From a virus, in the IMG/VR virus record IMGVR_UViG_3300025127_000025, positions 1 to 64,000 of that record: 64,000 bases of DNA; one strand, given 5' to 3'. The translations under genes were made by a program, and so were the position numbers. Within the stretch, counting starts at the first letter, position 1; every line of letters begins with the position of its first letter. Below the pieces are notes generated by a model. The model had not been told where the DNA came from. It did not search any database and worked only from the letters and a program-made list of their open reading frames with translations. Positions 1 to 64,000 of the stretch are shown here, piece by piece.

Positions 1-4
1 ACTG

Positions 5-883
5 ATGGCAGGGGGTGGGGGCGGTGCCCAAGTTTATCTCACTCCCGATAGACCAGTTACTCCAGAAGATGCTGGCATGTCTGCTGTGGACCAGTATTTG
101 TCTGGTAGAAGATTTATCGCACCTGATAGAGCCCCTAATACTACTTTCCTCCCTAAAGCAAGAGAAAATATCGCTGATACTGCAAGTCGATTTGCCCGTA
201 CGGCAGGTAAATATGGCGGTCTTGCAGCAGCACTTGGTGGGGGTTTGAAAAATCTCTATGACCAAACTGCATCAGGTGAGCCACTAAGTGCGACTAGTTT
301 AGGCACTGGTGCTTTGGCTGGCTATCAATTCGCCAGACCATTAGCGACAAGAGCAGGTGCACAATTAGGCACAAGGGTTGGGGTAAGACAGGCGGAAAAT
401 CTACGAAAGCCTTTGACTGAATCCCAAGCAGCAGAGCCGTTTGCGATGCCTGAGCAAACTGATATGGGAATGTTTGATGTTCAGCCTCCTGCTAGTGCTA
501 ATTACTATCAAGGTAGATTAGCACAACCATTCAACATTCCTCAAGGGACTGACATGAGTATGTTTGCCTCACCAAAACCACCTACACAAATTCCCAGTAT
601 GCCCTATCAAGATTTTCAAAATCAAATTGGTATAAGACCCAACATGACATTACCACCTACTCAATCACCACAAATCGGCACTCAACCTGCAACACCTCCG
701 GATATGTCAAGTAATTTGCAGTCTTCACCTGCTTTCACTAGTGCTACTGATGCAGCCATGGAACAGATGAAGGAACAGCAGAAGGCAGCGAAAGAAAAGA
801 AGGAAGAGCAACAGGATACATTCAACGAGCAACTCAAACAGAGAATGATGGGACAACAAGACGAACAATCAACGGGGGCTTGA
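5..883 (+). CDS. Unknown Gly/Pro/Gln-rich protein upstream of terminase
   Basis: A 292-residue protein of unknown function. The ATG follows ACTG, so the window opens with TGATG, the stop/start overlap used elsewhere in this genome; the preceding gene probably ends at base 5. The N-terminus is Gly-rich and residues ~60-130 are Ala/Gly-rich and may be helical or membrane-seeking. Residues ~143-195 carry a two-copy motif, PF-x-(M/I)-P-x2-TDM-x-MF, separated by about 33 residues. The middle is Pro/Gln-rich and the last ~45 residues are Lys/Glu/Gln-rich and probably coiled coil. The gene ends one base before the terminase start, so it belongs to the virion operon. A structural or ejected internal protein is possible, but that is only inference from position and composition. 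Confidence 0.7.
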   Translation: MAGGGGGAQVYLTPDRPVTPEDAGMSAVDQYLSGRRFIAPDRAPNTTFLPKARENIADTASRFARTAGKYGGLAAALGGGLKNLYDQTASGEPLSATSLGTGALAGYQFARPLATRAGAQLGTRVGVRQAENLRKPLTESQAAEPFAMPEQTDMGMFDVQPPASANYYQGRLAQPFNIPQGTDMSMFASPKPPTQIPSMPYQDFQNQIGIRPNMTLPPTQSPQIGTQPATPPDMSSNLQSSPAFTSATDAAMEQMKEQQKAAKEKKEEQQDTFNEQLKQRMMGQQDEQSTGA

Positions 884-884
884 G

Positions 885-2366
885 ATGGCCTCCAGTGAGG
901 AGAACATGGAGGAGTTCATCCTCAACATGGACAGGGAGATGTCGAAAAAATCGTTCGAGTACTTCTTCACCGAAATGCTTGAGTTTCTATACAACGACCA
1001 TCACGTATCTTGGCACGATGGCTTAGCGAATCACCAGTACTACTGCGTCAAGGCGTCTCGTGACCACGGCAAGTCCGTATTCTTCATGTCGTACGCTCTT
1101 TGGCTAGCGGCTTTCAAGCCAAACACCCACATCATGATATTCTCACATTCGCTTGAGCAGACCCTTGAGCACATGCGCTTCATCAGGAACCTCGTTGAGG
1201 GCACACCTATACTGAGGCACTTGAAGGACGACAGCGACAGGTGGGCAAAGTCCTACTTCAACTTCACAAACGGCTCGCGTCTGATGGCGAAGTCAGTTGG
1301 TGGTGCTACCCGTGGTTTCCACCCTGACATAGTTGTCTGTGACGATATTCTCTGGGGCACGACATCCACTGAGTTGGCCAAGACCGCTGACTGGTTCTAC
1401 GGTGTCCTGCTCCCTGTCCTCCACCACAGCAGCAAACTGATGATGGTCGGTACACCATTCTCCTACAACGACCTCTATGCCGAGTTGGAGCAGAAGGAGA
1501 CCTTCAGGGTAGAGACATTCCCGGCGATAGACGAGAAGGGAAACGCACTCTGGCCCGACCGCTGGAACTTGGAGGCACTTAACGAGAGGAGGCTCTCAAT
1601 GCCCGCTATACAGTTCAGCCGTGAGTATCTGTGTGAGCCAATTCATGATGTAGCGAGTATGTTTCCGATGGATATGCTTGAGAAGGCCAAGGACACTAAC
1701 CTCGTCTTGCTCGACAGGGCTGAGACGTTCTACAATGACGAGGGTGAGGCCGATGGCGTCTTCGGCCACCACTTCATTGGCCATGACCCCGCTATCGCAT
1801 CCGACAAGAACGCTGACTTCACCGCTATGACTGTGATGAGGATAAAACCAGACGAGGAGTTGAAGGAGATAGTGCATGTCGTTCATGAGAGAGGCATGTC
1901 CTCCATGGCGCAGAAGCGCATGATGGTATTGCTCAATAACAAATTCAAACCTGATTTGATAGAACTTGAGGGCAACAACTTCCAGAGAATGCTTGAGCAG
2001 GAAATGAGGGAACTGGCCTCCGACATGCCAATCAGGGTATTCATGACCACGCGTACAAAGAAAGAGTCGCTGTTCATGTCACTTCTCCTTGCGTTTGAAC
2101 AGGGGCAAATCAAATTACCATATGGTGACGAGAGAAGCAGGAACTACACCAATGAGGTCATGCAGCAGTTGAATCGTTTCGGTATGCAGAAGAATGGCAA
2201 GTTGGAAAGTGTGGGAGTGCATGATGACTTAGCCATGAGTATAGCGCTTGCTAACTGGGCTTCGAAAGAGTTCAGAGGCTCAGTAATGCTCCTTGATGAT
2301 TATATGCCGGGTTTCGACAACTGGTTCAGAGGAGGGCAGAAAACGCCCTCGTGGATGGTGCCGTAG
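885..2366 (+). CDS. Terminase large subunit (TerL), ATPase plus nuclease
   Basis: The DNA-packaging motor that drives genome translocation into the prohead and cuts concatemers. The N-terminal ATPase half has a TerL-type Walker A with ASRDHGKS at residues 57-64 and a Walker B at 147-154 ending in CDD, followed by a coupling motif near MMVGTPF. The C-terminal RNase H-like nuclease half begins at GHDPA (299-303, D301 probably metal-binding), has an acidic ELEG patch, and ends with HDDLAMSIA around 446-454, the usual third acidic motif. At 493 residues it is full length and uninterrupted. It is followed by a 22-codon frame and the LAGLIDADG-domain gene, then the portal, the usual packaging order. 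No separate small terminase was recognised in the window. Confidence 0.95.
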   Translation: MASSEENMEEFILNMDREMSKKSFEYFFTEMLEFLYNDHHVSWHDGLANHQYYCVKASRDHGKSVFFMSYALWLAAFKPNTHIMIFSHSLEQTLEHMRFIRNLVEGTPILRHLKDDSDRWAKSYFNFTNGSRLMAKSVGGATRGFHPDIVVCDDILWGTTSTELAKTADWFYGVLLPVLHHSSKLMMVGTPFSYNDLYAELEQKETFRVETFPAIDEKGNALWPDRWNLEALNERRLSMPAIQFSREYLCEPIHDVASMFPMDMLEKAKDTNLVLLDRAETFYNDEGEADGVFGHHFIGHDPAIASDKNADFTAMTVMRIKPDEELKEIVHVVHERGMSSMAQKRMMVLLNNKFKPDLIELEGNNFQRMLEQEMRELASDMPIRVFMTTRTKKESLFMSLLLAFEQGQIKLPYGDERSRNYTNEVMQQLNRFGMQKNGKLESVGVHDDLAMSIALANWASKEFRGSVMLLDDYMPGFDNWFRGGQKTPSWMVP

Positions 2367-2435
2367 ATGAAGAAGAAAGACAATAACACAACATATGTGA
2401 AGGACGGGAATGAGAATAGGACGTTTTGGGTATGA
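2367..2435 (+). CDS. Candidate 22-aa micro-protein between TerL and LAGLIDADG gene
   Basis: An open frame of 22 codons starts directly after the terminase stop (TAG-ATG) and its TGA overlaps the ATG of the next gene as ATGA at 2432. The product begins MKKKDNNTTY and is basic and Asn/Thr-rich. The exact fit between two genes and the stop/start overlap typical of this genome are the only support. It may be a translated leader coupling terminase to the next gene rather than a functional protein. Confidence 0.4.
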   Translation: MKKKDNNTTYVKDGNENRTFWV

Positions 2436-3568
2436 GCACATTTTCAGTCAGCGGTGATGGGTGGTTCGAGGATAACCTCGGCGTCAGCGCTACTGAGATT
2501 GTATCAAGGCTGAGAAAGGCAAGAAGACACAACAAGGATGAGAAGCATGACATCGATGCTCTGATTCAGGATGTCAGGATGCTCAAGGCAATGGAAGTCG
2601 AGATGACTCTGAATTCAGTTGACTGGGCCAATGATTACCTCAATGAGATAAGAAACTTCGACCTGTCTGATAAGAGCCTCAAGTCACTCAGAAAGTTCTA
2701 CGACAGCCGTAAAGTGGGTTTGGTCAAAGCATGCCTCATGTGGAGAAACGCAGATGAGACTCTCAAGATGCTGAATGAGCACGAGGAGGTCTGGGGCGAT
2801 GAAGAGCGGAAGACTTGGGTAGATGCGATGAGTATGAAGAAGGACGCTCGCAAGATGTGGAAATCCACACTCTCGCAGATGGACAGACTTACTGGTAAAG
2901 AGCAAGAGACAATTAGTAAATGTGTCAATCTACTCAAAATGAATGGACCCATGAGTGCTAGGGCCCTCTTCGAATCTGATAAGATTGAGAAGATGCCGGG
3001 GTTAACCGCCAACAAACTCTCCAAACTTTTGTCTTTGTATGGAGAGGAGGTTGACATTGTCAGTGGTGCACAAAGGGGCACCTTCGTCAAGATGGACAAA
3101 CATGGACTCGTTCTCAAAGACCCGTATGCTTACGCTGCTGGTTTTCTTGACGCTGATGGTTATATTACTATAACAAAGAGAGGCGAGCCAAGAGCAGGTT
3201 TCATCGCCACTGGTACAAGAGGCAGACTACATTGCGAGGAACTTAGGAAAGTCTTGGATTGTGGTGTTTTACAACTTGACCAGAAAGTGTACAAAGACAG
3301 TCAAAGAAGCCAACACAGATTACAGTTCTACTCCAAGGGGGATATCAAAAAATTGCTTGACAAGATTATGCCTCATCTTCAGATGAAGAAAACTCAGGCA
3401 AAAGCAGTGCTTGCCTTTATTGAAGAACCAGACTCTATGAGGAAGGAAGAACTCAAAAGAGTAGTTAGGTACTCGAACTGGAGCGACGACAAGGCAAAGA
3501 GCCAGACCCTTCTCGCAGAGTGGGGCGTGAGCGCCGACGACGTCGCTAAATGGCAGGAGGGATTGTAA
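2432..3568 (+). CDS. LAGLIDADG-domain protein between terminase and portal
   Basis: A 378-residue protein. I start it at ATG 2432, which overlaps the previous stop; a TTG at 2426 is in frame but less likely. Residues 1-165 are helical and charged and not recognised. Residues ~170-225 resemble a winged helix. Residues ~232-335 form a LAGLIDADG homing-endonuclease-like domain with the helix AAGFLDADGY at 235-244 (acidic D242). A single LAGLIDADG helix usually means a homodimer. The last ~40 residues look like a continuation of the flanking protein. The LAGLIDADG section uses more A/T-ending codons than its flanks, suggesting insertion into an older gene. No splicing motifs are present and the terminase is intact, so it is not acting as an intein or intron ORF. 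Its place suggests a packaging or cutting role, by analogy with HNH genes next to TerL in other phages. Confidence 0.75.
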   Translation: MSTFSVSGDGWFEDNLGVSATEIVSRLRKARRHNKDEKHDIDALIQDVRMLKAMEVEMTLNSVDWANDYLNEIRNFDLSDKSLKSLRKFYDSRKVGLVKACLMWRNADETLKMLNEHEEVWGDEERKTWVDAMSMKKDARKMWKSTLSQMDRLTGKEQETISKCVNLLKMNGPMSARALFESDKIEKMPGLTANKLSKLLSLYGEEVDIVSGAQRGTFVKMDKHGLVLKDPYAYAAGFLDADGYITITKRGEPRAGFIATGTRGRLHCEELRKVLDCGVLQLDQKVYKDSQRSQHRLQFYSKGDIKKLLDKIMPHLQMKKTQAKAVLAFIEEPDSMRKEELKRVVRYSNWSDDKAKSQTLLAEWGVSADDVAKWQEGL

Positions 3569-5355
3569 TGGTTGATGAAGCAGAGAGGGGACCAGTGGGC
3601 CGATTTATAGATGCAATAAGGAATCCATTCAGAATCCGTTCTACCCCTCAACCTCAGATGCCTCTCTATACGACTGGTATACAAGAGCCGGTTTTGGCTC
3701 AAGGGATAACTATACCCGCGCTTTACGCAGTTTCTCATGAGAATCTTATTCTTAGAACTGTTATCTCAAAATTACAACAAGAGATTTTCAGGAGAGGTTA
3801 CTACTGGGAAAAGAAGTTTCAGAAGAAATGTGTCGAATGTGATGAAGAGTTTCAATTCAATGTGGATGTCTGTGATGTCTGTGGTGGCGAGGTGAGGGGT
3901 CCTGACCCCCATCAGACCACTTACGCCAAATGGCTGCTGAAGGGGGAGAATCAGATGGAGCAGAGTTTCCTCCAAGTTATGTTTGAGATAGAGAAGGACC
4001 TCAATGTGGTTGACGATGCTTTCTTGATATTAGTCAAAGATTACTTTATTGACCCAGACACAGGAGAGATACAACACTACAGAATCAAGGAGGTTATTCG
4101 TGGTGACCCTATCTTCATGAGAATCATATCCGACAAGAGGGGAGTCAGGGGTGGTAGATACAAAGTATGCCCAATCCACAGAGACCAAGTTGCTTATCCC
4201 GGTCAAGAGGAGAAGTGCACTATATGCGGCAACCAAATGCAGGACGCACACTATGCTAACATGGCTGGTAGTGGAAAGACCCAGTACTACCTAGAAGGAG
4301 AGGTCATACACATTAGCAAGTATGCACCTAGCAAACTGTATGGAAGGAGCCCAGTCAATACCATGTGGAGGCAGGCAATGACCCTCACAGCGATGGACAA
4401 TTACATGTATACTGCATACCAGAAAAGAAGGACTCCAAAAGGTATCATATCTGTTACCACTGACAACCTAGAGTCGATGAAGTCCTTCTGGAAGGCAGTT
4501 GACGAGAAGATGGAGAGAGACCCGCATTACATACCAAAAGTCGGTATTGAGAGTCAGACCGGTAGAGGAGGAGTAAACTGGGTCAAGTTCATGGATACTC
4601 TTGAAGAGATGCAGTATACTGCTGTAAGAGATGAAATGAGAAACAGGATTGCGGCGTTCTATGGAGTTAGTAGTATTTTCATGATAGACAGCGGCAAGAG
4701 TGGTGGCCTTGGTAATGAGGGCATGCAGATTCTAGTCACAAACAGAGCAGTAGAGTTCGGTCAGAAGGTGTATACAGACATACTATTCCCAAGAATGTTA
4801 CGACAGATGGGTGTTACAGATTGGAAGATTACACTATATCCAAATGAAGAAGAGGATGAGATTACTAGACTCAGAAGAGATGAGATGGAAGTCAATCTCG
4901 CTCAGAGAATGCAGATGCTAGGATACAAACCCGAACTATTAGAGGAAGGAGACAGGGATATCAGGTTCTCCTACAGGAAACTACCACCTGAGGAAGCGAT
5001 GCCACCGGGTATGCCACCGGGTATGCCACCGGGTATGCCACCGGGTATGCCACCCATGGGTGCGATGGGCATGCCACCCGGTCAGGCACCTCCGATGATG
5101 GGGGGACCTATAGGGGCAACCGGTCTGAATAGACAGGTCCCACCTAATATGCTCAGACAAGTGATGCCTCCCTCACAACCCGGAGGAGAGGGAGTTGGCA
5201 TTAGGAGCCCTAGAGGTCCTGCTGCACCTGCACGTAGGTCGACCCCCGGTTCAGGCTCACCAATATCTTCAGTTCAACAACGGGGCGCGCAGCCCTCGCA
5301 ACAGGAGCAAAATAGTCGTGCTTTAATGAATGCGAGACGGTTTCGGGGTGCATAA
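3568..5355 (+). CDS. Portal protein with two zinc-ribbon-like insertions
   Basis: The dodecameric portal through which DNA enters and leaves the capsid. I start it at ATG 3568, seven bases after GGAGG and overlapping the previous TAA (TAATG); an upstream in-frame ATG at 3550 lies inside the previous gene. The 595-residue product has typical portal sequence such as NTMWRQAMTLTAMDNY and a C-terminal crown helix, followed by a low-complexity Pro/Gly/Met tail with four perfect PPGM-type repeats. Unusually, it carries two potential zinc sites: C88, C91, C102, C105 and C201, H204, C217, C220. Both lie in the N-terminal half, probably in the wing. The order terminase, LAGLIDADG protein, portal supports the call. 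Confidence 0.88.
   Translation: MVDEAERGPVGRFIDAIRNPFRIRSTPQPQMPLYTTGIQEPVLAQGITIPALYAVSHENLILRTVISKLQQEIFRRGYYWEKKFQKKCVECDEEFQFNVDVCDVCGGEVRGPDPHQTTYAKWLLKGENQMEQSFLQVMFEIEKDLNVVDDAFLILVKDYFIDPDTGEIQHYRIKEVIRGDPIFMRIISDKRGVRGGRYKVCPIHRDQVAYPGQEEKCTICGNQMQDAHYANMAGSGKTQYYLEGEVIHISKYAPSKLYGRSPVNTMWRQAMTLTAMDNYMYTAYQKRRTPKGIISVTTDNLESMKSFWKAVDEKMERDPHYIPKVGIESQTGRGGVNWVKFMDTLEEMQYTAVRDEMRNRIAAFYGVSSIFMIDSGKSGGLGNEGMQILVTNRAVEFGQKVYTDILFPRMLRQMGVTDWKITLYPNEEEDEITRLRRDEMEVNLAQRMQMLGYKPELLEEGDRDIRFSYRKLPPEEAMPPGMPPGMPPGMPPGMPPMGAMGMPPGQAPPMMGGPIGATGLNRQVPPNMLRQVMPPSQPGGEGVGIRSPRGPAAPARRSTPGSGSPISSVQQRGAQPSQQEQNSRALMNARRFRGA
4999..5055 (+). repeat. 12-bp tandem repeat in portal C-terminus
   Basis: Four perfect copies of ATGCCACCGGGT run from 4999 to 5046, followed by a partial copy ATGCCACCC. 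They encode repeated Met-Pro-Pro-Gly in the flexible portal tail. Unit length is a multiple of three, so copy number can vary without breaking the frame. Confidence 0.95.
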
Positions 5356-5393
5356 TTAAAAGTCGTGACGTTTACGAGCGGGGCGAGATTACC

Positions 5394-5759
5394 ATGGACT
5401 TAGTCAAGATGCACCCTATGGCAAGAAAAATGAACGTACATAATGAGGCCTTTGCCAAGGCCATAGAAGCGGGGGAACCAGAGGCAGCAAGAATGCACCT
5501 TTCTGAAATAAAGAAACTCAGTTCCTACCTAGAGGAGGACCTTGTATACGCAATCAAAAAAGCAGAGGAGGCTGCATCTGACCCTCTGACTGTCTATGCT
5601 AATGCTGTACCAACTGCCTCTTTCAATGAAACAGGCTCTAACTTTGACCCATCACAGAGGGATGTACAACTACCCGGAACAATATTCGCCGCTCGCAACA
5701 ACTCTAACATGATGAAGGCTAGAAGCACATTTGGAAGATACGTCGGACCCGGTGAGTGA
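5394..5759 (+). CDS. Small helical protein of unknown function, head module
   Basis: A 121-residue protein beginning MDLVKMHPMA. It is predominantly helical and charged in residues 1-65 (with KAIEAGEPEAARMHLSEIKK) and less structured in its C-terminal half. It follows the portal by 38 bases and its TGA overlaps a GTG of the next gene as GTGA. No family is recognised. Its position between portal and protease fits a minor capsid or assembly factor. Confidence 0.75.
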   Translation: MDLVKMHPMARKMNVHNEAFAKAIEAGEPEAARMHLSEIKKLSSYLEEDLVYAIKKAEEAASDPLTVYANAVPTASFNETGSNFDPSQRDVQLPGTIFAARNNSNMMKARSTFGRYVGPGE

Positions 5760-5764
5760 AACTG

Positions 5765-6106
5765 ATGGAAGAAAACGGCGCCGAGAAACTAATGAACACT
5801 CTCATCTCAAAGATGGAGAGCATGGATAATGACGTTCAGGTTCTAAAGGCAGAGAACGCCGCTATGAGGAGATTGATTAACTCTCCAGAGGCATTATTCA
5901 GAAAAGCAGGTTTTGTCTCGGCTAGAACCCCACTTAGTGAGGATGTCGACTATGACCCACTACGTGGTGACTTACCAGTTAACAGCGCCAATGCAATCAT
6001 TAAATCAGATAGCCAAGACTTCACTAACGAAGAGATTCACAACTTAACTTGGTCAGAAATCCATGAGATGGCTGAGCAAACCAGAGAAGTAAAGGAGTTG
6101 TATTGA
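5765..6106 (+). CDS. Small coiled-coil protein with scaffold-like C-terminal motif
   Basis: A 113-residue protein from ATG 5765, nine bases after GGTGA; an in-frame GTG at 5756 overlapping the previous stop would add three residues. Residues ~1-45 are heptad-like and probably coiled coil. The C-terminus contains NLTWSEIHEMAEQ, closely matching MSWSEVHNLANR at the extreme C-terminus of the protease/scaffold protein (around 13433-13480). Coiled coil plus this shared tail suggests a mini-scaffold or a scaffold partner. That role is inference; the similarity is visible directly. The gene ends one base before the next ATG. Confidence 0.75.
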   Translation: MEENGAEKLMNTLISKMESMDNDVQVLKAENAAMRRLINSPEALFRKAGFVSARTPLSEDVDYDPLRGDLPVNSANAIIKSDSQDFTNEEIHNLTWSEIHEMAEQTREVKELY

Positions 6107-6107
6107 G

Positions 6108-6698
6108 ATGAGACCCATACCAAGCCCAGCCTCCAATGAGGCATTTAACCTGCTAAAGAGAGCCCAAAGCCTACTTGAGAAGGCTGAGAAACTTGACATG
6201 GTCGAGCATGAGGGTAAGAAAGTTCCATCATTCGCAGCAGATGGCAAGGGTGCTAAGGATGAAACTAAGAAAGGCAGTGGCAAATGCCCATCCTGTGGTG
6301 GTAAAATGGACATGGAGAAGGGCATGTGCATGAAGATGGGTTGCATGGGCAAGGCATCGGTTGATATGAAGAAAGGCAGTGGCAAATGCCCATCCTGTGG
6401 TGAGAAGTTGGAAAAGGGCATGTGTAAGATGGGTTGCATGGGTAAGACGGCGGTCGATATGAAGAAAGGCTCACAACACAAGATACAGACCTTCAACACA
6501 AAACCTGAGTCAACTCAATTTATGATTGAGACCGGTGGCAACACATACCATCAACAATACAGCACCAACAACAGTCTACTAGATTCAGAAGACGTTGCTA
6601 ACAAAGGCGCATCTTCATCCACTGTAAACCTAGAGTCTTTGAATAGAAACCAGAATCCACATGATACCCCTGCACCCGGTCACCTGACAGAGGGATAA
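6108..6698 (+). CDS. Protein with duplicated Cys-rich zinc-ribbon-like unit
   Basis: A 196-residue protein in the head module. The first ~45 residues include a helix (LLKRAQSLLEKAEKL). Residues ~54-122 hold two tandem copies of a unit KKGSGKCPSCGxK followed by KGMCxxMGCMGK, giving eight cysteines that could form two zinc knuckles or ribbons. The duplication is visible as a near-perfect 34-bp direct repeat at the DNA level. The remaining ~75 residues are Asn/Ser/Thr-rich and probably extended. The start ATG is one base after the previous stop. Function unknown; a structural or DNA/protein-contact role in the head is plausible. Confidence 0.75.
   Translation: MRPIPSPASNEAFNLLKRAQSLLEKAEKLDMVEHEGKKVPSFAADGKGAKDETKKGSGKCPSCGGKMDMEKGMCMKMGCMGKASVDMKKGSGKCPSCGEKLEKGMCKMGCMGKTAVDMKKGSQHKIQTFNTKPESTQFMIETGGNTYHQQYSTNNSLLDSEDVANKGASSSTVNLESLNRNQNPHDTPAPGHLTEG
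6267..6402 (+). repeat. 34-bp direct repeat encoding duplicated Cys unit
   Basis: The 34-bp sequence beginning AAGAAAGGCAGTGGC occurs at 6267-6300 and again at 6369-6402, 102 bp apart and in the same reading frame. It marks an in-frame tandem duplication of a zinc-ribbon-like segment. Confidence 0.9.
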
Positions 6699-6700
6699 AC

Positions 6701-6847
6701 ATGGGCAAGATAGCAGTAATCAAGGCACCAGCCGTAATGAGTCCTTGCGCAAGGTGTGGTGCAAATGCATACGAAGGTTGTAAACTACCCGGCCATGATG
6801 GGATGAGTTTAAGCCAATGCGCACAATATGCACCGGCAATGAGGTGA
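6701..6847 (+). CDS. 48-aa zinc-ribbon-like micro-protein
   Basis: An open frame of 48 codons beginning MGKIAVIKAP two bases after the previous gene. It has CxxC at residues 16-19 and further cysteines at 27 and 40, a plausible four-cysteine zinc site. It fills the only space between two definite genes, which supports it being real. Function unknown. Confidence 0.65.
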   Translation: MGKIAVIKAPAVMSPCARCGANAYEGCKLPGHDGMSLSQCAQYAPAMR

Positions 6848-6859
6848 GAAGGTGATTAA

Positions 6860-9800
6860 GTGCGTGAGGATGGTCTAGAAGTTCTTGAAAGGAACAGAAT
6901 AGACCTCCTTAAGTCAATAACACTTGGATATGATTACGAGGAAGAAGCAGGTCATTACCTCCTCTCTGTTGACAACATCATACGTTCAGGTATAGACTAT
7001 GAGGCCACGAACGACGATTTACTCTGTTTAAAGGCTGCCACTGATATCCTAAAACAAAGGCTATCACCAAACGAATTAATTCAGATGCTTGAGGGCGATG
7101 AGCGTAGATTCGCTAGCCTGCCAGAGGTTAGGCAGGCAGAGCAGAGTAGAAGAAAAAAAAGAGAATTTGACCTTGGGGAAAGGAATCTCTCTAGGCTTCT
7201 ATCTCAGTATGTGACCAGTCACCCCTATGCGATACCTGAGGTTGATGAAAGTGGACAAGTAATAGGGATGAAGGACAGAATAACCGGTAATCACGACATT
7301 GGTATGGCGCATGGTGAATGGCCCGGTGCCAGACCTGACGCTGAAGAAAACTATCCTGTTCATCATCCATTTCACGAGGATGTTCACCCTTTAAGAATGA
7401 AGAACGTCGTTACCGGTAGGCCCACCTATGAGTCTATGCTCTTTGAGAAGTACTTTGGCCACGATAGTACACCTTGGTGGAAAGACGACTTTCATGAGAA
7501 AATGGCAGAGGCTCCTGAGAAAGAGGAGATTTTTGCCAATCAAGCCATGAGAGCCGAGGACGCTCACGAGAAGCATCACAGGAAAATAGGCTCTCCGATT
7601 TACGATAGCGTCGATAGACGTGAAGGTGAGAGAGCCTTCTCCTTCTTTGGTGGTCCGAAGTCAAAAGACGCAGATAGCCCGTACGACCACATGGAGACTA
7701 CCCGTATGCTTGACTTTGACAGATGGACAAAAGAGGAGGGTACTGATATGACTGCTCTTGAGGAAAAATTCTCTGGACTATCGGAAGAAAACAAGGAGAG
7801 AGCGATGCAGATGCAGCACTTCAAAGACAGGATGGACAAGATGTCAAGAGGTGGCACTGTCACTACGACTGTCAAACCTACTGAGGGTTTATCCGAGCAA
7901 GAGGCGGCTGACCTCAGGACTCAGAATCCAGAGGCCGCTGAGCCATATAGCATGAAACACAGCCACTCCATGGGTTGGAACACTCTGATGAAAGGCTTGT
8001 ACTTCTTAAAGCCAGAAGACCGAACTAGGATACTCCAACATCTCGATGAACACGGGAGCGATGACCCTGAACGTCAATTAGTCAAGTTGTCCGATGGTAA
8101 GGAGTTCCCTATGACTAGACTCAAGAAGAACCTAGAGATGAACGCTGGGGCTGAGTACCACTGGTTCAGCAGGAATCAAAAGTCAGGACCCGCTAATGTG
8201 CCAAAGACCATAGAATCCGAAGATGATTCAAAATTCAAAGGCACTGAGGGTGGTATGGCAACTGCTCTGAGAGAGGCAAAACTCCACGATAAGTTATTGC
8301 AGTCACTAAACTCAGTGCTCAATAAAAACGCAGAAGACCCTGATGAGATTACACAGTTGAGTGAATTGTTCGCCCATGATGATGTAAACCACGATTATGT
8401 CAAAGCACATTTGGAGACGAGTGATTCTCCAGCAGAGGGATTTCTGTCTCATGCTAACAGGTCAAATCAGGCGCAACTATCCAGAGACGGATTTCTGAGT
8501 CTCGCCGGGTACGACAGTGAACTGAATGAACTAAATGAACATCCGACTATCCCCGGTGAGTTATATGAAGGGCCTCTATTGCCCAAGGATGACGTTGAAA
8601 AAGCACTGAAGCGATATGACGCAAGTGTCTCTCTGGGTATGCAGTCCAAGAATATCAAGAATGCAAAGGGATTCCTAAGGTCGGGCCATGCGCCACCTAG
8701 AGCATCCGACTTACCAGATGGTCATGATGACCATTACATCTTCATGGATGGTAAGAGAAGGGGTTTGAGTCACTTGATGACCAAGTACTTCGGTGATAGG
8801 GGCGGTCTTGGTAAGGACCCAGCAACGTACAACGAGTTCCTCTCTAAGTACCTCACATTCGCAGGCTCTGATAAATCCATTCTCAGTAACGACAACGTCG
8901 GTGCATACGGAGGTCTGCTAATCAGCCCCCTTATGTCTGAGCAATCAACTCCCCTAACACCTGCACAGATATCGACTAGACACGGTGTTTCAAAAAGAAC
9001 TGTCGGTAAACGCGGTAAAAGCAGAAGCGCTCATAACAACTACACGGATGACTTGACGACTTACTTCCCAGAACTCATGGCGAGCCTCCATGATGAGTTA
9101 CCCACTGAGGACACTCATTTTCAAGACAGGAAGTTCAATAGAGAGACTGCGGCAGACTTCCAACAAAGCCACCCCTTTGCTGGTGTAGGTTCCACAAGGG
9201 GCGATGCCTCATTAATGAACAGGGGAGCAGCCGCTCATAGATTGGATTACGCTCTTAACAGGAGCAGAAACAACCCTGCTAATCCCTCAAACACGCTTGT
9301 GAACACTCATGAAGATTTACTTAATAATCCAGATTTAGGACCAAGGCCTGACCGTCATACTGATTATCTTGCGTTAGTTGGTGAAAAGAAAAATATTGAA
9401 GAAACTCAAAAATTTAGGAACATCCTAAGCGAGATGCTGGAAGTAGAGGCCCGTATCAGCCAAATCGAATCTGGTGAGATACCCACAAGGAACAGACAAG
9501 CGGAATTGAGGATTCTCAGGGGTGACATGGAACGACTTAGAGCCGCTCAAGAAAATATAGAGATGAGTCAACTTTCCGGTGGCAGTAGTGGAGGTGCACT
9601 GTTTGATAGAAATGCCAGAGATTTCTCCGAAAAACTGGAGGCTGACTTAATGGCAAAAGCAGCATACGCTAGAACTAAGTTACTACCACAGATACTCAAG
9701 GAGAACCCTGATGCCTTCAACACTGACGACCCTGTCACTGCGATGGCTAACATCATGCGCTTGGCTTATGACGCTAGTCGTGGTTTAATGGTGGACGGTG

Positions 9801-12016
9801 ACCATGACCTCTCTACTATGGGTTATCATGAGAGGGAGGAGACGAGGGACAGTCTGGAGCAGGTGCTGCAAAACAGAGGGCAGGAGTCCCCACACAAGCA
9901 ACTAGCAACCACACTCAGGGACAACGCTGTTGAGTTGAATCCTGACATGAGTGTCGATGAGGCCATGAAACTACTTGAGATGCCAGACAGTGACAACGAT
10001 GCCCATAGGTCCCAAGTTGAGGAGATGCTGGGTAAATTAGTTGGTCCCACTAAAGCCGCCACATTTGGACAGATACTGCGCATGGGTGAAGACATCGCTG
10101 GTCGAGACTTCTCACAGTTCAAGGACATAGACAGACCAATGAGGGAGCATATCGAAGATTTCGAGGAGCATCCGTTTTCCAAAGACTCTGTCCCATTGAA
10201 CAGAGGGCTTCCCGAATATGCAGCGATGAACGTGCTCAGTCAGTTAGGACAATCAGCGCTTAGGTCCAGAGGTGACTTAACGACCTATGGGTTGCAGATG
10301 CATCCTCATCCATTACCCCCTAGAGGTAAAGCAAGTCGAGGCGCTTTGCCCATGTGGGCCTCATCAAAAAGAACGAAAGCATACCACCAAGCGATGTCAA
10401 ATGGCATCTACACATTTGATGAGGGGCAATCCGGTCCTCTGGAAGATGCCAGTGCTGGTGGTGTTACAAAACCAGCCCATGGTAAGATGACCGTGCCAAT
10501 AAGACCAGCATCCAGTCTAGAGGGCAACACAGTGGTCCCGGCTTTTAACTCAGGTATGATGGACCACGGATACCCTATGTCACCGACCATTGGTCATGAG
10601 TTTGACTCACAAGGTAATCCCATTGTTGGTACCAACATGCCGGATGAGCAATTGCTAAACTCAGTCAGCGTGCCTTGGATGCAGGCTCTCTTTCAAAACA
10701 ATCCGGGGTATGTCGATGAACTGCTTACCAGTCCCGGCCTATCACAAATCTCTGCTTTGCAAAACAATCAGATGAGAATAAACCAAAATAGCGGTATGGC
10801 GGCGGTTGATGATTTCTATCAGGTTGGAAAAATGCTGAAGGCAGAACTACCTAAGGAACTGCCACTCATTGACCCGCTTCACAGAATATTTGAGATTGAG
10901 GACATGGAGCAACTACGAGGCTTTACCGGCGAATGGGTCATATCGAAGTATCACGATGGCAAGAGAGTGAAAGTTAAGAGAAAGGGAAAAAGAATAGACA
11001 TCACTGATGAGGATGGCGAGAAAGTTGGTGTCGATGATGAGATGAGAGCATCACTCAGGAAAGTCTGTGAGAGGGACTATGTCATTGATTGCACTATAGT
11101 TGGTGATGATTTGCACATAAACGACATAATGCTGTACGAGGAGACTGATGTAACTGACCTCACCACTAGAGAGCGAGTCAAATTATTGAGAGGACAGTTT
11201 GAAAGTCATGAGCCTGTTCATGTCCCTAGTCCCGAATCCATACGTGTCACTGATGAGGTTGGTTTCGAGGATGCTATCAAGGACCTCGGTGGTGATGGGC
11301 AAAAATTACTCTTGAGAGATGCTAAGTCCACGTACATGAAGGGAGAGGAGAGGCATCCAAAATGGGTCCTATTAGCAAAGGCGGAGGAAGACATACACAT
11401 CCCCTTTGCCATGGAGATTGACAGAGGCCATTTCATCATACACTTACCGGAGGACTTGGTAAAGTATGAGATAGTGAATAACGAGCCAGTAAATCCCATG
11501 GCTGCCATAGGTAGTGTAACCAAGTCAGATTATTCCCTGAAACTCGCTAACAGTCTAGAACCCTATTGGCGACAAGGTTTCAATGAATTGCTGAAAGAGG
11601 AGTTAGACATATCAGATTTAGAAGAAGACAAGGTTGACGAGGGTATGACTGATGAGCGTGCCCGTAGAATAGAAAATCAGAGTAATGGTTTGCTAAAACC
11701 CAAGAAAGACAAGAATATCCTGCTGAAACCAAAAGACACCCTGAAGGCTCTGCTAGTAATGGAGAAAGCATTGGAGGCTTTGGAAAAAGCAGGTAGCGGT
11801 CATTATCCTATGAGTGGTGGCAGAGCATTGGGAATAGACGTCGGTTCTGACATTGCCAGCCCTAGAGGCCCGACCAGTCTAACTTCTGAGCATGCTATCC
11901 CCGATTGGGATATGAAAGAAAGGCCCGAGGAAGACCCAGAAAAGCCGTCCGACTATCCTAAGAAACCTAAGGAAAAGAAGGAAAAGGAAGAGCAGTACGA
12001 CGATTCTGACGTATGA
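6860..12016 (+). CDS. 1718-aa virion-module protein with DNA-ligase-like domain
   Basis: A very large protein between portal and protease. I start it at GTG 6860, preceded by GGTGA at 6851. Residues 1-1330 are mostly charged, helical and not recognised. Residues ~1340-1530 resemble the adenylation domain of ATP-dependent DNA ligases: a motif-I-like stretch WVISKYHDGKR (1359-1369), a motif-III-like stretch YVIDCTIVGDDLHINDIML, a DLTTRERVKLL segment typical of ligases, then LLLRDAKSTYMKGE and WVLLAKAEED resembling motifs IV and V. The canonical KxDG is changed to KxxDG, so the nucleophile lysine (K1363) is shifted by one residue or replaced by tyrosine. This suggests a non-catalytic or altered domain. 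The tail is acidic and Lys/Glu/Pro-rich. The remainder could be an internal or ejected head protein. The domain call is moderately sure, the role is not known. Confidence 0.8.
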   Translation: MREDGLEVLERNRIDLLKSITLGYDYEEEAGHYLLSVDNIIRSGIDYEATNDDLLCLKAATDILKQRLSPNELIQMLEGDERRFASLPEVRQAEQSRRKKREFDLGERNLSRLLSQYVTSHPYAIPEVDESGQVIGMKDRITGNHDIGMAHGEWPGARPDAEENYPVHHPFHEDVHPLRMKNVVTGRPTYESMLFEKYFGHDSTPWWKDDFHEKMAEAPEKEEIFANQAMRAEDAHEKHHRKIGSPIYDSVDRREGERAFSFFGGPKSKDADSPYDHMETTRMLDFDRWTKEEGTDMTALEEKFSGLSEENKERAMQMQHFKDRMDKMSRGGTVTTTVKPTEGLSEQEAADLRTQNPEAAEPYSMKHSHSMGWNTLMKGLYFLKPEDRTRILQHLDEHGSDDPERQLVKLSDGKEFPMTRLKKNLEMNAGAEYHWFSRNQKSGPANVPKTIESEDDSKFKGTEGGMATALREAKLHDKLLQSLNSVLNKNAEDPDEITQLSELFAHDDVNHDYVKAHLETSDSPAEGFLSHANRSNQAQLSRDGFLSLAGYDSELNELNEHPTIPGELYEGPLLPKDDVEKALKRYDASVSLGMQSKNIKNAKGFLRSGHAPPRASDLPDGHDDHYIFMDGKRRGLSHLMTKYFGDRGGLGKDPATYNEFLSKYLTFAGSDKSILSNDNVGAYGGLLISPLMSEQSTPLTPAQISTRHGVSKRTVGKRGKSRSAHNNYTDDLTTYFPELMASLHDELPTEDTHFQDRKFNRETAADFQQSHPFAGVGSTRGDASLMNRGAAAHRLDYALNRSRNNPANPSNTLVNTHEDLLNNPDLGPRPDRHTDYLALVGEKKNIEETQKFRNILSEMLEVEARISQIESGEIPTRNRQAELRILRGDMERLRAAQENIEMSQLSGGSSGGALFDRNARDFSEKLEADLMAKAAYARTKLLPQILKENPDAFNTDDPVTAMANIMRLAYDASRGLMVDGDHDLSTMGYHEREETRDSLEQVLQNRGQESPHKQLATTLRDNAVELNPDMSVDEAMKLLEMPDSDNDAHRSQVEEMLGKLVGPTKAATFGQILRMGEDIAGRDFSQFKDIDRPMREHIEDFEEHPFSKDSVPLNRGLPEYAAMNVLSQLGQSALRSRGDLTTYGLQMHPHPLPPRGKASRGALPMWASSKRTKAYHQAMSNGIYTFDEGQSGPLEDASAGGVTKPAHGKMTVPIRPASSLEGNTVVPAFNSGMMDHGYPMSPTIGHEFDSQGNPIVGTNMPDEQLLNSVSVPWMQALFQNNPGYVDELLTSPGLSQISALQNNQMRINQNSGMAAVDDFYQVGKMLKAELPKELPLIDPLHRIFEIEDMEQLRGFTGEWVISKYHDGKRVKVKRKGKRIDITDEDGEKVGVDDEMRASLRKVCERDYVIDCTIVGDDLHINDIMLYEETDVTDLTTRERVKLLRGQFESHEPVHVPSPESIRVTDEVGFEDAIKDLGGDGQKLLLRDAKSTYMKGEERHPKWVLLAKAEEDIHIPFAMEIDRGHFIIHLPEDLVKYEIVNNEPVNPMAAIGSVTKSDYSLKLANSLEPYWRQGFNELLKEELDISDLEEDKVDEGMTDERARRIENQSNGLLKPKKDKNILLKPKDTLKALLVMEKALEALEKAGSGHYPMSGGRALGIDVGSDIASPRGPTSLTSEHAIPDWDMKERPEEDPEKPSDYPKKPKEKKEKEEQYDDSDV
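10880..11450 (+). other. DNA ligase/nucleotidyltransferase-like domain (degenerate motif I)
   Basis: This segment encodes residues ~1341-1530 of the large protein above. The order of motif-I-like, III-like and IV/V-like blocks and the LTTRERVKLLR helix match the nucleotidyltransferase fold of ATP-dependent DNA ligases. The active-site block reads S1362-K-Y-H-D-G-K-R1369, in which the lysine-to-DG spacing is one residue too long. I saw no OB-fold with the ligase motif VI. Confidence 0.6.
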
Positions 12017-12074
12017 AACCTTGTAGTTAGTACTGCGAGCGGTATAAGTAGTATGACAAACCAACGCAGGGCTA

Positions 12075-13490
12075 GTGGTCCTAAGTGAGCAACTACTCAG
12101 AAGAGATGAGTCGATTTCCCTCCTCAAGGGTGGAAGAGACCTCATTGTCGCTGGTTACGCCAGTGTTGAGTTGGTTGACAAGCAGGGCGATATAATCACA
12201 AGGGGGGCACTGAAGGACGCATTTTCCAAATTCATGGAAGACCCAAAATACAGGAACGTCCAACTAGCGCACTCAAATATACAGGTAGGAGAAGTCATTC
12301 CAAATTACACGGATAGCGAAGGGAGGTTATGGAAAAGCGAAGTCGACGATGTCGGGATGTTTGTTGTAGTACAACTCAGAAGTGACATCGAGAAGGCCAA
12401 GGAAGTCTCAGCGGAAATACGCAAGGGAAGTCTAAGGGGATTCAGCATCGGAGGCCAAGCATTCAAGCGAATGAGGAAATCGGACCCAAAAAGGGGCGAC
12501 TACCAAGAAATCAGTAAACTTGAACTACACGAAATCACTATTTGTGAAAAAGGAATAAACCCAGAAGCAACTTTTAGCATACTGAAAGAAGACAAAGGAG
12601 ACAAAAACATGACAGAAGAAAATGACGACATGATGAAACAGATGAGCGATGTACTCTCTCGTCTAGAAGGTAGGCTCGACTCCATGGAGAAGGGTGCCAT
12701 GCCTGAAGGATTGAAAGAGCACATGGAAAGCAAGAAAGAAGGCAAGAAAGAGGACAAGGACATGGACGAGAAGGGCATGCACAAGGGAGCCGATGACAAG
12801 AAGGACGACAAAGACAAGATGATGTATGGCGATGACGCCAAGAAATCTGACGTTTACTCGGATGTCATTACTTCTGAGTACCTTAACTGGATGGAAGACA
12901 CCCTGAAGAGCGGTGGAGTGGACATCGACGGTGCAAGAGCGCACTTTGATGACCTCAACAAAGCAAACTTGGGTTCCACACCAGAGTCCATTGGAGACGG
13001 TGCTGACTACTTCGGTGGTCAGGTAAAAGGTCGAGCACAGGAAAGTGGCTCTCCCTCAACTGGTGCTGTAGGAAAACTAGGCACTGGTGGTGGCGAGAAA
13101 GAAGTCAAGAAATCCGACTACCTAAACCCAGCGCTTGTTAGTGAGGCAGACGTAGAGGCCGCATACGAGGTCTACAAGGCTGCTGCAATGGAGCAAGAGT
13201 TCCGAGGAACCCTTGAGAGCCAGTTTGCTTCCCGCTTCGCAAGCGAGCGAGAAGAGGAAATCGCAAAAGCCGAGGCCGCAGCATACGATGCACGCGGTCC
13301 TCTAGCAGACCTACAGAAATCAATTGAAGCACTGACCGAGAGAATCGAAGCAGGCGCTGTACCAGTAGTGGGTGAAACCATTCAGAAGTCAGAAGAGCCA
13401 GCAGTCAGCGTACCTTCAACGGATGATTTGGCCAAGATGTCATGGAGTGAAGTCCACAATCTGGCTAACAGGGCATTCAACCCGGAGTAA
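12075..13490 (+). CDS. Prohead maturation protease fused to scaffold
   Basis: A 471-residue fusion. Residues 1-175 match the HK97-type prohead protease family (S78): the block GYASVELVDKQGDII, a conserved His in QLAHSN (H66), the catalytic-serine block LRGFSIGG (S124), and ELHEITICEKGINPEA near the end. Residues ~179-471 are acidic, Lys/Glu-rich and coiled-coil-like, as expected of a scaffold that fills the prohead and is digested before packaging. The C-terminus ends in KMSWSEVHNLANRAF, shared with the small protein at 5765. The start used is GTG 12075; its Shine-Dalgarno is weak and start assignment is uncertain. The major capsid gene follows after 17 bases. Confidence 0.9.
   Translation: MVLSEQLLRRDESISLLKGGRDLIVAGYASVELVDKQGDIITRGALKDAFSKFMEDPKYRNVQLAHSNIQVGEVIPNYTDSEGRLWKSEVDDVGMFVVVQLRSDIEKAKEVSAEIRKGSLRGFSIGGQAFKRMRKSDPKRGDYQEISKLELHEITICEKGINPEATFSILKEDKGDKNMTEENDDMMKQMSDVLSRLEGRLDSMEKGAMPEGLKEHMESKKEGKKEDKDMDEKGMHKGADDKKDDKDKMMYGDDAKKSDVYSDVITSEYLNWMEDTLKSGGVDIDGARAHFDDLNKANLGSTPESIGDGADYFGGQVKGRAQESGSPSTGAVGKLGTGGGEKEVKKSDYLNPALVSEADVEAAYEVYKAAAMEQEFRGTLESQFASRFASEREEEIAKAEAAAYDARGPLADLQKSIEALTERIEAGAVPVVGETIQKSEEPAVSVPSTDDLAKMSWSEVHNLANRAFNPE
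12609..13490 (+). other. Candidate internal in-frame start for free scaffold protein
   Basis: ATG 12609 (codon 179 of the fusion) sits exactly at the protease/scaffold boundary, is preceded by AAAGGAGA about nine bases upstream, and begins MTEENDDMMK. An internal start here would give a ~293-residue scaffold without the protease, as lambda does with C and Nu3. The sequence shows the ATG and the purine-rich site; use is inferred. Confidence 0.45.
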
Positions 13491-13507
13491 ATAAGAGGTG
13501 AAAAAAT

Positions 13508-14647
13508 ATGGCAAGAGATTACGTACGAACAATAACTGATATGGAGCGCTATTACTATGGCGCTGGAAACGCAATGGGTTACTCCTACTCCGGTAGTGAG
13601 TTGCTCAAGGCTGACAGTCCTATGCTGTCCACGACTGCTGGTACATACCAAGCAATCTACGGTCGCAAGGTCTGGTCGCAACTAAACCAAGAGTTCAATG
13701 CTTTCAGCATCCTACCCAAGAGACCTTGGGACAGGAGTGGTTGGAGAGTTATCACAGACAAGCCAAACGCAGGTGTTGTCCACGGTGGTGTTGCAGAGAA
13801 TGCAATACTACCTGACACTGTGAAGCCTACCTTCCAGCACATCGCTGCAAAGCCAAAGACAATCGCACACACGTTCGATATGTCCGAGACGGCTATCTTC
13901 CTAGCAGACAGGGACGACGGATTGGGAGACATCCGAGCAGTCCTCAAGGAAGAGATGGGTAAGCACCACGCAGAGATGGTCAACAAGATGCTCCTAACGG
14001 ACGTCGACACACCAGCAGCAAACAACTTCGAGTCATTAGACCGAGTTACTGCAAGCCACTCAGCAATGGGAGGCGGCACAACCCACGTGAGCGCAGACGC
14101 AGACATGGACCTATACAGCATCGACAGGTCAGCCAACTCATGGTCTGACGCAGAAGTCAACTGTGACAGCGGCGGTACCGACCGAACGCTATCCCTAGAC
14201 CAACTGGACACATTGTTCCAGCAAATCTGGGAGCGTGGTGGAAACCCCAAGGTCATGCTAACTGGATACGACACTCTGATGAGACTACAGCAACTGCTAC
14301 AGTCCCAGCAGAGATTCATGGAGGAGAAGAGAGTTACACCAACCTACAACGGTGTGAAGGGTGTTCCCGGTATGGAAGCCGGATTCATCGTCGCAACCTA
14401 CAACGGTGTACCAATCATCCCAACCAAAGACATGGACGACGACGGAAACCTATCCAAGATTTACTACCTAGACACAGACTACCTCTACTTTAGCACTGCA
14501 ATACCAACGCAGTACTTCGAGAGCGGAATTGAGACTGGTGACCCATTCGCAATCAACAGATTGGGTCAAGAGGGACTATACCGAACCATGGGTGAGATAT
14601 GGACCACTTTCTTCGGCGCACAAGGGAGTATTCGTGACCTAAAGTGA
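13508..14647 (+). CDS. Major capsid protein, HK97 fold
   Basis: A 379-residue protein directly after the protease/scaffold, with a strong site GAGGTGA before ATG 13508. The N-terminal ~40 residues could be a short arm; residues ~50-110 resemble the E-loop and spine-helix region, and the EEMGKHHAEMVNKMLLTDVD helix is typical of HK97-type capsid spine helices. The later region includes VMLTGYDTLMRLQQLL and the P-domain-like strand FIVATYNGVPIIPTKDM, followed by a C-terminal block with a GEIWTTFFG strand, matching the pattern of HK97-family coat proteins. Position, size and pattern agree. Sequence conservation in this family is low, so the fold is recognised from pattern rather than a fixed motif. 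Confidence 0.88.
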   Translation: MARDYVRTITDMERYYYGAGNAMGYSYSGSELLKADSPMLSTTAGTYQAIYGRKVWSQLNQEFNAFSILPKRPWDRSGWRVITDKPNAGVVHGGVAENAILPDTVKPTFQHIAAKPKTIAHTFDMSETAIFLADRDDGLGDIRAVLKEEMGKHHAEMVNKMLLTDVDTPAANNFESLDRVTASHSAMGGGTTHVSADADMDLYSIDRSANSWSDAEVNCDSGGTDRTLSLDQLDTLFQQIWERGGNPKVMLTGYDTLMRLQQLLQSQQRFMEEKRVTPTYNGVKGVPGMEAGFIVATYNGVPIIPTKDMDDDGNLSKIYYLDTDYLYFSTAIPTQYFESGIETGDPFAINRLGQEGLYRTMGEIWTTFFGAQGSIRDLK

Positions 14648-14681
14648 GGTTGCAGAGGAGATAATAAAGAGGTGAAATGAT

Positions 14682-15110
14682 ATGGCAGCAACAACACACA
14701 GAGGAATAGTATACACAACAAGCGGCAGCGCAACTACCACGGTCAACCTAGACCTTGGTCTATGGGCTGGTAGCGACGAAAGCGAGACATTATGGCTCGA
14801 TGGACAATCAACCGACGGTTACCCCGGTAACCTTGGTGGCTTCGCAGCATCTAACACACAGGTAGCAAACAGAAGAAGTCCAAGACTTCTCGCTGTTACG
14901 ATGAACAGCGCTCTAGCCGAGGGTGAAACACTAACCCTAAGCGGCGAGTGCAGTAAAATCTTGACAGTGGTAGGACAGCATGCAGACGCAACTGCTAACT
15001 TTGCAGTGGTAAAAACCAGCGACCTCGTGCTTACCTTCGACATAGAAGCGACAACTGACGGTACCACCAACGACACGACTGGAGCAGAACTACTGCTAGT
15101 AGTGGTCTGA
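14682..15110 (+). CDS. Small beta-rich virion protein, capsid decoration-like
   Basis: A 142-residue Thr/Ala/Gly-rich protein beginning MAATTHRGIV, preceded by GAGGTGA. Alternating hydrophobic strands and the absence of long helices suggest a beta-sandwich. It follows the major capsid gene by 34 bases, where many tailed viruses encode capsid decoration proteins. The last residues (ELLLVVV) are very hydrophobic and likely a buried strand. Decoration is inference from place and composition. Confidence 0.7.
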   Translation: MAATTHRGIVYTTSGSATTTVNLDLGLWAGSDESETLWLDGQSTDGYPGNLGGFAASNTQVANRRSPRLLAVTMNSALAEGETLTLSGECSKILTVVGQHADATANFAVVKTSDLVLTFDIEATTDGTTNDTTGAELLLVVV

Positions 15111-15121
15111 GGTGGTCTTTC

Positions 15122-15535
15122 GTGCCCCGCATGACCTACAAAGGCCCCTTCTACGAGAGGAAGAGCCCGGACCCTAAAGTTCCGGCCTTCATTCGTGGGC
15201 AAACAAGGGAAGTCAGTCAGGAATGGCTAGACGAGCACCGTAGGAAAATCAGCGACGCAGTGTTTCTGATTGAGGGAGACGAAGGAATCCAAATCGATTT
15301 GGACGGAGACGGATTGCCAGATGAGGGTTGGACTAGAGCCAACATCATCAAATGGCTTGAAGACAACGGAAGCAGCGTGGGTGGGGGATACAAAACCAAG
15401 ACCAAACTATTGAGTCTGGTTGACAAGGTCCTTAACCCACCTGCCCCCGTAGTCGTACCGGAGCCTGTAGTAGAAGAGGCTCCAGTAGAAGAAATCGTCG
15501 AAGAACCAGTCGAGGAGACAACACAGGAGGAATAA
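15122..15535 (+). CDS. Head-module protein with HeH/SAP-like domain and acidic tail
   Basis: A 137-residue protein. GTG 15122 follows GAGGTGG; an ATG at 15131 is an alternative start. Residues ~55-70 contain DLDGDGLPDE, which looks like an EF-hand or dockerin-type calcium loop (DxDxDG). Residues ~68-105 (with ANIIKWLEDNG and KTKTKLLSLVDKVL) resemble the short helix-extended loop-helix fold of HeH/SAP domains that bind DNA or act as adaptors. The C-terminal ~30 residues are Pro/Val/Glu repeats, very acidic. A similar SAP-plus-acidic architecture recurs at 20908. Role unknown; position suggests a minor head protein. Confidence 0.7.
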   Translation: MPRMTYKGPFYERKSPDPKVPAFIRGQTREVSQEWLDEHRRKISDAVFLIEGDEGIQIDLDGDGLPDEGWTRANIIKWLEDNGSSVGGGYKTKTKLLSLVDKVLNPPAPVVVPEPVVEEAPVEEIVEEPVEETTQEE

Positions 15536-15539
15536 ATAG

Positions 15540-15821
15540 ATGGCATTTGCAAGTACAATAGACACACGACCACACACAATGGGTAACCTGCTAATGGTTA
15601 CTGGAACCTTTACCAATGGCGGAAGCGATGCTGGAGGCACTATCGACCTATCTGGTCTATTAGCCGACATAGTAGCATGTAACGCAGTTGCGGGAAGCGG
15701 AACTGCTGGAACTGGAGCAGGAGTCGATGGAGTGTTCGCACTCATCAACGGCACCTCACTAGTCATCCAGAACGTAAACGGGCAAGACGGCACATGGTTC
15801 GCTATGGGACACCGCAGTTAA
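15540..15821 (+). CDS. Small Gly-rich virion protein, decoration-like
   Basis: A 93-residue protein beginning MAFASTIDTRP, with GGAGGAAT in the end of the preceding gene as its ribosome site. It is Gly/Ala/Thr-rich with short strands (LLMVTGTF, VFALINGTSLVIQNV) and resembles in style the small beta-barrel proteins that sit next to capsid genes in marine tailed viruses. No specific family is recognised. Confidence 0.7.
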   Translation: MAFASTIDTRPHTMGNLLMVTGTFTNGGSDAGGTIDLSGLLADIVACNAVAGSGTAGTGAGVDGVFALINGTSLVIQNVNGQDGTWFAMGHRS

Positions 15822-15834
15822 GGCGGTGACCTAA

Positions 15835-16029
15835 ATGGCTAACCTAACACCGAAGTACAAAGTCGTTGGACCCTTCTCACCGAAGGAGTTCACTGACACG
15901 TCCACGCTGTCAACGACCATAGCAACTGCTGTAGGTACGTTGGGCGATGCGTCAAGCACTACCAGCCTGATAGCGTCGGACCCGTTTACGGTTTTGGGTA
16001 ATATCTACATACTGGTGACATACGTTTGA
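15835..16029 (+). CDS. Small virion-module protein of unknown function
   Basis: A 64-residue protein beginning MANLTPKYKV, preceded by GGCGGTGACC. Thr/Ser-rich middle and a hydrophobic C-terminal strand (NIYILVTYV). It shows the same beta-rich, low-charge style as the two genes before it and is probably a small capsid or neck component. Confidence 0.65.
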   Translation: MANLTPKYKVVGPFSPKEFTDTSTLSTTIATAVGTLGDASSTTSLIASDPFTVLGNIYILVTYV

Positions 16030-16044
16030 TGGTGAGGGGTATGA

Positions 16045-16344
16045 ATGGGTTTCGAATTGAGAGAACTTGATATCGAAGACATATCCAGAGCACAGAAACA
16101 AAACGTACGTTCAGACATAAAGTACGACGATGGAGTGGTTGGGGATAACCCCAACCCTCTGAAGGGTACTGTAAAGAAACAAAACAAGCGCGTCAAAGAC
16201 GTCGCTGATATACTTAACATAGGTTCTGGTACAAGATGCAAGCACTGTGGTTTCCTTCATTTCATGTGGAGGGAGACATGTGGTTCTTGTAGCAGACCAA
16301 TGGAATATAATTTAGCAACTAGAAATGAGGAGGCAAGGCTCTAA
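16045..16344 (+). CDS. Zinc-ribbon protein in the neck region
   Basis: A 99-residue protein starting at ATG 16045 after GGTGAGGGG; another ATG at 16041 is in a different, short frame. Residues 1-58 are charged. The C-terminal part contains CKHCG (C65, C68) and CGSCSRP (C79, C82), a classical zinc ribbon. Its TAA overlaps the ATG of the next gene (TAATG). Zinc ribbons are rare in neck modules, but this virus has many. Function unknown. Confidence 0.75.
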   Translation: MGFELRELDIEDISRAQKQNVRSDIKYDDGVVGDNPNPLKGTVKKQNKRVKDVADILNIGSGTRCKHCGFLHFMWRETCGSCSRPMEYNLATRNEEARL

Positions 16345-18026
16345 TGCCACAGATTTTCAGTCCGGGTGAACCTGAGACGAGACCTCTTGACCCTGATGCT
16401 CTTGTCTACACCACACCACAGAAGGTCGCTGACCTGTTGGAGATAGGCCCTCAAGAAGCAGTGGCAATGGCAGCAGACGCTGGTACCACAGGGGTTTTCG
16501 TTACTGGGACCGATTACCGTAACATCGGATTCGCAGTAGGAGACACGATTCTGATATACAGTGATGCTGACCCTCTAGGTTTGGAAAGGGTAATTACCAC
16601 TATAACCTCAAATATAAATGGAGTTAGACTCGGGTTTGCGGATTCAATAACGGATACTGATTACCAGACTGCTGATAATCCATTTGTACAGAACAAGGCC
16701 TCCTTCACGAACGGTAGTACTAGGGGGATAACATACGACAAGGTGAAGCAACTCATCCTACGTGTACAAGACAGGATAGACAACATCACTCACAACTCAT
16801 GGAGACCCAATCTGGTCTCTGCCGAGTACATCAACTTCGATACCTACAAACCATACAGGCGACGATACTATACGGATTACGTAGGTACAGCCCCGCTTCT
16901 ATTCAGGAACGTACAGCAATTGCTGAGGGTCGAACTATGGCAGGGCGACGATTACAGGGAGATAGGTGCTGCTGAGGCTCGTATCAAGTTTGCCAAGAAG
17001 ACTTCGACGGACTCGACCAGCAGCGGTAGTACGGTGCAGACGACGGGTAAAGTGTTCCTAGCCAATGGCTCAGGTGTCTTCGCCACACTTGAGTCGATAG
17101 CAGTGGGTGACGCAGGTGCTCAGACTCATGACAATGGTAAGTTCAGGCTGGACTTAGACTACATGAGCAACGCTCAGACTCTCGCCGACCTCATCAACAA
17201 GGAGGACAGAGTGTCCGCCAGCGCTATCGAGTTCGCTGACATAGGGGGCACAGCACTCATCATGCCCGGTTCGACCTCGAATGTGGCGGTTCACAATGAG
17301 TATCTAGCAACTGCTAATGCCGACTACGGCTCGGGAATAGTGAAGATAACCAGCATGAGGGACACCGTCGGTGGTGAGGATTCCTCCATTGCAATAGTCG
17401 ACAGCCCAACCACCATGTTGGAACTATCCCAGACACACACCAACACAGCGACAACAGCCTCGTCCACGGGTGATATAAGCGCTGGTAGTATGGATATAAC
17501 GGTCGATTCCACAGACGGTTTCGCGCCATCCGGCCTTCTCATGGGCTCTTCCGCAGGTGATGTCGTGTTCTACGAGGGCAAGACTGACACTGTGTTTACG
17601 AACTGCAAGCAAATCGGCGATTTCGGGGGTGGTAGTGCTACCGCTTTGAGCAGCGCAGATGCCACAGTCACTCAGCATAGATTCGCCATAGACCTACAAG
17701 GGGGTAGCGCCAGCGGCGACAAAGGCAGGCTCAGGGACTTCTGGATGGACGCAGAGTTGGGAATAGTCTACTTCAACAACTCATACCCTTTCTTTGAGTA
17801 CAATGCAATCAAGGTCGCATACATCTACGGTGAGAGATACGTTGAGAAGGCAATAGAGGATATATCCACTAAGATGGTGGCCATCGAGTTATTATTGAGC
17901 GACGACAGAAGCGTGCTCATACCAGAGGGAACACAGAACGTTGACCTCTCTTCTAAGATACAACTATACAGACAGGACATCGATAGGACTCTACCTAGAT
18001 ACATAGAGGTGATTTCCTTTGAGTAA
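16344..18026 (+). CDS. Head-tail adaptor-like protein
   Basis: A 560-residue protein preceded by GAGGAGG. Residues ~1-130 and ~460-560 look like one unit interrupted by a large beta-rich insertion. The C-terminal helix block (YVEKAIEDISTKMVAIELLL and IQLYRQDIDRTLPRYIEVI) resembles the helical bundle of head-tail connector/adaptor proteins. The central ~200-450 region is Ser/Thr/Gly-rich and includes a segment resembling the beta domains found in tail and fibre proteins, with YMSNAQTLADLIN. It lies between capsid and tail-tube genes. I am moderately confident in a neck role; the exact adaptor class is not determined. Confidence 0.7.
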   Translation: MPQIFSPGEPETRPLDPDALVYTTPQKVADLLEIGPQEAVAMAADAGTTGVFVTGTDYRNIGFAVGDTILIYSDADPLGLERVITTITSNINGVRLGFADSITDTDYQTADNPFVQNKASFTNGSTRGITYDKVKQLILRVQDRIDNITHNSWRPNLVSAEYINFDTYKPYRRRYYTDYVGTAPLLFRNVQQLLRVELWQGDDYREIGAAEARIKFAKKTSTDSTSSGSTVQTTGKVFLANGSGVFATLESIAVGDAGAQTHDNGKFRLDLDYMSNAQTLADLINKEDRVSASAIEFADIGGTALIMPGSTSNVAVHNEYLATANADYGSGIVKITSMRDTVGGEDSSIAIVDSPTTMLELSQTHTNTATTASSTGDISAGSMDITVDSTDGFAPSGLLMGSSAGDVVFYEGKTDTVFTNCKQIGDFGGGSATALSSADATVTQHRFAIDLQGGSASGDKGRLRDFWMDAELGIVYFNNSYPFFEYNAIKVAYIYGERYVEKAIEDISTKMVAIELLLSDDRSVLIPEGTQNVDLSSKIQLYRQDIDRTLPRYIEVISFE

Positions 18027-18351
18027 GGAAATGGAAAGGCTTGTCTATGCCGAGTGGAAGAAGACACTCGATGCTGCACTAAGTAGTGGTGATGCCCAGC
18101 AAGAAATACAGAAAGCAGTAACAGAGGGTTCTGACTACAGGGAGGCTGTAGAAAGAACCGAGAGGGGTCTTGATGGTGATGACTTATCGTTCGAGAACGA
18201 GGCCTTATTGCAAGACAGGGTTAATCGAAGAATGATGACTGAATCTCCCATACTAATTGAGTATAAACTAAGAAACGAGGGGGGTGTCATCCTCCCTGAC
18301 CACGACGCCTATGACCGACAGAAGAAGAAGAAAGAGTTCATGGAGTTCTAA
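18019..18351 (+). CDS. Small charged neck-module protein
   Basis: A 110-residue protein. The best start is TTG 18019, which has GAGGTGAT five bases upstream and overlaps the end of the adaptor gene by 8 bases; ATG 18031 is an alternative. It is helical and very charged, with no recognisable motif. Small head-closure or neck proteins occupy this place in many tailed viruses. Confidence 0.65.
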   Translation: MSKEMERLVYAEWKKTLDAALSSGDAQQEIQKAVTEGSDYREAVERTERGLDGDDLSFENEALLQDRVNRRMMTESPILIEYKLRNEGGVILPDHDAYDRQKKKKEFMEF

Positions 18352-18353
18352 TC

Positions 18354-18803
18354 ATGGTAGCGACGTTCAAAGAAGGCATTGATGCTGTGGTTGACGTGCT
18401 CAGTGATAACTGGAGCAGGGGTAACACTGACAACTACAAGCCCGTTATTATTGACATAGCCGAGACCGGACCTGAGAGAGGCAAGCGTCTGGACTTGGAT
18501 AAGACTGACTTCTTACTCGTCTTTGAAACAGCGCACAACGAGGAGACCCCTGAGTTGCTGTATGACTTCGTAACGACTAGAATAAACATCACTGTAGATA
18601 TGCGAACCATGAGGAGTCGTGTGCATTTTCAAAAGATGGAGAACGAGTTGAGAAGATGCATTCATCTAAACAGAAAAGGCGACGGTGTCAACTTTGACAG
18701 ATTGGTGTACAAAACTCGCACGGATTTGTCAGATAGGAGTAAGAAACTCTTCAGAATGACCTTCCAGATAGAAGTTGTTATCTTTGCAGAGTTAATCCCA
18801 TGA
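18354..18803 (+). CDS. Tail-terminator-like protein
   Basis: A 149-residue alpha/beta protein beginning MVATFKEGID. The pattern of an N-terminal helix (GIDAVVDVLSDNW), central strands (DFLLVFETA, RINITVDMRT), a helix with RVHFQKMENELRRCI and a last strand (FRMTFQIEVVIFAEL) fits the tail terminator/tail-completion fold. It directly precedes the presumed tail tube gene, which is the usual place for a terminator. The call rests on pattern and position. Confidence 0.6.
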   Translation: MVATFKEGIDAVVDVLSDNWSRGNTDNYKPVIIDIAETGPERGKRLDLDKTDFLLVFETAHNEETPELLYDFVTTRINITVDMRTMRSRVHFQKMENELRRCIHLNRKGDGVNFDRLVYKTRTDLSDRSKKLFRMTFQIEVVIFAELIP

Positions 18804-18817
18804 GGTGAGAGGAAGCC

Positions 18818-20899
18818 ATGCCGTCGACAGTTTATCGTGGGGATTTGTCTGAAGTAACGTTCGGGCACGAGTCTGCAATACGCTTGGAGCACAACTACGC
18901 AGGCTCCTTCAAGTTCACTGCCTCCTTCGAAACTGGCGCCAATGCCTCTAACGCACCACATCAAGACTTAGTCAAAGATACTAGCGTAATCGTTCTCAGC
19001 GGCGGTGTTGCAGATACACCAGTAAACAGCGGTATACTTGAGTTTCCAAACGGCATGTTGGTCGGTAGCAAAGTCATTTTCTCGATAGCATCTGGGAGTT
19101 CCAACTTCTCACAGGACGATGACTACGGCAACAGCGGCAGAATGTTCACAATCATCAAGCAGGAAGTTGCCAATGACGCTAACAATGACAATGACGGTAA
19201 GACTGAGATTACGATAACACCAGCGTTGAAAACTGACCATAGCGCTGCTGACAAGGACTCTGAGTCGAACGATGTAATGACCATCCTACCATTCGCAACG
19301 CCCAACATCGATGTTGACATGGCTCATGCCGATGCTGCTAATGCATCTGCTGAGAGTGTTCTGACTGACCAATTCGTTGGACTGGTAAGCACAGTTTCCC
19401 TTCCTGAGACCAAAGTTGACCTGAAGAGGTATCATGTGGTGGGTCTTGGTCGTGATGTAGCAGTGCAGGTCCCCGGTAGGTTCACCAATGTGGGAGGCTC
19501 ATTCGATTGCAACATACACAACGGTAGGTGGTTTTACTACTGCTTAGGACAAGAAGTCGTAAATGCAGACAATGTGAGGCAACAGGGCCACGCGAGTGAT
19601 ACATATCAACTAGCAGCAGCAACCGAGGCTGGTACGTCATTCATTACCTTCGACAGTAGTGGTAGCACTAATCCTAGAATACCAGCGGATGGTGGTAGTG
19701 GTGCTGACTTGAAGATAGGAGACTACATCTTCATCGATGGTGCTAGTGACACGGTCGATAGAGTCGATGTGCAGACTTACAGGGACACTGGTGTTGGTGG
19801 AGATTTAGCAGCGGATGCATGGCCAGCAGTCAATGCTACCCAGATAATTGACAAAGCAATCAAGGAAGAGGTCAGAAGGATAGTGGCAATAAGCATGTCC
19901 GGTGGTGATGCGAAGGTCTGGTTGGATGACCCTCTTCACTACGCATATGACAATAATGCCAGAGTTTACTTCGCTAGATACCAGACAGACTCAAGCAATG
20001 GTAGTCCACACAGAAACAAAACCACTGGTGCCTTGTCCAATCCCGTCAATCACCTATTTTTCTCACGCACCACTGTTCCCTCATTTGCGATGGAAGTTAG
20101 CGTTAGAAGAAGGGATGCAGACAGCAATGCTGGTACATTTGACGGTGGTACTACGGATTCCAAGCAGTTAACTCGTGTCTTCAGGGGTTGTAAGGTCAAG
20201 GACTTCTCCCTAAACGCTGACACAGACGCTGCGCTACGCATGACTGTGAATTTCGACTCAGCACTGTGCTATACGGACACAGGTAGGTTGGAGTCGACCA
20301 ACCCCGGTGACAGGTACAACACACACAGGCTCTTCGAAGACACTGCTAACACTGAGGTGAAGAGAAAGCAATCAGGCATAGAGAAGGGTACACAGAAGCC
20401 ATTTATGTTCTACAACGGCAACATAAGTATGTTAGGCACTCAACTAGGACAAGTGGTGTCGTTCACTCTAAACGGTAAGACCGGAGTTCAGCAGTACTAC
20501 ACGATTGGTGCTGCCAACATAGGTAACGCTGCCACTGACCAAGTCCCATTTGCGGGAACACGTAACCCTACCTTGGCGGTTGAGGGTAAGACCGAGTATG
20601 ACTTGGAGATGGAGATAATCGTAGACGACCCCCTATTCTATCACAACATGCGAAGAGCAGTTGAGAACTTCGATGATACTGATGAGGCAGCACAGACAGA
20701 CTCCGACATGATACGCCTCTCATTCAACAAGGTCGTATCCAGTGGGACGGCAGAAAGCATTGACATACTCATTGATGACTACTACATTGTAGAGGCACCT
20801 CTACCGATACCAGAGGACAAAGGACCTCTAAGAGCAAAGTTGAAGATACTACCAAAGGCAATAAAGGTCATCGCAACAGATACCATCATCCATGCCTGA
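18818..20899 (+). CDS. Major tail tube protein, enlarged
   Basis: A 693-residue beta-rich protein, much longer than simple tail tube proteins. Residues ~195-250 (GLGRDVAVQVPGRFTNVGGSFDCNIHNGRWFYYCLG) look like the strand-helix start of a tube fold, and residues ~510-690, with DLEMEIIVDDPLFYHNMRRAVEN and SFNKVVSSGTAESIDILIDDYYI, look like its other half. The region between (~250-500) contains Gly/Ser/Asp-rich insertions, perhaps surface domains. It is followed by the tail chaperone pair and tape measure, which sets the tail-tube identity. There is no sheath gene nearby, so the tail is probably non-contractile. Confidence 0.72.
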   Translation: MPSTVYRGDLSEVTFGHESAIRLEHNYAGSFKFTASFETGANASNAPHQDLVKDTSVIVLSGGVADTPVNSGILEFPNGMLVGSKVIFSIASGSSNFSQDDDYGNSGRMFTIIKQEVANDANNDNDGKTEITITPALKTDHSAADKDSESNDVMTILPFATPNIDVDMAHADAANASAESVLTDQFVGLVSTVSLPETKVDLKRYHVVGLGRDVAVQVPGRFTNVGGSFDCNIHNGRWFYYCLGQEVVNADNVRQQGHASDTYQLAAATEAGTSFITFDSSGSTNPRIPADGGSGADLKIGDYIFIDGASDTVDRVDVQTYRDTGVGGDLAADAWPAVNATQIIDKAIKEEVRRIVAISMSGGDAKVWLDDPLHYAYDNNARVYFARYQTDSSNGSPHRNKTTGALSNPVNHLFFSRTTVPSFAMEVSVRRRDADSNAGTFDGGTTDSKQLTRVFRGCKVKDFSLNADTDAALRMTVNFDSALCYTDTGRLESTNPGDRYNTHRLFEDTANTEVKRKQSGIEKGTQKPFMFYNGNISMLGTQLGQVVSFTLNGKTGVQQYYTIGAANIGNAATDQVPFAGTRNPTLAVEGKTEYDLEMEIIVDDPLFYHNMRRAVENFDDTDEAAQTDSDMIRLSFNKVVSSGTAESIDILIDDYYIVEAPLPIPEDKGPLRAKLKILPKAIKVIATDTIIHA

Positions 20900-20907
20900 G
20901 GGATACC

Positions 20908-21657
20908 ATGCTACAGCCAAAACCGGTAAAGAGAGTTCAATACTACAGCAGGCATCCGCACAGCAAGTACGTCGATTGGTTGTTAGACATCAACGGGATT
21001 ACCGTGTACAAACAGGAATGGCACGACGGTCTGCTCAATCAATCTAGCAGAAGTTCGGTCGATGACATAGTGATGGAGAGGATAAGGAGTCGCCACATAG
21101 AGGAGGTTGTGGACGATACCCCTTCTTGGGTCGATGCTGCCTTCGATGTCCTGAGGGACAAAGTGTCAGATGTGGCAGAAGCCATAGAGGAGATGTTTGA
21201 AGAGGAGTTCATAGAGGAGATTGATGATGGTGTCCAGCCCGAACAAGAGGCAGAGGTTGAGGATACTGAGGAGAGAGTCGAGGAGATTGAGGAAGAGGAG
21301 GAGGAAGCAGAGATTGTGGAGGCTCCTCAAGAGGTTGTCGTTGAAGAGACCGTAATCGATGACAAGGACAATCCATTCGGGGGAGAGATAGACTACAACT
21401 CATTTACCGTGCGTGAATTACAGGCATTGTGCAAAAAGCGAGGAATAACCATTAGAGGCACTAAATCTGAGGTAGTGTTAAGACTCCGACACCATGACGC
21501 AGGTATAGTCGACCAACCGACCAAAGGCGAAACTGACGTCCCCTTGCAAGAGGCTACTGATGTAACGCCGGATGCCCCCTCGCAAGAGGCTGCAACCGAG
21601 GATGTGACACAATATGACGATAGTAGACAAGAATCACCTAATTACGAGGAAGAGTGA
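20908..21657 (+). CDS. SAP-domain protein with long acidic region, tail module
   Basis: A 249-residue protein. Residues 1-65 form a conserved-looking N-terminal domain (VQYYSRHPHSKYVDWLL and TVYKQEWHDGLLNQSS). Residues ~85-155 are extremely acidic, with long Glu runs. Residues ~168-200 form a clear SAP domain, YNSFTVRELQALCKKRGI followed by GTKSEVVLRLRHHD, a DNA/nucleoprotein-binding helix-extended loop-helix. The end is acidic and Gln/Pro-rich. It sits between the tail tube and tail chaperone genes and overlaps the latter by 44 bases. A SAP domain in this place is unexpected; it may act as a protein adaptor in assembly. Confidence 0.78.
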   Translation: MLQPKPVKRVQYYSRHPHSKYVDWLLDINGITVYKQEWHDGLLNQSSRSSVDDIVMERIRSRHIEEVVDDTPSWVDAAFDVLRDKVSDVAEAIEEMFEEEFIEEIDDGVQPEQEAEVEDTEERVEEIEEEEEEAEIVEAPQEVVVEETVIDDKDNPFGGEIDYNSFTVRELQALCKKRGITIRGTKSEVVLRLRHHDAGIVDQPTKGETDVPLQEATDVTPDAPSQEAATEDVTQYDDSRQESPNYEEE

Positions 21658-21976
21658 ACAAAGGCACGAAATCAGTGCAGACCGCGATAACCCAGATATG
21701 AAGATGGAAGTCTGGGTAAGAGACATTACGTTTTTTGACGTTCAGAAAGCAGCCCAAAGCATGTTCTCCATGCAGGGTAATGATGTGTCTTTGAATTTAG
21801 ATGGATACTGGCGTTACGCATTCTCAGAGTGGGTTGTTAGAACAAACCCCGACTTAACTGTGGACGACATGATGAACCTGAATGCATATGTCGGTCAGCA
21901 GATAGCATCATTACTACCTAAGCCAGATGAGTTGGCGGAGGCAATGCAAGGGGGTTTTACGAAGGCGAACAGTTGA
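21614..21976 (+). CDS. Tail assembly chaperone, short (G-like) product
   Basis: A 120-residue protein with ATG 21614 inside the end of the SAP gene; ATG 21698 is an alternative start. It contains MKMEVWVRDITFFDVQKAAQS and GYWRYAFSEWVVRTNPDL, a helical pattern like short tail assembly chaperones. It lies between tail tube and tape measure. The frame ends six codons after an in-frame GGGTTTT slippery heptamer. A -1 shift there continues straight into the next frame, giving a 211-residue fusion, as in the lambda G/GT system. The homology is by position and architecture. Confidence 0.75.
   Translation: MTIVDKNHLITRKSEQRHEISADRDNPDMKMEVWVRDITFFDVQKAAQSMFSMQGNDVSLNLDGYWRYAFSEWVVRTNPDLTVDDMMNLNAYVGQQIASLLPKPDELAEAMQGGFTKANS
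21952..21958 (+). promoter_or_regulatory. Candidate -1 programmed frameshift site GGGTTTT
   Basis: The heptamer G GGT TTT matches the X XXY YYZ slippery pattern in the frame of the short tail chaperone. After slipping, Phe re-pairs exactly on TTT and Gly re-pairs at two of three positions. The -1 frame then reads Y-E-G-E-Q-L-K-V-R without a stop into the 22248-ending frame. A G-run extends to GGGGGTTTT. No stimulatory structure was assessed. Confidence 0.7.
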
Positions 21977-22248
21977 AAGTTCGGCAGTTTCTAAAGAAGA
22001 GAAGAATAGAATCTTCAGAAGATTTAGAAATGCAGATGCAACTGTTCGCCTATATCGTGGCGAAACATTACAGCATATCACTATACGAGGTCTACAACAT
22101 GAGCGAGCCAATCTTCAGACAGTCCCTATCTTGGGCTCTTGCAATTAATGAAGAAGAGAGGCTAGAGCAAAAGAAACAGAAGGTTTCAGAGAGCGATGAT
22201 ACTGTCGAGTTTGACTACACATTCCTTGAGATGGAGGAGGACTTCTAA
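21958..22248 (+). CDS. Tail assembly chaperone, T extension reached by -1 frameshift
   Basis: The T part of the proposed GT fusion: 96 residues from the shift point, or 91 from TTG 21973. It contains LKKRRIESSEDLEMQMQLFAYI and YEVYNMSEPIFRQSLSWALAIN, helical and acidic toward the end (EEDF). There is no ATG or GTG near the start and no clear Shine-Dalgarno site. The TTG overlaps the previous stop as TTGA, so coupled initiation is the alternative to frameshifting. The last base pair overlaps the tape measure ATG. In lambda the T part binds the tape measure and tail tube. Confidence 0.75.
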   Translation, partial: YEGEQLKVRQFLKKRRIESSEDLEMQMQLFAYIVAKHYSISLYEVYNMSEPIFRQSLSWALAINEEERLEQKKQKVSESDDTVEFDYTFLEMEEDF

Positions 22249-23105
22249 TGGCAGTTGGACTACAGGCTGCCTTACTCACTCTCAATGCTATGCAGGGTGT
22301 TCTACAAACGATTAGCGCAGGTATGAGCGTAATAGGTGGTGCAGCATCAAAAATAGGTCAAGCATTAGGCAAGGCGTTTGCCTTTGCCAAGGACAAGGCA
22401 GTTGATGCGTTTGATTTCATAAAAGAAGCATTTGAGCCTCTGACCAACGCAATCGTATCAATATGGAATTCGGTGGTTATGCCGATATGGGACTTCATGA
22501 AGAACGGCATGATGTTCTGGCTCAATATCTTCACTGGTGAATGGGGCAAAGCGCTAGAGAATGCCAAGACGGCATGGAATATGACATTTGGTAATCTATT
22601 TGAAGGTCTGATGACTGGTGCTAAAATCGCATTTGATGGCCTCGGGGCTCTATGGAGTATCGCCACACGTGCTATGTCCACTGTTTGGGATTTTACCATT
22701 GGAGCATTATTTGACGGCATGGAATATGCTGCAAACGCTGTATTTGGTGCGATTGGCAGTGCATGGGACTCAATCACCGGCATGATGAAGACCATCTACG
22801 ACAACACGCTTGGAGCGATGTTTGATGCGATTGGTGGTGCGTTAAGGGGCATATTCGATTTCGGTAAATCAGTCGTAGGCGGCATAGGTGATGCACTAGG
22901 CTTCGGTGGTGGCGGTGGTGGCGGCACTACCGTAGGCACAGCCGTATCAGGCGGTGTGTCGTATAACTTCGAGATGACATTCAACCTTGGTGGTATCACC
23001 GACGCTACCGACAAGAGGGAGTTGGCTAGGGAGATTGGTGACTTGATACAACAAGAACTTGCACGCAGTGTTGGTGGGGGAACAATGAGTGGGAGGTATG
23101 GTTGA
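22248..23105 (+). CDS. Tape measure protein, unusually short
   Basis: A 285-residue Ala/Gly/Phe/Trp-rich, helical protein with the spaced aromatic pattern of tape measures (IWDFMKNG, VWDFTIGALFDGM, IYDNTLGAMFDAI repeats), hydrophobic segments at residues ~20-40 and ~185-225, and a Gly-rich linker followed by a C-terminal helical piece. It sets tail length and may be ejected with DNA. At roughly 0.15 nm per residue it would span about 43 nm, far less than in typical siphoviruses. It follows the chaperone pair, and its TGA overlaps the next ATG as TGATG. Confidence 0.78.
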   Translation: MAVGLQAALLTLNAMQGVLQTISAGMSVIGGAASKIGQALGKAFAFAKDKAVDAFDFIKEAFEPLTNAIVSIWNSVVMPIWDFMKNGMMFWLNIFTGEWGKALENAKTAWNMTFGNLFEGLMTGAKIAFDGLGALWSIATRAMSTVWDFTIGALFDGMEYAANAVFGAIGSAWDSITGMMKTIYDNTLGAMFDAIGGALRGIFDFGKSVVGGIGDALGFGGGGGGGTTVGTAVSGGVSYNFEMTFNLGGITDATDKRELAREIGDLIQQELARSVGGGTMSGRYG

Positions 23106-24274
23106 TGGCAAAGGCCGTTCCCATCAGATTGGTTCAAGAGAATGGAAGGCTCATTGAGTTAGACGCTACTAGCATGGTTCTAAGCACGACAAGGAAAGTC
23201 GGTGGCTCAGCATTGCCTTGGACCGGTAGCAGAAGAATAGGAATGGACTGGAACATAAACAAGGCCTTCATCAACATTCAAGGCGTAATCAGCGATGATA
23301 GGGATGGTACACCAGAGGCAGCACATTCTGCGACCATAGACTTTGGACATCGGATAAGTGACAGAAGCGGAACTCAAACCGCTGTGGCTGAATCTTGGGC
23401 CTCGTCTGATAATCTAACACAATTACTCGGTCGAGTGCTTAGACTACAGTCCAAGACAGCATCACAGATTAGTGAATTCGATTTGATACCATTCACAAAC
23501 ACCGCTAGTGCTGGTGGTACTGCGTATTCATCCAATGGTGGCGTTGGTAGCACACCCACGGTGCTAGTGAACACCAGTGATGCGACACCTGAGCAGATTG
23601 CCACGGGTGTCGCCGCATACATCAACGCACAACTCTCATCCAAGTACACCGCTACGGTCCCCACGAACGCTGGTAAGAAGGCAACCTCTAGTGGTGCGTT
23701 GTCTGATGCAAGCACGCTTGTGAGTATCACAATGGCCACTGTTGGACTCTTCACCAATGCCATAATCACTACACCTGATTTTCATTTTGCGACAAGAGCA
23801 GGTGCTTATTTCGTGTCTCCCATAATAGTCAAGTTCTCGGGTGGGTCTGACAAGACGATAAAATCAGCAGGTGACAAGGTACAGGACCTCTACGGTGTAA
23901 TCAACAACAGTTCTAGGAGAGGTAAATACCTCTCTCAAGTTGCTGTCAAGGAAAGCAAGAGAAAAGCCAGAGACAGAAACGACCTGAGGGACTACATTGT
24001 TGGCATACAGATACCGTACAACTCCACGATAAAGGCAGAGAACGGTGAGTTGTATGTCGCGCGTAACTTCTTCATGCCCACTGGTTTCTACTACGGCAAA
24101 GAAAAGACATCGGAGGGCAATGACCATCCTGCAAGCGTCGAGATGGATTTGAAGGATGAGCGCAAGGGTATCCAAGGAGCGGTGCAGAAACTCGACATCA
24201 CGTATGATGCGGGTGAGTCTGTGTACTCGTTCAACTTGATATTCGCGCCAATAGACAACATGATACTATCTTGA
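23105..24274 (+). CDS. Distal tail-like (baseplate) protein
   Basis: A 389-residue protein; I use ATG 23105, overlapping the previous stop, rather than the in-frame TTG 23102. The N-terminal ~110 residues (RLVQENGRLIELDATSM, then WNINKAFINIQGVISDD) and the last ~130 residues have the feel of a Dit-like N-domain. Residues ~125-230 form a Ser/Thr-rich insertion with ATPEQIATGVAAYINAQL, a beta domain seen in other tail proteins here. It precedes the giant tail protein. Dit identity is by position and general pattern. Confidence 0.6.
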   Translation: MAKAVPIRLVQENGRLIELDATSMVLSTTRKVGGSALPWTGSRRIGMDWNINKAFINIQGVISDDRDGTPEAAHSATIDFGHRISDRSGTQTAVAESWASSDNLTQLLGRVLRLQSKTASQISEFDLIPFTNTASAGGTAYSSNGGVGSTPTVLVNTSDATPEQIATGVAAYINAQLSSKYTATVPTNAGKKATSSGALSDASTLVSITMATVGLFTNAIITTPDFHFATRAGAYFVSPIIVKFSGGSDKTIKSAGDKVQDLYGVINNSSRRGKYLSQVAVKESKRKARDRNDLRDYIVGIQIPYNSTIKAENGELYVARNFFMPTGFYYGKEKTSEGNDHPASVEMDLKDERKGIQGAVQKLDITYDAGESVYSFNLIFAPIDNMILS

Positions 24275-24287
24275 TGGGGGAGAATTA

Positions 24288-27200
24288 GTGACAGTCATTA
24301 CCCGTAAGAACCATGCGATGTTCTTCAACGGTATCACTGACAGCATCGTGGTGCCTGAGGGTGCCTTCTCCACGCTGGGTGAGAAAACAACCCAAGACAC
24401 CTACGATGTCAGGAACATCCTCTCACCTGACGCCCCCCTCTCATATAGGTCACAAGGGGCTACGTCTGGGGCTTTCAACGGGTATATCACAATCGAGGCG
24501 TGGGTCATACCGGACTGCGGTGGTACAATCATCGAGAAGGAGGGGCAGTTCAGGCTATCGCTAGGGAACGTAGACACACCCGGTCCTGCGGTGTTCGTAG
24601 CGCACCTCACAGGAGACCAAGGAGACACAACTGTCACACTGACTACGGCAAACGAAGAGTCTAACAGATACGAGGGAACCGTCTATCCCCACATAGAGTA
24701 TCAAGGAGTGCAGGATTCGTACAACAGATTCGTCAGTGGTAGTGATGACGCTACTGACTTGAACAGAAATCACAGACCACTCATTCACGTGGTAGCAGCA
24801 GTTAGACCATCAGCGGTGGAGTTGTATGTCAATGGGGCCATGGTAGCGTCAAAGTCAACAAAGGACAAGGGACTGACACTCAGGTCATCGTCTCATCGTA
24901 CATTCATCGGTGGTGAGGGTGGTCGTTTCCGTGGCACTATGGAGGGTATACACCTCAGTGCTGCTTTCAGCCCAACCATGGTTGATGGCAATGGTCCCTA
25001 CTTGGATGCTGAGACTCTGCTGTTGTATAGATTTGAAGAGCCAATATCACCAATAGAGGGTGTGTTTACATTCTCCTCGATAGCAAACAACAGCACCACC
25101 ATGGATGGGGTTAGTGTTACAATCTCCCAAATCAGCATGTCCAGCACAGATGCCACAACGTTGGCAAAGAGTCTGACTGGTCTATCCACAGTCTCCGGTA
25201 ACTACGTGTTTTCTAAGGACTCCACCGGTGTGCACAAGTACTCTAGTGGTGACTACAAAGTTCTAGACTATCAGTCCGGCTCTCTATCCACACACGCTAT
25301 CTCCCATACGCCCTACAACCTCCTAATCAACCCGGATGGGATTGACCCTGATACCAAAGCGCCTAACAGCAAACCACCTGAGAGAGTTAGGCTACACAGC
25401 ATAAACGTCGATACAGGCAACCTACTTGTGTCCAGCATACACCTAGACTTCGCCTCTTCAACCAACGGCATGATACCTGCTTTACATACTAGGAGCACTG
25501 GAGTGGACAACCACTTCGTTGTAGTGAGTTCCGACCTTCTCCTAGACTCAGCGACTGGTAATCCCTACCAACCTCCACACTTCACATCTCAGATTATTGA
25601 TAGGACAGGGCAGATGGTGATTGACGAGAGTGAGTTCCAGAATCATGGTTTTGTCTATTCATCCGCCATGGCCACCACATCCTCTGACTCCAACAACCCT
25701 TTTGCAGTCACTTGGCCGACAACGGTCGATGAGGCGTATCAGATAGGCCATAGTGGGAGGCATACCAAGAACCATGTCGAGGGCCATTGCTACCTGAGAA
25801 TGCTACCTAAGTCCTCTGAGGAGATAATAGACCAGAGGGCCGATGGGTCTGCTGATGTCATAGAAATTATCTATGACGAAGTGCAAACGGGCATACACAA
25901 CAGAGTCTCGATGAACAGCGTTGTCGACGTGTATCGTGAGTTCGGTAACATGGAGGTCGTCAACGTAGTTGATTCCAGCACTGTGACTGTGGCATTCAAT
26001 TCATACAACAACACCACTAGCCCGCCCGCTGGTAAAAGAAAACTCATAGCGATTGGCGGTCCTAGTTTTGATTACACACCCTTCGCTTTGAAAGGGCCCA
26101 TACCACCTTTCCAAGTATACGACTCAGACGATGCTCAGACGCACATCAGCGATGACATACGCAAGTATCACGTTAAGCCATCAAAAGAGAGTAGGGTCGC
26201 TATACTACACGTACCGAGGCTTACGCAACTAACACCAACCCTAGCACCCTTTGTTGAGATACACTACAACGCAATCGACCTAACTGGCGCGAGCATGAGT
26301 GGCACAGTGCAACCCTTGCTCATGGTGGAGAAGACGGTTCCGTCCTCCGATACTCTAGTCTCCGGTAGCGAGTATGTCTACGACGCCATCATCAACTCAA
26401 TCGCATCAGGGCATACGCTGTTCGCACCCGGCGGTTATATCGATGTAGATACAGAGGAGATAAACGTAGGCGATGAACTGCTATATGACCACAGCCTCGT
26501 AGGTGATACCTCAGAGGGCTTCTCCTCCGATGACGAGGTCGATGAGTCTCTCACACCAGCCAACTACACACCAAGGAACAACTCAGACTCCATACAGAAC
26601 CAGACTCCCGGTGTCATACTTGAGTCAACCAGCACCACTGGTGACCATGACTCAGTGTTTCACAGGCTGTATTTGAATCAAGTCAAGAACACAAAAATCA
26701 TGGCAGACAAGGGCAGTTACGATAGACTAGAGCCTGATGTGACACCCAACAGCCCTGCTGCTGGTCAGTTTGACACAGGCACTGTGACCTCTGCGACCCC
26801 GATATACGAGATGTACGACGTTATTGACAATTTCACAGTGACTGGCAACAACTCCGCTGACATGCGCATCATACTGCAACCGACCGATAGAAGACGCAGT
26901 ATGCTCCTCTCTAATGTGAATATCAGCGGTGTCCTCAATCGTGTGTCTATACTCTACATGATGAGTCGTGCTAAGGTAAGAAGCATCGATGAGACTGTAG
27001 GCGAGCAAGGCGGTATAGAGGGTATTAGGTGTGTCGGAGTTGCAGACTCCATCGTATCAAGGAGAATAGACTTCACAGGGAAGGGGAGTCCAGATTCTCA
27101 CATTGTCAAGGAGATAGAGCCTAATGCGCCTGTGGTTACGGTGAGTCTAGGTGGTCCGGGTCAAGGTGCCATGGACACCAGACCTGTGTTTCAGAAGAGC

Positions 27201-30200
27201 ATACTCGCTCATGAGTCCTATTCGACTCGCAGGTCTTACTCAGTGACAGCGCACCAACTAGACGTTAACTGGACCAGTGGTGCAGCGACGCTACACGTTA
27301 AGCCCTTGAACAACGAGAGCACTGACCTAGCGTCTTGGGGGACATACGGCTTCCCTCGTTATGGTAGAATACACCTACCTGATGGAAGCAGTGCCAAGTA
27401 CGACAGCAAGACTGGGTCAACGTTTGTCTTCAGCGCAGCCAGCGCGTCTACCTTGGACTTCCTGTCCAGTGATGGCACCTCGCATCTAGCAGTCGGTAAA
27501 CTACTCAACGCTACTGGCTTCATGGTTGGACCGACCAGTGGTACCTCCGTCACCATAAACGGTAACTTCACAGTGTTCAGTGAGGCGGACTTTGGAGATG
27601 AGTCCGACTTGGAAAACGGCACTACCTTGAATGACAGGATGCATCAGTCCCTAAACGATGTGCAACATGATTACCAGTTGGGCACTCAGTATGCAAGCAC
27701 TAGGGCAATAGCGGAGATACCCCTGTTCTCTGAGCAGTTCTTCCACGACTCCATTGGTCCCGGTAACGCTTTCAAGATACACGTTGACGCCACTCATACA
27801 GCGCACACGTACAATCCCAGTCCGGTCGGTAGGAGATTCAAGAGCGAGAATGAACTTGCAGACAGGGAGGCCAAATCAGCCTTCTCAATAGCGTTGCAGA
27901 ACAGGGAATACCTAGACTCAACATTTGCAGTAAAATGGGACGCTGTCAACAAAAGGCTGTATGTGAACAACATAAACATCTTCCCAGACTCAACTACGAG
28001 CACTGCTACCTACAAAGGCGTGACCACCGCGTATCGCTATAGAAAGGTGCATCTCGCCAACGGTGAGTGGTCTTGGTACACCAGTGTCAATACAAGCGAT
28101 GGGTACTTACAGTTGCTTGACGCCACGTATGGGCAGAGCCCGAACTTCTTCGAGTCATTAGCAGTGGGCATCTCCGTCTTCATCAACGATGCAGGCATAG
28201 ACAGTTCTCTGATACCAATCAGTTCCGATGAGTTCACACCGTCCTCCGACTTCGAAAACAGGGACGAATATTATCATGATGCTGCCAGTGTAAAGACACA
28301 GGGTGGAAATGTAGACTACGGTCTGCGTCAATACGTTAGCGCTGTTGAGTTCAAGGCTGGTCCTGAGTCCAACCCACACGCACCTAGAGTGGATGTAAAA
28401 CGTGCCACTGGTAAGGTGTTGACTGCAACTGTCACTAGACTCACAGGTGTGCCAGAGCAGGCTGTCACAATCACCCTCAGTGAGGAGGACTTCGCAAAGT
28501 TCCCTGACTTGGGATACGATACTCTAGCAAATGCTCCCTCCTCCGTTGGGGATTTGGGATACGAGGTGCAATACGATGACAATGGCACGGTGTACAGTTA
28601 CCAGTACCATGGTCACATCAAGACGATAAACAGTGTCGCAACGCCCAAGAACAGCATAACACTGGTCTTTCAAACATCTGGTGCTACATATCCATTAGTC
28701 GATACTGGTGTACTAATCAATAGAACTGCACTTGGTGGTGGCTCCTATGCACAGGGAACAACTGGCGCCATGATTGTAGATGGTGTTGATGCAACTACGA
28801 TATTTACTGTGGGTGATTTACTTTTCCAATCTGATGGTAGTAGTGCTGGAGAGATAACCGCTGTTTCATCAACAGCAGTCACAGTGGGAGGGGGAACCAC
28901 TAATGGGGCATTTCAAGACAATGAGGAATTGAAAGCCGCGCAGGGATTCCCCGAAGGTGTCAAGATAACCCTGACAAGCAAACGCAGAAGCATACTCGGG
29001 ACCTCAGTCACCACAGAGGTATCCGATGGCTCTCAGTATTACCGTGAGTTGAAGAACAGCCTGAACATTACCGATGTCACCGTTACTGCACAAAGCGCGG
29101 ACTCATCATCACCGTTTGAGATAACCGTAGACGGTGCCAGTGGAAAGAACGTCAACGACCTGCACGGCACGAATGTCAAGAAAGACGACGTCCTCTATTA
29201 CTTGGAAGACACTAGCACCGACAAAATACGAAGAATAGGAGTCGTTAGTGAAGTTGAGAGCGCTGATGCAAACGGCACCCAAATCATCAACATGACTGCC
29301 GCGACACCAGTGATACCGTCCAATGCAAAACTAGCAGTATGGATGGGTGACTACGAGGAGAGGGATGCCGTTCTCAATGCAACATGGCTCAACCCTTACT
29401 CAGCCGGTGGATTCCGTGACGGCGACACCGTGTGGGCCAATATGTCATACAACAACCCACACGCTGTCGAGGGGTTGTTTGCCAAGAGCAGAGGAGTCTA
29501 CAATGAGTCACAGGTCTGGAACGCCTTCAATGGCGGTGCTGGTGAGTTGGATACCACTAACCCCAGAGACAGCATACCGCTTGAGAACTTCATGATTGGC
29601 AATACCTGTCTGGAGACAGCCAGAAACTATGTCCAACACGTCAACAGAACGGTCGAGGAGAACTACCTAGCGCTAGGCCTAACAGCATCACAAGCACCCA
29701 CTGTGGCATTCATTGACCCCTATCTATCAAACGATGACCATGCGCGTGTGCTATTGTACGATGTGGCACATGACAAGGAGTTCATCGCATTCCAAGACAT
29801 ACACATGCAGGTACAAACTAGCCCTGATGCCGTTCAGATAGGATGGCCCAAGGAAGTGGTTGAGGACGGCGGTAGCACAAGGAGCAGGCTACACAAGGTC
29901 AATGCAGTCTACAATGGAGCAGGCCCAAGCCCTTGGACCACGCAGATAGACGTCACCAACGGATTCCTGTCACAGAACCCATACATACGAAGCACACAGC
30001 AATCCAAGTTCATAGAGAGCGCATACGCCCACGACCTGTCTAATCGACATACTGAGGACTTGTTGGACTCTACCACATTTGACAATCAGAGTGTCGACTT
30101 CCCAACCGATGGTAGGAGCATAGCAGGCGCTAGGTTGTACGGAAAGTCACACGGACACTACGTCCACACTGGATACTCCTACGGGGGTGCAGTCGATGGA

Positions 30201-33200
30201 CTCAGAAACGGCTACAGCCTGACACCCAGAACAAACGACAGCGTATCACTTCACAAAATTGCTGACCCGCTACATGACTTCACTAGAATACCAGTGGACG
30301 CTGTGGACTCCTACACTGACTCCCTAATAGACCTGAGAAAGGGCACTAGCAACTGCACTTTCAGAGACCCTGCTACTTTCTTCGACACTCCTGATGGCAC
30401 TAGAGTCATACCTGCCTTCCTCTGTCTCAAGGGAATACGCAACACATCACTCGACCTATCCTCCCATGAGGAAACTAGACTACAGCACCTACCACAGTGG
30501 AAGGACATGGGCTTCGTCAGAAGACTGACGATAGACTTGGGTGAGGTGGCGGAGAAAGACGGTGTTGTCAATACTCTCAGTGGTGCAGAAGAAGTAGTCC
30601 GCATGATAAACCAGCATGCTGCTCTAAACGCTAGACTGCTAAGTGGCTCTGCTCACGACCCTGCCCCCTTCTGGCATACAGACAACGGTGACAGGGGTAC
30701 GCACATGGGGTACATCCGTGCTCATATAGGGAGAGAGGTGCAGGACCTAAATGGTGACGTAGGCTTCACTGTCGTCCTACACAGCACCGTACCGGGTGCC
30801 AGTGGTAGAAACTTCTGCGCTTGGCTGGATAACAGCACAGGCCAGACATCGTATCAGCCTCAGTTCCTAGTTGGCCATGGTGGCAGATGGAGAAACTTCT
30901 GGGCCCTTCCAGATGAGAGAGAGGGTGAGAACATGCACCCGGCGCCTATGCCTCTTGATAAGAACGGCAGGCCCTTTGCACCAATAACGACACTACAGCA
31001 GTATGTGACATCCATAGAGAGCGGTGAGGATATCAGGAGCGTTGCTGATTTCGAAGACACATCAGTGATGAGAGCAGTCTCAGATTCGATAAGCGGGAAG
31101 AACCACAACTCAATCAATGTAGAATCTCTTGACATCAAGGGTTCATCTTCATCTCTAGTTAGAGGGCTGAGGACAGGGCCAAGTGCGCTTGCTAGAGTCA
31201 ACTTCGGTGGTCTGGTCGCAAGCGGTGTACCGGGCTTTGCGCCAGATGCGGGTAGTTGGGGTTTTGGCTTTAATGGTGAGAGTAAATTCAACAACAGGTA
31301 CGGCACAACATCGACATCAACTTACTCCTCACATGTGCCCACATCGCAGGTGTCCCAAGACGCAGTCGGCACAGGACAGATATACGGTCTGAGCCTGACT
31401 GACAATTTAGGTAGGCAGAATACTCTGAGGTACATCTACAGAACCATGGGTGAGTCCTTCTCCAATAGCAACACGTCACTGCCTGACACGATAGAGGAGG
31501 AGGTATGCATATTCATAGATGACAGGGACGTGTCACAAGGTGGTTTCACACTTGGTAGTGCCATGAGTGGTTCTGGTGATGCCACTGGTAGAATGAGTTT
31601 CTCAGCCGTGTCCGAGGTCTTAGGTAGTTGGAGAGGGGCAAAATGGAGAGGGGTCGCCGCTCCAAACGCTGCCACTCTAGTCACTGCGGTATTGAGCAGT
31701 GAAACCCTCTCAATCACCTTTGTTGCTCCTTTCGACGCATCCTTCACCGATGACAAATTAGGCTATCTTGGATTTCCAAAGGAAGACGGCATCATACAGA
31801 TTAGCGACTACGATGGTGCCGGTAATGCGAATGTGGGTCTGACGTTGTCATACACCCACAGAAGCGAGACGGTGTTCTATGGCGTCACAGGAGTGTCCTC
31901 ACTCACAAGCACCTCCTATCTCATATCTTCCGTATTGAATCAAACCACATTAGTCACAGATGAGTTGCTCGCTGCTGTAACTGCTGCTGCAATCAACGCA
32001 GGAGATGAAGTTAACACGCTGAACGGGCATACGTTTGACTGCACGAACATGTATGCCTTCGACGGTAAGACCTTCGGAGAGTGGGGCGTAAGTCCCAATG
32101 CAATAAAGATACGAGCATACAATCCAAACAAGAGAGTAAAACCGTTGAACCTATCTTACAACGCATCAATGTTTAGGGACTTGGGTATTCAGGCAGCACA
32201 CTTAGAGTTTGGTGAGGTTGAGAAGGTAACAAGACCCACTGGCACTGCTAGTTATGCATTCGGTACATCACGTGCGGTGACCGACGCTAACATAGATGCA
32301 AGTAGAAACATAGATTGCGGGTATGTTCCATATACAGTTTTGCAAATACGAACAATTGCAAAAGGACCTATGGGAAATACAGCATCACCTAATTTGGTAG
32401 ATTCCAAAAACGTTGTACTGAATACAAATAAATGGTCAAGGGGACTAAAGGGAATGGATTACACCAGATATTCTGGAGACCATATACTACCCTCAATAGA
32501 CAACCCGCATTCCATTTACACCACGGGTTTCTCTACAGTCAGTGCGGTTACTGTCGATGGTGAATTTGCTGAGGGCCACACCGGTGCGATAGCGATAGAT
32601 GGTGGAAACTCAAACGTGTTTACCGTAGGGGACCTGATTGTCGATGCTGCTGATAGGGTGCTAGGACGGGTCACCGCTACTAACACGACATCCAGTTTCT
32701 CAATAGACGAGTTACGTGTTAGTATAGCGGATACGCTAAACATAACAAGGAGAAAAGCAATCGCTGAGACCACCAAGGACTGGCAATCAACAGTGACCCT
32801 TGGTGCCAATATGTTCCAGTTCCTCATACCTGCATGCACCGATACGACAGGTAGCAGAATACCATCGTTCGGTGAGAGGAAGAGAATATACCTGACGGAT
32901 GAGAAGTCGATAGTCGCTGAAAGCAAAGTGGGTACAAACGCTGCTACAGAGTTATCTTGGGATATAGACGATTCTAACAACATGCCTAGAGAGATAACAT
33001 TCGAGGGCAACATACTCAGCACACACTTCGACCCTGAGTTCAACGGCCTTCGTTCTATAGGCAGTGTGTTCTCAGAGCCCATCGTCCACTTCCGTGGTGG
33101 TAAGAGCAGTAGGGACCATAGTGTGCCTCTGTTCTTCGGTGGTGGCTTCAGTGGGGTCGTGCTTGATGTAAACGACGGCACCACGAACGATTATTCGTCA

Positions 33201-36200
33201 TTCTACACACATCCGTATGCTAACGGTCCCACGGGTGTCTCTGGTATTCAGAATGCCAGTGAGATATCGACGAGTTTCGCCATGCTTGACACCAACGCCA
33301 TGTTCGCCTTCTTCCCCGGCGCAGCGCTGTGCAACCAGCATCGTGGTAGCATCACACCACCAGTATTCAACAAACAGAACATACTGTCACCTGATTTGAA
33401 CAGAGCCTCCTCCACATACAGCAGCGGCGTGGTCAAAGCGAAGCCAGTGCCTATGGTGCTCAGATTCGCACACCCGACTGCGAGGTACGAAGACCATGTG
33501 AACAGTATTGACAGCAAGACTACATATCTAATATTCGGTCCGGGGCAGGCTTTCCCGTTTACCAACGAGGCTGCCTTGGATAGTGAAAGTGGTACTACGA
33601 ACGCAAAAGAGCCATATCCGGGTCGTATAATCACAAGCGGTAGCACATGGGCAAGTGTACCGTTCAAGGGTGGCTACAGCAGTCTTGGTAATGACCAGCA
33701 ACTATTCCCCAACTCGATAGAGAACAGCAGGCACTCGTTCCTACCACCTCGCAAGGACTACTACAGCACCACCGCTGGCTTCCATTGGAGGGCGATGGTC
33801 AACTGGGAGTCACCAGCAGGCTACACAATGAAGGAGGAACTCAAACAGGTACCAGAGCACGGTAGGCACTACGGACAACAACTGAATGATGACACTCCAT
33901 ATGACGCTAATGACCTCACGAGAGTCACACCCAAGATGCACACACCTACCATAGGCTTCGGCATCACCATGGCCGCTGATACGGTGTGGCACATGGACGG
34001 TGGATATCACCCCGGCGGCTCTTGGTTGGACAACCAACTCACATTCAACCCACCACACAAGGGCAAGTCAGACTCAAGGGTCCTCAGTAGCAACTGGGAG
34101 AGGGCCAACCAGATACACCCAACTGCGTTCAGAGTCGCAGGGCCGTTGACTGACCGCATATTGGACTACGTCGGTAACGGCAGTGAGGCTGTGGTAAGCG
34201 GCGATGTGGACATGGAATACATAGTCGTCGATGCGACTCGATGCCAGAACGGTGAGGAGTTGGCCACGGTGCTAGGAGCAGCAATCAACGCATTCCCCGG
34301 CGCTGGCTCGCTCAAAGCGCTAGGTGGTACTCACATGCCATCCATGGGCAACGCGATGCGTCAGGACAGATACGGATGGAGGCATCTAGGCACTCTAGAT
34401 GAGTATAATGACAGTTCATCCACTGGTAACTACATAGACAGCGAGTTCAATGATGGGGACGGTACGACATTCACGCAGGAGTACCTTGAGCAATTACCGA
34501 CATCTGGTTGGCTGAGGGCAATCAAGGAGTCAAACGGCGCAGTCGCTTGGGTGCCCTATCACTCAAGGGAGGTTCTCAATGAGTCCTCCAGCAACTGGAA
34601 AGTGAGGTTCTACATGGCGCCGAACAGGATACATGGTCAGAGTAAAGCCGAGGACCCCCAGACTTGGGAGGACTTTATTGGAGGAGCATCTGCCGACTTT
34701 GCCGCTGTTGATGACACATACACATTGTATGTATGGTCCAAGGCTGGCACTCTCCGATTCAACAACGAGAATGTGTCAGGCAGGGACCACATGACACAAG
34801 TTCACTTCTCAGGCATAGCGGATGCCGTTGACCGCACCAGACCCATAGGGGCGATAGGATGGCACGGTGAGCGATACTCGTACCTCAATAGCCTGAAGAT
34901 AACCAAGAACACGTCAGGCACTGGCTATGCAGCGGGTCTAGGTGCTTACCATCCCATGCTCAACTTCTCCCCGTACGGAACTGCTGGTACCGTGATGAAC
35001 ACGCATAGCAATGTGCCAGTCGTGGCACCGATGAGAAACAGCCCTGAGAGCACACCCACGATAGATGGGATAGGCATCTACGTCGGTACGCATGTGAAGA
35101 AGGCTAACTTCTACACCAAGTACAATCTAACGACTGGTAGCGGTGGAGCATACGATACCTACACGTATGCATTTACACATACTGAAGACACCACTAATGA
35201 TGCCAATCAGTGGAATGTGCCTACTAATTACATAGACAACACGCCACTACCAAAAGAACTCACTCTACCTCAGGGACTCTACACCAGTGCTTTCCTAGTT
35301 GTCAGTTACGACTCTGAAAGCAGTCTTGTCGCTAAGTTCGATAGGGACGGCATAACCGCCAATGGAGACTGGTTGCAGGTCATAGGTCAGGGCACGGACC
35401 CAATCACATATGCTGGTAACACGCAATGGGACGAGAGGTTCCATGGTCAGGACAGATTCATCGCACCAGCCAACGCAGGGCCAAACGTAGAGGCACTGAT
35501 TGTCGACAGCACAACTGTGCCTATCGTCTCTAATCCAGCGTCTGGTGGTAGTAGCAACTGGGCCGCTACGACCTTCTCTGGAATCGGCAACTACTTCCAT
35601 GGTGATGCAGGTAACAATACCGCTCAGTCAGATGAACTGGAACTGAAGAACGCAGTGCCGGGATTGAACAAGATAGGAGACTTGTTGTTCGACCTAGACC
35701 ACTCTGTCGGCTCTGTATTGCTTGAGTCGGGTGATGCAGAAAGAAACACATCCGCTGATAGTTACACTGTGGCACACACAAATAACTGGCCATCTCGCTA
35801 TTGGATGGGGGATGTCAATGCCTTCCAGATGTACGAGAACTCTGCGGTGCACAACTTCTCAGTCGAGAACGTCGTCTGGAAGAGGATGGACGGCGGTAAC
35901 CTCTCACTTCCAGCAGTCAATGCACGTGGGTTAGGAGCAGTGCCATGGGTCACACGTGTGAAGAGCAATGCAGCGATTCTCACAGGTGAGAAGTTGTACG
36001 GCAATGTCAGATTCTCATTCGAGACCACCAACAGCGCAATGATGCCCGTGCTACAAGCACAGGAGTTGTCACATCCAGAGTTCGCTAGAAAGCACCCCTA
36101 CAAGGTGGGTAATGTCCTTGACATACCGAATGAGGAGGTACAGTTCCAGAGTATCAATGTGAGGGACGATAGCGGTCAGATGCATAAGATAGAGGGAGGT

Positions 36201-39200
36201 AGCCCGTTAGGCACAATCATACGAGGCTTCCGCGTTCCCGAGAACAGAGGCGTGGACGGTAGGGCGCCTGCACTTGCAAACAGCGGCAAGGAGCCTAACC
36301 TCAAAGTGCAGTTACCAGACCCCAACTCGATACCCGGCAACATAGTGGTGCGCTCAGGCTACGACCCCATACAGGCATACCAGAACGAGACTATGGGCAC
36401 TGGCGGTATGCATCACCCTGACTTGGGCTCATCGGTGTCAACTCACCTGTTCGACAACTCAGTGTCCAGCCCGAGACAAGGGCCGACATACGAGAATCAC
36501 AACTGGGAGAGAATCAACCCAGTGTCATTCGACTCTGAACTGGGTGCTTGGAACAATAACTCACCACTCAACACAAGTTACGAACTCCATGACAGGACCC
36601 TGTACTTCCACGTGACGAAGATGGGTCACAGCCACTCACACAGGTACCCAGCAGTCTACACACACGCTGGTGGTGTCGAGAACGACGTAGTCTCAGTGAC
36701 AGCATGGAACAGCAGCACAAGCGTCCTGACTATCGATGCGGTGTTGGACACTGATGTCTTTGCCGCTGGCTTCGGCACAGTGCAGGACACTAGGAAGTTC
36801 CTCAGGGTGTACAATCCCACTACCGACGAGGGTGCTGTGTGCTCCTACACCGCTCAAGGCAGCACTTCCATCACAGTGGTGGGTGATGTCAACTTCGCCA
36901 CCTTCATGGCAGGGCAGACCGTCACTGACCTCAAGGTCGTCCCATCCTACTACATACCAGCAGGTAGCAATCGATTCTTCGCAGCAAGGAGGCTGAGGGA
37001 CCATGCAGAGGTAAGCGGCAACTCCCCAGACATGGCCAACACCCTCTACCACGTCGCTGGGCAAACAGTTGGATTCGATGCTTACAGCAAACCCGTAATG
37101 ACACCCATGCCATACCCCAGAATGGGGCATCATTTCGTCACACCGACAATGCCGATGCTACCCGGTCATTGGGCACATCCAGCGTATCAAAGCCTCTACA
37201 GGCGTCATTTGGCCGATTTTAATTCGACAACCTCTTTCCATGACGCGGGTCTTTTCGACAAGCATACAACTGCAATCAACAAACTCTCAGGTGTTGAAAC
37301 ATCCTTGGGAACGTCTCTTGAGGACAATATCAAGCCACTTGACAGTGAGATAAACTTCAGTGGTGTAAACGCGGCCCCGTCGCTGCCCAGCGATATACAC
37401 GGAGGCGCATTTACGTTGATGTTCGAGACGAGTGTCAAATATGATGGTTATGGTGTTCTAGCATCCTCTGATGGCTCTAGCACCACAAAAGCGGCCACAG
37501 TGAACAAAGCAGGGGGTCACAGCATTGTGCTGGAGGCTGCTAGTGAGTACACACTAGGTAGGCACTTCCCTGACCCTGCCGAGGTTGGAGCGTATCAAAT
37601 TGTGATACAGCCCAACCTCTTCAACCACCAACTAGTGGGCTATCATAACAACTCAACCACTGAACTCACTAGCCAGCAGATAAACACGGTTATTGGCATC
37701 AAAAAGGACGCTGGGGACTCAGATGACAAGGGTGGACTCACTCTAGTGCTTGCAAAAGCCACTAACGCAGACGTGCGGGGCTGTGAGGTCTTCATCAATG
37801 AGAAGATACTAGACGTCAGCAACGACCCCGGTAGCCAGTTCACCAACATACCACCGCTGATGTCATACAACCACATAGGTGCGCAATTGACAGAAAGCCC
37901 CGCATTTACAAGAAGAGGATTCCCATATAGCAAAATGTTCAGCAATGCAACCCCTGCTCACACATTACACATACCATGGTGGAGCATATTGCACAAGAAT
38001 GGTATACAATACGATGGAAGTGCAGTTTCAGAAGCCACAAACTTCAGAAAACTCACTCAATATAGCCCTGATGATTACTACTTATTCATGAGAAGCACCT
38101 TTGGTAGTGTGGGTAGTCAACTAACTATCAATGGATATACTTCACTATACTTAGATATATACGATAAATATAGAAGAAGTGTCAGTATATCTCCAAAATG
38201 TATAGTACAATCATTCAATACTAGTGGAACTATAGTTGTAGATAATGCAAATACATTTCCAATATTCCCATATTATGAACAAGTAGTGCAGTATACAGCC
38301 AAAAACGGCACTGTCTACTCCAAAGCGTTGGCTAGTGTGGATGGAAACACAGCAGCAACGGTAAATATCCCTAAAACGCTTAATTTAGCCGCTAAATCAG
38401 GTCTTGATGGCTTTTGGGACAATATGTTCAACGGTGCTATACTTACTTTAACATATAGTTATGACACTTTACCCGCTGGTAATATAATTACAGATACAAG
38501 TAAAAGTGTATTTGCAAATATACTTCCAGATATAATTGATGGTAATCAAGATACAAACAGTAGATTCGTACCAGATGCTTTCCTATGTATGTGGCATCAT
38601 AATCTAGGTAGGCCTAATACATACTTCTCAGACAATACTTCTCGCAGTTGGAAAGGTGCTCCTGTCAATAAGGCTCAGTACAATTCAATGCCTGAGCATT
38701 TCGAGACTATACACTACCATGATTTCACACACTCGATAAGCACCGGACCATTTGATTTCCTAATCAAGAGGCCTAATATTGATGGTGGAGGCACTGGTAT
38801 TAGAGACGGGCAAGTTACATCTGGTAATAGCACACACGATGCTGGTGGTACAAACGTTATGCTAAGCGGTTTCTGGCCCTGTGGTAGCCGTGGGGGACCC
38901 CATGCAAGCAAACTAGACCTATATGGCATGGCAAGCGCATCTTGGAACGTACATGCTACATCCACTAGTGCCAACTTCTCTTCTGCCGTAAATCTAGAGT
39001 GGAAAGATAGTGACGACGACGGGTCATATGCTGTGTCCTCAGGCATCACAACAAATACTATGGCAACTACCAGAAGAAGGCCATATGGGCACCGTAACGC
39101 TGTACGGCAAGCCTATAACAGACCTAGATACGACCTATATCCACCCCGAGCACTGTATGAAGCAACCGCCTCAGGCTCTGGTCAAAACACCACGAACTAC

Positions 39201-41078
39201 GATGCTGGGCCACTCGTGCAGACAGAAGCATACAGCAGTGGCTGGCTATACGGTGGTGGTGCAGGGGACAGCGCTGCGACCAAGGCTCTCACCTATGTCG
39301 GTGTGATGGAGAGACAGACGAACTTCACAGGTATGCTCAATCAAGACCAAGAGGGCTGGCAGGTGAGGTACAGCGATGGTCGTAGGATGACCAGACCGTT
39401 CGGCACCCCTGTTCGTACAATACGCAACCCGACAGGCGTTGAGAGGGACTGGTGGGGAGATATCGAAGGAAAGGGCATTACAAGTCTCTCCATAGCCTCT
39501 CAGCACTATCTGGTGGATTGGTGGGGCAATGAGCGTGGAGAGGACGTAAGGCGCACTCCAGTGCGTGGATTCGGTATCAGGCCCTCATGGGACTGTGCGG
39601 ATGCATACGACATCGGCACCAATAGCGCTTACGCTAGAATATACAACAGTGGCAAACCACTCTTCAACCTCAAGGGAATCGCTGATTTGACGAATGGCAA
39701 CATCTCAGTCACCACCAATTACACCATACCGAGATTCGGGGGTGTGTTAAACAGCAAGAACAACAACAGCACCACCACGTTAGTTGATGTGTTCTCACCA
39801 GTTCACTCACTGCGCATAGGGGACATGGGTAACGGCAGGGGCGTCAGATACCCCACCGCATTCAACGAGAGCCTACTGACGGAGATATCGTCCCCTAACC
39901 ACAAAACAGGCATCGTCTTGAGTCACAACACCGCTGAACCGCTCTTCGGTGATGGTCTGTTACGCCCCCGTAACGATGTACTGCAAGCCGATGAGGTCAA
40001 AAGAGGCATAAGCGCTAAACTGGGAATAGACGACAATGGTCTGTTGAAATCCGAGGCAACTGTGAGTGACAGGGTCGAAGAGGTGTCAGGCACGACAGTC
40101 CACAAGGACCCGGTATCCAGAACGAGCCCGAGGATTGGAATCGATGCAGAGGTGGTTGAAGGTGTGGAGCAGAGCCATGTGGTAATCAACACCGAGGCCC
40201 ACAGCCTTCACACCGACAGAAACGTCGGTCAGAGGGTCGTGCTACAGGGCTCCATGCAAATAGAGGGCTCATTGACCGATGCCAACTACAACACCATGTC
40301 CTTCAGCAGGCAGACGGCAGGCTCAACCCTGAGCGCTGCTCACAAGTACTCCCACACCAATGCGTTCAGACCATACGGTGGCTCGTACATCATAGAGACC
40401 AAGAGTTACTCAGGGTTGTTCGATGACACTGGCTGGGGTGTTGCGTCTCTGACCGGTAGCAATGACACCAGCAACCCATACCAAGACGCCACCAATTACA
40501 CCTCTGACACTGTTAGGAACAATGAAGATGACAGAATCGTCAAGTTTGTCCTAAGACCAATCAGGGTGCTGGATGCAAATCACGTAGAGGTATACAGAAT
40601 ACACAACTCACTTCATAGCAACTCACCGCAATACAAGCAAAACTACCTACACGCCACATCCGGTGGTAAGTACGGTATCTTCACCTATGAGACGCCTAAC
40701 GGTAGAGCACCAACTGCCAACCTGTCATCGGGCAGAGCCGTGCCTGATACCAACGGCCCGTATCTACCTATATTCACGTTCGACTCGACAGGTGCGTTTG
40801 AGACCCCAACCTCGATGGGGCCTAAGTTACTAGGCTCTGAGGTCTCTGGTTTCAGCAATGCCCTTTCGACTGACGTGTCAAGACTCATCATCACGGAGAA
40901 CACCCTTCAGCATCACAGGTCCGATGCGCCTAGAAGGAGGGTGGAGAAGGAGACGGATGATGAAACGACAAGGAGCGACTTCACGGTAAAACCGAGGTTC
41001 AGTCAGTCCTTGCACAACAAAGGTCACAAGGGAGACGTGTCGTTCAACGTAACTGACCATAGCGGAGATGGTGCTTGA
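24288..41078 (+). CDS. 5596-aa giant tail/adhesion protein with LamG-type lectin domain
   Basis: A single uninterrupted frame of 16.8 kb, a quarter of the window. GTG 24288 is preceded by GGGGGAGA. Residues ~1-235 form a concanavalin-A-like (LamG) domain, with MFFNGITDSIVVP, GYITIEAWVIP, AVELYVNGAMVASK and HRTFIGGEGGRFRGTMEGIHL in order. The rest is beta-rich with many Asn, Ser, Thr and aromatic residues, few long helices, and His-rich stretches. Two copies of a ~45-residue module lie at residues ~1490 and ~2763. A ~600-bp AT-rich island lies at ~38020-38640. The last ~80 residues are charged. It follows the Dit-like gene and overlaps the hub gene by TGATG, so a huge central fibre or receptor-binding protein is the best guess. 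Enzymatic domains were not recognised. Confidence 0.8.
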   Translation: MTVITRKNHAMFFNGITDSIVVPEGAFSTLGEKTTQDTYDVRNILSPDAPLSYRSQGATSGAFNGYITIEAWVIPDCGGTIIEKEGQFRLSLGNVDTPGPAVFVAHLTGDQGDTTVTLTTANEESNRYEGTVYPHIEYQGVQDSYNRFVSGSDDATDLNRNHRPLIHVVAAVRPSAVELYVNGAMVASKSTKDKGLTLRSSSHRTFIGGEGGRFRGTMEGIHLSAAFSPTMVDGNGPYLDAETLLLYRFEEPISPIEGVFTFSSIANNSTTMDGVSVTISQISMSSTDATTLAKSLTGLSTVSGNYVFSKDSTGVHKYSSGDYKVLDYQSGSLSTHAISHTPYNLLINPDGIDPDTKAPNSKPPERVRLHSINVDTGNLLVSSIHLDFASSTNGMIPALHTRSTGVDNHFVVVSSDLLLDSATGNPYQPPHFTSQIIDRTGQMVIDESEFQNHGFVYSSAMATTSSDSNNPFAVTWPTTVDEAYQIGHSGRHTKNHVEGHCYLRMLPKSSEEIIDQRADGSADVIEIIYDEVQTGIHNRVSMNSVVDVYREFGNMEVVNVVDSSTVTVAFNSYNNTTSPPAGKRKLIAIGGPSFDYTPFALKGPIPPFQVYDSDDAQTHISDDIRKYHVKPSKESRVAILHVPRLTQLTPTLAPFVEIHYNAIDLTGASMSGTVQPLLMVEKTVPSSDTLVSGSEYVYDAIINSIASGHTLFAPGGYIDVDTEEINVGDELLYDHSLVGDTSEGFSSDDEVDESLTPANYTPRNNSDSIQNQTPGVILESTSTTGDHDSVFHRLYLNQVKNTKIMADKGSYDRLEPDVTPNSPAAGQFDTGTVTSATPIYEMYDVIDNFTVTGNNSADMRIILQPTDRRRSMLLSNVNISGVLNRVSILYMMSRAKVRSIDETVGEQGGIEGIRCVGVADSIVSRRIDFTGKGSPDSHIVKEIEPNAPVVTVSLGGPGQGAMDTRPVFQKSILAHESYSTRRSYSVTAHQLDVNWTSGAATLHVKPLNNESTDLASWGTYGFPRYGRIHLPDGSSAKYDSKTGSTFVFSAASASTLDFLSSDGTSHLAVGKLLNATGFMVGPTSGTSVTINGNFTVFSEADFGDESDLENGTTLNDRMHQSLNDVQHDYQLGTQYASTRAIAEIPLFSEQFFHDSIGPGNAFKIHVDATHTAHTYNPSPVGRRFKSENELADREAKSAFSIALQNREYLDSTFAVKWDAVNKRLYVNNINIFPDSTTSTATYKGVTTAYRYRKVHLANGEWSWYTSVNTSDGYLQLLDATYGQSPNFFESLAVGISVFINDAGIDSSLIPISSDEFTPSSDFENRDEYYHDAASVKTQGGNVDYGLRQYVSAVEFKAGPESNPHAPRVDVKRATGKVLTATVTRLTGVPEQAVTITLSEEDFAKFPDLGYDTLANAPSSVGDLGYEVQYDDNGTVYSYQYHGHIKTINSVATPKNSITLVFQTSGATYPLVDTGVLINRTALGGGSYAQGTTGAMIVDGVDATTIFTVGDLLFQSDGSSAGEITAVSSTAVTVGGGTTNGAFQDNEELKAAQGFPEGVKITLTSKRRSILGTSVTTEVSDGSQYYRELKNSLNITDVTVTAQSADSSSPFEITVDGASGKNVNDLHGTNVKKDDVLYYLEDTSTDKIRRIGVVSEVESADANGTQIINMTAATPVIPSNAKLAVWMGDYEERDAVLNATWLNPYSAGGFRDGDTVWANMSYNNPHAVEGLFAKSRGVYNESQVWNAFNGGAGELDTTNPRDSIPLENFMIGNTCLETARNYVQHVNRTVEENYLALGLTASQAPTVAFIDPYLSNDDHARVLLYDVAHDKEFIAFQDIHMQVQTSPDAVQIGWPKEVVEDGGSTRSRLHKVNAVYNGAGPSPWTTQIDVTNGFLSQNPYIRSTQQSKFIESAYAHDLSNRHTEDLLDSTTFDNQSVDFPTDGRSIAGARLYGKSHGHYVHTGYSYGGAVDGLRNGYSLTPRTNDSVSLHKIADPLHDFTRIPVDAVDSYTDSLIDLRKGTSNCTFRDPATFFDTPDGTRVIPAFLCLKGIRNTSLDLSSHEETRLQHLPQWKDMGFVRRLTIDLGEVAEKDGVVNTLSGAEEVVRMINQHAALNARLLSGSAHDPAPFWHTDNGDRGTHMGYIRAHIGREVQDLNGDVGFTVVLHSTVPGASGRNFCAWLDNSTGQTSYQPQFLVGHGGRWRNFWALPDEREGENMHPAPMPLDKNGRPFAPITTLQQYVTSIESGEDIRSVADFEDTSVMRAVSDSISGKNHNSINVESLDIKGSSSSLVRGLRTGPSALARVNFGGLVASGVPGFAPDAGSWGFGFNGESKFNNRYGTTSTSTYSSHVPTSQVSQDAVGTGQIYGLSLTDNLGRQNTLRYIYRTMGESFSNSNTSLPDTIEEEVCIFIDDRDVSQGGFTLGSAMSGSGDATGRMSFSAVSEVLGSWRGAKWRGVAAPNAATLVTAVLSSETLSITFVAPFDASFTDDKLGYLGFPKEDGIIQISDYDGAGNANVGLTLSYTHRSETVFYGVTGVSSLTSTSYLISSVLNQTTLVTDELLAAVTAAAINAGDEVNTLNGHTFDCTNMYAFDGKTFGEWGVSPNAIKIRAYNPNKRVKPLNLSYNASMFRDLGIQAAHLEFGEVEKVTRPTGTASYAFGTSRAVTDANIDASRNIDCGYVPYTVLQIRTIAKGPMGNTASPNLVDSKNVVLNTNKWSRGLKGMDYTRYSGDHILPSIDNPHSIYTTGFSTVSAVTVDGEFAEGHTGAIAIDGGNSNVFTVGDLIVDAADRVLGRVTATNTTSSFSIDELRVSIADTLNITRRKAIAETTKDWQSTVTLGANMFQFLIPACTDTTGSRIPSFGERKRIYLTDEKSIVAESKVGTNAATELSWDIDDSNNMPREITFEGNILSTHFDPEFNGLRSIGSVFSEPIVHFRGGKSSRDHSVPLFFGGGFSGVVLDVNDGTTNDYSSFYTHPYANGPTGVSGIQNASEISTSFAMLDTNAMFAFFPGAALCNQHRGSITPPVFNKQNILSPDLNRASSTYSSGVVKAKPVPMVLRFAHPTARYEDHVNSIDSKTTYLIFGPGQAFPFTNEAALDSESGTTNAKEPYPGRIITSGSTWASVPFKGGYSSLGNDQQLFPNSIENSRHSFLPPRKDYYSTTAGFHWRAMVNWESPAGYTMKEELKQVPEHGRHYGQQLNDDTPYDANDLTRVTPKMHTPTIGFGITMAADTVWHMDGGYHPGGSWLDNQLTFNPPHKGKSDSRVLSSNWERANQIHPTAFRVAGPLTDRILDYVGNGSEAVVSGDVDMEYIVVDATRCQNGEELATVLGAAINAFPGAGSLKALGGTHMPSMGNAMRQDRYGWRHLGTLDEYNDSSSTGNYIDSEFNDGDGTTFTQEYLEQLPTSGWLRAIKESNGAVAWVPYHSREVLNESSSNWKVRFYMAPNRIHGQSKAEDPQTWEDFIGGASADFAAVDDTYTLYVWSKAGTLRFNNENVSGRDHMTQVHFSGIADAVDRTRPIGAIGWHGERYSYLNSLKITKNTSGTGYAAGLGAYHPMLNFSPYGTAGTVMNTHSNVPVVAPMRNSPESTPTIDGIGIYVGTHVKKANFYTKYNLTTGSGGAYDTYTYAFTHTEDTTNDANQWNVPTNYIDNTPLPKELTLPQGLYTSAFLVVSYDSESSLVAKFDRDGITANGDWLQVIGQGTDPITYAGNTQWDERFHGQDRFIAPANAGPNVEALIVDSTTVPIVSNPASGGSSNWAATTFSGIGNYFHGDAGNNTAQSDELELKNAVPGLNKIGDLLFDLDHSVGSVLLESGDAERNTSADSYTVAHTNNWPSRYWMGDVNAFQMYENSAVHNFSVENVVWKRMDGGNLSLPAVNARGLGAVPWVTRVKSNAAILTGEKLYGNVRFSFETTNSAMMPVLQAQELSHPEFARKHPYKVGNVLDIPNEEVQFQSINVRDDSGQMHKIEGGSPLGTIIRGFRVPENRGVDGRAPALANSGKEPNLKVQLPDPNSIPGNIVVRSGYDPIQAYQNETMGTGGMHHPDLGSSVSTHLFDNSVSSPRQGPTYENHNWERINPVSFDSELGAWNNNSPLNTSYELHDRTLYFHVTKMGHSHSHRYPAVYTHAGGVENDVVSVTAWNSSTSVLTIDAVLDTDVFAAGFGTVQDTRKFLRVYNPTTDEGAVCSYTAQGSTSITVVGDVNFATFMAGQTVTDLKVVPSYYIPAGSNRFFAARRLRDHAEVSGNSPDMANTLYHVAGQTVGFDAYSKPVMTPMPYPRMGHHFVTPTMPMLPGHWAHPAYQSLYRRHLADFNSTTSFHDAGLFDKHTTAINKLSGVETSLGTSLEDNIKPLDSEINFSGVNAAPSLPSDIHGGAFTLMFETSVKYDGYGVLASSDGSSTTKAATVNKAGGHSIVLEAASEYTLGRHFPDPAEVGAYQIVIQPNLFNHQLVGYHNNSTTELTSQQINTVIGIKKDAGDSDDKGGLTLVLAKATNADVRGCEVFINEKILDVSNDPGSQFTNIPPLMSYNHIGAQLTESPAFTRRGFPYSKMFSNATPAHTLHIPWWSILHKNGIQYDGSAVSEATNFRKLTQYSPDDYYLFMRSTFGSVGSQLTINGYTSLYLDIYDKYRRSVSISPKCIVQSFNTSGTIVVDNANTFPIFPYYEQVVQYTAKNGTVYSKALASVDGNTAATVNIPKTLNLAAKSGLDGFWDNMFNGAILTLTYSYDTLPAGNIITDTSKSVFANILPDIIDGNQDTNSRFVPDAFLCMWHHNLGRPNTYFSDNTSRSWKGAPVNKAQYNSMPEHFETIHYHDFTHSISTGPFDFLIKRPNIDGGGTGIRDGQVTSGNSTHDAGGTNVMLSGFWPCGSRGGPHASKLDLYGMASASWNVHATSTSANFSSAVNLEWKDSDDDGSYAVSSGITTNTMATTRRRPYGHRNAVRQAYNRPRYDLYPPRALYEATASGSGQNTTNYDAGPLVQTEAYSSGWLYGGGAGDSAATKALTYVGVMERQTNFTGMLNQDQEGWQVRYSDGRRMTRPFGTPVRTIRNPTGVERDWWGDIEGKGITSLSIASQHYLVDWWGNERGEDVRRTPVRGFGIRPSWDCADAYDIGTNSAYARIYNSGKPLFNLKGIADLTNGNISVTTNYTIPRFGGVLNSKNNNSTTTLVDVFSPVHSLRIGDMGNGRGVRYPTAFNESLLTEISSPNHKTGIVLSHNTAEPLFGDGLLRPRNDVLQADEVKRGISAKLGIDDNGLLKSEATVSDRVEEVSGTTVHKDPVSRTSPRIGIDAEVVEGVEQSHVVINTEAHSLHTDRNVGQRVVLQGSMQIEGSLTDANYNTMSFSRQTAGSTLSAAHKYSHTNAFRPYGGSYIIETKSYSGLFDDTGWGVASLTGSNDTSNPYQDATNYTSDTVRNNEDDRIVKFVLRPIRVLDANHVEVYRIHNSLHSNSPQYKQNYLHATSGGKYGIFTYETPNGRAPTANLSSGRAVPDTNGPYLPIFTFDSTGAFETPTSMGPKLLGSEVSGFSNALSTDVSRLIITENTLQHHRSDAPRRRVEKETDDETTRSDFTVKPRFSQSLHNKGHKGDVSFNVTDHSGDGA
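28755..32720 (+). repeat. Two-copy module inside the giant tail protein
   Basis: Residues ~1490-1535 (28755-28892) and ~2763-2808 (32574-32711) share the pattern TGA-(I/M)-x-(I/V)-DG followed by FTVGDL and a strand ending in (I/V)TA. The DNA is diverged, so the duplication is old or the module came in twice. Similar FAVGD-type sequence recurs in the fibre protein at 46952. The interval covers both copies and everything between. Confidence 0.6.
38020..38640 (+). other. AT-rich island inside the giant tail gene
   Basis: About 620 bp in which third positions and synonymous choices shift strongly to A/T (ATA, TTA, AAT, TAT), while the flanks use mostly G/C-ending codons. The reading frame is continuous. 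It looks like a recently exchanged segment of the adhesion protein. Confidence 0.6.
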
Positions 41079-42508
41079 TGGGTTTGATACAGTCCTCGAA
41101 AGGGAGATTCGACAGCACTCTCACTGATGTCATGAATGACTTGAGGCAGCCTGTGTTTGTCGACAATGCCGTACACTATGCTAAGGTCCAACCCAAGAGC
41201 AATGCGAAGTCCCTTGTCACGATTGAGGCAGTCAATGCCGATAACTACGAGATTGCATCTGAGAGAACATACTCGTTCACAGAATCTGAGTCTACCATAT
41301 TGCTCACTCACACAGAGACGGACGGGCACACCCTGAGGTCCGATGTGTTCTCTAGCAAGGGCAAGAACAGCATCACCAAACTACTCTTCAGTGAGAATGA
41401 CCAGAAGAAGAGGATTCTCACAAGCACCACGACAAGCACAGCGTCTGGACTCAGAGCGGACATGCGTAACATGAAAGGAGTCACGCTCAGGGACTTAGGT
41501 TTCGATGATACGAGGGTTAGACTCGGTCAGGGCATTGACGTAGGCTTCCGCACCACCGACTTGGCAATTAGGGTAGGTGAGTCAATCACTGACTCCCTGA
41601 ACGCTGTAACGATAGGCTCCCCTACCACCGTGACAAAGATGGGGGCTAACAGACGTAAGAACAGCAATACGTTCTTGGCCGCTGACTTCAATGGTGTCAA
41701 CCTCGTGACAGCACTGAGGTACATATCCAGACACGACAACCGAGTGGTGAAACTAGACAGATTCGGCAATCTAAACTACGTGCCCTTCAATCATGCAGAT
41801 GTGACTAGGAGCGTAATCTACAATCTGAGATTCGGTAACAAGGACACAACACCGATTGAGAACGTCGAAAACAGAATCACTGTCAAGGGCATTCCGATAG
41901 CGGTTAATGAGGAACTGGTATTCACCATGGATGACAGAAGCAAGCAACAGGGCCTGAACGATGTCGATATCATAGAAAACACCAGACCCCTGTTCGACGC
42001 ATCAATCACGAACCTAACAAGAGCAAAGACAGTTGCAAGACAGATACTCAGAGCCAACTCGACCTTGAAGGGCAAGATAAGCAGCCAAGGGCACCCCAAT
42101 GCATGGGAGTTGAGACCCGGTGATGTCGTCGAGTACGAGGGACAGAGGTTGGCTGTATTAGAGTGCAGACACACCATAGACGGATTGAGCAACTTCACTT
42201 TCCTCAATGTGGAATCTGGTCTTGAGGGTGTCCTACAGAATATCAGGGAGGGTAGCATAACCGTCTCATCCCTAACCAACCCAGAGAAGTCAAATCAAAT
42301 CTCATCAGAGAACTTTTCTTTCTTCGATGCCATGGAGGTTATCATAACACCGACCGTCATAGTGTACACAACCAATGAGTCCGGATTCCTGATTGGCCGA
42401 AATAGCGATAGGGGGAGATTAGGTGGCAACAACAAAGTCATAGGCATGGCGAAAGATGAAGGAGTCACAATCACAGAAACGGAGGGAATAGAATATGCCA
42501 GCAAATGA
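41078..42508 (+). CDS. Tail hub (GpD/gp27-like) protein
   Basis: A 476-residue protein; ATG 41078 overlaps the giant gene's TGA. Features expected of a tail-hub protein are a first domain with YAKVQPKSNAKSLVTIEAVN, a central block NLVTALRYISRHDNRVVKLDRFG (~residues 209-231), and a later block LTRAKTVARQILRANSTLKG followed by WELRPGDVVEYEGQRLAVLE (~residues 310-370). Such proteins form the trimeric hub at the tail tip. It lies after the giant tail protein and before small and fibre genes, consistent with a baseplate. The C-terminal ~80 residues are extended. Confident of a tail-tip role, moderately so of the hub family. Confidence 0.68.
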   Translation: MGLIQSSKGRFDSTLTDVMNDLRQPVFVDNAVHYAKVQPKSNAKSLVTIEAVNADNYEIASERTYSFTESESTILLTHTETDGHTLRSDVFSSKGKNSITKLLFSENDQKKRILTSTTTSTASGLRADMRNMKGVTLRDLGFDDTRVRLGQGIDVGFRTTDLAIRVGESITDSLNAVTIGSPTTVTKMGANRRKNSNTFLAADFNGVNLVTALRYISRHDNRVVKLDRFGNLNYVPFNHADVTRSVIYNLRFGNKDTTPIENVENRITVKGIPIAVNEELVFTMDDRSKQQGLNDVDIIENTRPLFDASITNLTRAKTVARQILRANSTLKGKISSQGHPNAWELRPGDVVEYEGQRLAVLECRHTIDGLSNFTFLNVESGLEGVLQNIREGSITVSSLTNPEKSNQISSENFSFFDAMEVIITPTVIVYTTNESGFLIGRNSDRGRLGGNNKVIGMAKDEGVTITETEGIEYASK

Positions 42509-42839
42509 CCATCTAAAGAGACTGATGATAGAGACTATCGCTGACAACATCAACGAGATGGTCATAGGCTTTGACAGCACACCCGCTACTTCATCCGATG
42601 GCGCAGCAGGCAGACCCGCTGTAACGGTCACACCTACCGTTAGGATAATGGACAACTCCACTCTTCTAGTCGAGGGTTCACTACCGGTCTCTGAGAGTTT
42701 CAACGAGACGCTCAAAGAGGTGTTCATACAGTTGAGGGGCACGAGCGACTTTACACCAATCTCAAGACACGTATTCAGGCCTATTAAGAAGACAAGCACA
42801 AATGAAATTATATTCCAACTCGTAGTGGAGGTCAAGTGA
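42495..42839 (+). CDS. Small tail-tip or fibre-associated protein
   Basis: A 114-residue protein beginning MPANDHLKRL, preceded by GGAGGGAA and overlapping the hub gene by 14 bases. A helix (LKRLMIETIADNINEMVIGF) is followed by beta strands (VTVTPTVRIMDN, TLLVEGSLPVS, EVFIQLRG, EIIFQLVVEVK). It may connect the tail tip to fibres. No family is recognised. Confidence 0.65.
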   Translation: MPANDHLKRLMIETIADNINEMVIGFDSTPATSSDGAAGRPAVTVTPTVRIMDNSTLLVEGSLPVSESFNETLKEVFIQLRGTSDFTPISRHVFRPIKKTSTNEIIFQLVVEVK

Positions 42840-42843
42840 TAGC

Positions 42844-45258
42844 ATGGGTGAAAACGCAAAGTCTGGACATACGCAGGCTCTGACTGATGGCGATTATATC
42901 CTGTCACCCTCGATAACCAACCTCTTCGAGGGCGTGCACGGCAATGGCATACTGATGTACGAGGACACGGCAACTGGCGACAGTAACAGGAACGCGAAGA
43001 CAACCACACCGGGGTTAGTCACAGACAACGGCACCAACTCGATAATCGTGAGAGGTGGTTTCGCTGTCTTGGATGGGATGATTGTCCCATTTGGTAACAT
43101 CAACTCAGGTGCCACCACCACAATCACATTACAACAAAGCACCATAGAGGGTTCAACCAGCGCTCTCTCCAGCGGAGAGTCTTGCCTCCTAGTGGTATAT
43201 GTTTGCAGTAATGCGAACACCAATTACATTCAGATAGAGCAAGGTAGCGCAGTTAGTAGTGGGTTCCCCGTTACTCCTGAGAGTTTCCTCGGGGACACCA
43301 GCGGATTGAATGGCGGCCTAACCTTATCCTCCAAGCAGAGCACCGTGCTCGCAGTCGTAAAGTGCCAACACAATGGCAGCGCTGGAGACCTAAATCTAGA
43401 AGTCACCGAGGTCTTCGACATGCGCACCTTCATCCGGCCTTCACCAATCTACCTGAGTCCGATGACCAGTGGTTCCGTAGGCAATCAAAGCAACAGGATG
43501 GATTCTGCTGCGGACTTGGACGGCATGCACGGTGGTGGTGACGAGGTAGGTGGATTCTCCTCCTCCAACTTCGGTGCGTTATGGCAGTCATACAGTTTCG
43601 GCACTGACGGCACTGACGGAGACCACGTTCTCTACTTCAGCGGCAAGCAAGGCGGTAGCAGGAGGACTCACAGGCTAGGACCCAACAAAATCAGCGTGTT
43701 GAACACCGCACAGACAGTCAGGTTCGATGGCCCCAACATCTTCAACGCCACACCTGCGAGTGGTGACATCAACATCACCCCCTCAGGAACGTTCCCACCA
43801 AGTCACATGATTATCGTGAATAACGCACAGTCGAGCACTCACAAAGTAATCTTCGACCCCACTGGCTTGAGTAACGGCGGTGCTACTGCTGGTGACGTTG
43901 GACCGAGTTCCAGCGCCATATTCGTGTATACTGGCTCTGCATGGGTGAAGGTATTCGCCTCATCCACAACGACCTCAACGGCAAGTGGTTCAGCGGGGGC
44001 GATACAACTGAGTGACGGTAGTGCCGCTTTCACCAATGACACAGACCTAACTTTCTCAGGGGGCAACACGCTCAACACCGTCAATCTCACTATGACCGGG
44101 CTTCTCAGTGGCCCCAGTGGTGTTTCCTTCAAAGCCGGAGAAACAAGCAATCCTGCTTCATCAGGTCCAGACGCTAGAACCCTGTGGTATGACGATGGCA
44201 ACGACGTTCTCAAGTTCAATGCAACAGCCATACAAATGTCAAATGCAAACGCTCAATTTAGCCTTAATGACCTATCGGCAGGGACAATAAACGTAGCAGC
44301 GGACTCCATAGTCTTCATAGATGCGGATGACAATTCCTCCAAGAAGGACACAGTTGCGGATTTGGCTACAGCGATGGCTGGTACAGGAATCTCTGCTTCT
44401 AGCGGTGCACTGAATCTAGACGCAAATCAAGCAGGAATCACAAGCATCGGACCTGCTGGTAATTTAACCGTCAATCAGGATTTGATTGTGACAGGAACAT
44501 TAACTGTCAACGGTGCAACGACAACTGTCAATTCTACCACCCTTACAATTGATGACAAACTCATCGAACTCGCACACTCTCCTAGTGGTTCTGAGGGTAA
44601 CGATGCAGCAGTTGATGGTGGTGGAATCATCCTCAAGTCATCCGACAGCGATAAGAGCATAGTATTCACCGATAGCACGGACTCGTGGACATTCAACCAG
44701 CATCTTTTCCCAAGCGCTGACAGTAGCAAAAACTTCGGTAGTGATACGGTCAGATGGGCAACTGGGTTCTTGGATACGGTCAACACTGCTGATTTGGTAG
44801 TGGATACCAGCCTTATCAAGACTGACTCGACCAACAACTTCGTTGGTATCAACCAAGCGACACCACTAGCAGACCTACACCTCAATAAGGTCGGCTTCGG
44901 GTCGCCTGCTAGTGATAATACAGATAACTCCTCAACCAGCACTGCTCTAACCATAGACTTGTTTAACGCTAGGGAATTTAGGGCCTCTAAGTTATTAGTC
45001 TCAGTTGAGAATAATACACATTCAATATTTGAAACCGCTGAAATGGTCGTTACTCACAATGGCGCTAGTAATGCAGATGCAACTGCTGCTTTCCTCAGCA
45101 CATATGGTATAGTAACTAGTGATACCACACAACAAGGAACGTATCAAGTTGGGCTCACTGGCTCCGGTGCTACGCAAAAAGTTCAATTGCAGGTTACCCC
45201 TACGGATGATGGAGACGACGTAACAGTCCGCGTAACATGGCAGGCTTTAGAGATATAG
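42844..45258 (+). CDS. Tail fibre protein 1
   Basis: An 804-residue, Gly/Ser/Thr/Asp-rich fibre. The N-terminal ~230 residues (with ALTDGDYILSPSITNLFEG and GFAVLDGMIVPFG) probably form the attachment and shoulder domain. The shaft holds motifs common in marine phage fibres, notably GTLTVNGATTTVNSTTL followed by DDKLIELA (around 44500-44575). The last ~100 residues, AREFRASKLLVSVENN to VRVTWQAL, form a beta-rich knob similar in layout to the end of fibre protein 3. It is the first of a series of fibre genes and probably one of several receptor-binding proteins. Confidence 0.78.
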   Translation: MGENAKSGHTQALTDGDYILSPSITNLFEGVHGNGILMYEDTATGDSNRNAKTTTPGLVTDNGTNSIIVRGGFAVLDGMIVPFGNINSGATTTITLQQSTIEGSTSALSSGESCLLVVYVCSNANTNYIQIEQGSAVSSGFPVTPESFLGDTSGLNGGLTLSSKQSTVLAVVKCQHNGSAGDLNLEVTEVFDMRTFIRPSPIYLSPMTSGSVGNQSNRMDSAADLDGMHGGGDEVGGFSSSNFGALWQSYSFGTDGTDGDHVLYFSGKQGGSRRTHRLGPNKISVLNTAQTVRFDGPNIFNATPASGDINITPSGTFPPSHMIIVNNAQSSTHKVIFDPTGLSNGGATAGDVGPSSSAIFVYTGSAWVKVFASSTTTSTASGSAGAIQLSDGSAAFTNDTDLTFSGGNTLNTVNLTMTGLLSGPSGVSFKAGETSNPASSGPDARTLWYDDGNDVLKFNATAIQMSNANAQFSLNDLSAGTINVAADSIVFIDADDNSSKKDTVADLATAMAGTGISASSGALNLDANQAGITSIGPAGNLTVNQDLIVTGTLTVNGATTTVNSTTLTIDDKLIELAHSPSGSEGNDAAVDGGGIILKSSDSDKSIVFTDSTDSWTFNQHLFPSADSSKNFGSDTVRWATGFLDTVNTADLVVDTSLIKTDSTNNFVGINQATPLADLHLNKVGFGSPASDNTDNSSTSTALTIDLFNAREFRASKLLVSVENNTHSIFETAEMVVTHNGASNADATAAFLSTYGIVTSDTTQQGTYQVGLTGSGATQKVQLQVTPTDDGDDVTVRVTWQALEI

Positions 45259-45273
45259 AATAGGTGAAAAAAA

Positions 45274-46950
45274 ATGGGCACAACACGTGATTTCCATGTA
45301 AAAACAGGATTAGTAGTGGATTCTGGCAACGTTACGCTAAGTAACGGAAACCTTCTCGTCAACAGCGGACACGTAGACATCGACAACATCAAGATTGACG
45401 GTCAGACGATATCTACCGTAACAGGCAACGAGGACATCAACATCACTCCCCACGGAACTGGCTCAGTGGTCTTTGCTAAGGTCGACATAAACGGCGGTGC
45501 GATAGACGGGGCTACCATCGCCACATCAGATATCACTGTAGGAAGCAGTAAAACCCTAGACGTATCTGCTGGTACATTGACTCTCGCTAATGACCAAATC
45601 AGCGGTGATAAGGTATCAGGTGGTACAATCGGCACAATCACTATTACAGCGCTCGCTGGTGATTTGAGCCTCGGTGACAACAACATCACCAACGTAGGCG
45701 ACTTGAACGCAGACAGCATAAGCGTCGATGCAGCAGGGACTGGTCTCAATGTGGATTTCAGTGGTGGTAATACCGCTACATCCAAACTGACTCTTGGAGA
45801 CAACCTCGCTGATGCTCTGAACATCACAGAGGGCTCTAACTCATACATGAAGTTTGTAACCACTAACAGCAGTGAGCAAATCGTCTTTGGTAAGAACTCT
45901 ACATTCAACGGCACCACTATCGCTGACTTGGGTACAGTCACCACAGCCAACATAGATGGTGGCTCGATAGATGGTACGACTATTGGTGCTAACAGCGCAG
46001 CAGCGGGTACATTCGCTGCTATTGTAGGTACTACAATCGACGCTTCGACTGACTTCACTGTCGGTAGTACAGTCATCACTGACGACTCGATTGTGATGAC
46101 CCCCTCATCAGGCGACACGCTCAGTATCACCTCAGCCGCAAACGGGGAGTCTACCATCGCCACCGTGGATGGAAGCGGTAGCCTAGCGGCTCACCTGCAT
46201 CTGGATGCAGACGGCGCAATCAACCTCAAGTTCAACTCCAACACTAAGTTGGCCACTGCCACTGACGGTGTCGACATTACCGGTAGCGTGGACATCACTG
46301 GCTCAATTAGCAGTGTGACTAACATTACTGCATTGGGTAATCTGACAACTGCACACGGTAGAATGCGGGAGAGCACTGGCGTGCTAGACAGGGCCGACAT
46401 AGCAGGAACCTCATCTGGAACCCACAAGATAGTGGATATAGACGGCACTAACTTCTACACCAGCGAGACGATTGTCGTGACTGAGGTCTCTGGTAGGTCT
46501 AAACTACCCTCTGCCACGGGAGGTGCTGGTGCTGTCTTCGGCACGAATGCAGTCAACGTGGGCAACGTCGATATCCTATCACTGGCTCTAGGTGACATTA
46601 GTAGCACTACTAATGGCTCCAGCCTTGACATATTCCATGCGGCAGAGGCCTTTTGCGCAATGAGCATACAAACGGATGGCACCAACGGGGACATAGTCAA
46701 GAGAGTCATAAACAAGATATACGGCTATGTGAATGCTAGTGGTCAGGTAGAGACGATTCTTGAGCATGAGTCCGGCGACATCGAACTCGGAAGATTCGTA
46801 TGGATGATTGACGAGGACAGAGCGGGCAGCACTGAGGACTGCATGACTCTGGTCTTCCAATACACATCGAAGTACACTCACACCAGCAATGACAAGACCA
46901 CTTACTCCGTCAACGTAAATGGACTGTCAATGGGAGGAGCAGGTGGTTGA
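45274..46950 (+). CDS. Tail fibre protein 2
   Basis: A 558-residue fibre with AGGTGA before ATG 45274. The N-terminus TTRDFHVKTGLVVDSGN is nearly the same as in fibre 4 (TKRDFVVKNGLVV), suggesting a shared attachment site. The shaft is built of GSxDITGSI-type and GGxIDGxTIG-type short repeats, with INITPHGTGSVVFAK near residue 50. The C-terminal ~170 residues are a separate knob (HKIVDIDGTNFYTSET, later RAGSTEDCMTLVFQYTSKY). Function: adhesion, inferred. Confidence 0.78.
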   Translation: MGTTRDFHVKTGLVVDSGNVTLSNGNLLVNSGHVDIDNIKIDGQTISTVTGNEDINITPHGTGSVVFAKVDINGGAIDGATIATSDITVGSSKTLDVSAGTLTLANDQISGDKVSGGTIGTITITALAGDLSLGDNNITNVGDLNADSISVDAAGTGLNVDFSGGNTATSKLTLGDNLADALNITEGSNSYMKFVTTNSSEQIVFGKNSTFNGTTIADLGTVTTANIDGGSIDGTTIGANSAAAGTFAAIVGTTIDASTDFTVGSTVITDDSIVMTPSSGDTLSITSAANGESTIATVDGSGSLAAHLHLDADGAINLKFNSNTKLATATDGVDITGSVDITGSISSVTNITALGNLTTAHGRMRESTGVLDRADIAGTSSGTHKIVDIDGTNFYTSETIVVTEVSGRSKLPSATGGAGAVFGTNAVNVGNVDILSLALGDISSTTNGSSLDIFHAAEAFCAMSIQTDGTNGDIVKRVINKIYGYVNASGQVETILEHESGDIELGRFVWMIDEDRAGSTEDCMTLVFQYTSKYTHTSNDKTTYSVNVNGLSMGGAGG

Positions 46951-46951
46951 T

Positions 46952-49231
46952 ATGGGTAATCCGGGCCCCGCCAACAATGCTTCGTCACCCAGCCCCTCAA
47001 GGGCGAAGGCCTTCAATGCCATACAAGTCGCTAAGGGTAGCGCCACGACCAACGCTCAATTCCTCATTGGTTCCCTACAGTTCTCCACGGGCTCTCCGGG
47101 CTCCTTCGCTGTTGGAGACCACATCTCAGCGACAGGCATACAGAAGGGGACTAAAGTCACACAGATAGACAGCAACGACATATACATCAGCAGGCCACTG
47201 GACGGCACACTAGCAAGTGGGGCCACTGTCACCATACTGAGTGAGCGAAGGGCTGCCACGGGCGGTCCCGCTGCCTTCGAGTTGAAGGCTGGCACTGGGA
47301 TATCCATAGCGGCTGATGCTCAGAACGCCACTGGTGCCTCGATACTACAAATCACCGCATCCGGTGGTGGTACTGCATCGGCTCTAGCCGCTGATGACCT
47401 GACTGCTGGAGACGCTGCTGTGACTCTGGCTACCACCACTGGAAACATCACGATTGATGCTCAGGCTAGTGACAGCGACATCATCTTCAAGGGAACTGAT
47501 GGGGGTAGCGATACCACGTTCCTGACACTTGATGGTAGCGAGGAAGGCAAGGCTATCTTCAACGCAGACGTCACGGTTGGTGACGACCTCACCCTCCTGT
47601 CTGATGCCGCTGTGCTAGGGTTCGGTGCTGACACCGACGTCACACTCACACACGTTGCTGACACAGGACTGCTACTGAATGCGGCAATGGAACTCCAGTT
47701 CAGGGACTCTGGACTCAAAATACACTCGACGACCAACGGTCAGTTGGACATAGATGCTGATGGTAACGTGGATATAGCCTCGGCTGTAACTGCTCTTTCA
47801 GGGACAACAGGGATAGCGCTAGTTTCGCCATCAATAGTTCTTGGTAATACAACCAGTGCTAGTACAGTCGTAGAAATCAAAGACGAGGTGAATGATGCGA
47901 ACTCCGCAGAATTGAAGTTCGTGAAGGACAAGGGTGCCGCTGGTGCTGACGGCGATGACATTGGTAAGATTACCTTCGTAGGGGACGACGCGGCACAGGC
48001 CCAGACCTCCTTCGGGCAGATTCTCGTTGAGGTATCGGAGGCAGATAACTCAGATGAGGCAGGAAAGATGTCCTTGCTAGTCGCTGAGAGCGATGGCACC
48101 GACACAGCGCTTACAGCAGGACTGGTCCTTGAGGGGCAACACGCTACGGATGGCGTCGTCGACGTCACGATAGGTGCGGGCTCAGGCTCAGTCACCACTA
48201 TTGCCGGTAATCTTACTGTAAACGGCACAACCACCACAATCTCCAGCACCACATTAGAGGTAACCGATGACCTGATTACCGTATCGAAGGGCAACGACTC
48301 AATCGCCAACGCAGACGGTAGTGGAATGGAGATAGACGCAACTGGTGCTACTAACATCCACTGGAAGTACGTGCACGCTAGAACAGCGCTTCAGTCAAAC
48401 GTGGACATAGACTTGGCTACCACGAGCGAGACTCTCAAGATTGCAGGCACGGATGTGCTAAGCAACAATACCCTTGGAAGTGGCGTCGTTACATCGAGCC
48501 TCACGACCGTCGGTGCCTTGGACTCAGGCTCCATAACATCGGGCTTTGGTAACATAAACAACGGCTCCTCTACCATTACGACGACAGGCGCCATCACTGG
48601 TGGTTCCCTCGTGGCAGATAACATCACCATCGATGGTAACACGATATCCAGCACTGACAGCAACGGTGACATCACACTCACACCAAACGGAACAGGGGAA
48701 GTCAACATCGCTGCTGGTAACCTCAACTACGCATCTACCGCTGTTACATCAACAGGGGCGGAACTCAACCTATTGGATGGCTCAAGCGCGGGAACCGTGG
48801 TCAACAGCAAGGCTGTCATCTACAGCAGCGCTGGACAAGTCCTTGGAAGCACAATAAGCGTTGATGCTGTAGCAGTGTTGGACACAGCCACTGCAAACTC
48901 GCAATCAGTTGCCAATAGTGCAACCCAGACTGTGCTCTCTTATGCATATGGTACATTTAGAACTGCTAAGTTCATCTATCAGATAACTGATGGCACTGAC
49001 TTTGAGAGCGGTGAGATACTTGTAAATTACAAAGGGGCCTCTGCACCATCAGCAAGCAGTGACATCTATCTAACACACTACGGGATTGTATCAACCAAAT
49101 CAGGTAACGCTGCCCTAGTATCTTGGGACGCTGTGAAAGATGGAACTGATATATCTCTACAATTTACAAACAGCACTGGGGGCACGGTTTCGTACTCCTA
49201 CGACGTAGTTACAACTCAAGTAATCAAATGA
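46952..49231 (+). CDS. Tail fibre protein 3
   Basis: A 759-residue fibre. ATG 46952 directly follows the previous stop; the in-frame upstream ATG 46919 lies in the preceding gene. Residues ~30-100 include FAVGDHISATGIQKGTKVTQ, resembling the module duplicated in the giant protein. The shaft has NLTVNGTTTTISSTTLEVTD (about 48210-48262), the same block as in fibre 1. The last ~110 residues (TVLSYAYGTFRTAKFIYQIT, then YLTHYGIVSTKSGN) resemble the terminal knob of many cyanophage and marine phage fibres. Paralogy among fibres 1-4 is evident. Confidence 0.78.
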   Translation: MGNPGPANNASSPSPSRAKAFNAIQVAKGSATTNAQFLIGSLQFSTGSPGSFAVGDHISATGIQKGTKVTQIDSNDIYISRPLDGTLASGATVTILSERRAATGGPAAFELKAGTGISIAADAQNATGASILQITASGGGTASALAADDLTAGDAAVTLATTTGNITIDAQASDSDIIFKGTDGGSDTTFLTLDGSEEGKAIFNADVTVGDDLTLLSDAAVLGFGADTDVTLTHVADTGLLLNAAMELQFRDSGLKIHSTTNGQLDIDADGNVDIASAVTALSGTTGIALVSPSIVLGNTTSASTVVEIKDEVNDANSAELKFVKDKGAAGADGDDIGKITFVGDDAAQAQTSFGQILVEVSEADNSDEAGKMSLLVAESDGTDTALTAGLVLEGQHATDGVVDVTIGAGSGSVTTIAGNLTVNGTTTTISSTTLEVTDDLITVSKGNDSIANADGSGMEIDATGATNIHWKYVHARTALQSNVDIDLATTSETLKIAGTDVLSNNTLGSGVVTSSLTTVGALDSGSITSGFGNINNGSSTITTTGAITGGSLVADNITIDGNTISSTDSNGDITLTPNGTGEVNIAAGNLNYASTAVTSTGAELNLLDGSSAGTVVNSKAVIYSSAGQVLGSTISVDAVAVLDTATANSQSVANSATQTVLSYAYGTFRTAKFIYQITDGTDFESGEILVNYKGASAPSASSDIYLTHYGIVSTKSGNAALVSWDAVKDGTDISLQFTNSTGGTVSYSYDVVTTQVIK

Positions 49232-49256
49232 TGGACAGTGAAATCATGGTGGAACA

Positions 49257-51392
49257 ATGGCAACGAAGAGGGACTTTGTAGTAAAGAACGGGCTTGTGGT
49301 TACCGAGGACATAGAACTCGGACACGCATCTGACACGACGATAGCAAGAGCAAGCGCTGGGCAAATAACAGTAGAGGGCACAGCAGTGGTGCTTGCTGGT
49401 AGTGCAAGTCACGACGGCTTCTCCGACTTCGTTGCTAACGAACACATAGACCATAGTGGTGTTTCGATAACTGCTGGTAATGGGTTGACTGGTGGAGGCA
49501 CTATCGCTTCTACTAGAACTCTAACAGTAGGAGCAGGGACTGGTGTGACTGTCAATGCAAATGATGTAGCGATAGGCCAAGCAGTTGGTACTTCAGATGA
49601 TGTGACATTTGCAACAGTAACGCTTGCTAGTGACCTAATTCATTCAGGTGATACTAACAACAAAATCGCATTTGGCACAGATACACAGTCTTTCCAAACA
49701 GGAGGAACTGCTAGGTTCAATATCAGTGATTCAGGATTGCAGATTGGAAGTGGGGCTAGGGTTACTACAATCAACACTTCTTTCTCCGACAATGACACTT
49801 CCCTGATGACTTCGGCAGCCATCAATGACAGAATAGAATCCTTCGGCTACATCACTTCTCAAATGACATTCGTTCTAGAGGATGATGATGGAACTGAGGT
49901 TTCTATATCAAACGCTGAAGAGATTAAGTTCCACAGTGGAGACACAAGTGTAGACATCAACTACTCTGATATATCTCCGGGTTCAGACGCAGACCCATTC
50001 GACTTGGATTTCAGAACATTACACGCTCCTTATCTAAGGACAAGTGATGATAGGGATTTTGCTCCTGAAGACTTAGACAATACAATTAGAGAACTATCAG
50101 GAAGATTCTCAACAAAAACAGGAATAGAGGATGGTTCTTCTACGGGTGCATCTGACTACGTTGATGCCTTGGTGCTAGATACATTTACAGGACATTCAGG
50201 TGGAGATGCAAACCTATTGGCATTCGCTAAGAACAGCACAAAGAGAATCTATCACTACCGAGCAGACCAAGACGATACGAATTGGGGAACTGCTTCTACT
50301 ATTGCATATACAAGTGACATTGCAGACCTAACAGTATCAGACTTAGCCGCAGCCGCAGTAGTAACAGAATCAGAGGGTATTGGCTCAAACGACAATGACA
50401 CTACACTACCCACATCTGCTGCTGTGAAGGACTATGTGGATAGCAATGCAGGTGGTGCTTCTGCTATTGGTGATTTATCTGATGCAATTACAACTGCTAC
50501 TTCTAACATAGGATTAGGTAGTGGTGCTTTAGATTCTTTAGCATCGGGTGGAAACTTTAACACGGCATTAGGAATTAATGCAGGTACAACAGTCAGTACA
50601 GGAACTATGAACGTAATGGTAGGGTTAAATGCAGGTCAATATATTAGTTCGGGTGGTAGTAATATTGCTATTGGAAAGGGTGCAATAGAAAGAGGCTCAA
50701 CAGAAAATAACAATTTAGCAATTGGACCGCAAGCGATGGGTGGTGCTTACGGGCAAAGTGCAACAGGGGCATACAATGTAGCAATAGGAAGCGATACTAT
50801 GAGATATGGTTCACAAGCAAACGGTAGCGGTAATATTGGTATTGGGTATAAAGCAATTTATGGTAGTAATGGTAATAGTAGTGGGGCTAATTATAACATA
50901 GGAATTGGTTATGGAGCATTGGAGGTAATTACAACAGGTGATAAAAATATCATAATAGGTTATGATGCTGGTGATAATATTACAACTGGTTCTAACAACC
51001 TTGTGATTGGTGACTTCCAAGTTGATACCGCAACAGGCGATGACCAGATTATCATAGGTAGTGGTGATGGTGGAGTAACTTGGTTGAAGGGAGATGCAAA
51101 CGGAATAAAGGCTCTCAAGATTAAGGTGAAGGCGGTAAGCAGTAACACTACACTCACAGATGCTCAATCCGGCTCATACGTCTACTGGACGGCAGGTACA
51201 CTAACCCTACCTGCAACAGCAGAGTCGGGACAGCAATATACAATCATCAACAATACTGGTGGTTCAGCAACACCCTCACTTGGTACATCAAACGCAATAG
51301 CATCAGGATGGACTTCTCATGCTGCTATGTCTGATGAGACTGCTAGAACCTATGTGGCTGTAGCCACTAACACTTGGATATACATTGGGTGA
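49257..51392 (+). CDS. Tail fibre protein 4 with IG-type repeats
   Basis: A 711-residue fibre with the same N-terminus as fibre 2. Residues ~60-90 include NGLTGGGTIASTRTLTVGAGTGVTV, and residues ~410-620 hold short repeats of the form (N)IxIGxxAxxxGxTxxNNxxIG (for example NIGIGYGALEVITTGDKN), the pattern of beta-helical fibre or head-type repeats of trimeric adhesins. The section 49470-51000 is clearly more AT-rich than the flanking fibre genes. The end is a small beta domain (SGSYVYWTAGTLTLPATAESGQQYTII) typical of phage fibre termini. Confidence 0.78.
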   Translation: MATKRDFVVKNGLVVTEDIELGHASDTTIARASAGQITVEGTAVVLAGSASHDGFSDFVANEHIDHSGVSITAGNGLTGGGTIASTRTLTVGAGTGVTVNANDVAIGQAVGTSDDVTFATVTLASDLIHSGDTNNKIAFGTDTQSFQTGGTARFNISDSGLQIGSGARVTTINTSFSDNDTSLMTSAAINDRIESFGYITSQMTFVLEDDDGTEVSISNAEEIKFHSGDTSVDINYSDISPGSDADPFDLDFRTLHAPYLRTSDDRDFAPEDLDNTIRELSGRFSTKTGIEDGSSTGASDYVDALVLDTFTGHSGGDANLLAFAKNSTKRIYHYRADQDDTNWGTASTIAYTSDIADLTVSDLAAAAVVTESEGIGSNDNDTTLPTSAAVKDYVDSNAGGASAIGDLSDAITTATSNIGLGSGALDSLASGGNFNTALGINAGTTVSTGTMNVMVGLNAGQYISSGGSNIAIGKGAIERGSTENNNLAIGPQAMGGAYGQSATGAYNVAIGSDTMRYGSQANGSGNIGIGYKAIYGSNGNSSGANYNIGIGYGALEVITTGDKNIIIGYDAGDNITTGSNNLVIGDFQVDTATGDDQIIIGSGDGGVTWLKGDANGIKALKIKVKAVSSNTTLTDAQSGSYVYWTAGTLTLPATAESGQQYTIINNTGGSATPSLGTSNAIASGWTSHAAMSDETARTYVAVATNTWIYIG

Positions 51393-51397
51393 TTGAG

Positions 51398-52000
51398 ATG
51401 GCTTCGATAATGATAGGTGTCGCTGGTGTCGCACAGCAACTGAAAACTGCAAATGCTACTTCCTCTGCACCAACTGATGCAAGGGTACAAAATTACGCCC
51501 CCGGCGGAAGCGGTAATAACAGCGCAGTTCTCATAGGGGAGAGAGAAACCTTCACTAATCCTTTTGATTACACAGGTGCGTTTAGTAGCACAATAAGTAG
51601 TACCCCTGCTCATGTTCTTACTGTAGAGTCGGAAGTATTACTCACTTCATATACTGATAACGCAGCAGCCGCAACCATAGAGTTTGGAGGTTACTGTAAT
51701 ACTGCCGCAACGGGATGCACATTTGCATGGGATGTATCAATAGACTCCCAATCATTGTCAAATGGTAATAGCGCAGCAATTATTGGTACTGCAAGCACTG
51801 CTCAAAACTCACTTGCTATGGGAGCAGGTGTGGGTGACGGTGTTGGAGAAAAATTACAGATAACGTGGGGTGGTAGCAAAAGCGGGTTTGTTATGCCAGC
51901 CAACAACGACTCTGTTCAGGTTACTGTAAGTTGTACCATAACCAATTCCGCAGGTAGTGATAGTGATTCAGTGATTTACAAAATAAACTTTAGTGCATGA
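51398..52000 (+). CDS. Small beta-rich virion protein at end of fibre cluster
   Basis: A 200-residue protein; ATG 51398 has GGGTGA upstream, and an in-frame ATG at 51374 inside the previous gene is less likely. Two strands-rich halves: FDYTGAFSSTISSTPAHVLTV, EVLLTSYTDNAAAATIEFGGY and VQVTVSCTITNS. It looks like a jelly-roll or Ig-like domain and follows the fibre genes, so it may be a fibre tip or accessory adhesin. Confidence 0.65.
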   Translation: MASIMIGVAGVAQQLKTANATSSAPTDARVQNYAPGGSGNNSAVLIGERETFTNPFDYTGAFSSTISSTPAHVLTVESEVLLTSYTDNAAAATIEFGGYCNTAATGCTFAWDVSIDSQSLSNGNSAAIIGTASTAQNSLAMGAGVGDGVGEKLQITWGGSKSGFVMPANNDSVQVTVSCTITNSAGSDSDSVIYKINFSA

Positions 52001-52035
52001 TAATATTTAATAAAGAAAAATATGGAGGAAAAGAT

Positions 52036-52353
52036 ATGGCGTTGAAGGTGGAGTATGAGACTGAGTTTGGAATAACATGTGATTACGCATATTGTGTTAT
52101 AGACGAAGCGTATATGTTAAAGAAGACGGAGTTGGGAGAAGACGGCGATAAAGTAAATACCTTTTTTGTTAAATACAAAGGTAAAGTATACACCAGTGAT
52201 GATGCTTACGAACAGAGTGCATCAGCAATTAGCCATTTCAGTCATGCTCTTGAATTGGACACTGCCAACGCTAAGACTCAGTATAACTTACTCAAGCAGT
52301 GCTACCTGCATCTGAAGACCCAAGAGGGCTTCACTGATGCTGTGGATTGCTAG
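52036..52353 (+). CDS. Last + strand gene, small protein of unknown function
   Basis: A 105-residue protein. ATG 52036 is preceded by GGAGG at 52024-52028; an in-frame ATG at 51997 overlaps the previous stop but lacks a good ribosome site. The sequence has an N-terminal beta/aromatic part (VEYETEFGITCDYAYCVID) and a helical C-terminal part (AISHFSHALELD and YNLLKQCYLHLKTQEGF). It is AT-rich compared with its neighbours. It ends in a 4-bp overlap with a gene on the opposite strand. Small proteins of this type occur next to fibres in marine phages; I do not recognise a function. Confidence 0.65.
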   Translation: MALKVEYETEFGITCDYAYCVIDEAYMLKKTELGEDGDKVNTFFVKYKGKVYTSDDAYEQSASAISHFSHALELDTANAKTQYNLLKQCYLHLKTQEGFTDAVDC

Positions 52354-52427
52354 ATTAAGAACACTTTACTCGCAATCCAGTGCCAGAAGCGTGAGTACTG
52401 AAGACCCTCTATGTCATCCTCAGTCAT
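52350..52427 (-). CDS. Candidate 25-aa micro-protein at the module junction
   Basis: An open frame of 25 codons on the - strand beginning MTEDDIEGLQ, with GGAGGAAAT upstream. Its ATG overlaps the stop of the micro-frame before it as ATGA, and its end overlaps the + strand stop in CTAG. The chain of overlaps and the ribosome site support translation; coding is not proven at this length. Confidence 0.4.
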   Translation of the reverse strand: MTEDDIEGLQYSRFWHWIASKVFLI

Positions 52428-52501
52428 ATTTCCTCCCAGTCTTCGAATATCTCTGTTATGCACCTGATGAACATCTTGCAGGTAGTAAATGGTCTAGTCA
52501 T
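52424..52501 (-). CDS. Candidate 25-aa Cys-containing micro-protein
   Basis: An open frame of 25 codons on the - strand beginning MTRPFTTCKM, one base after the stop of the 91-aa gene, with GGGGGTGT just upstream. Its stop overlaps the next micro-frame's start as ATGA. Residues include two Cys and an acidic end. It fills the space between definite genes. Confidence 0.4.
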   Translation of the reverse strand: MTRPFTTCKMFIRCITEIFEDWEEI

Positions 52502-52502
52502 A

Positions 52503-52778
52503 TCACACCCCCTTCTTCATTTCACGCATCTGCTGCGCAGCGAATCTTATCTTCTGAGTGCTGTGAAGAGTCCAGAACGAGTCTTTGGGAACTTTGAATT
52601 CGGCCTCTATTAGACGGCACAACTCATATCTAGAACTGGTTCTCAAGTCCTCGTCTATGGGTAGACCCAGTACGTTGCTCACTTCTTCCTCAGTATATTC
52701 TACACGTCTGTCTAGCCATACATAGACGTAGCCCATTATTGACATTAATTTACGAGCCAGCCAACGAAACAATACCAC
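52503..52778 (-). CDS. 91-aa protein, unknown function, last full gene of replication side
   Basis: A 91-residue protein on the - strand. The GTG at 52778 fits a leaderless start: a TATA-like GTTAAATAAC is centred 27-28 bases upstream. ATG 52745 and 52736 are shorter alternatives without clear ribosome sites. The N-terminus is hydrophobic and basic (VLFRWLARKLMSIMGYVYVWL), possibly a membrane or amphipathic helix. The rest is helical and charged (EEEVSNVLGLPIDEDLRTSSRYELCRLIEAEF). No family is recognised. Confidence 0.55.
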   Translation of the reverse strand: MVLFRWLARKLMSIMGYVYVWLDRRVEYTEEEVSNVLGLPIDEDLRTSSRYELCRLIEAEFKVPKDSFWTLHSTQKIRFAAQQMREMKKGV

Positions 52779-52800
52779 GGTGTAGAAAGCACATCAAGTA

Positions 52801-52810
52801 GTTATTTAAC
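52801..52810 (-). promoter_or_regulatory. Candidate archaeal TATA box for 91-aa gene
   Basis: GTTAAATAAC on the - strand lies in a short AT-rich spacer and is centred about 27 bases upstream of the GTG at 52778, the usual TATA-to-start distance for leaderless archaeal transcripts. The box is itself palindromic. This is one of only two real spacers on the - strand. Confidence 0.4.
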
Positions 52811-52811
52811 A

Positions 52812-53000
52812 TTACCATGATTTGTTTCGTTTGAACACTGAGTCTTGCCAAAAATGGCCACACTCCTTACACTGCCAGAGTTGTATTCTGCTTTTCCTAT
52901 CCTCATTTTTATGGTACTTAGCAGTCAATCTATGGGGCACGTGAGTGTGATTGCAATTTCTACATTTCACCTCAAGTCGTTTCATCAATCTGCCCATCAT
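52812..53000 (-). CDS. Zinc-ribbon protein downstream of chaperonin
   Basis: A 62-residue protein whose ATG overlaps the chaperonin stop (ATGA). It has CRNC at C13 and C16 and CKEC at C44 and C47 with a Trp/His-rich core, a compact zinc ribbon similar in layout to TFIIB/TFIIS-type ribbons. It may bind nucleic acid or a transcription component. An N-terminal Met at position 2 or 6 could also be used. Confidence 0.7.
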   Translation of the reverse strand: MMGRLMKRLEVKCRNCNHTHVPHRLTAKYHKNEDRKSRIQLWQCKECGHFWQDSVFKRNKSW

Positions 53001-54490
53001 GCTCCTCTCTTGGCTATGACGTCGTCAATCTTTAGAATCGCTGTAGTCACCTCTGTGGCACTCAATATGGCCTGTCTCACGAGTGAGCATGGCTCTACAA
53101 CGCCTAACTTATTCATCGATGCTATACCTTCGTTCTCCAAGTCAGGACCCATGTCTAATGAGCCATCCTGAATTGCGTGTCTTAGACTCAGTATGCAGTC
53201 CAACGGGTCTTGCCCACCATTCTCCGCTATCGTAGCAGGAATAATCTCCAGAGCCTCAGCAAACGCCTCTATCGCCATCTGCGCTCTTCCCTCCACAGTC
53301 GCTGCTTGAGAGCGTAGGTACGAAGCCATTGACGCATAGGTACTACCACCACCAGCGACAACACCGTCCCCATTCATTACTAAGGACACAACACCCAACG
53401 CATCATCAAAACCTCTCTCAATCTCATCCAAAGTGGTTGTTGTCGCGCCACGAAGTACGAGTGTGGACTGGTCAGAGTCAACCATGCCCTCTACGAATAT
53501 GTAATCAACATCATAATGCCTCTGCTTGTGTATCTTGCCTTTGGCGGCACACTCTACATCTGAGGGCATTTGCGCTATCGGTAGTCCTAATGTTGAGGAC
53601 AGAGCCTTCATCGTGCTTTCTGGTAGTCTCCTAACCGCAGCGATATTATGCTTCTTCAGGTAAGCACACACGTGGTCGGATGCGCCATCTCTGACAAACA
53701 CCACACCACCCTTTGGTAAATGCTTAGTGAGATTCTTGGCCTGCTCTAACATGTTCTCCCTATCAGAGGACTTGAACGCACTGTATCCTTTCATGTCCAA
53801 CTGAACCTGAACATTCTGTTCCGTCTTCTCTGGCTCTAGTCCCATGTTGACCAACAACATGTCACACTCCATCTCTACCTCATGCTCTATGGCATAGTCC
53901 TTATTGACTATGGCGCCGTTGAATAAATACGAGTCTCTGAGCGAGCCACCCGGTAGACTGAGGACTCTTACTTTTTCTGCATCTCCTGCTTTCTTCACTG
54001 CTTCCACACATAGTCGTGACACGGTTTCTGTCGCTGAGTCTAATGTCTTACCCGTAATCGCTGTCTTCGCTACAGCCGTCAAGGTTTCATCCGAGGCATC
54101 CCTAGACAGTGTTTCTTTGAGATACTCTGTTGCCATGTGAGCGGCTTCGTTGTATCCCTTGCACACTAAATTAGGGTGTAACCCACGATTCAGTAGGCTC
54201 TCGCTGTTTGTGAGCAACTGTCCTGCTAGCACCACTGTAGATGTCGTGCCGTCATAGCACAGGCTCTCCTGTGTGTGCGCGCACTCGATTATCATCTTGG
54301 CACCCGGATGAGCCACATCTAGTTCCCTCAATATGGTGGCGCCATCATTGGTTACAATAGCGTTCCCACCAGCGTCTACCATCATCTTGTCCCTACCATT
54401 GGGGCCAAGAGTGCTCTTCACAGTGTGAACTATCGTCTTCACTGCGTTTATGTTCGTTCTCAATGCATTTTCGTTTTCATTATCTGTCAT
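52997..54490 (-). CDS. Group II chaperonin (thermosome subunit)
   Basis: A 497-residue ATP-driven folding machine subunit. It has the group II signatures in order: STLGPNGRDKMMVD near residue 26, TNDGATILRELDV at 47-59, the phosphate-binding YDGTTSTVVLAG at 79-90 (usually GDGTT, here Y before D80), a full apical domain with VFVRDGASDHVCAYLKKHNI, LRGATTTTLDEIERGFDDAL carrying the ATPase aspartate region, VVAGGGSTYASMASYL (the usual Glu after GGG is missing), and ATEVTTAILKIDDVIA at the end. It is ~45-50 residues shorter than host thermosomes, mostly at the termini. It sits in the replication operon, after the exonuclease gene, with one base between. It probably folds capsid or tail proteins, alone or mixed with host subunits. 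Confidence 0.95.
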   Translation of the reverse strand: MTDNENENALRTNINAVKTIVHTVKSTLGPNGRDKMMVDAGGNAIVTNDGATILRELDVAHPGAKMIIECAHTQESLCYDGTTSTVVLAGQLLTNSESLLNRGLHPNLVCKGYNEAAHMATEYLKETLSRDASDETLTAVAKTAITGKTLDSATETVSRLCVEAVKKAGDAEKVRVLSLPGGSLRDSYLFNGAIVNKDYAIEHEVEMECDMLLVNMGLEPEKTEQNVQVQLDMKGYSAFKSSDRENMLEQAKNLTKHLPKGGVVFVRDGASDHVCAYLKKHNIAAVRRLPESTMKALSSTLGLPIAQMPSDVECAAKGKIHKQRHYDVDYIFVEGMVDSDQSTLVLRGATTTTLDEIERGFDDALGVVSLVMNGDGVVAGGGSTYASMASYLRSQAATVEGRAQMAIEAFAEALEIIPATIAENGGQDPLDCILSLRHAIQDGSLDMGPDLENEGIASMNKLGVVEPCSLVRQAILSATEVTTAILKIDDVIAKRGA

Positions 54491-54491
54491 A

Positions 54492-55100
54492 TTACCACTC
54501 CACTTCCACTTCTATTATCTCCCCGGTCTCTAGGGAGCGTGATTTGATTATACCCTCGTTTCTACCGACCATGAATAGGTCATACGTTAGTTGCGCATCG
54601 CTTACGCAATATTTGATTACGTCTTCGAACCTACCTTGCGCCCAAGCCTCTGGTGCCTCTAGGCTGTCCATTAACTTGCTTTGATTGAGATTGTGTTTGG
54701 ATAGAGTGTTCAATGACATCTCCAGTAAACCATATGGTAATGCTGCCTTTTGAAACATGGTCTTCGTGTCAAAGACAGTCTCAGTCTTCTGCATGACATC
54801 CCCTACAGCCCAGCAATCGAGGGAATCTCTCAAGACAGGGAAATCAAAACCTAGGATATTGTGACCCAGTATCTTACCGCCCTTCTCCACGAAGTCAGTG
54901 ATATGGTCACCTAAGATTCTAGGATGTAATGGGAGAACCTCTAAACCGTCTATGTCTATCTCCTGCTTGGAGAATACAGTTGCGTTATCACCATCCCAAG
55001 TAGCAACCACTGTAGGGTCAAAGAGAGCCTTGTTCTCCCATCCACCAATCTCCCACGAATAATTGCTAGTCTCTATATCCAGTGCCATTATGTCAGTCAT
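54492..55100 (-). CDS. DnaQ-like 3'-5' exonuclease (RNase H fold)
   Basis: A 202-residue nuclease of the DEDD superfamily. It has Exo I as ALDIET (D8, E10), Exo II as GHNILGFDFPVL and Exo III as YCVSDAQLTYDL. The arrangement resembles family B polymerase exonuclease domains and related phage exonucleases. It starts at an ATG overlapping the preceding stop (ATGA). Likely role: end processing, proofreading or recombination during replication. The polymerase gene in this operon has its own exonuclease domain, so this is a second one. Confidence 0.85.
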   Translation of the reverse strand: MTDIMALDIETSNYSWEIGGWENKALFDPTVVATWDGDNATVFSKQEIDIDGLEVLPLHPRILGDHITDFVEKGGKILGHNILGFDFPVLRDSLDCWAVGDVMQKTETVFDTKTMFQKAALPYGLLEMSLNTLSKHNLNQSKLMDSLEAPEAWAQGRFEDVIKYCVSDAQLTYDLFMVGRNEGIIKSRSLETGEIIEVEVEW

Positions 55101-55297
55101 TCTTCCTCAACTCCTAGCAATTGCGACGCCATGTCCATCATCGACGAGAGGCACCACTCGCAAAAGGCCACCGGCATAATACCCCAATAACCAGCGATTC
55201 CACCTCTTCCTTCAAAATCAGTATCCGTACCACATACGGAACAGACACTGAATATGTCGGACTCTTCCTCCTCTTCACTCTCGGGAAATTCCATCAT
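55097..55297 (-). CDS. Small acidic zinc-binding protein
   Basis: A 66-residue protein beginning MMEFPESEEE; the ATG overlaps the helicase-like gene's stop, and a second ATG follows at once. An acidic N-terminus precedes CSVC (C19, C22) and CEWC (C46, C49), a zinc ribbon, and a C-terminal helix SSMMDMASQLLG. Function unknown; placement next to helicase and exonuclease suggests an accessory replication factor. Confidence 0.7.
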   Translation of the reverse strand: MMEFPESEEEEESDIFSVCSVCGTDTDFEGRGGIAGYWGIMPVAFCEWCLSSMMDMASQLLGVEEE

Positions 55298-56685
55298 GCG
55301 TCATCTCTCAATCTTAGGAATACAATCTTGCCATCCTTACCAGTGTCAAACATCTTAGTAGCCCACTTGTTGAAGTGGTTGTAGGCTGTGCCTCTTGTCA
55401 CTTGATTCTGATTCATGTACGCAGCCATCACATCAGAGCGCTTTCTCCAATTGTCACCTCTACCACCAAGGTCGAAGGGGTTGCTTGTGTCGTGAGCACT
55501 AAGCCACCTAGCCTTCTGATTAGCCTTCTCTGCTACCTTGGCACCTATCTCTACTTCTCCCTCCAACCACTCTATGAGGTTGTTGAACAAATCATACAGA
55601 ATTTCCTTGGCCATATCCACATGCTCGTCATTAACGACCCAAGTCTCTTCCATCAACGCTATGTGAGTTGATAGAATCACTGTGTAGTTCTCCATCGCGG
55701 GGATGAAAGATGCAACGACATCACCAATCCCCGGTCCTAAACCAGTCAGTAAGTCATAGTAGTCCTCTATCGCCGTATACATCGCTGGATAGAATGAATC
55801 ATCAGCGCTGAGAATGTCAGTCATAGATGATTGAAGCAACTCTTCTTGCTCCTCCCTTGGCATGCTGTCCCATTCAATGAATCTAGTTTCATTTACTTCT
55901 AGCACCTTCTCCCTCATTCTCTTCTCCAAATTTTGGAAGTATGTTGTAATGTCTTCATAACTCACAGCCATCTTTGGGGTCTTCTTGAAGGCCGCGTCGG
56001 CTCTTCTCATACTGACGTTCATTCTTCTGTCCATGCTCCAATTTGACCAGTACAGCAGAACTCTCTGGAAGATACCCTTTGTCAGAACGTATTCCTTCAC
56101 ACCAGAAGGTGGGTATGTCGTAATCCACAGTGACACCAGTGATTCAGTCTCTATCCTACCTGCTTTGGTATGCTTAACGAGTATGTTGTTGTTGCTACCC
56201 ACAGGATTGCAGGCTGATTGTAGGTACAACACTGTCTCCTGACTGTGCTTGTTAGGATTGAGTATGATTGAACCCTCGTCGAAGTTCAGCGCTTTCCGTC
56301 CGTTTAGGAATCCCTCTTTTTCGATGGTCTCTACATTGCCGTCTCCGTCTTTTATCTCCTCAAAGCCACCTATCAGACCAGCATCGGTCCCTGTGGTGTA
56401 CAAGTCAGTTGGGATGCCAATGTCCTTCAGGATGTCACCTATAAATTCCCAAGCGATTGACTTTCCTGTCCTACTAGACTGAATCCAGAAAGCGTGGACT
56501 CTCGGGTCCAAGTGGGATGTGCCCCAAGGTATTCTGATGTAAGGCACTGCTAATTGACCCTGAATGAAGAAGAAGGACAGCATACCGGGTATGTCATTGT
56601 CTATCGATGTTTTACCAAAGTGTTCCAGATATCCCTTGAATATGGGATGCTTGTTGACTATCTCGTATTGTTCCGCTCTCTTCAT
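55294..56685 (-). CDS. AAA+ replicative helicase-like ATPase (MCM-like)
   Basis: A 463-residue ATPase. Its P-loop SSRTGKS at 70-76 lacks the usual Gly/Ala at its first position (Q69). Walker B is LNFDEG at 133-138, a sensor-1-like ITTYPPSG lies near 188, and GIFQRVLLY at 204-211 has a candidate arginine finger (R208). This order fits MCM or related AAA+ helicases more than DnaB. Residues ~240-360 are helical, and the C-terminal ~70 residues (RSDVMAAYMNQNQVTRGTAYNHFNKWA) form a winged helix. It has its own spacer with a TATA-like box and palindrome, so it appears separately transcribed and regulated. The partner genes (primase, polymerase, clamp) support a replicative helicase role. The exact helicase class is uncertain. 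Confidence 0.7.
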   Translation of the reverse strand: MKRAEQYEIVNKHPIFKGYLEHFGKTSIDNDIPGMLSFFFIQGQLAVPYIRIPWGTSHLDPRVHAFWIQSSRTGKSIAWEFIGDILKDIGIPTDLYTTGTDAGLIGGFEEIKDGDGNVETIEKEGFLNGRKALNFDEGSIILNPNKHSQETVLYLQSACNPVGSNNNILVKHTKAGRIETESLVSLWITTYPPSGVKEYVLTKGIFQRVLLYWSNWSMDRRMNVSMRRADAAFKKTPKMAVSYEDITTYFQNLEKRMREKVLEVNETRFIEWDSMPREEQEELLQSSMTDILSADDSFYPAMYTAIEDYYDLLTGLGPGIGDVVASFIPAMENYTVILSTHIALMEETWVVNDEHVDMAKEILYDLFNNLIEWLEGEVEIGAKVAEKANQKARWLSAHDTSNPFDLGGRGDNWRKRSDVMAAYMNQNQVTRGTAYNHFNKWATKMFDTGKDGKIVFLRLRDDA

Positions 56686-56686
56686 A

Positions 56687-56719
56687 ACTGACCCGAAATC
56701 TGGTCAGTATATTATAATT
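56687..56719 (-). promoter_or_regulatory. Promoter with palindromic operator candidate
   Basis: The 50-base spacer upstream of the helicase-like ATG (56685) is AT-rich. On the - strand AATTATAATATA (56719-56708) is a TATA-like box centred about 28 bases before the ATG, fitting a leaderless start. Between box and ATG lies a perfect inverted repeat, ACTGACC (56687-56693) and GGTCAGT (56702-56708), separated by eight bases. Its position over the expected start site suggests a repressor-binding operator. Confidence 0.55.
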
Positions 56720-56735
56720 CCTATTTTTCTAATGT

Positions 56736-57437
56736 TTAATCTATACGTTTAAACTTGTTTGCCTCGACGTGAACAGGGGTTTCGCTAGTCAGAACCTCGA
56801 TGACTTTCTTTCTACCCTTCTCACCCAGACCCTTGACCATCTTGAGGGATTCGGGGAAGCACATCTCCTCTATTGAACCACACTCGGAGAGAAGTTTACT
56901 CGCCATTTGCCCCCCAATGCCGGGGATTGTCAACAACATGTCCTTCCTTACGTCGTTAGTGCTGACTCTTCTTATTGCCTTGGCGCCATGTGCTGATGCG
57001 GGTTTGTGCAACTTGTTGTGTAGTTTCACTATGAAGAGCGCTGCCTCGCTTAGATTGGGTGTGAAAAACACTTGACAATCGAAGTCACTCATGATGCGTG
57101 CTATTGTCCCTATGAGTTCATTCTGCACTCTAGTGTATGTGAGTTTCTTACCGTTGTTTTTACTCATGGCAATGTACTTGTCTATACCACCGTGTATCAG
57201 GAGGAAGAATCTCTCATAGTTTGCATCCATATTGTCTAATTGCCTCCATAGATGACCGCTGTGACTTGATTGAAATAAATCACTGATTGACTTTGCCTCA
57301 ACGCAGGCGTTGCCTAAGAGATAATCACCAACAACCAGTGTTTTTTTCTGCACACTCAATCCTACTGACTCGGCCTTTCTTATGACAGAGTCATGAAGGG
57401 GGCCTCTTTCATTCGTATCTATGGTTAAATCAGCCAT
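56736..57437 (-). CDS. ERCC4/XPF-type nuclease with helix-hairpin-helix
   Basis: A 233-residue structure-specific endonuclease like the nuclease and HhH parts of archaeal XPF/Hef/Mus81. The N-terminal ~140 residues contain TIDTNERG, VVGDYLLGN and VEAKSISD, corresponding to the catalytic GDxnERKxxxD motif but with Ala in place of Arg. The region HSGHLWRQLDNMDANYERFFLLIHG is typical. The C-terminal ~65 residues hold a tandem HhH, with LLTIPGIGGQMASKLL and VKGLGEKGRKKVIEVL. It would cut branched or flapped DNA in repair, recombination or fork restart. It overlaps the small zinc protein before it by 8 bases and ends at the promoter spacer. Confidence 0.88.
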   Translation of the reverse strand: MADLTIDTNERGPLHDSVIRKAESVGLSVQKKTLVVGDYLLGNACVEAKSISDLFQSSHSGHLWRQLDNMDANYERFFLLIHGGIDKYIAMSKNNGKKLTYTRVQNELIGTIARIMSDFDCQVFFTPNLSEAALFIVKLHNKLHKPASAHGAKAIRRVSTNDVRKDMLLTIPGIGGQMASKLLSECGSIEEMCFPESLKMVKGLGEKGRKKVIEVLTSETPVHVEANKFKRID

Positions 57438-57645
57438 TTGTCATCCTCCAATGCATTCCGCAGTATTCTTCTGATTTGTGTGACTTCCTGAACTTACACC
57501 TGTTTCCGTCTTTCTTAATGTACATGCATCTATTTTCATGTTTTACCTCTTTTATACATACATGACATAGTTGTGTGAAATTACTCCTTTTCTTATTGTT
57601 ATTTCTTGATGTAAGTTTTCTACCACAGTCTGTGCATTTATTCAG
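57430..57645 (-). CDS. 71-aa zinc-finger protein, apparent CTG start
   Basis: An open frame of 71 codons between primase and ERCC4 genes. It has CTDC (C4, C7), CHVC (C27, C30), then C40, C50, C62 and H65 spaced as C-x9-C-x11-C-x2-H, like the Cys-rich motif seen in many virus proteins. There is no ATG, GTG or TTG at the right place. CTG 57645 overlaps the primase TGA as CTGA, and GAGGTGGT lies just upstream, so CTG initiation coupled to primase termination is the simplest reading. The first ATG, at codon 41, would lose half of the cysteines. Function unknown; DNA or RNA binding is plausible. Confidence 0.6.
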   Translation of the reverse strand: MNKCTDCGRKLTSRNNNKKRSNFTQLCHVCIKEVKHENRCMYIKKDGNRCKFRKSHKSEEYCGMHWRMTNG

Positions 57646-58751
57646 GAGACCACCTCAGCAGTGCCGTCATAGAACTCGCACTTACCCACGCACAGTCCCT
57701 CTTGCATGAGTGTCAGACAATTAGCATGTTTATATCCACTATGGCCGTTGCTACCCATTACTATACTGCTTACTTGAGTTGTGGTGATATCTTCGTTCCA
57801 ATCAACCCATCCTTGTTGGCTAAGAATATCTACTATCTGTAAAACGTGCTCTTGCTTTTTCTCTAACGTTACGCTCTCTGGGGGGAAGAACCACCTCATC
57901 CTATCTGCCAGATATGTTGCTAAATGGAATCTTGCTCTGTGAATCGGATTGCCCTCGCCGAGTGCCGCTTGTGCTAGGCATGGAAGGACTTTGATATTGT
58001 TCAGGGATATAGTTGGTAGATTCTTGACCTCCGTTGACCTCTTGAATACGGACGGCCTTTTTTCTGGTAACACCATGTTGATGTCTTTACTGCCTATCTG
58101 TATGTAGCCCTCTCTCGGCTCTTGAGCGACATCAAGCAACTCGTCATGTGATAGTGAAAGTATCTCATCACTGGTTAGTGGTATACTCCAACAACCCCTC
58201 CTTGTGTTGTAAGAGTTAGGTAAGCGTATCATACCTGCTAGGTCAAAGGCAACAGTGGGGTCATTACAGGATAGGCTAAGTTTCTTGTCCCAGTTACTTA
58301 TTAGATTCCTACCGGCTTGTTTAATTCTGGTTACCTCTAATCCATCAGTTGGTGTGAATACTTCAGATAACGGTACGTAAATGTGGTAACCACCGCCACT
58401 GAACCAGACATAGTGTCTGAAGTCATTATCAAGGAAATGTCTGTGTAATCTTCTGACTTGTTCTTGCATGAAAGAGAAATCGACTTTCTGTCCCCTGTTC
58501 TTGAAGTCTTTGCAATCAAAGTCCATTACGAAGTGTCTGACAATTGCGCTGTTATATTCTACTCTGTGATGCTTGGGCGGAGCGGTTCTTCTGTAACCGT
58601 AGGCAGTGAAATAGGCATTGCCTCTACCGTTCTTACCTCTCCAATATCTTTCCAAGTCGTCCCAACTGCGAACGATGTACCTGCCACCGTTTCTACCGTT
58701 ATCGCCTATCTCTAGAACTTCTCTTGGAAAATCCAAGTCTATGAAAGCCAT
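57642..58751 (-). CDS. Archaeo-eukaryotic primase (AEP), small-subunit-like
   Basis: A 369-residue primase catalytic protein. The two-metal site is MDFD (D77, D79), followed by the nucleotide-binding block SGGGYH at 118-123. The third motif lies in the region NDPTVAFDLAGMIRLPNS (~residues 160-180), with RLPNSYNTRRG as in PriS-like primases. The C-terminal ~120 residues include four potential zinc or Fe-S ligands (HANCLTLMQEGLCVGKC). It makes primers for the family B polymerase encoded upstream. It starts at ATG 58751, six bases after the previous gene. Confidence 0.9.
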   Translation of the reverse strand: MAFIDLDFPREVLEIGDNGRNGGRYIVRSWDDLERYWRGKNGRGNAYFTAYGYRRTAPPKHHRVEYNSAIVRHFVMDFDCKDFKNRGQKVDFSFMQEQVRRLHRHFLDNDFRHYVWFSGGGYHIYVPLSEVFTPTDGLEVTRIKQAGRNLISNWDKKLSLSCNDPTVAFDLAGMIRLPNSYNTRRGCWSIPLTSDEILSLSHDELLDVAQEPREGYIQIGSKDINMVLPEKRPSVFKRSTEVKNLPTISLNNIKVLPCLAQAALGEGNPIHRARFHLATYLADRMRWFFPPESVTLEKKQEHVLQIVDILSQQGWVDWNEDITTTQVSSIVMGSNGHSGYKHANCLTLMQEGLCVGKCEFYDGTAEVVS

Positions 58752-58757
58752 GAGCCC

Positions 58758-59051
58758 TCATTCCTGAATATTCTTCTTAACAAAGTCTTGACGTAGTTCT
58801 AGAGCCATTTTGTCGACTGACCAGTCGTTCAGGAACCTTGGATTAACAAAGACGTCAAAGACAAGGTAGGACGGTATGCCTTTATCCTCATCATTGTAGT
58901 CATCCAAAGTCATTTGGGTGGTTAGGCTCGTCTCATATGGTGTTTTACTACCCAACATACCCTTAAACAGATTAATCTGAATCCGTTCATCCACAGCGCT
59001 CAATACATATTCTTCCAACAGTTGTTTAACTTCTTTCATTTTCTCTTTCAT
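58758..59051 (-). CDS. 97-aa helical protein between primase and nuclease genes
   Basis: A 97-residue protein with a strong ribosome site GGAGGTG before its ATG. The first ~35 residues form a charged helix (KEKMKEVKQLLEEYVLSA), then come strands and another helix (KMALELRQDFVKKN). No family recognised. As part of the replication operon it may be an accessory subunit. Confidence 0.7.
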   Translation of the reverse strand: MKEKMKEVKQLLEEYVLSAVDERIQINLFKGMLGSKTPYETSLTTQMTLDDYNDEDKGIPSYLVFDVFVNPRFLNDWSVDKMALELRQDFVKKNIQE

Positions 59052-59053
59052 AC

Positions 59054-59998
59054 TTACACCTCCACAGTGATATCATTCCACGCAGGACACATGTCCATGT
59101 AATCGCACCACTCACACTTCCTCGCGTGTGGTTCTGGTGGAAATGAATCTTCTATATGTGATTTGACCAGTTTCTTCAGTTTGTTATCAACAGTCTTCGG
59201 TGCGTATCTGGTCTTCCTTGTACCGATTTCCTCTATTTCCCATTCCGCCTTCACCCCTCCGTTGTCCTGACCGTTTGGGAACTCCCATGCCCAGTGCGTC
59301 ACTGGGAGGAACTTTGCGAACTGACCCTCCTCAAGGGCGAGTCTGTAGAACTGCATCTCCTCCCTCATGCTCTTAGCCTTCTTAAGATTCCATTTACCAG
59401 TCTTCAACTCCATGAGGACAAACCCGCCCTCGCCGTCCGAGAAGATGGTATCGATGAAGCCCCTCATGTGTATAGGCACACTGACGCCATCGACCTCCAC
59501 CTCTCTACGGGCATGGAATGATACCTCATTGCCTACTGGTCTCCAGTCCTTACCTTCATCAAGTAGAAGCAGTCTCTTGAATTGCCACTCCAACCATCGC
59601 TCAATCACTGCCTCCTCCCCGTATGCATAAGGCTCAGGAGGTTTTGGCACCACACTCCTGAGTAGTTCCATGGCGGCGTATTGATTGTCTTTTTCTATGT
59701 GGCTTAGAACCTCAGGCATCACTTCATCGACATGGTCCCAGAAGTATTCTACTATCGCGTGCACGTTCGTGCCCCGGACCATCGTGTAATTTTCTTCAAC
59801 CGGCATTTTGTGTATGTACTGCAACTTGTATTGATATTGACAGAAGCCGTGTGTGCCCAATGATGACTTACTCACTCTGAGTATTTTATCCATGTCAGGA
59901 GTCCAAGCGTAAGTGCTGTTTTCATAAGACTTCAGCAGTTCCTCGTCGTGGTACTCCTTGTTCTCAAAGAAGGCAGTCTCGTTAGGATTGAACTTCAT
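59054..59998 (-). CDS. Cas4/RecB-like PD-(D/E)XK nuclease with Fe-S cysteines
   Basis: A 314-residue nuclease. I start it at ATG 59998, overlapping the preceding stop (ATGA); a longer frame extends upstream but overlaps the zinc gene. The order is a first Cys in SSLGTHGFCQYQYK, RGTNVHAIVEYFW (His motif), RGFIDTIF (Asp), VLMELKTGK (ExK), EMQFYRLAL (QxxxY), and a final CEWCDYMDMCPAW with three Cys, completing a probable 4Fe-4S cluster. This is the layout of RecB/AddB/Cas4 exonucleases. No CRISPR array or other cas gene is present, so it likely serves recombination or end processing in replication. Confidence 0.9.
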   Translation of the reverse strand: MKFNPNETAFFENKEYHDEELLKSYENSTYAWTPDMDKILRVSKSSLGTHGFCQYQYKLQYIHKMPVEENYTMVRGTNVHAIVEYFWDHVDEVMPEVLSHIEKDNQYAAMELLRSVVPKPPEPYAYGEEAVIERWLEWQFKRLLLLDEGKDWRPVGNEVSFHARREVEVDGVSVPIHMRGFIDTIFSDGEGGFVLMELKTGKWNLKKAKSMREEMQFYRLALEEGQFAKFLPVTHWAWEFPNGQDNGGVKAEWEIEEIGTRKTRYAPKTVDNKLKKLVKSHIEDSFPPEPHARKCEWCDYMDMCPAWNDITVEV

Positions 59999-60120
59999 TC
60001 GCCACACCCCTCGCATCTGAATTGTGAGAAAGGTCTTTGACAATTAGGACACATAGGAGTTCCATTCACCATATGTGTAGTAGTAAGTCCTTGCCAGCCG
60101 CAATTGCATTTTGATATCAT
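59995..60120 (-). CDS. 41-aa zinc-ribbon micro-protein
   Basis: An open frame of 41 codons fitting exactly between two genes with ATGA overlaps at both ends. It contains six cysteines, CNC at 5-7, CPNC at 24-27 and CEGC at 36-39, so one or two small zinc sites. Its fit fixes the start of the nuclease at 59998. Function unknown. Confidence 0.65.
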   Translation of the reverse strand: MISKCNCGWQGLTTTHMVNGTPMCPNCQRPFSQFRCEGCGE

Positions 60121-60371
60121 TCATCTTCCTCCATTTCCTTCAACTTCGCTCTGAGATAGTCTTTCCTAATATTCTTCATCTCCAACCTATCCTGTTCAGC
60201 CTCGATTAATTTTTGCAGATAGACCGCAAGGTCCATCGCTTCCTCTTGGGCATGAATCAACCACTCTAGTTGTGATAAGGGAGCGGTTTCCATTGTGACA
60301 CCGTACTTCCTCTTACCGACTTCTGCTCTTTGCTGTATTCTCTTACACACTTCATCCTCTATCCTACTCAT
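60117..60371 (-). CDS. MazG-like small helical protein (all-alpha NTP pyrophosphohydrolase type)
   Basis: An 84-residue protein; ATG 60371 has GGTGAT just upstream. It contains RIQQRAEVGKRKYG and WLIHAQEEAMDLAVYLQKLI, with an EExxD-like block (residues ~43-47), the arrangement of small MazG-like proteins common in phages, which hydrolyse or bind nucleotides. It lies after the polymerase gene and four bases from its stop. The assignment is moderately confident; the family has several subtypes and substrates are not predictable here. Confidence 0.55.
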   Translation of the reverse strand: MSRIEDEVCKRIQQRAEVGKRKYGVTMETAPLSQLEWLIHAQEEAMDLAVYLQKLIEAEQDRLEMKNIRKDYLRAKLKEMEEDE

Positions 60372-60375
60372 AATA

Positions 60376-62739
60376 TCACCAGTGACTCTTTGGCATCTTT
60401 GCCCCACAGGCTTTGTCCAGAGACTTCCAACCCAACGTGTCGTACACTCTCTTTATCTTAGCCTTGATGAATTTGTCAACAATCAAACCGTAGTCAACGG
60501 AGAAGCCCTCTAACTCAATCGGGTTTCTGAACGCTGCCACCTCTGTGTAAGGTAGGTTCTCTGGTGCCTCGGACACATACAACCACCTGATACTGTCCCC
60601 GACCCTTACCGGGTCTATTGGGTCCATGTGCTCATTGTAGTATCTGGCTGCTCTGACTGATAGTGGTGGTGTGTTCTTGTAGGTCTCCTTACCAATCCTA
60701 CCATATGGGGCAAGGCTCTCGATGCCCCACTCACCACTGAGCACGGATGTGGAGATGTCTCTGATTGCATCAGTCACCTCCTTCTCCTCTGCCCCAGTGC
60801 CTACTTGCCTAAATAGAATCTCAGAAACCTCCTTCGTGAGCGGTGATACGCTAGAGGCCTTATATGCGAACCCTGTGACCTTCATGGTCCCCTTCTTACT
60901 CTCTGGCCAAGTGATGATACCAAAGTTCCTGTTCTTTACATCAGCCGTGGTCCAGTAGTCAAAGTAAGCCTCGAACTCTATGTTCATCCCCGGTAGATTT
61001 AGGGTAGATTGAATCTTGTCGTTTAGTTTGTCCACAAGGTCATCAACCTCATCAAACGGGCACTGTATGTATCCAGAGTCGGTATGACCTGCAAGAGCCT
61101 TGTAGCCAAGCACCTCGCTCTCAGACAGGAGCATATTGATGCATTTCCTACCATAGTATGTGATTGTGGCACCGATGTCTGGGTCTATCCACCCACCACC
61201 TACAGCCTTCTGTGAGACGTATCCATAGCAGGCGTTGCTGTTAACTTTCACAGCGAGTTGTAGCATGTTGTACTTGAACTTAGTATCCTCATCCTCGGCC
61301 TCATTCATCTTGCGCTTGTACTTCCTTCTGAGGTCCATCATCTCACTTATGAGCGACGGTAGGACACCCGTCTTCTCCTGATTCCAATGTGTTCCGTTTT
61401 CCACCGTTCTAATGCCATTACCGCTTTTATTCTCCTTGGTAGTTAGGCAAAGGTTGGCATCCACTATGATTTGCGGATACATGGCAGCAAAGTCAATACA
61501 GGCGACACCCGCCCATCTACCGGCCTTTGGCTCAGGCACATGTGCTGCTGTCATTTCCTCCCTCTTTCTATTGAATAATGATAGGCCCTTCAAGCCGGTT
61601 CTCCGACCTATGAGCCCTCGAATGTAATTGGACACGTTGTGCGTCGATTGGAATCGCACACCGCAGAATTTCTGCATGGTAGTGAAGAAGGGAATTGCAT
61701 TTACCTTCTCTGTGCATCTTCTGAGGAGAGTGGTGTCACGCACACAGTAATCGACAAACTCATCGAAGTTCTCGACCCACCATGTACGGACATCCGCATC
61801 CATCTTCTCCCCTTGCGCCCCAAACTCATCTGATAGTTTGAGGTCTGTGGCAATGTCAGCAAGTTTACGACTCTTGAACTGACCATTGCCACTCTTCTGC
61901 CACAGAGACTCAAGCCCCGTTCCTGTCCCCCATCTAGCGGCAGTGTCAAAGCACAACCTACCTAGAATGGGCTGTGCTGTTTCCTTGTATCCATCTTTTC
62001 TAGGTCGAATGACCTCTCCTATGGGACTCAACCTGTCAGCCTTGGCACCCAGCCTCTTGACCAGTTGGGGCAAGTCGGCCCACATGATTGCGTGAGCGAT
62101 GAGCATGTCGGGGTCACACTTCTCCAGATGTTGTAGGAATGCCTCATGCATGTCATCCTCATTTGTGTGCATATATAGCAAGTAGCCGCCTTCTTTATCG
62201 ATGAAGTCCATACTGTCGCCCTCAACCTCAAGATTCCAAGCGAATACCACGGGGTGCTCTGCATGTGTGTCGTCTATCGCTATCATGGTGGTAGCACCCT
62301 CGAATGGTTCATTGGGTTGCCACTCCATGTCGAAGTACCATATCCTCGGCTCTAGGAGCGGGTAGTCCCTGCTGTCTGGGTACCTATGTTTCAACCACTG
62401 GTCTGGGTATGATATGTCGGCTTCGTATGTTCTCAACTCATCTTTGATTTCCCATAGATGTGATGGGTTGCTTACTTCTAACTTGAACAGGGTGTTTCCG
62501 TCATTGCCTACGGCCTTGATGTCCCTATGAAACCGAGCACCGGGATATCTCGCTGATATTCTAGCGAGTTTTCTCTCAGGTGTGTAATCAGGCACCCAGC
62601 AATGCGGGGCGATGTAATCTGGGTGCTTAGGGTCTAACGTCTGTATGGTTAGGCCATCTTTCATGTTTCTTGTTCTGACGTACAGGTGTGGTTTGCTGAA
62701 ACCATCCCAACCGTCTGGGTAGAAGTAGTCTATAATCAT
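60376..62739 (-). CDS. Family B DNA polymerase with unusual motif C
   Basis: A 787-residue replicative polymerase; ATG 62739 is preceded by GGAGTGAT, so the longer frame from TTG 62760 is not used. The exonuclease has Exo I as FDMEW (D137, E139), Exo II as AHAIMWADLPQL and Exo III as YCVRDTTLL. Polymerase motif A is DFAAMYPQ (D416), motif B is KVNSNACYG, motif C is HTDSGY (H552, D554). The first Asp of the usual DTD is replaced by His. The thumb region contains KKGTMKVTGFAYK. No intein. Its neighbours are the clamp, MazG-like protein and nuclease, so it is the virus's replicase. Confidence 0.93.
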   Translation of the reverse strand: MIIDYFYPDGWDGFSKPHLYVRTRNMKDGLTIQTLDPKHPDYIAPHCWVPDYTPERKLARISARYPGARFHRDIKAVGNDGNTLFKLEVSNPSHLWEIKDELRTYEADISYPDQWLKHRYPDSRDYPLLEPRIWYFDMEWQPNEPFEGATTMIAIDDTHAEHPVVFAWNLEVEGDSMDFIDKEGGYLLYMHTNEDDMHEAFLQHLEKCDPDMLIAHAIMWADLPQLVKRLGAKADRLSPIGEVIRPRKDGYKETAQPILGRLCFDTAARWGTGTGLESLWQKSGNGQFKSRKLADIATDLKLSDEFGAQGEKMDADVRTWWVENFDEFVDYCVRDTTLLRRCTEKVNAIPFFTTMQKFCGVRFQSTHNVSNYIRGLIGRRTGLKGLSLFNRKREEMTAAHVPEPKAGRWAGVACIDFAAMYPQIIVDANLCLTTKENKSGNGIRTVENGTHWNQEKTGVLPSLISEMMDLRRKYKRKMNEAEDEDTKFKYNMLQLAVKVNSNACYGYVSQKAVGGGWIDPDIGATITYYGRKCINMLLSESEVLGYKALAGHTDSGYIQCPFDEVDDLVDKLNDKIQSTLNLPGMNIEFEAYFDYWTTADVKNRNFGIITWPESKKGTMKVTGFAYKASSVSPLTKEVSEILFRQVGTGAEEKEVTDAIRDISTSVLSGEWGIESLAPYGRIGKETYKNTPPLSVRAARYYNEHMDPIDPVRVGDSIRWLYVSEAPENLPYTEVAAFRNPIELEGFSVDYGLIVDKFIKAKIKRVYDTLGWKSLDKACGAKMPKSHW

Positions 62740-62743
62740 CAAA

Positions 62744-63508
62744 TCACTCCTGTTGGTCAATGATGATTAGTAGTCTCTCTTCATTACTACCCTCCTGCTC
62801 GACAACCAATCCGGTCGCCTGACCGAAATGCACCCTCGCTGGTGAAGGAGATACCAAACCTAAGCAGGGCATCAACCACGGGCCGAAGTTTGAGTAAACA
62901 GAATGAACAGGGCCTTCACTATCATCAAGCGCGCTTGTAGCGAATATCTTGACGTCATGTTCCTTACCGACTGCCACTGATATCTCACCTGCGTCTGCAT
63001 TGGCTGTAATCTTGAAGTCGGAGTTGTTCGCTATCAATCTCTTTAACGAAGAGATGCTGTTGAAGTCCTTGAGATTCGTCACGCCATGCACGTCGTAGTT
63101 GTCCACGCCAAATGAGCGCCAGTTATCGGACTCCGCATTCTTGATAAGTTTGTTGAAGTTAGGTAGCATCTGCGTACTCTTGCAGTCGGTTATGGGCAAG
63201 TTCATCTTCAGATTCCCACATGAGACGTAAAGTGTCTTTCCGTTTGACATCTGCTTCAGTTTCACCTGTCCCTTGCACTTCTTGACGAATGCCACTAACT
63301 TGTCCAAATTGGAGATGATGATTGAGCCTGCCTTCTCTATTCCAGATGACAGGGTCTTCTTCACCCTGAGATAGTGAGTCTGATAGCCCACAGCGTAAGT
63401 CATGACTTGTGTATCTTCACTCAGGTCCAACCTGAGGTCATTGATGTTCTGAGGGAACTGGCCTATGTGACTCAGCAACTCATCCTTATCTAGAACTAAC
63501 GTAGGCAT
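62744..63508 (-). CDS. PCNA-like sliding clamp
   Basis: A 254-residue protein; ATG 63508 has GGTGAT right upstream, so it starts three residues inside the longer frame. Two similar halves are visible: the first with LRLDLSEDTQVMTYAVGYQ and SLDKLVAF-type elements, the second with SISSLKRLIANNSDFKITANAD, EISVAVGKEHDVKIFATSAL and a last strand LLIIIDQ. This fits the two-domain PCNA fold. It would tether the polymerase and recruit other replication enzymes. The sequence is divergent from host PCNA, and I make the call from pattern plus its place next to the polymerase. Confidence 0.72.
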   Translation of the reverse strand: MPTLVLDKDELLSHIGQFPQNINDLRLDLSEDTQVMTYAVGYQTHYLRVKKTLSSGIEKAGSIIISNLDKLVAFVKKCKGQVKLKQMSNGKTLYVSCGNLKMNLPITDCKSTQMLPNFNKLIKNAESDNWRSFGVDNYDVHGVTNLKDFNSISSLKRLIANNSDFKITANADAGEISVAVGKEHDVKIFATSALDDSEGPVHSVYSNFGPWLMPCLGLVSPSPARVHFGQATGLVVEQEGSNEERLLIIIDQQE

Positions 63509-63510
63509 TA

Positions 63511-63747
63511 TCACCACTCCAGTGTTTCTTCCACATCGCCGTTTTTGTCCACGACTAGGTCATACGTTACATATCCAGACTCGCCACATATGTCGCAAGT
63601 TACCTTGAAGGTTACGTGTGGGTCTTTCCCATCCTCGACTATCTCCTCTAGACTAACGATGGTATATCCCTCATCATGGTCACAATCGATGTGTCCATCG
63701 AGATAGGCATGGTCGGCTGCTGTCATACCCGGTGGGTAGTTGTCCAC
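63511..63747 (-). CDS. Small acidic protein with zinc-like cysteines
   Basis: A 78-residue protein. GTG 63747 follows GGTGATTCAA, the same arrangement as the GTG start at 6860; a GTG at 63756 would add three residues. It has C22, H24, C51 and C54 (HIDCDH and CDICGE), which could bind one zinc. The rest is acidic with strands (VTFKVTC, GYVTYDLVV). It ends two bases before the clamp ATG. Function unknown. Confidence 0.65.
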   Translation of the reverse strand: MDNYPPGMTAADHAYLDGHIDCDHDEGYTIVSLEEIVEDGKDPHVTFKVTCDICGESGYVTYDLVVDKNGDVEETLEW

Positions 63748-63756
63748 TTGAATCAC

Positions 63757-64000
63757 CTAGAGACCCTGTAGTTCAGGCAGGCCGAACCATGTTGGCTTCT
63801 TACCCTGCTCTGTTCTCAGTATGACGTTCTTCTGCCCCTGTAGGGCAGCGTCAGTCTTGCTCTTCTCAAACGTGGCTGTGAACTCAGAAAGGGTCACGTT
63901 ACCATCATCGTCGTAGGTATCCGTTCTATCGCACTTTATGATTTGATACAGATAGTTGTTGCTTGCCTTCTCCCAAGCAGGTCGCCACTGCGCATTCTGC
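63757..64000 (-). CDS. Partial gene at the window end, unknown function
   Basis: An open - strand frame continues past the window edge and ends at TAG 63757-63759. The visible C-terminal 81 residues include WEKASNNYLYQIIKC, DTYDDDGNVTLSEF, KNVILRTEQGKKP and end PTWFGLPELQGL. The frame lies in phase with the operon and touches the next gene. No family is recognised from this piece. Confidence 0.7.
   Translation of the reverse strand, partial: QNAQWRPAWEKASNNYLYQIIKCDRTDTYDDDGNVTLSEFTATFEKSKTDAALQGQKNVILRTEQGKKPTWFGLPELQGL

Follow-up and report, generated by a model that had tools for sequence, protein, structure and literature searches.

Magroviruses, the viruses of marine Poseidoniales archaea, have a published gene set and layout, and DNA ligase is listed among their replication genes (PMC10160649, PMC10768690). 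For a group A magrovirus, a read that matches its ligase-protease junction has also been reported, without comment (PMC7318539). A ligase gene located directly after the portal gene is found in the ANMV-1 virus (KP703175), where the encoded 866-aa ‘ATP-dependent DNA ligase’ shares its ligase core with the protein described below and a C-terminal motif with the intact proteins of magroviruses. It differs from the protein described here in keeping the motif I Lys and the motif IV Glu; its motifs III and V are divergent or misaligned, and the virus is a distant one. The gene directly preceding this ligase (the ligase locus being L094:3200-5800) is annotated as MutT-like and is a portal (PF06381, E 3e-22), and by eye the N terminus of the 866-aa protein contains a nucleotidyltransferase-like GG..N.R..GDIDVF stretch. 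To our knowledge, there is no report of a tailed virus whose head genes include a ligase in addition to a distinct replicative ligase. In the literature searched, neither a head-module ligase beside a second ligase nor a head-module protein containing a natural pseudo-ligase is described; the search did not cover the first detailed descriptions of magroviruses and Poseidoniales viruses, and priority cannot be fully judged.

Encapsidation of T4 DNA needs DNA ligase (Zachary & Black 1981, cited in PMC10893049), and catalytically dead Lig4 still supports end joining (PMC9638927, PMC11754673, PMC3694833), so that a head-linked function for a ligase and a holding function for a dead one both have precedents. 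The dead DNA ligase IV mutants studied in NHEJ support joining without catalysis, but they are laboratory mutants of a full ligase and not a naturally fixed viral pseudoenzyme. The m3G-cap-binding domain of snurportin-1 is related to the capping-enzyme/ligase fold but has lost catalysis and acts by binding; unlike the domain described here it serves eukaryotic nuclear import, and the sequence similarity between the two is weak. Head proteins of the MuF/gp7 type are encoded just after the portal and are low-copy, portal-binding and often multidomain. In the related halovirus HVTV-1 (gp115, L092:8539-12480), the portal-protease interval encodes a zeta-toxin and ADP-ribosyltransferase protein as well as a MuF protein.

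The DNA analysed here, referred to as the window, is a 64-kb stretch out of the 67,161-bp record of an uncultured virus. Its head module comprises a terminase gene (885-2366), a portal gene (Phage_portal, 3550..5355, + strand; PF04860, E 1.7e-10), a 1718-aa ORF (6860..12016, +), a Peptidase_S78 prohead protease gene directly 3′ of that ORF (12075..13490, +; PF04586, E 4.2e-9) and, after the protease, an SU10-type major capsid protein (MCP) gene (13508..14647, +; PF17236, E 7.3e-10). A LAGLIDADG-like ORF between terminase and portal (2426-3568) is subthreshold (E 0.003), and beyond the head genes, on their downstream side, about a quarter of the window is taken up by one 5596-aa ORF (24288-41078). 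Genes for a Cpn60 chaperonin, an ERCC4 nuclease, a PD-(D/E)XK nuclease and a family B DNA polymerase (PolB) are found at 53-63.5 kb on the strand opposite the head module. The Magrovirales criterion, namely PolB, ERCC4 nuclease and chaperonin genes opposite to the head-module strand, is fulfilled in the window, and gene set and layout agree with the published magrovirus description (PMC10160649, PMC10768690). The nearest annotated relatives of its MCP belong to the haloarchaeal Druskaviridae (33-35% identity), consistent with the relationship to that family stated by the ICTV.

Residues ~1337-1512 of the 1718-aa protein (10868..11395, +) were annotated as a pseudo-ligase adenylation domain through PF01068 matches in relatives and hhalign comparison to intact ligases. 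The original prediction had placed a ligase-like adenylation domain at residues ~1341-1530; this held, with a slightly shorter extent. As a single sequence the protein matches PF01068 only weakly (E 0.044 for the whole ORF, E 0.00065 for the domain alone) and stays under the curated Pfam cut-off (19.9 vs 26.2 bits), so alignments of relatives were needed. No match was returned by phmmer for the single domain against the PDB, or by tblastn for the 1718-aa protein against annotated phages. Relatives were collected from scans of viral contigs, close ones first and then a broad set, and 28 non-redundant members form the domain alignment (A4). All 28 match PF01068 (best E 2.9e-7), and the top PDB matches of the 28-sequence profile are DNA ligases (E 1.9e-4); the profile search proposed with the original prediction thus came out in favour of a ligase. 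Comparison of the dead-domain profile with the intact-ligase profile by hhalign gives 99.7% probability (E 6.5e-27) over 180 columns, and the family-specific block RIFE.DM..(L/I).G(F/M)(T/S)G is common to dead domains and intact ligases. Homology of residues ~1337-1512 to the adenylation domain of ATP-dependent DNA ligases is shown, far beyond chance. A structure prediction had been proposed as a second check. The AlphaFold model of the 406-aa dead region, built on a 17-sequence alignment that contained no intact ligase, is poor (mean pLDDT 40), and a Foldseek comparison of the model with the PDB places almost exclusively DNA or RNA ligases at the top (best E 5e-3). Such matches to a low-confidence predicted model may back a ligase fold without settling it. 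Outside the ligase domain, no part of the window protein matched proteins of the intact-type viruses or of Druskaviridae, with the exception of a weak extension immediately upstream of the domain that was matched in two loci.

Catalytic motifs were compared in an alignment of 96 dead and 59 intact sequences; several loci are overlapping stretches of one contig, and not all are independent. The intact set carries the motif I Lys in 59/59 sequences and the remaining catalytic residues in 58-59/59. This alignment-based count is used in place of a strict-pattern regex recount over further intact loci, which gave 63/76, with 4/13 failures being cases in which the pattern caught no ORF. The dead set is devoid of the motif I nucleophile Lys (0/96; replaced by Tyr, His, Met, Phe, Gln or Leu), of the motif III Glu (0/96), of the motif IV Glu (0/96) and of the first motif V Lys (0/96), and the second motif V Lys persists in a single member (1/96). 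Loss of these residues is shown. All dead sequences (96/96) retain the KxDGxR Gly and Arg, as well as the Asp of motif III and the Trp that precedes motif V, and have Arg where motif IV would carry its Lys.

Within the window protein, all motifs lying on the + strand, degenerate motif I reads SKYHDGKR (10943..10966), with Gly1367 and Arg1369 kept. Alignment of GEWVISKYHDGKR with GEFLVQEKYDGMR is ungapped and places Tyr1364 at the nucleophile position. Degenerate motif III, YVIDCT (11078..11095), keeps Asp1410 and has Thr1412 in place of Glu, and the motif IIIa-like INDIML (11117..11134) keeps Asp1422 with Phe changed to Asn. The motif IV-like KLLLRDAKSTYM (11303..11338) has lost the Glu and carries Arg1486 in place of Lys, while both active-site lysines of the motif V-like HPKWVLLAK (11354..11380) are replaced, by Leu1504 and Ala1506. 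The prediction that motif I-, III- and IV/V-like blocks occur in order held. It had also described the nucleophile as displaced or lost: loss held, and displacement failed given the ungapped alignment and Tyr1364. A further proposed check concerned conservation of the shifted lysine; Lys1363, the neighbour of Tyr1364, occurs in only 23/96 relatives. It is very likely, as inferred from sequence alone, that the adenylation domain of the window protein is a catalytically dead pseudo-ligase.

The distant relatives of the domain are 838-938-aa proteins with intact ligases. The 862-aa intact ligase of L034 matches PF01068 at E 4.6e-33, and its structure model (pLDDT 75) matches archaeal DNA ligases (E 9e-16). 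This head-module ligase of ~850 aa (L034:9284-11872) has a helical N-terminal domain and a ~300-aa C-terminal domain. A LigD-type phosphoesterase identity for the C-terminal domain of the intact proteins gained no support, no PDB or Pfam match being found. In viral contigs, 543 stretches were counted that encode intact relatives, and the intact family is therefore common. Contigs L115-L119, binned as Maricaulis and Altibacter MAGs, encode a magrovirus-type ligase and hence seem to be of viral origin and wrongly assigned to these bacterial MAGs.

Across the 96 dead and 58 intact loci, no exception to the order portal-ligase-protease was seen where the retrieved DNA included both the portal and the protease gene; in both types of locus, the protease gene lies immediately next to the ORF of the ligase or pseudo-ligase. 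This synteny is shown. The intact ligases of sister magroviruses, such as that of L034, share with the window the slot between portal and S78 protease, the HRIFE/YRIFE..DM block and monophyly with the window domain. They differ in possessing all catalytic motifs, the OB domain and the helical N-terminal and ~300-aa C-terminal domains, and in size (~850 aa vs ~1700-2100 aa in the dead clade proteins). Complete ORFs of dead-domain relatives are typically 1700-2150 aa. The suggestion in the original prediction of a ligase packaged with the DNA fits these sister viruses better, with an intact ligase in the same slot; packaging itself is inferred.

In the phylogenetic tree, all dead domains form one clade (100/100) on a long stem branch, joined to the head-module ligases, which shows a single origin of the dead clade. 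Dead domains and head-module ligases together stand apart from the replicative ligases of the viruses with support of 100/99. A concatenated TerL-portal-protease-MCP tree, with Druskaviridae as outgroup, splits the viruses in the same way, indicating that the ligase change tracks the virus lineage. The OB-fold domain with motif VI is absent from the window's subclade, and the C-terminal tail of the window protein (11396..12013, +) is without an OB fold; at the same junction, L028-type relatives contain an OB-like region (A2 alignment), still located after the dead adenylation domain (L028:10283-11785). The L028-type members are likely a transitional subgroup that retained the OB domain, which was then lost in the window's subclade.

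A second, separate ligase (505-526 aa) is encoded elsewhere in the genome in 17/17 long intact-type records (7/7 and 10/10). Its presence in every long intact-type record examined makes it unlikely that the head-module ligase is the replication ligase. Among long dead-type records (81-115 kb, possibly incomplete), 14/15 have no other ATP-dependent ligase. The sole exception, G020 (the record of L140), encodes a 379-aa ligase frame over the Pfam cut-off at 12920-13522. All 15 encode PolB. Replacement by an NAD-dependent ligase was excluded for the 14 records tested, drawn from both types, in which no such enzyme turned up. In the intact-type records G013, G014, G016 and G017, DNA polymerase B is split in two frames, comparable to the PolB-NTD/CTD labels of the Aoguangviridae profile.

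Close pairs have dN/dS values of 0-0.07 in the ligase domain vs 0.08-0.34 in the rest of the ORF. Column conservation over the 1718 residues is highest in the ligase-like domain and rises to another peak towards the C terminus, and the best-conserved block across the dead clade is RDAKS(T/A)YM.GE..HPKW. Constraint on the domain is shown; a low dN/dS and a conservation peak are not what a decaying relic would display. Because the dead domain is strongly conserved and a working-looking sister version occupies the same slot, the fold of a repair enzyme seems to have been retained for another job, perhaps holding DNA.

It is very likely that the domain is a pseudoenzyme module derived from a ligase encoded in the head module, a statement that covers both the pseudo-ligase and its origin. 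In the proposed mechanism, a head-module ligase became part of a giant 1.7-2.1-kaa protein in the window's lineage, where its catalytic residues were lost: the nucleophile, the glutamates of motifs III and IV and the lysines of motif V. The window's subclade would further have lost the OB domain, leaving an adenylation fold under very strong purifying selection. Beyond homology, loss of catalytic residues, synteny, single origin and constraint, which the sequences establish directly, the account is inferred: the domain may serve for binding, without catalysis, within a head protein that is internal or lies close to the portal. Such a module would most likely grip DNA while the genome is packaged or released, holding either a DNA end or, through the motif I Arg that persists, a phosphate; the catalytic ancestor would have combined DNA gripping with nick sealing. 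In well-studied ligases, the motif I Arg contacts the nick phosphate.

On balance, the explanation modestly favoured is that of a head-associated ligase turned into a non-catalytic module that likely grips DNA, its head role and binding both being inferred. Against it stand the placement in the virion without experiment, the virus being uncultured and without proteomics, DNA binding that is inferred only, and the poor AlphaFold model of the dead domain. Taken separately, a DNA-binding role of the dead domain remains tentative, inferred without binding data and slightly more doubtful than probable. The original suggestion of a structural or DNA-end-binding head part is plausible and not shown.

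The most serious rival is a protein-protein scaffold, in which the dead fold would be only an assembly platform, by which the giant protein might attach, for example, to portal, protease or inner capsid, without nucleic-acid contact. This remains possible. The catalytic pocket is gone; the window's subclade has, in addition, lost the OB half of its DNA clamp, and this absence makes pure protein docking a serious rival. Tight nick binding by ligases depends on the OB domain and on AMP occupancy; since the former is missing and the latter expected to be missing in the window's subclade, a role in protein contact is favoured on this point. The RDAKS(T/A)YM.GE..HPKW block could be a protein contact surface, and the 1718-aa gene abuts the protease gene. 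However, pure scaffolding would have no need of the motif I Gly/Arg or the motif III Asp, which are invariant here and in ligases surround the nucleotide/phosphate pocket.

A second rival is an ejected factor: the giant protein would be packaged and ejected with the genome, then, in the new cell, cap or shield DNA ends or nicks, or compete with the host ligase. The portal-protease interval of related haloviruses holds MuF and zeta-toxin/ART proteins, and packaging and injection are presumed for MuF and further multidomain proteins (PMC5512222). However, no Pfam or PHROG match to MuF (Phage_Mu_F) and no other delivery domain was detected in the 1718-aa protein, and packaging itself is only supposed, so this reading is unlikely. 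Still weaker is a snurportin-1-like ligand module, whose pocket would bind a nucleotide or a modified 5′ end without chemistry. In its favour, the snurportin m3G-cap-binding family is matched by 9/28 members (best E 0.001), and the PDB profile search also returns snurportin chains, ranked under most ligases (E 0.07-0.15). These matches are weak and expected from shared fold ancestry, whereas the ligase family is matched by 28/28, which leaves this possibility very unlikely. An active enzyme using Lys1363, which adjoins the expected position, as nucleophile is all but excluded, for only 23/96 relatives have this residue, and the losses extend to the motif III/IV glutamates and the lysines of motif V. 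Chance resemblance or an unrelated fold, compatible with the subthreshold single-sequence Pfam match and the low-confidence fold model, can likewise be virtually dismissed given the 28/28 matching relatives, the hhalign E of 6.5e-27, the RIFE.DM..(L/I).G(F/M)(T/S)G block and the shared gene slot.

Returning to the head-ligase origin of the module, a bolder reading is that magrovirus-type viruses carry a dedicated head ligase, separate from the replicative one, that would seal or grip the genome at the portal, and that in one abundant marine lineage this ligase would have become naturally fixed, as a DNA-holding element without catalysis, in a giant internal head protein. As a joint claim whose virion role is inferred, it is less likely than not. 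If it is true, no earlier case of a natural pseudo-ligase acting in the virion is known to us. As a caution, ‘DNA ligase’ annotations of magroviruses may include the dead domain or the head-module copy. The two lineages form a natural before-and-after series, with two ligases in 17/17 long intact-type records and a sister lineage that keeps only the dead fold, strongly constrained. This series makes it testable what job the ligase has at the head and which part of that job needs no catalysis.
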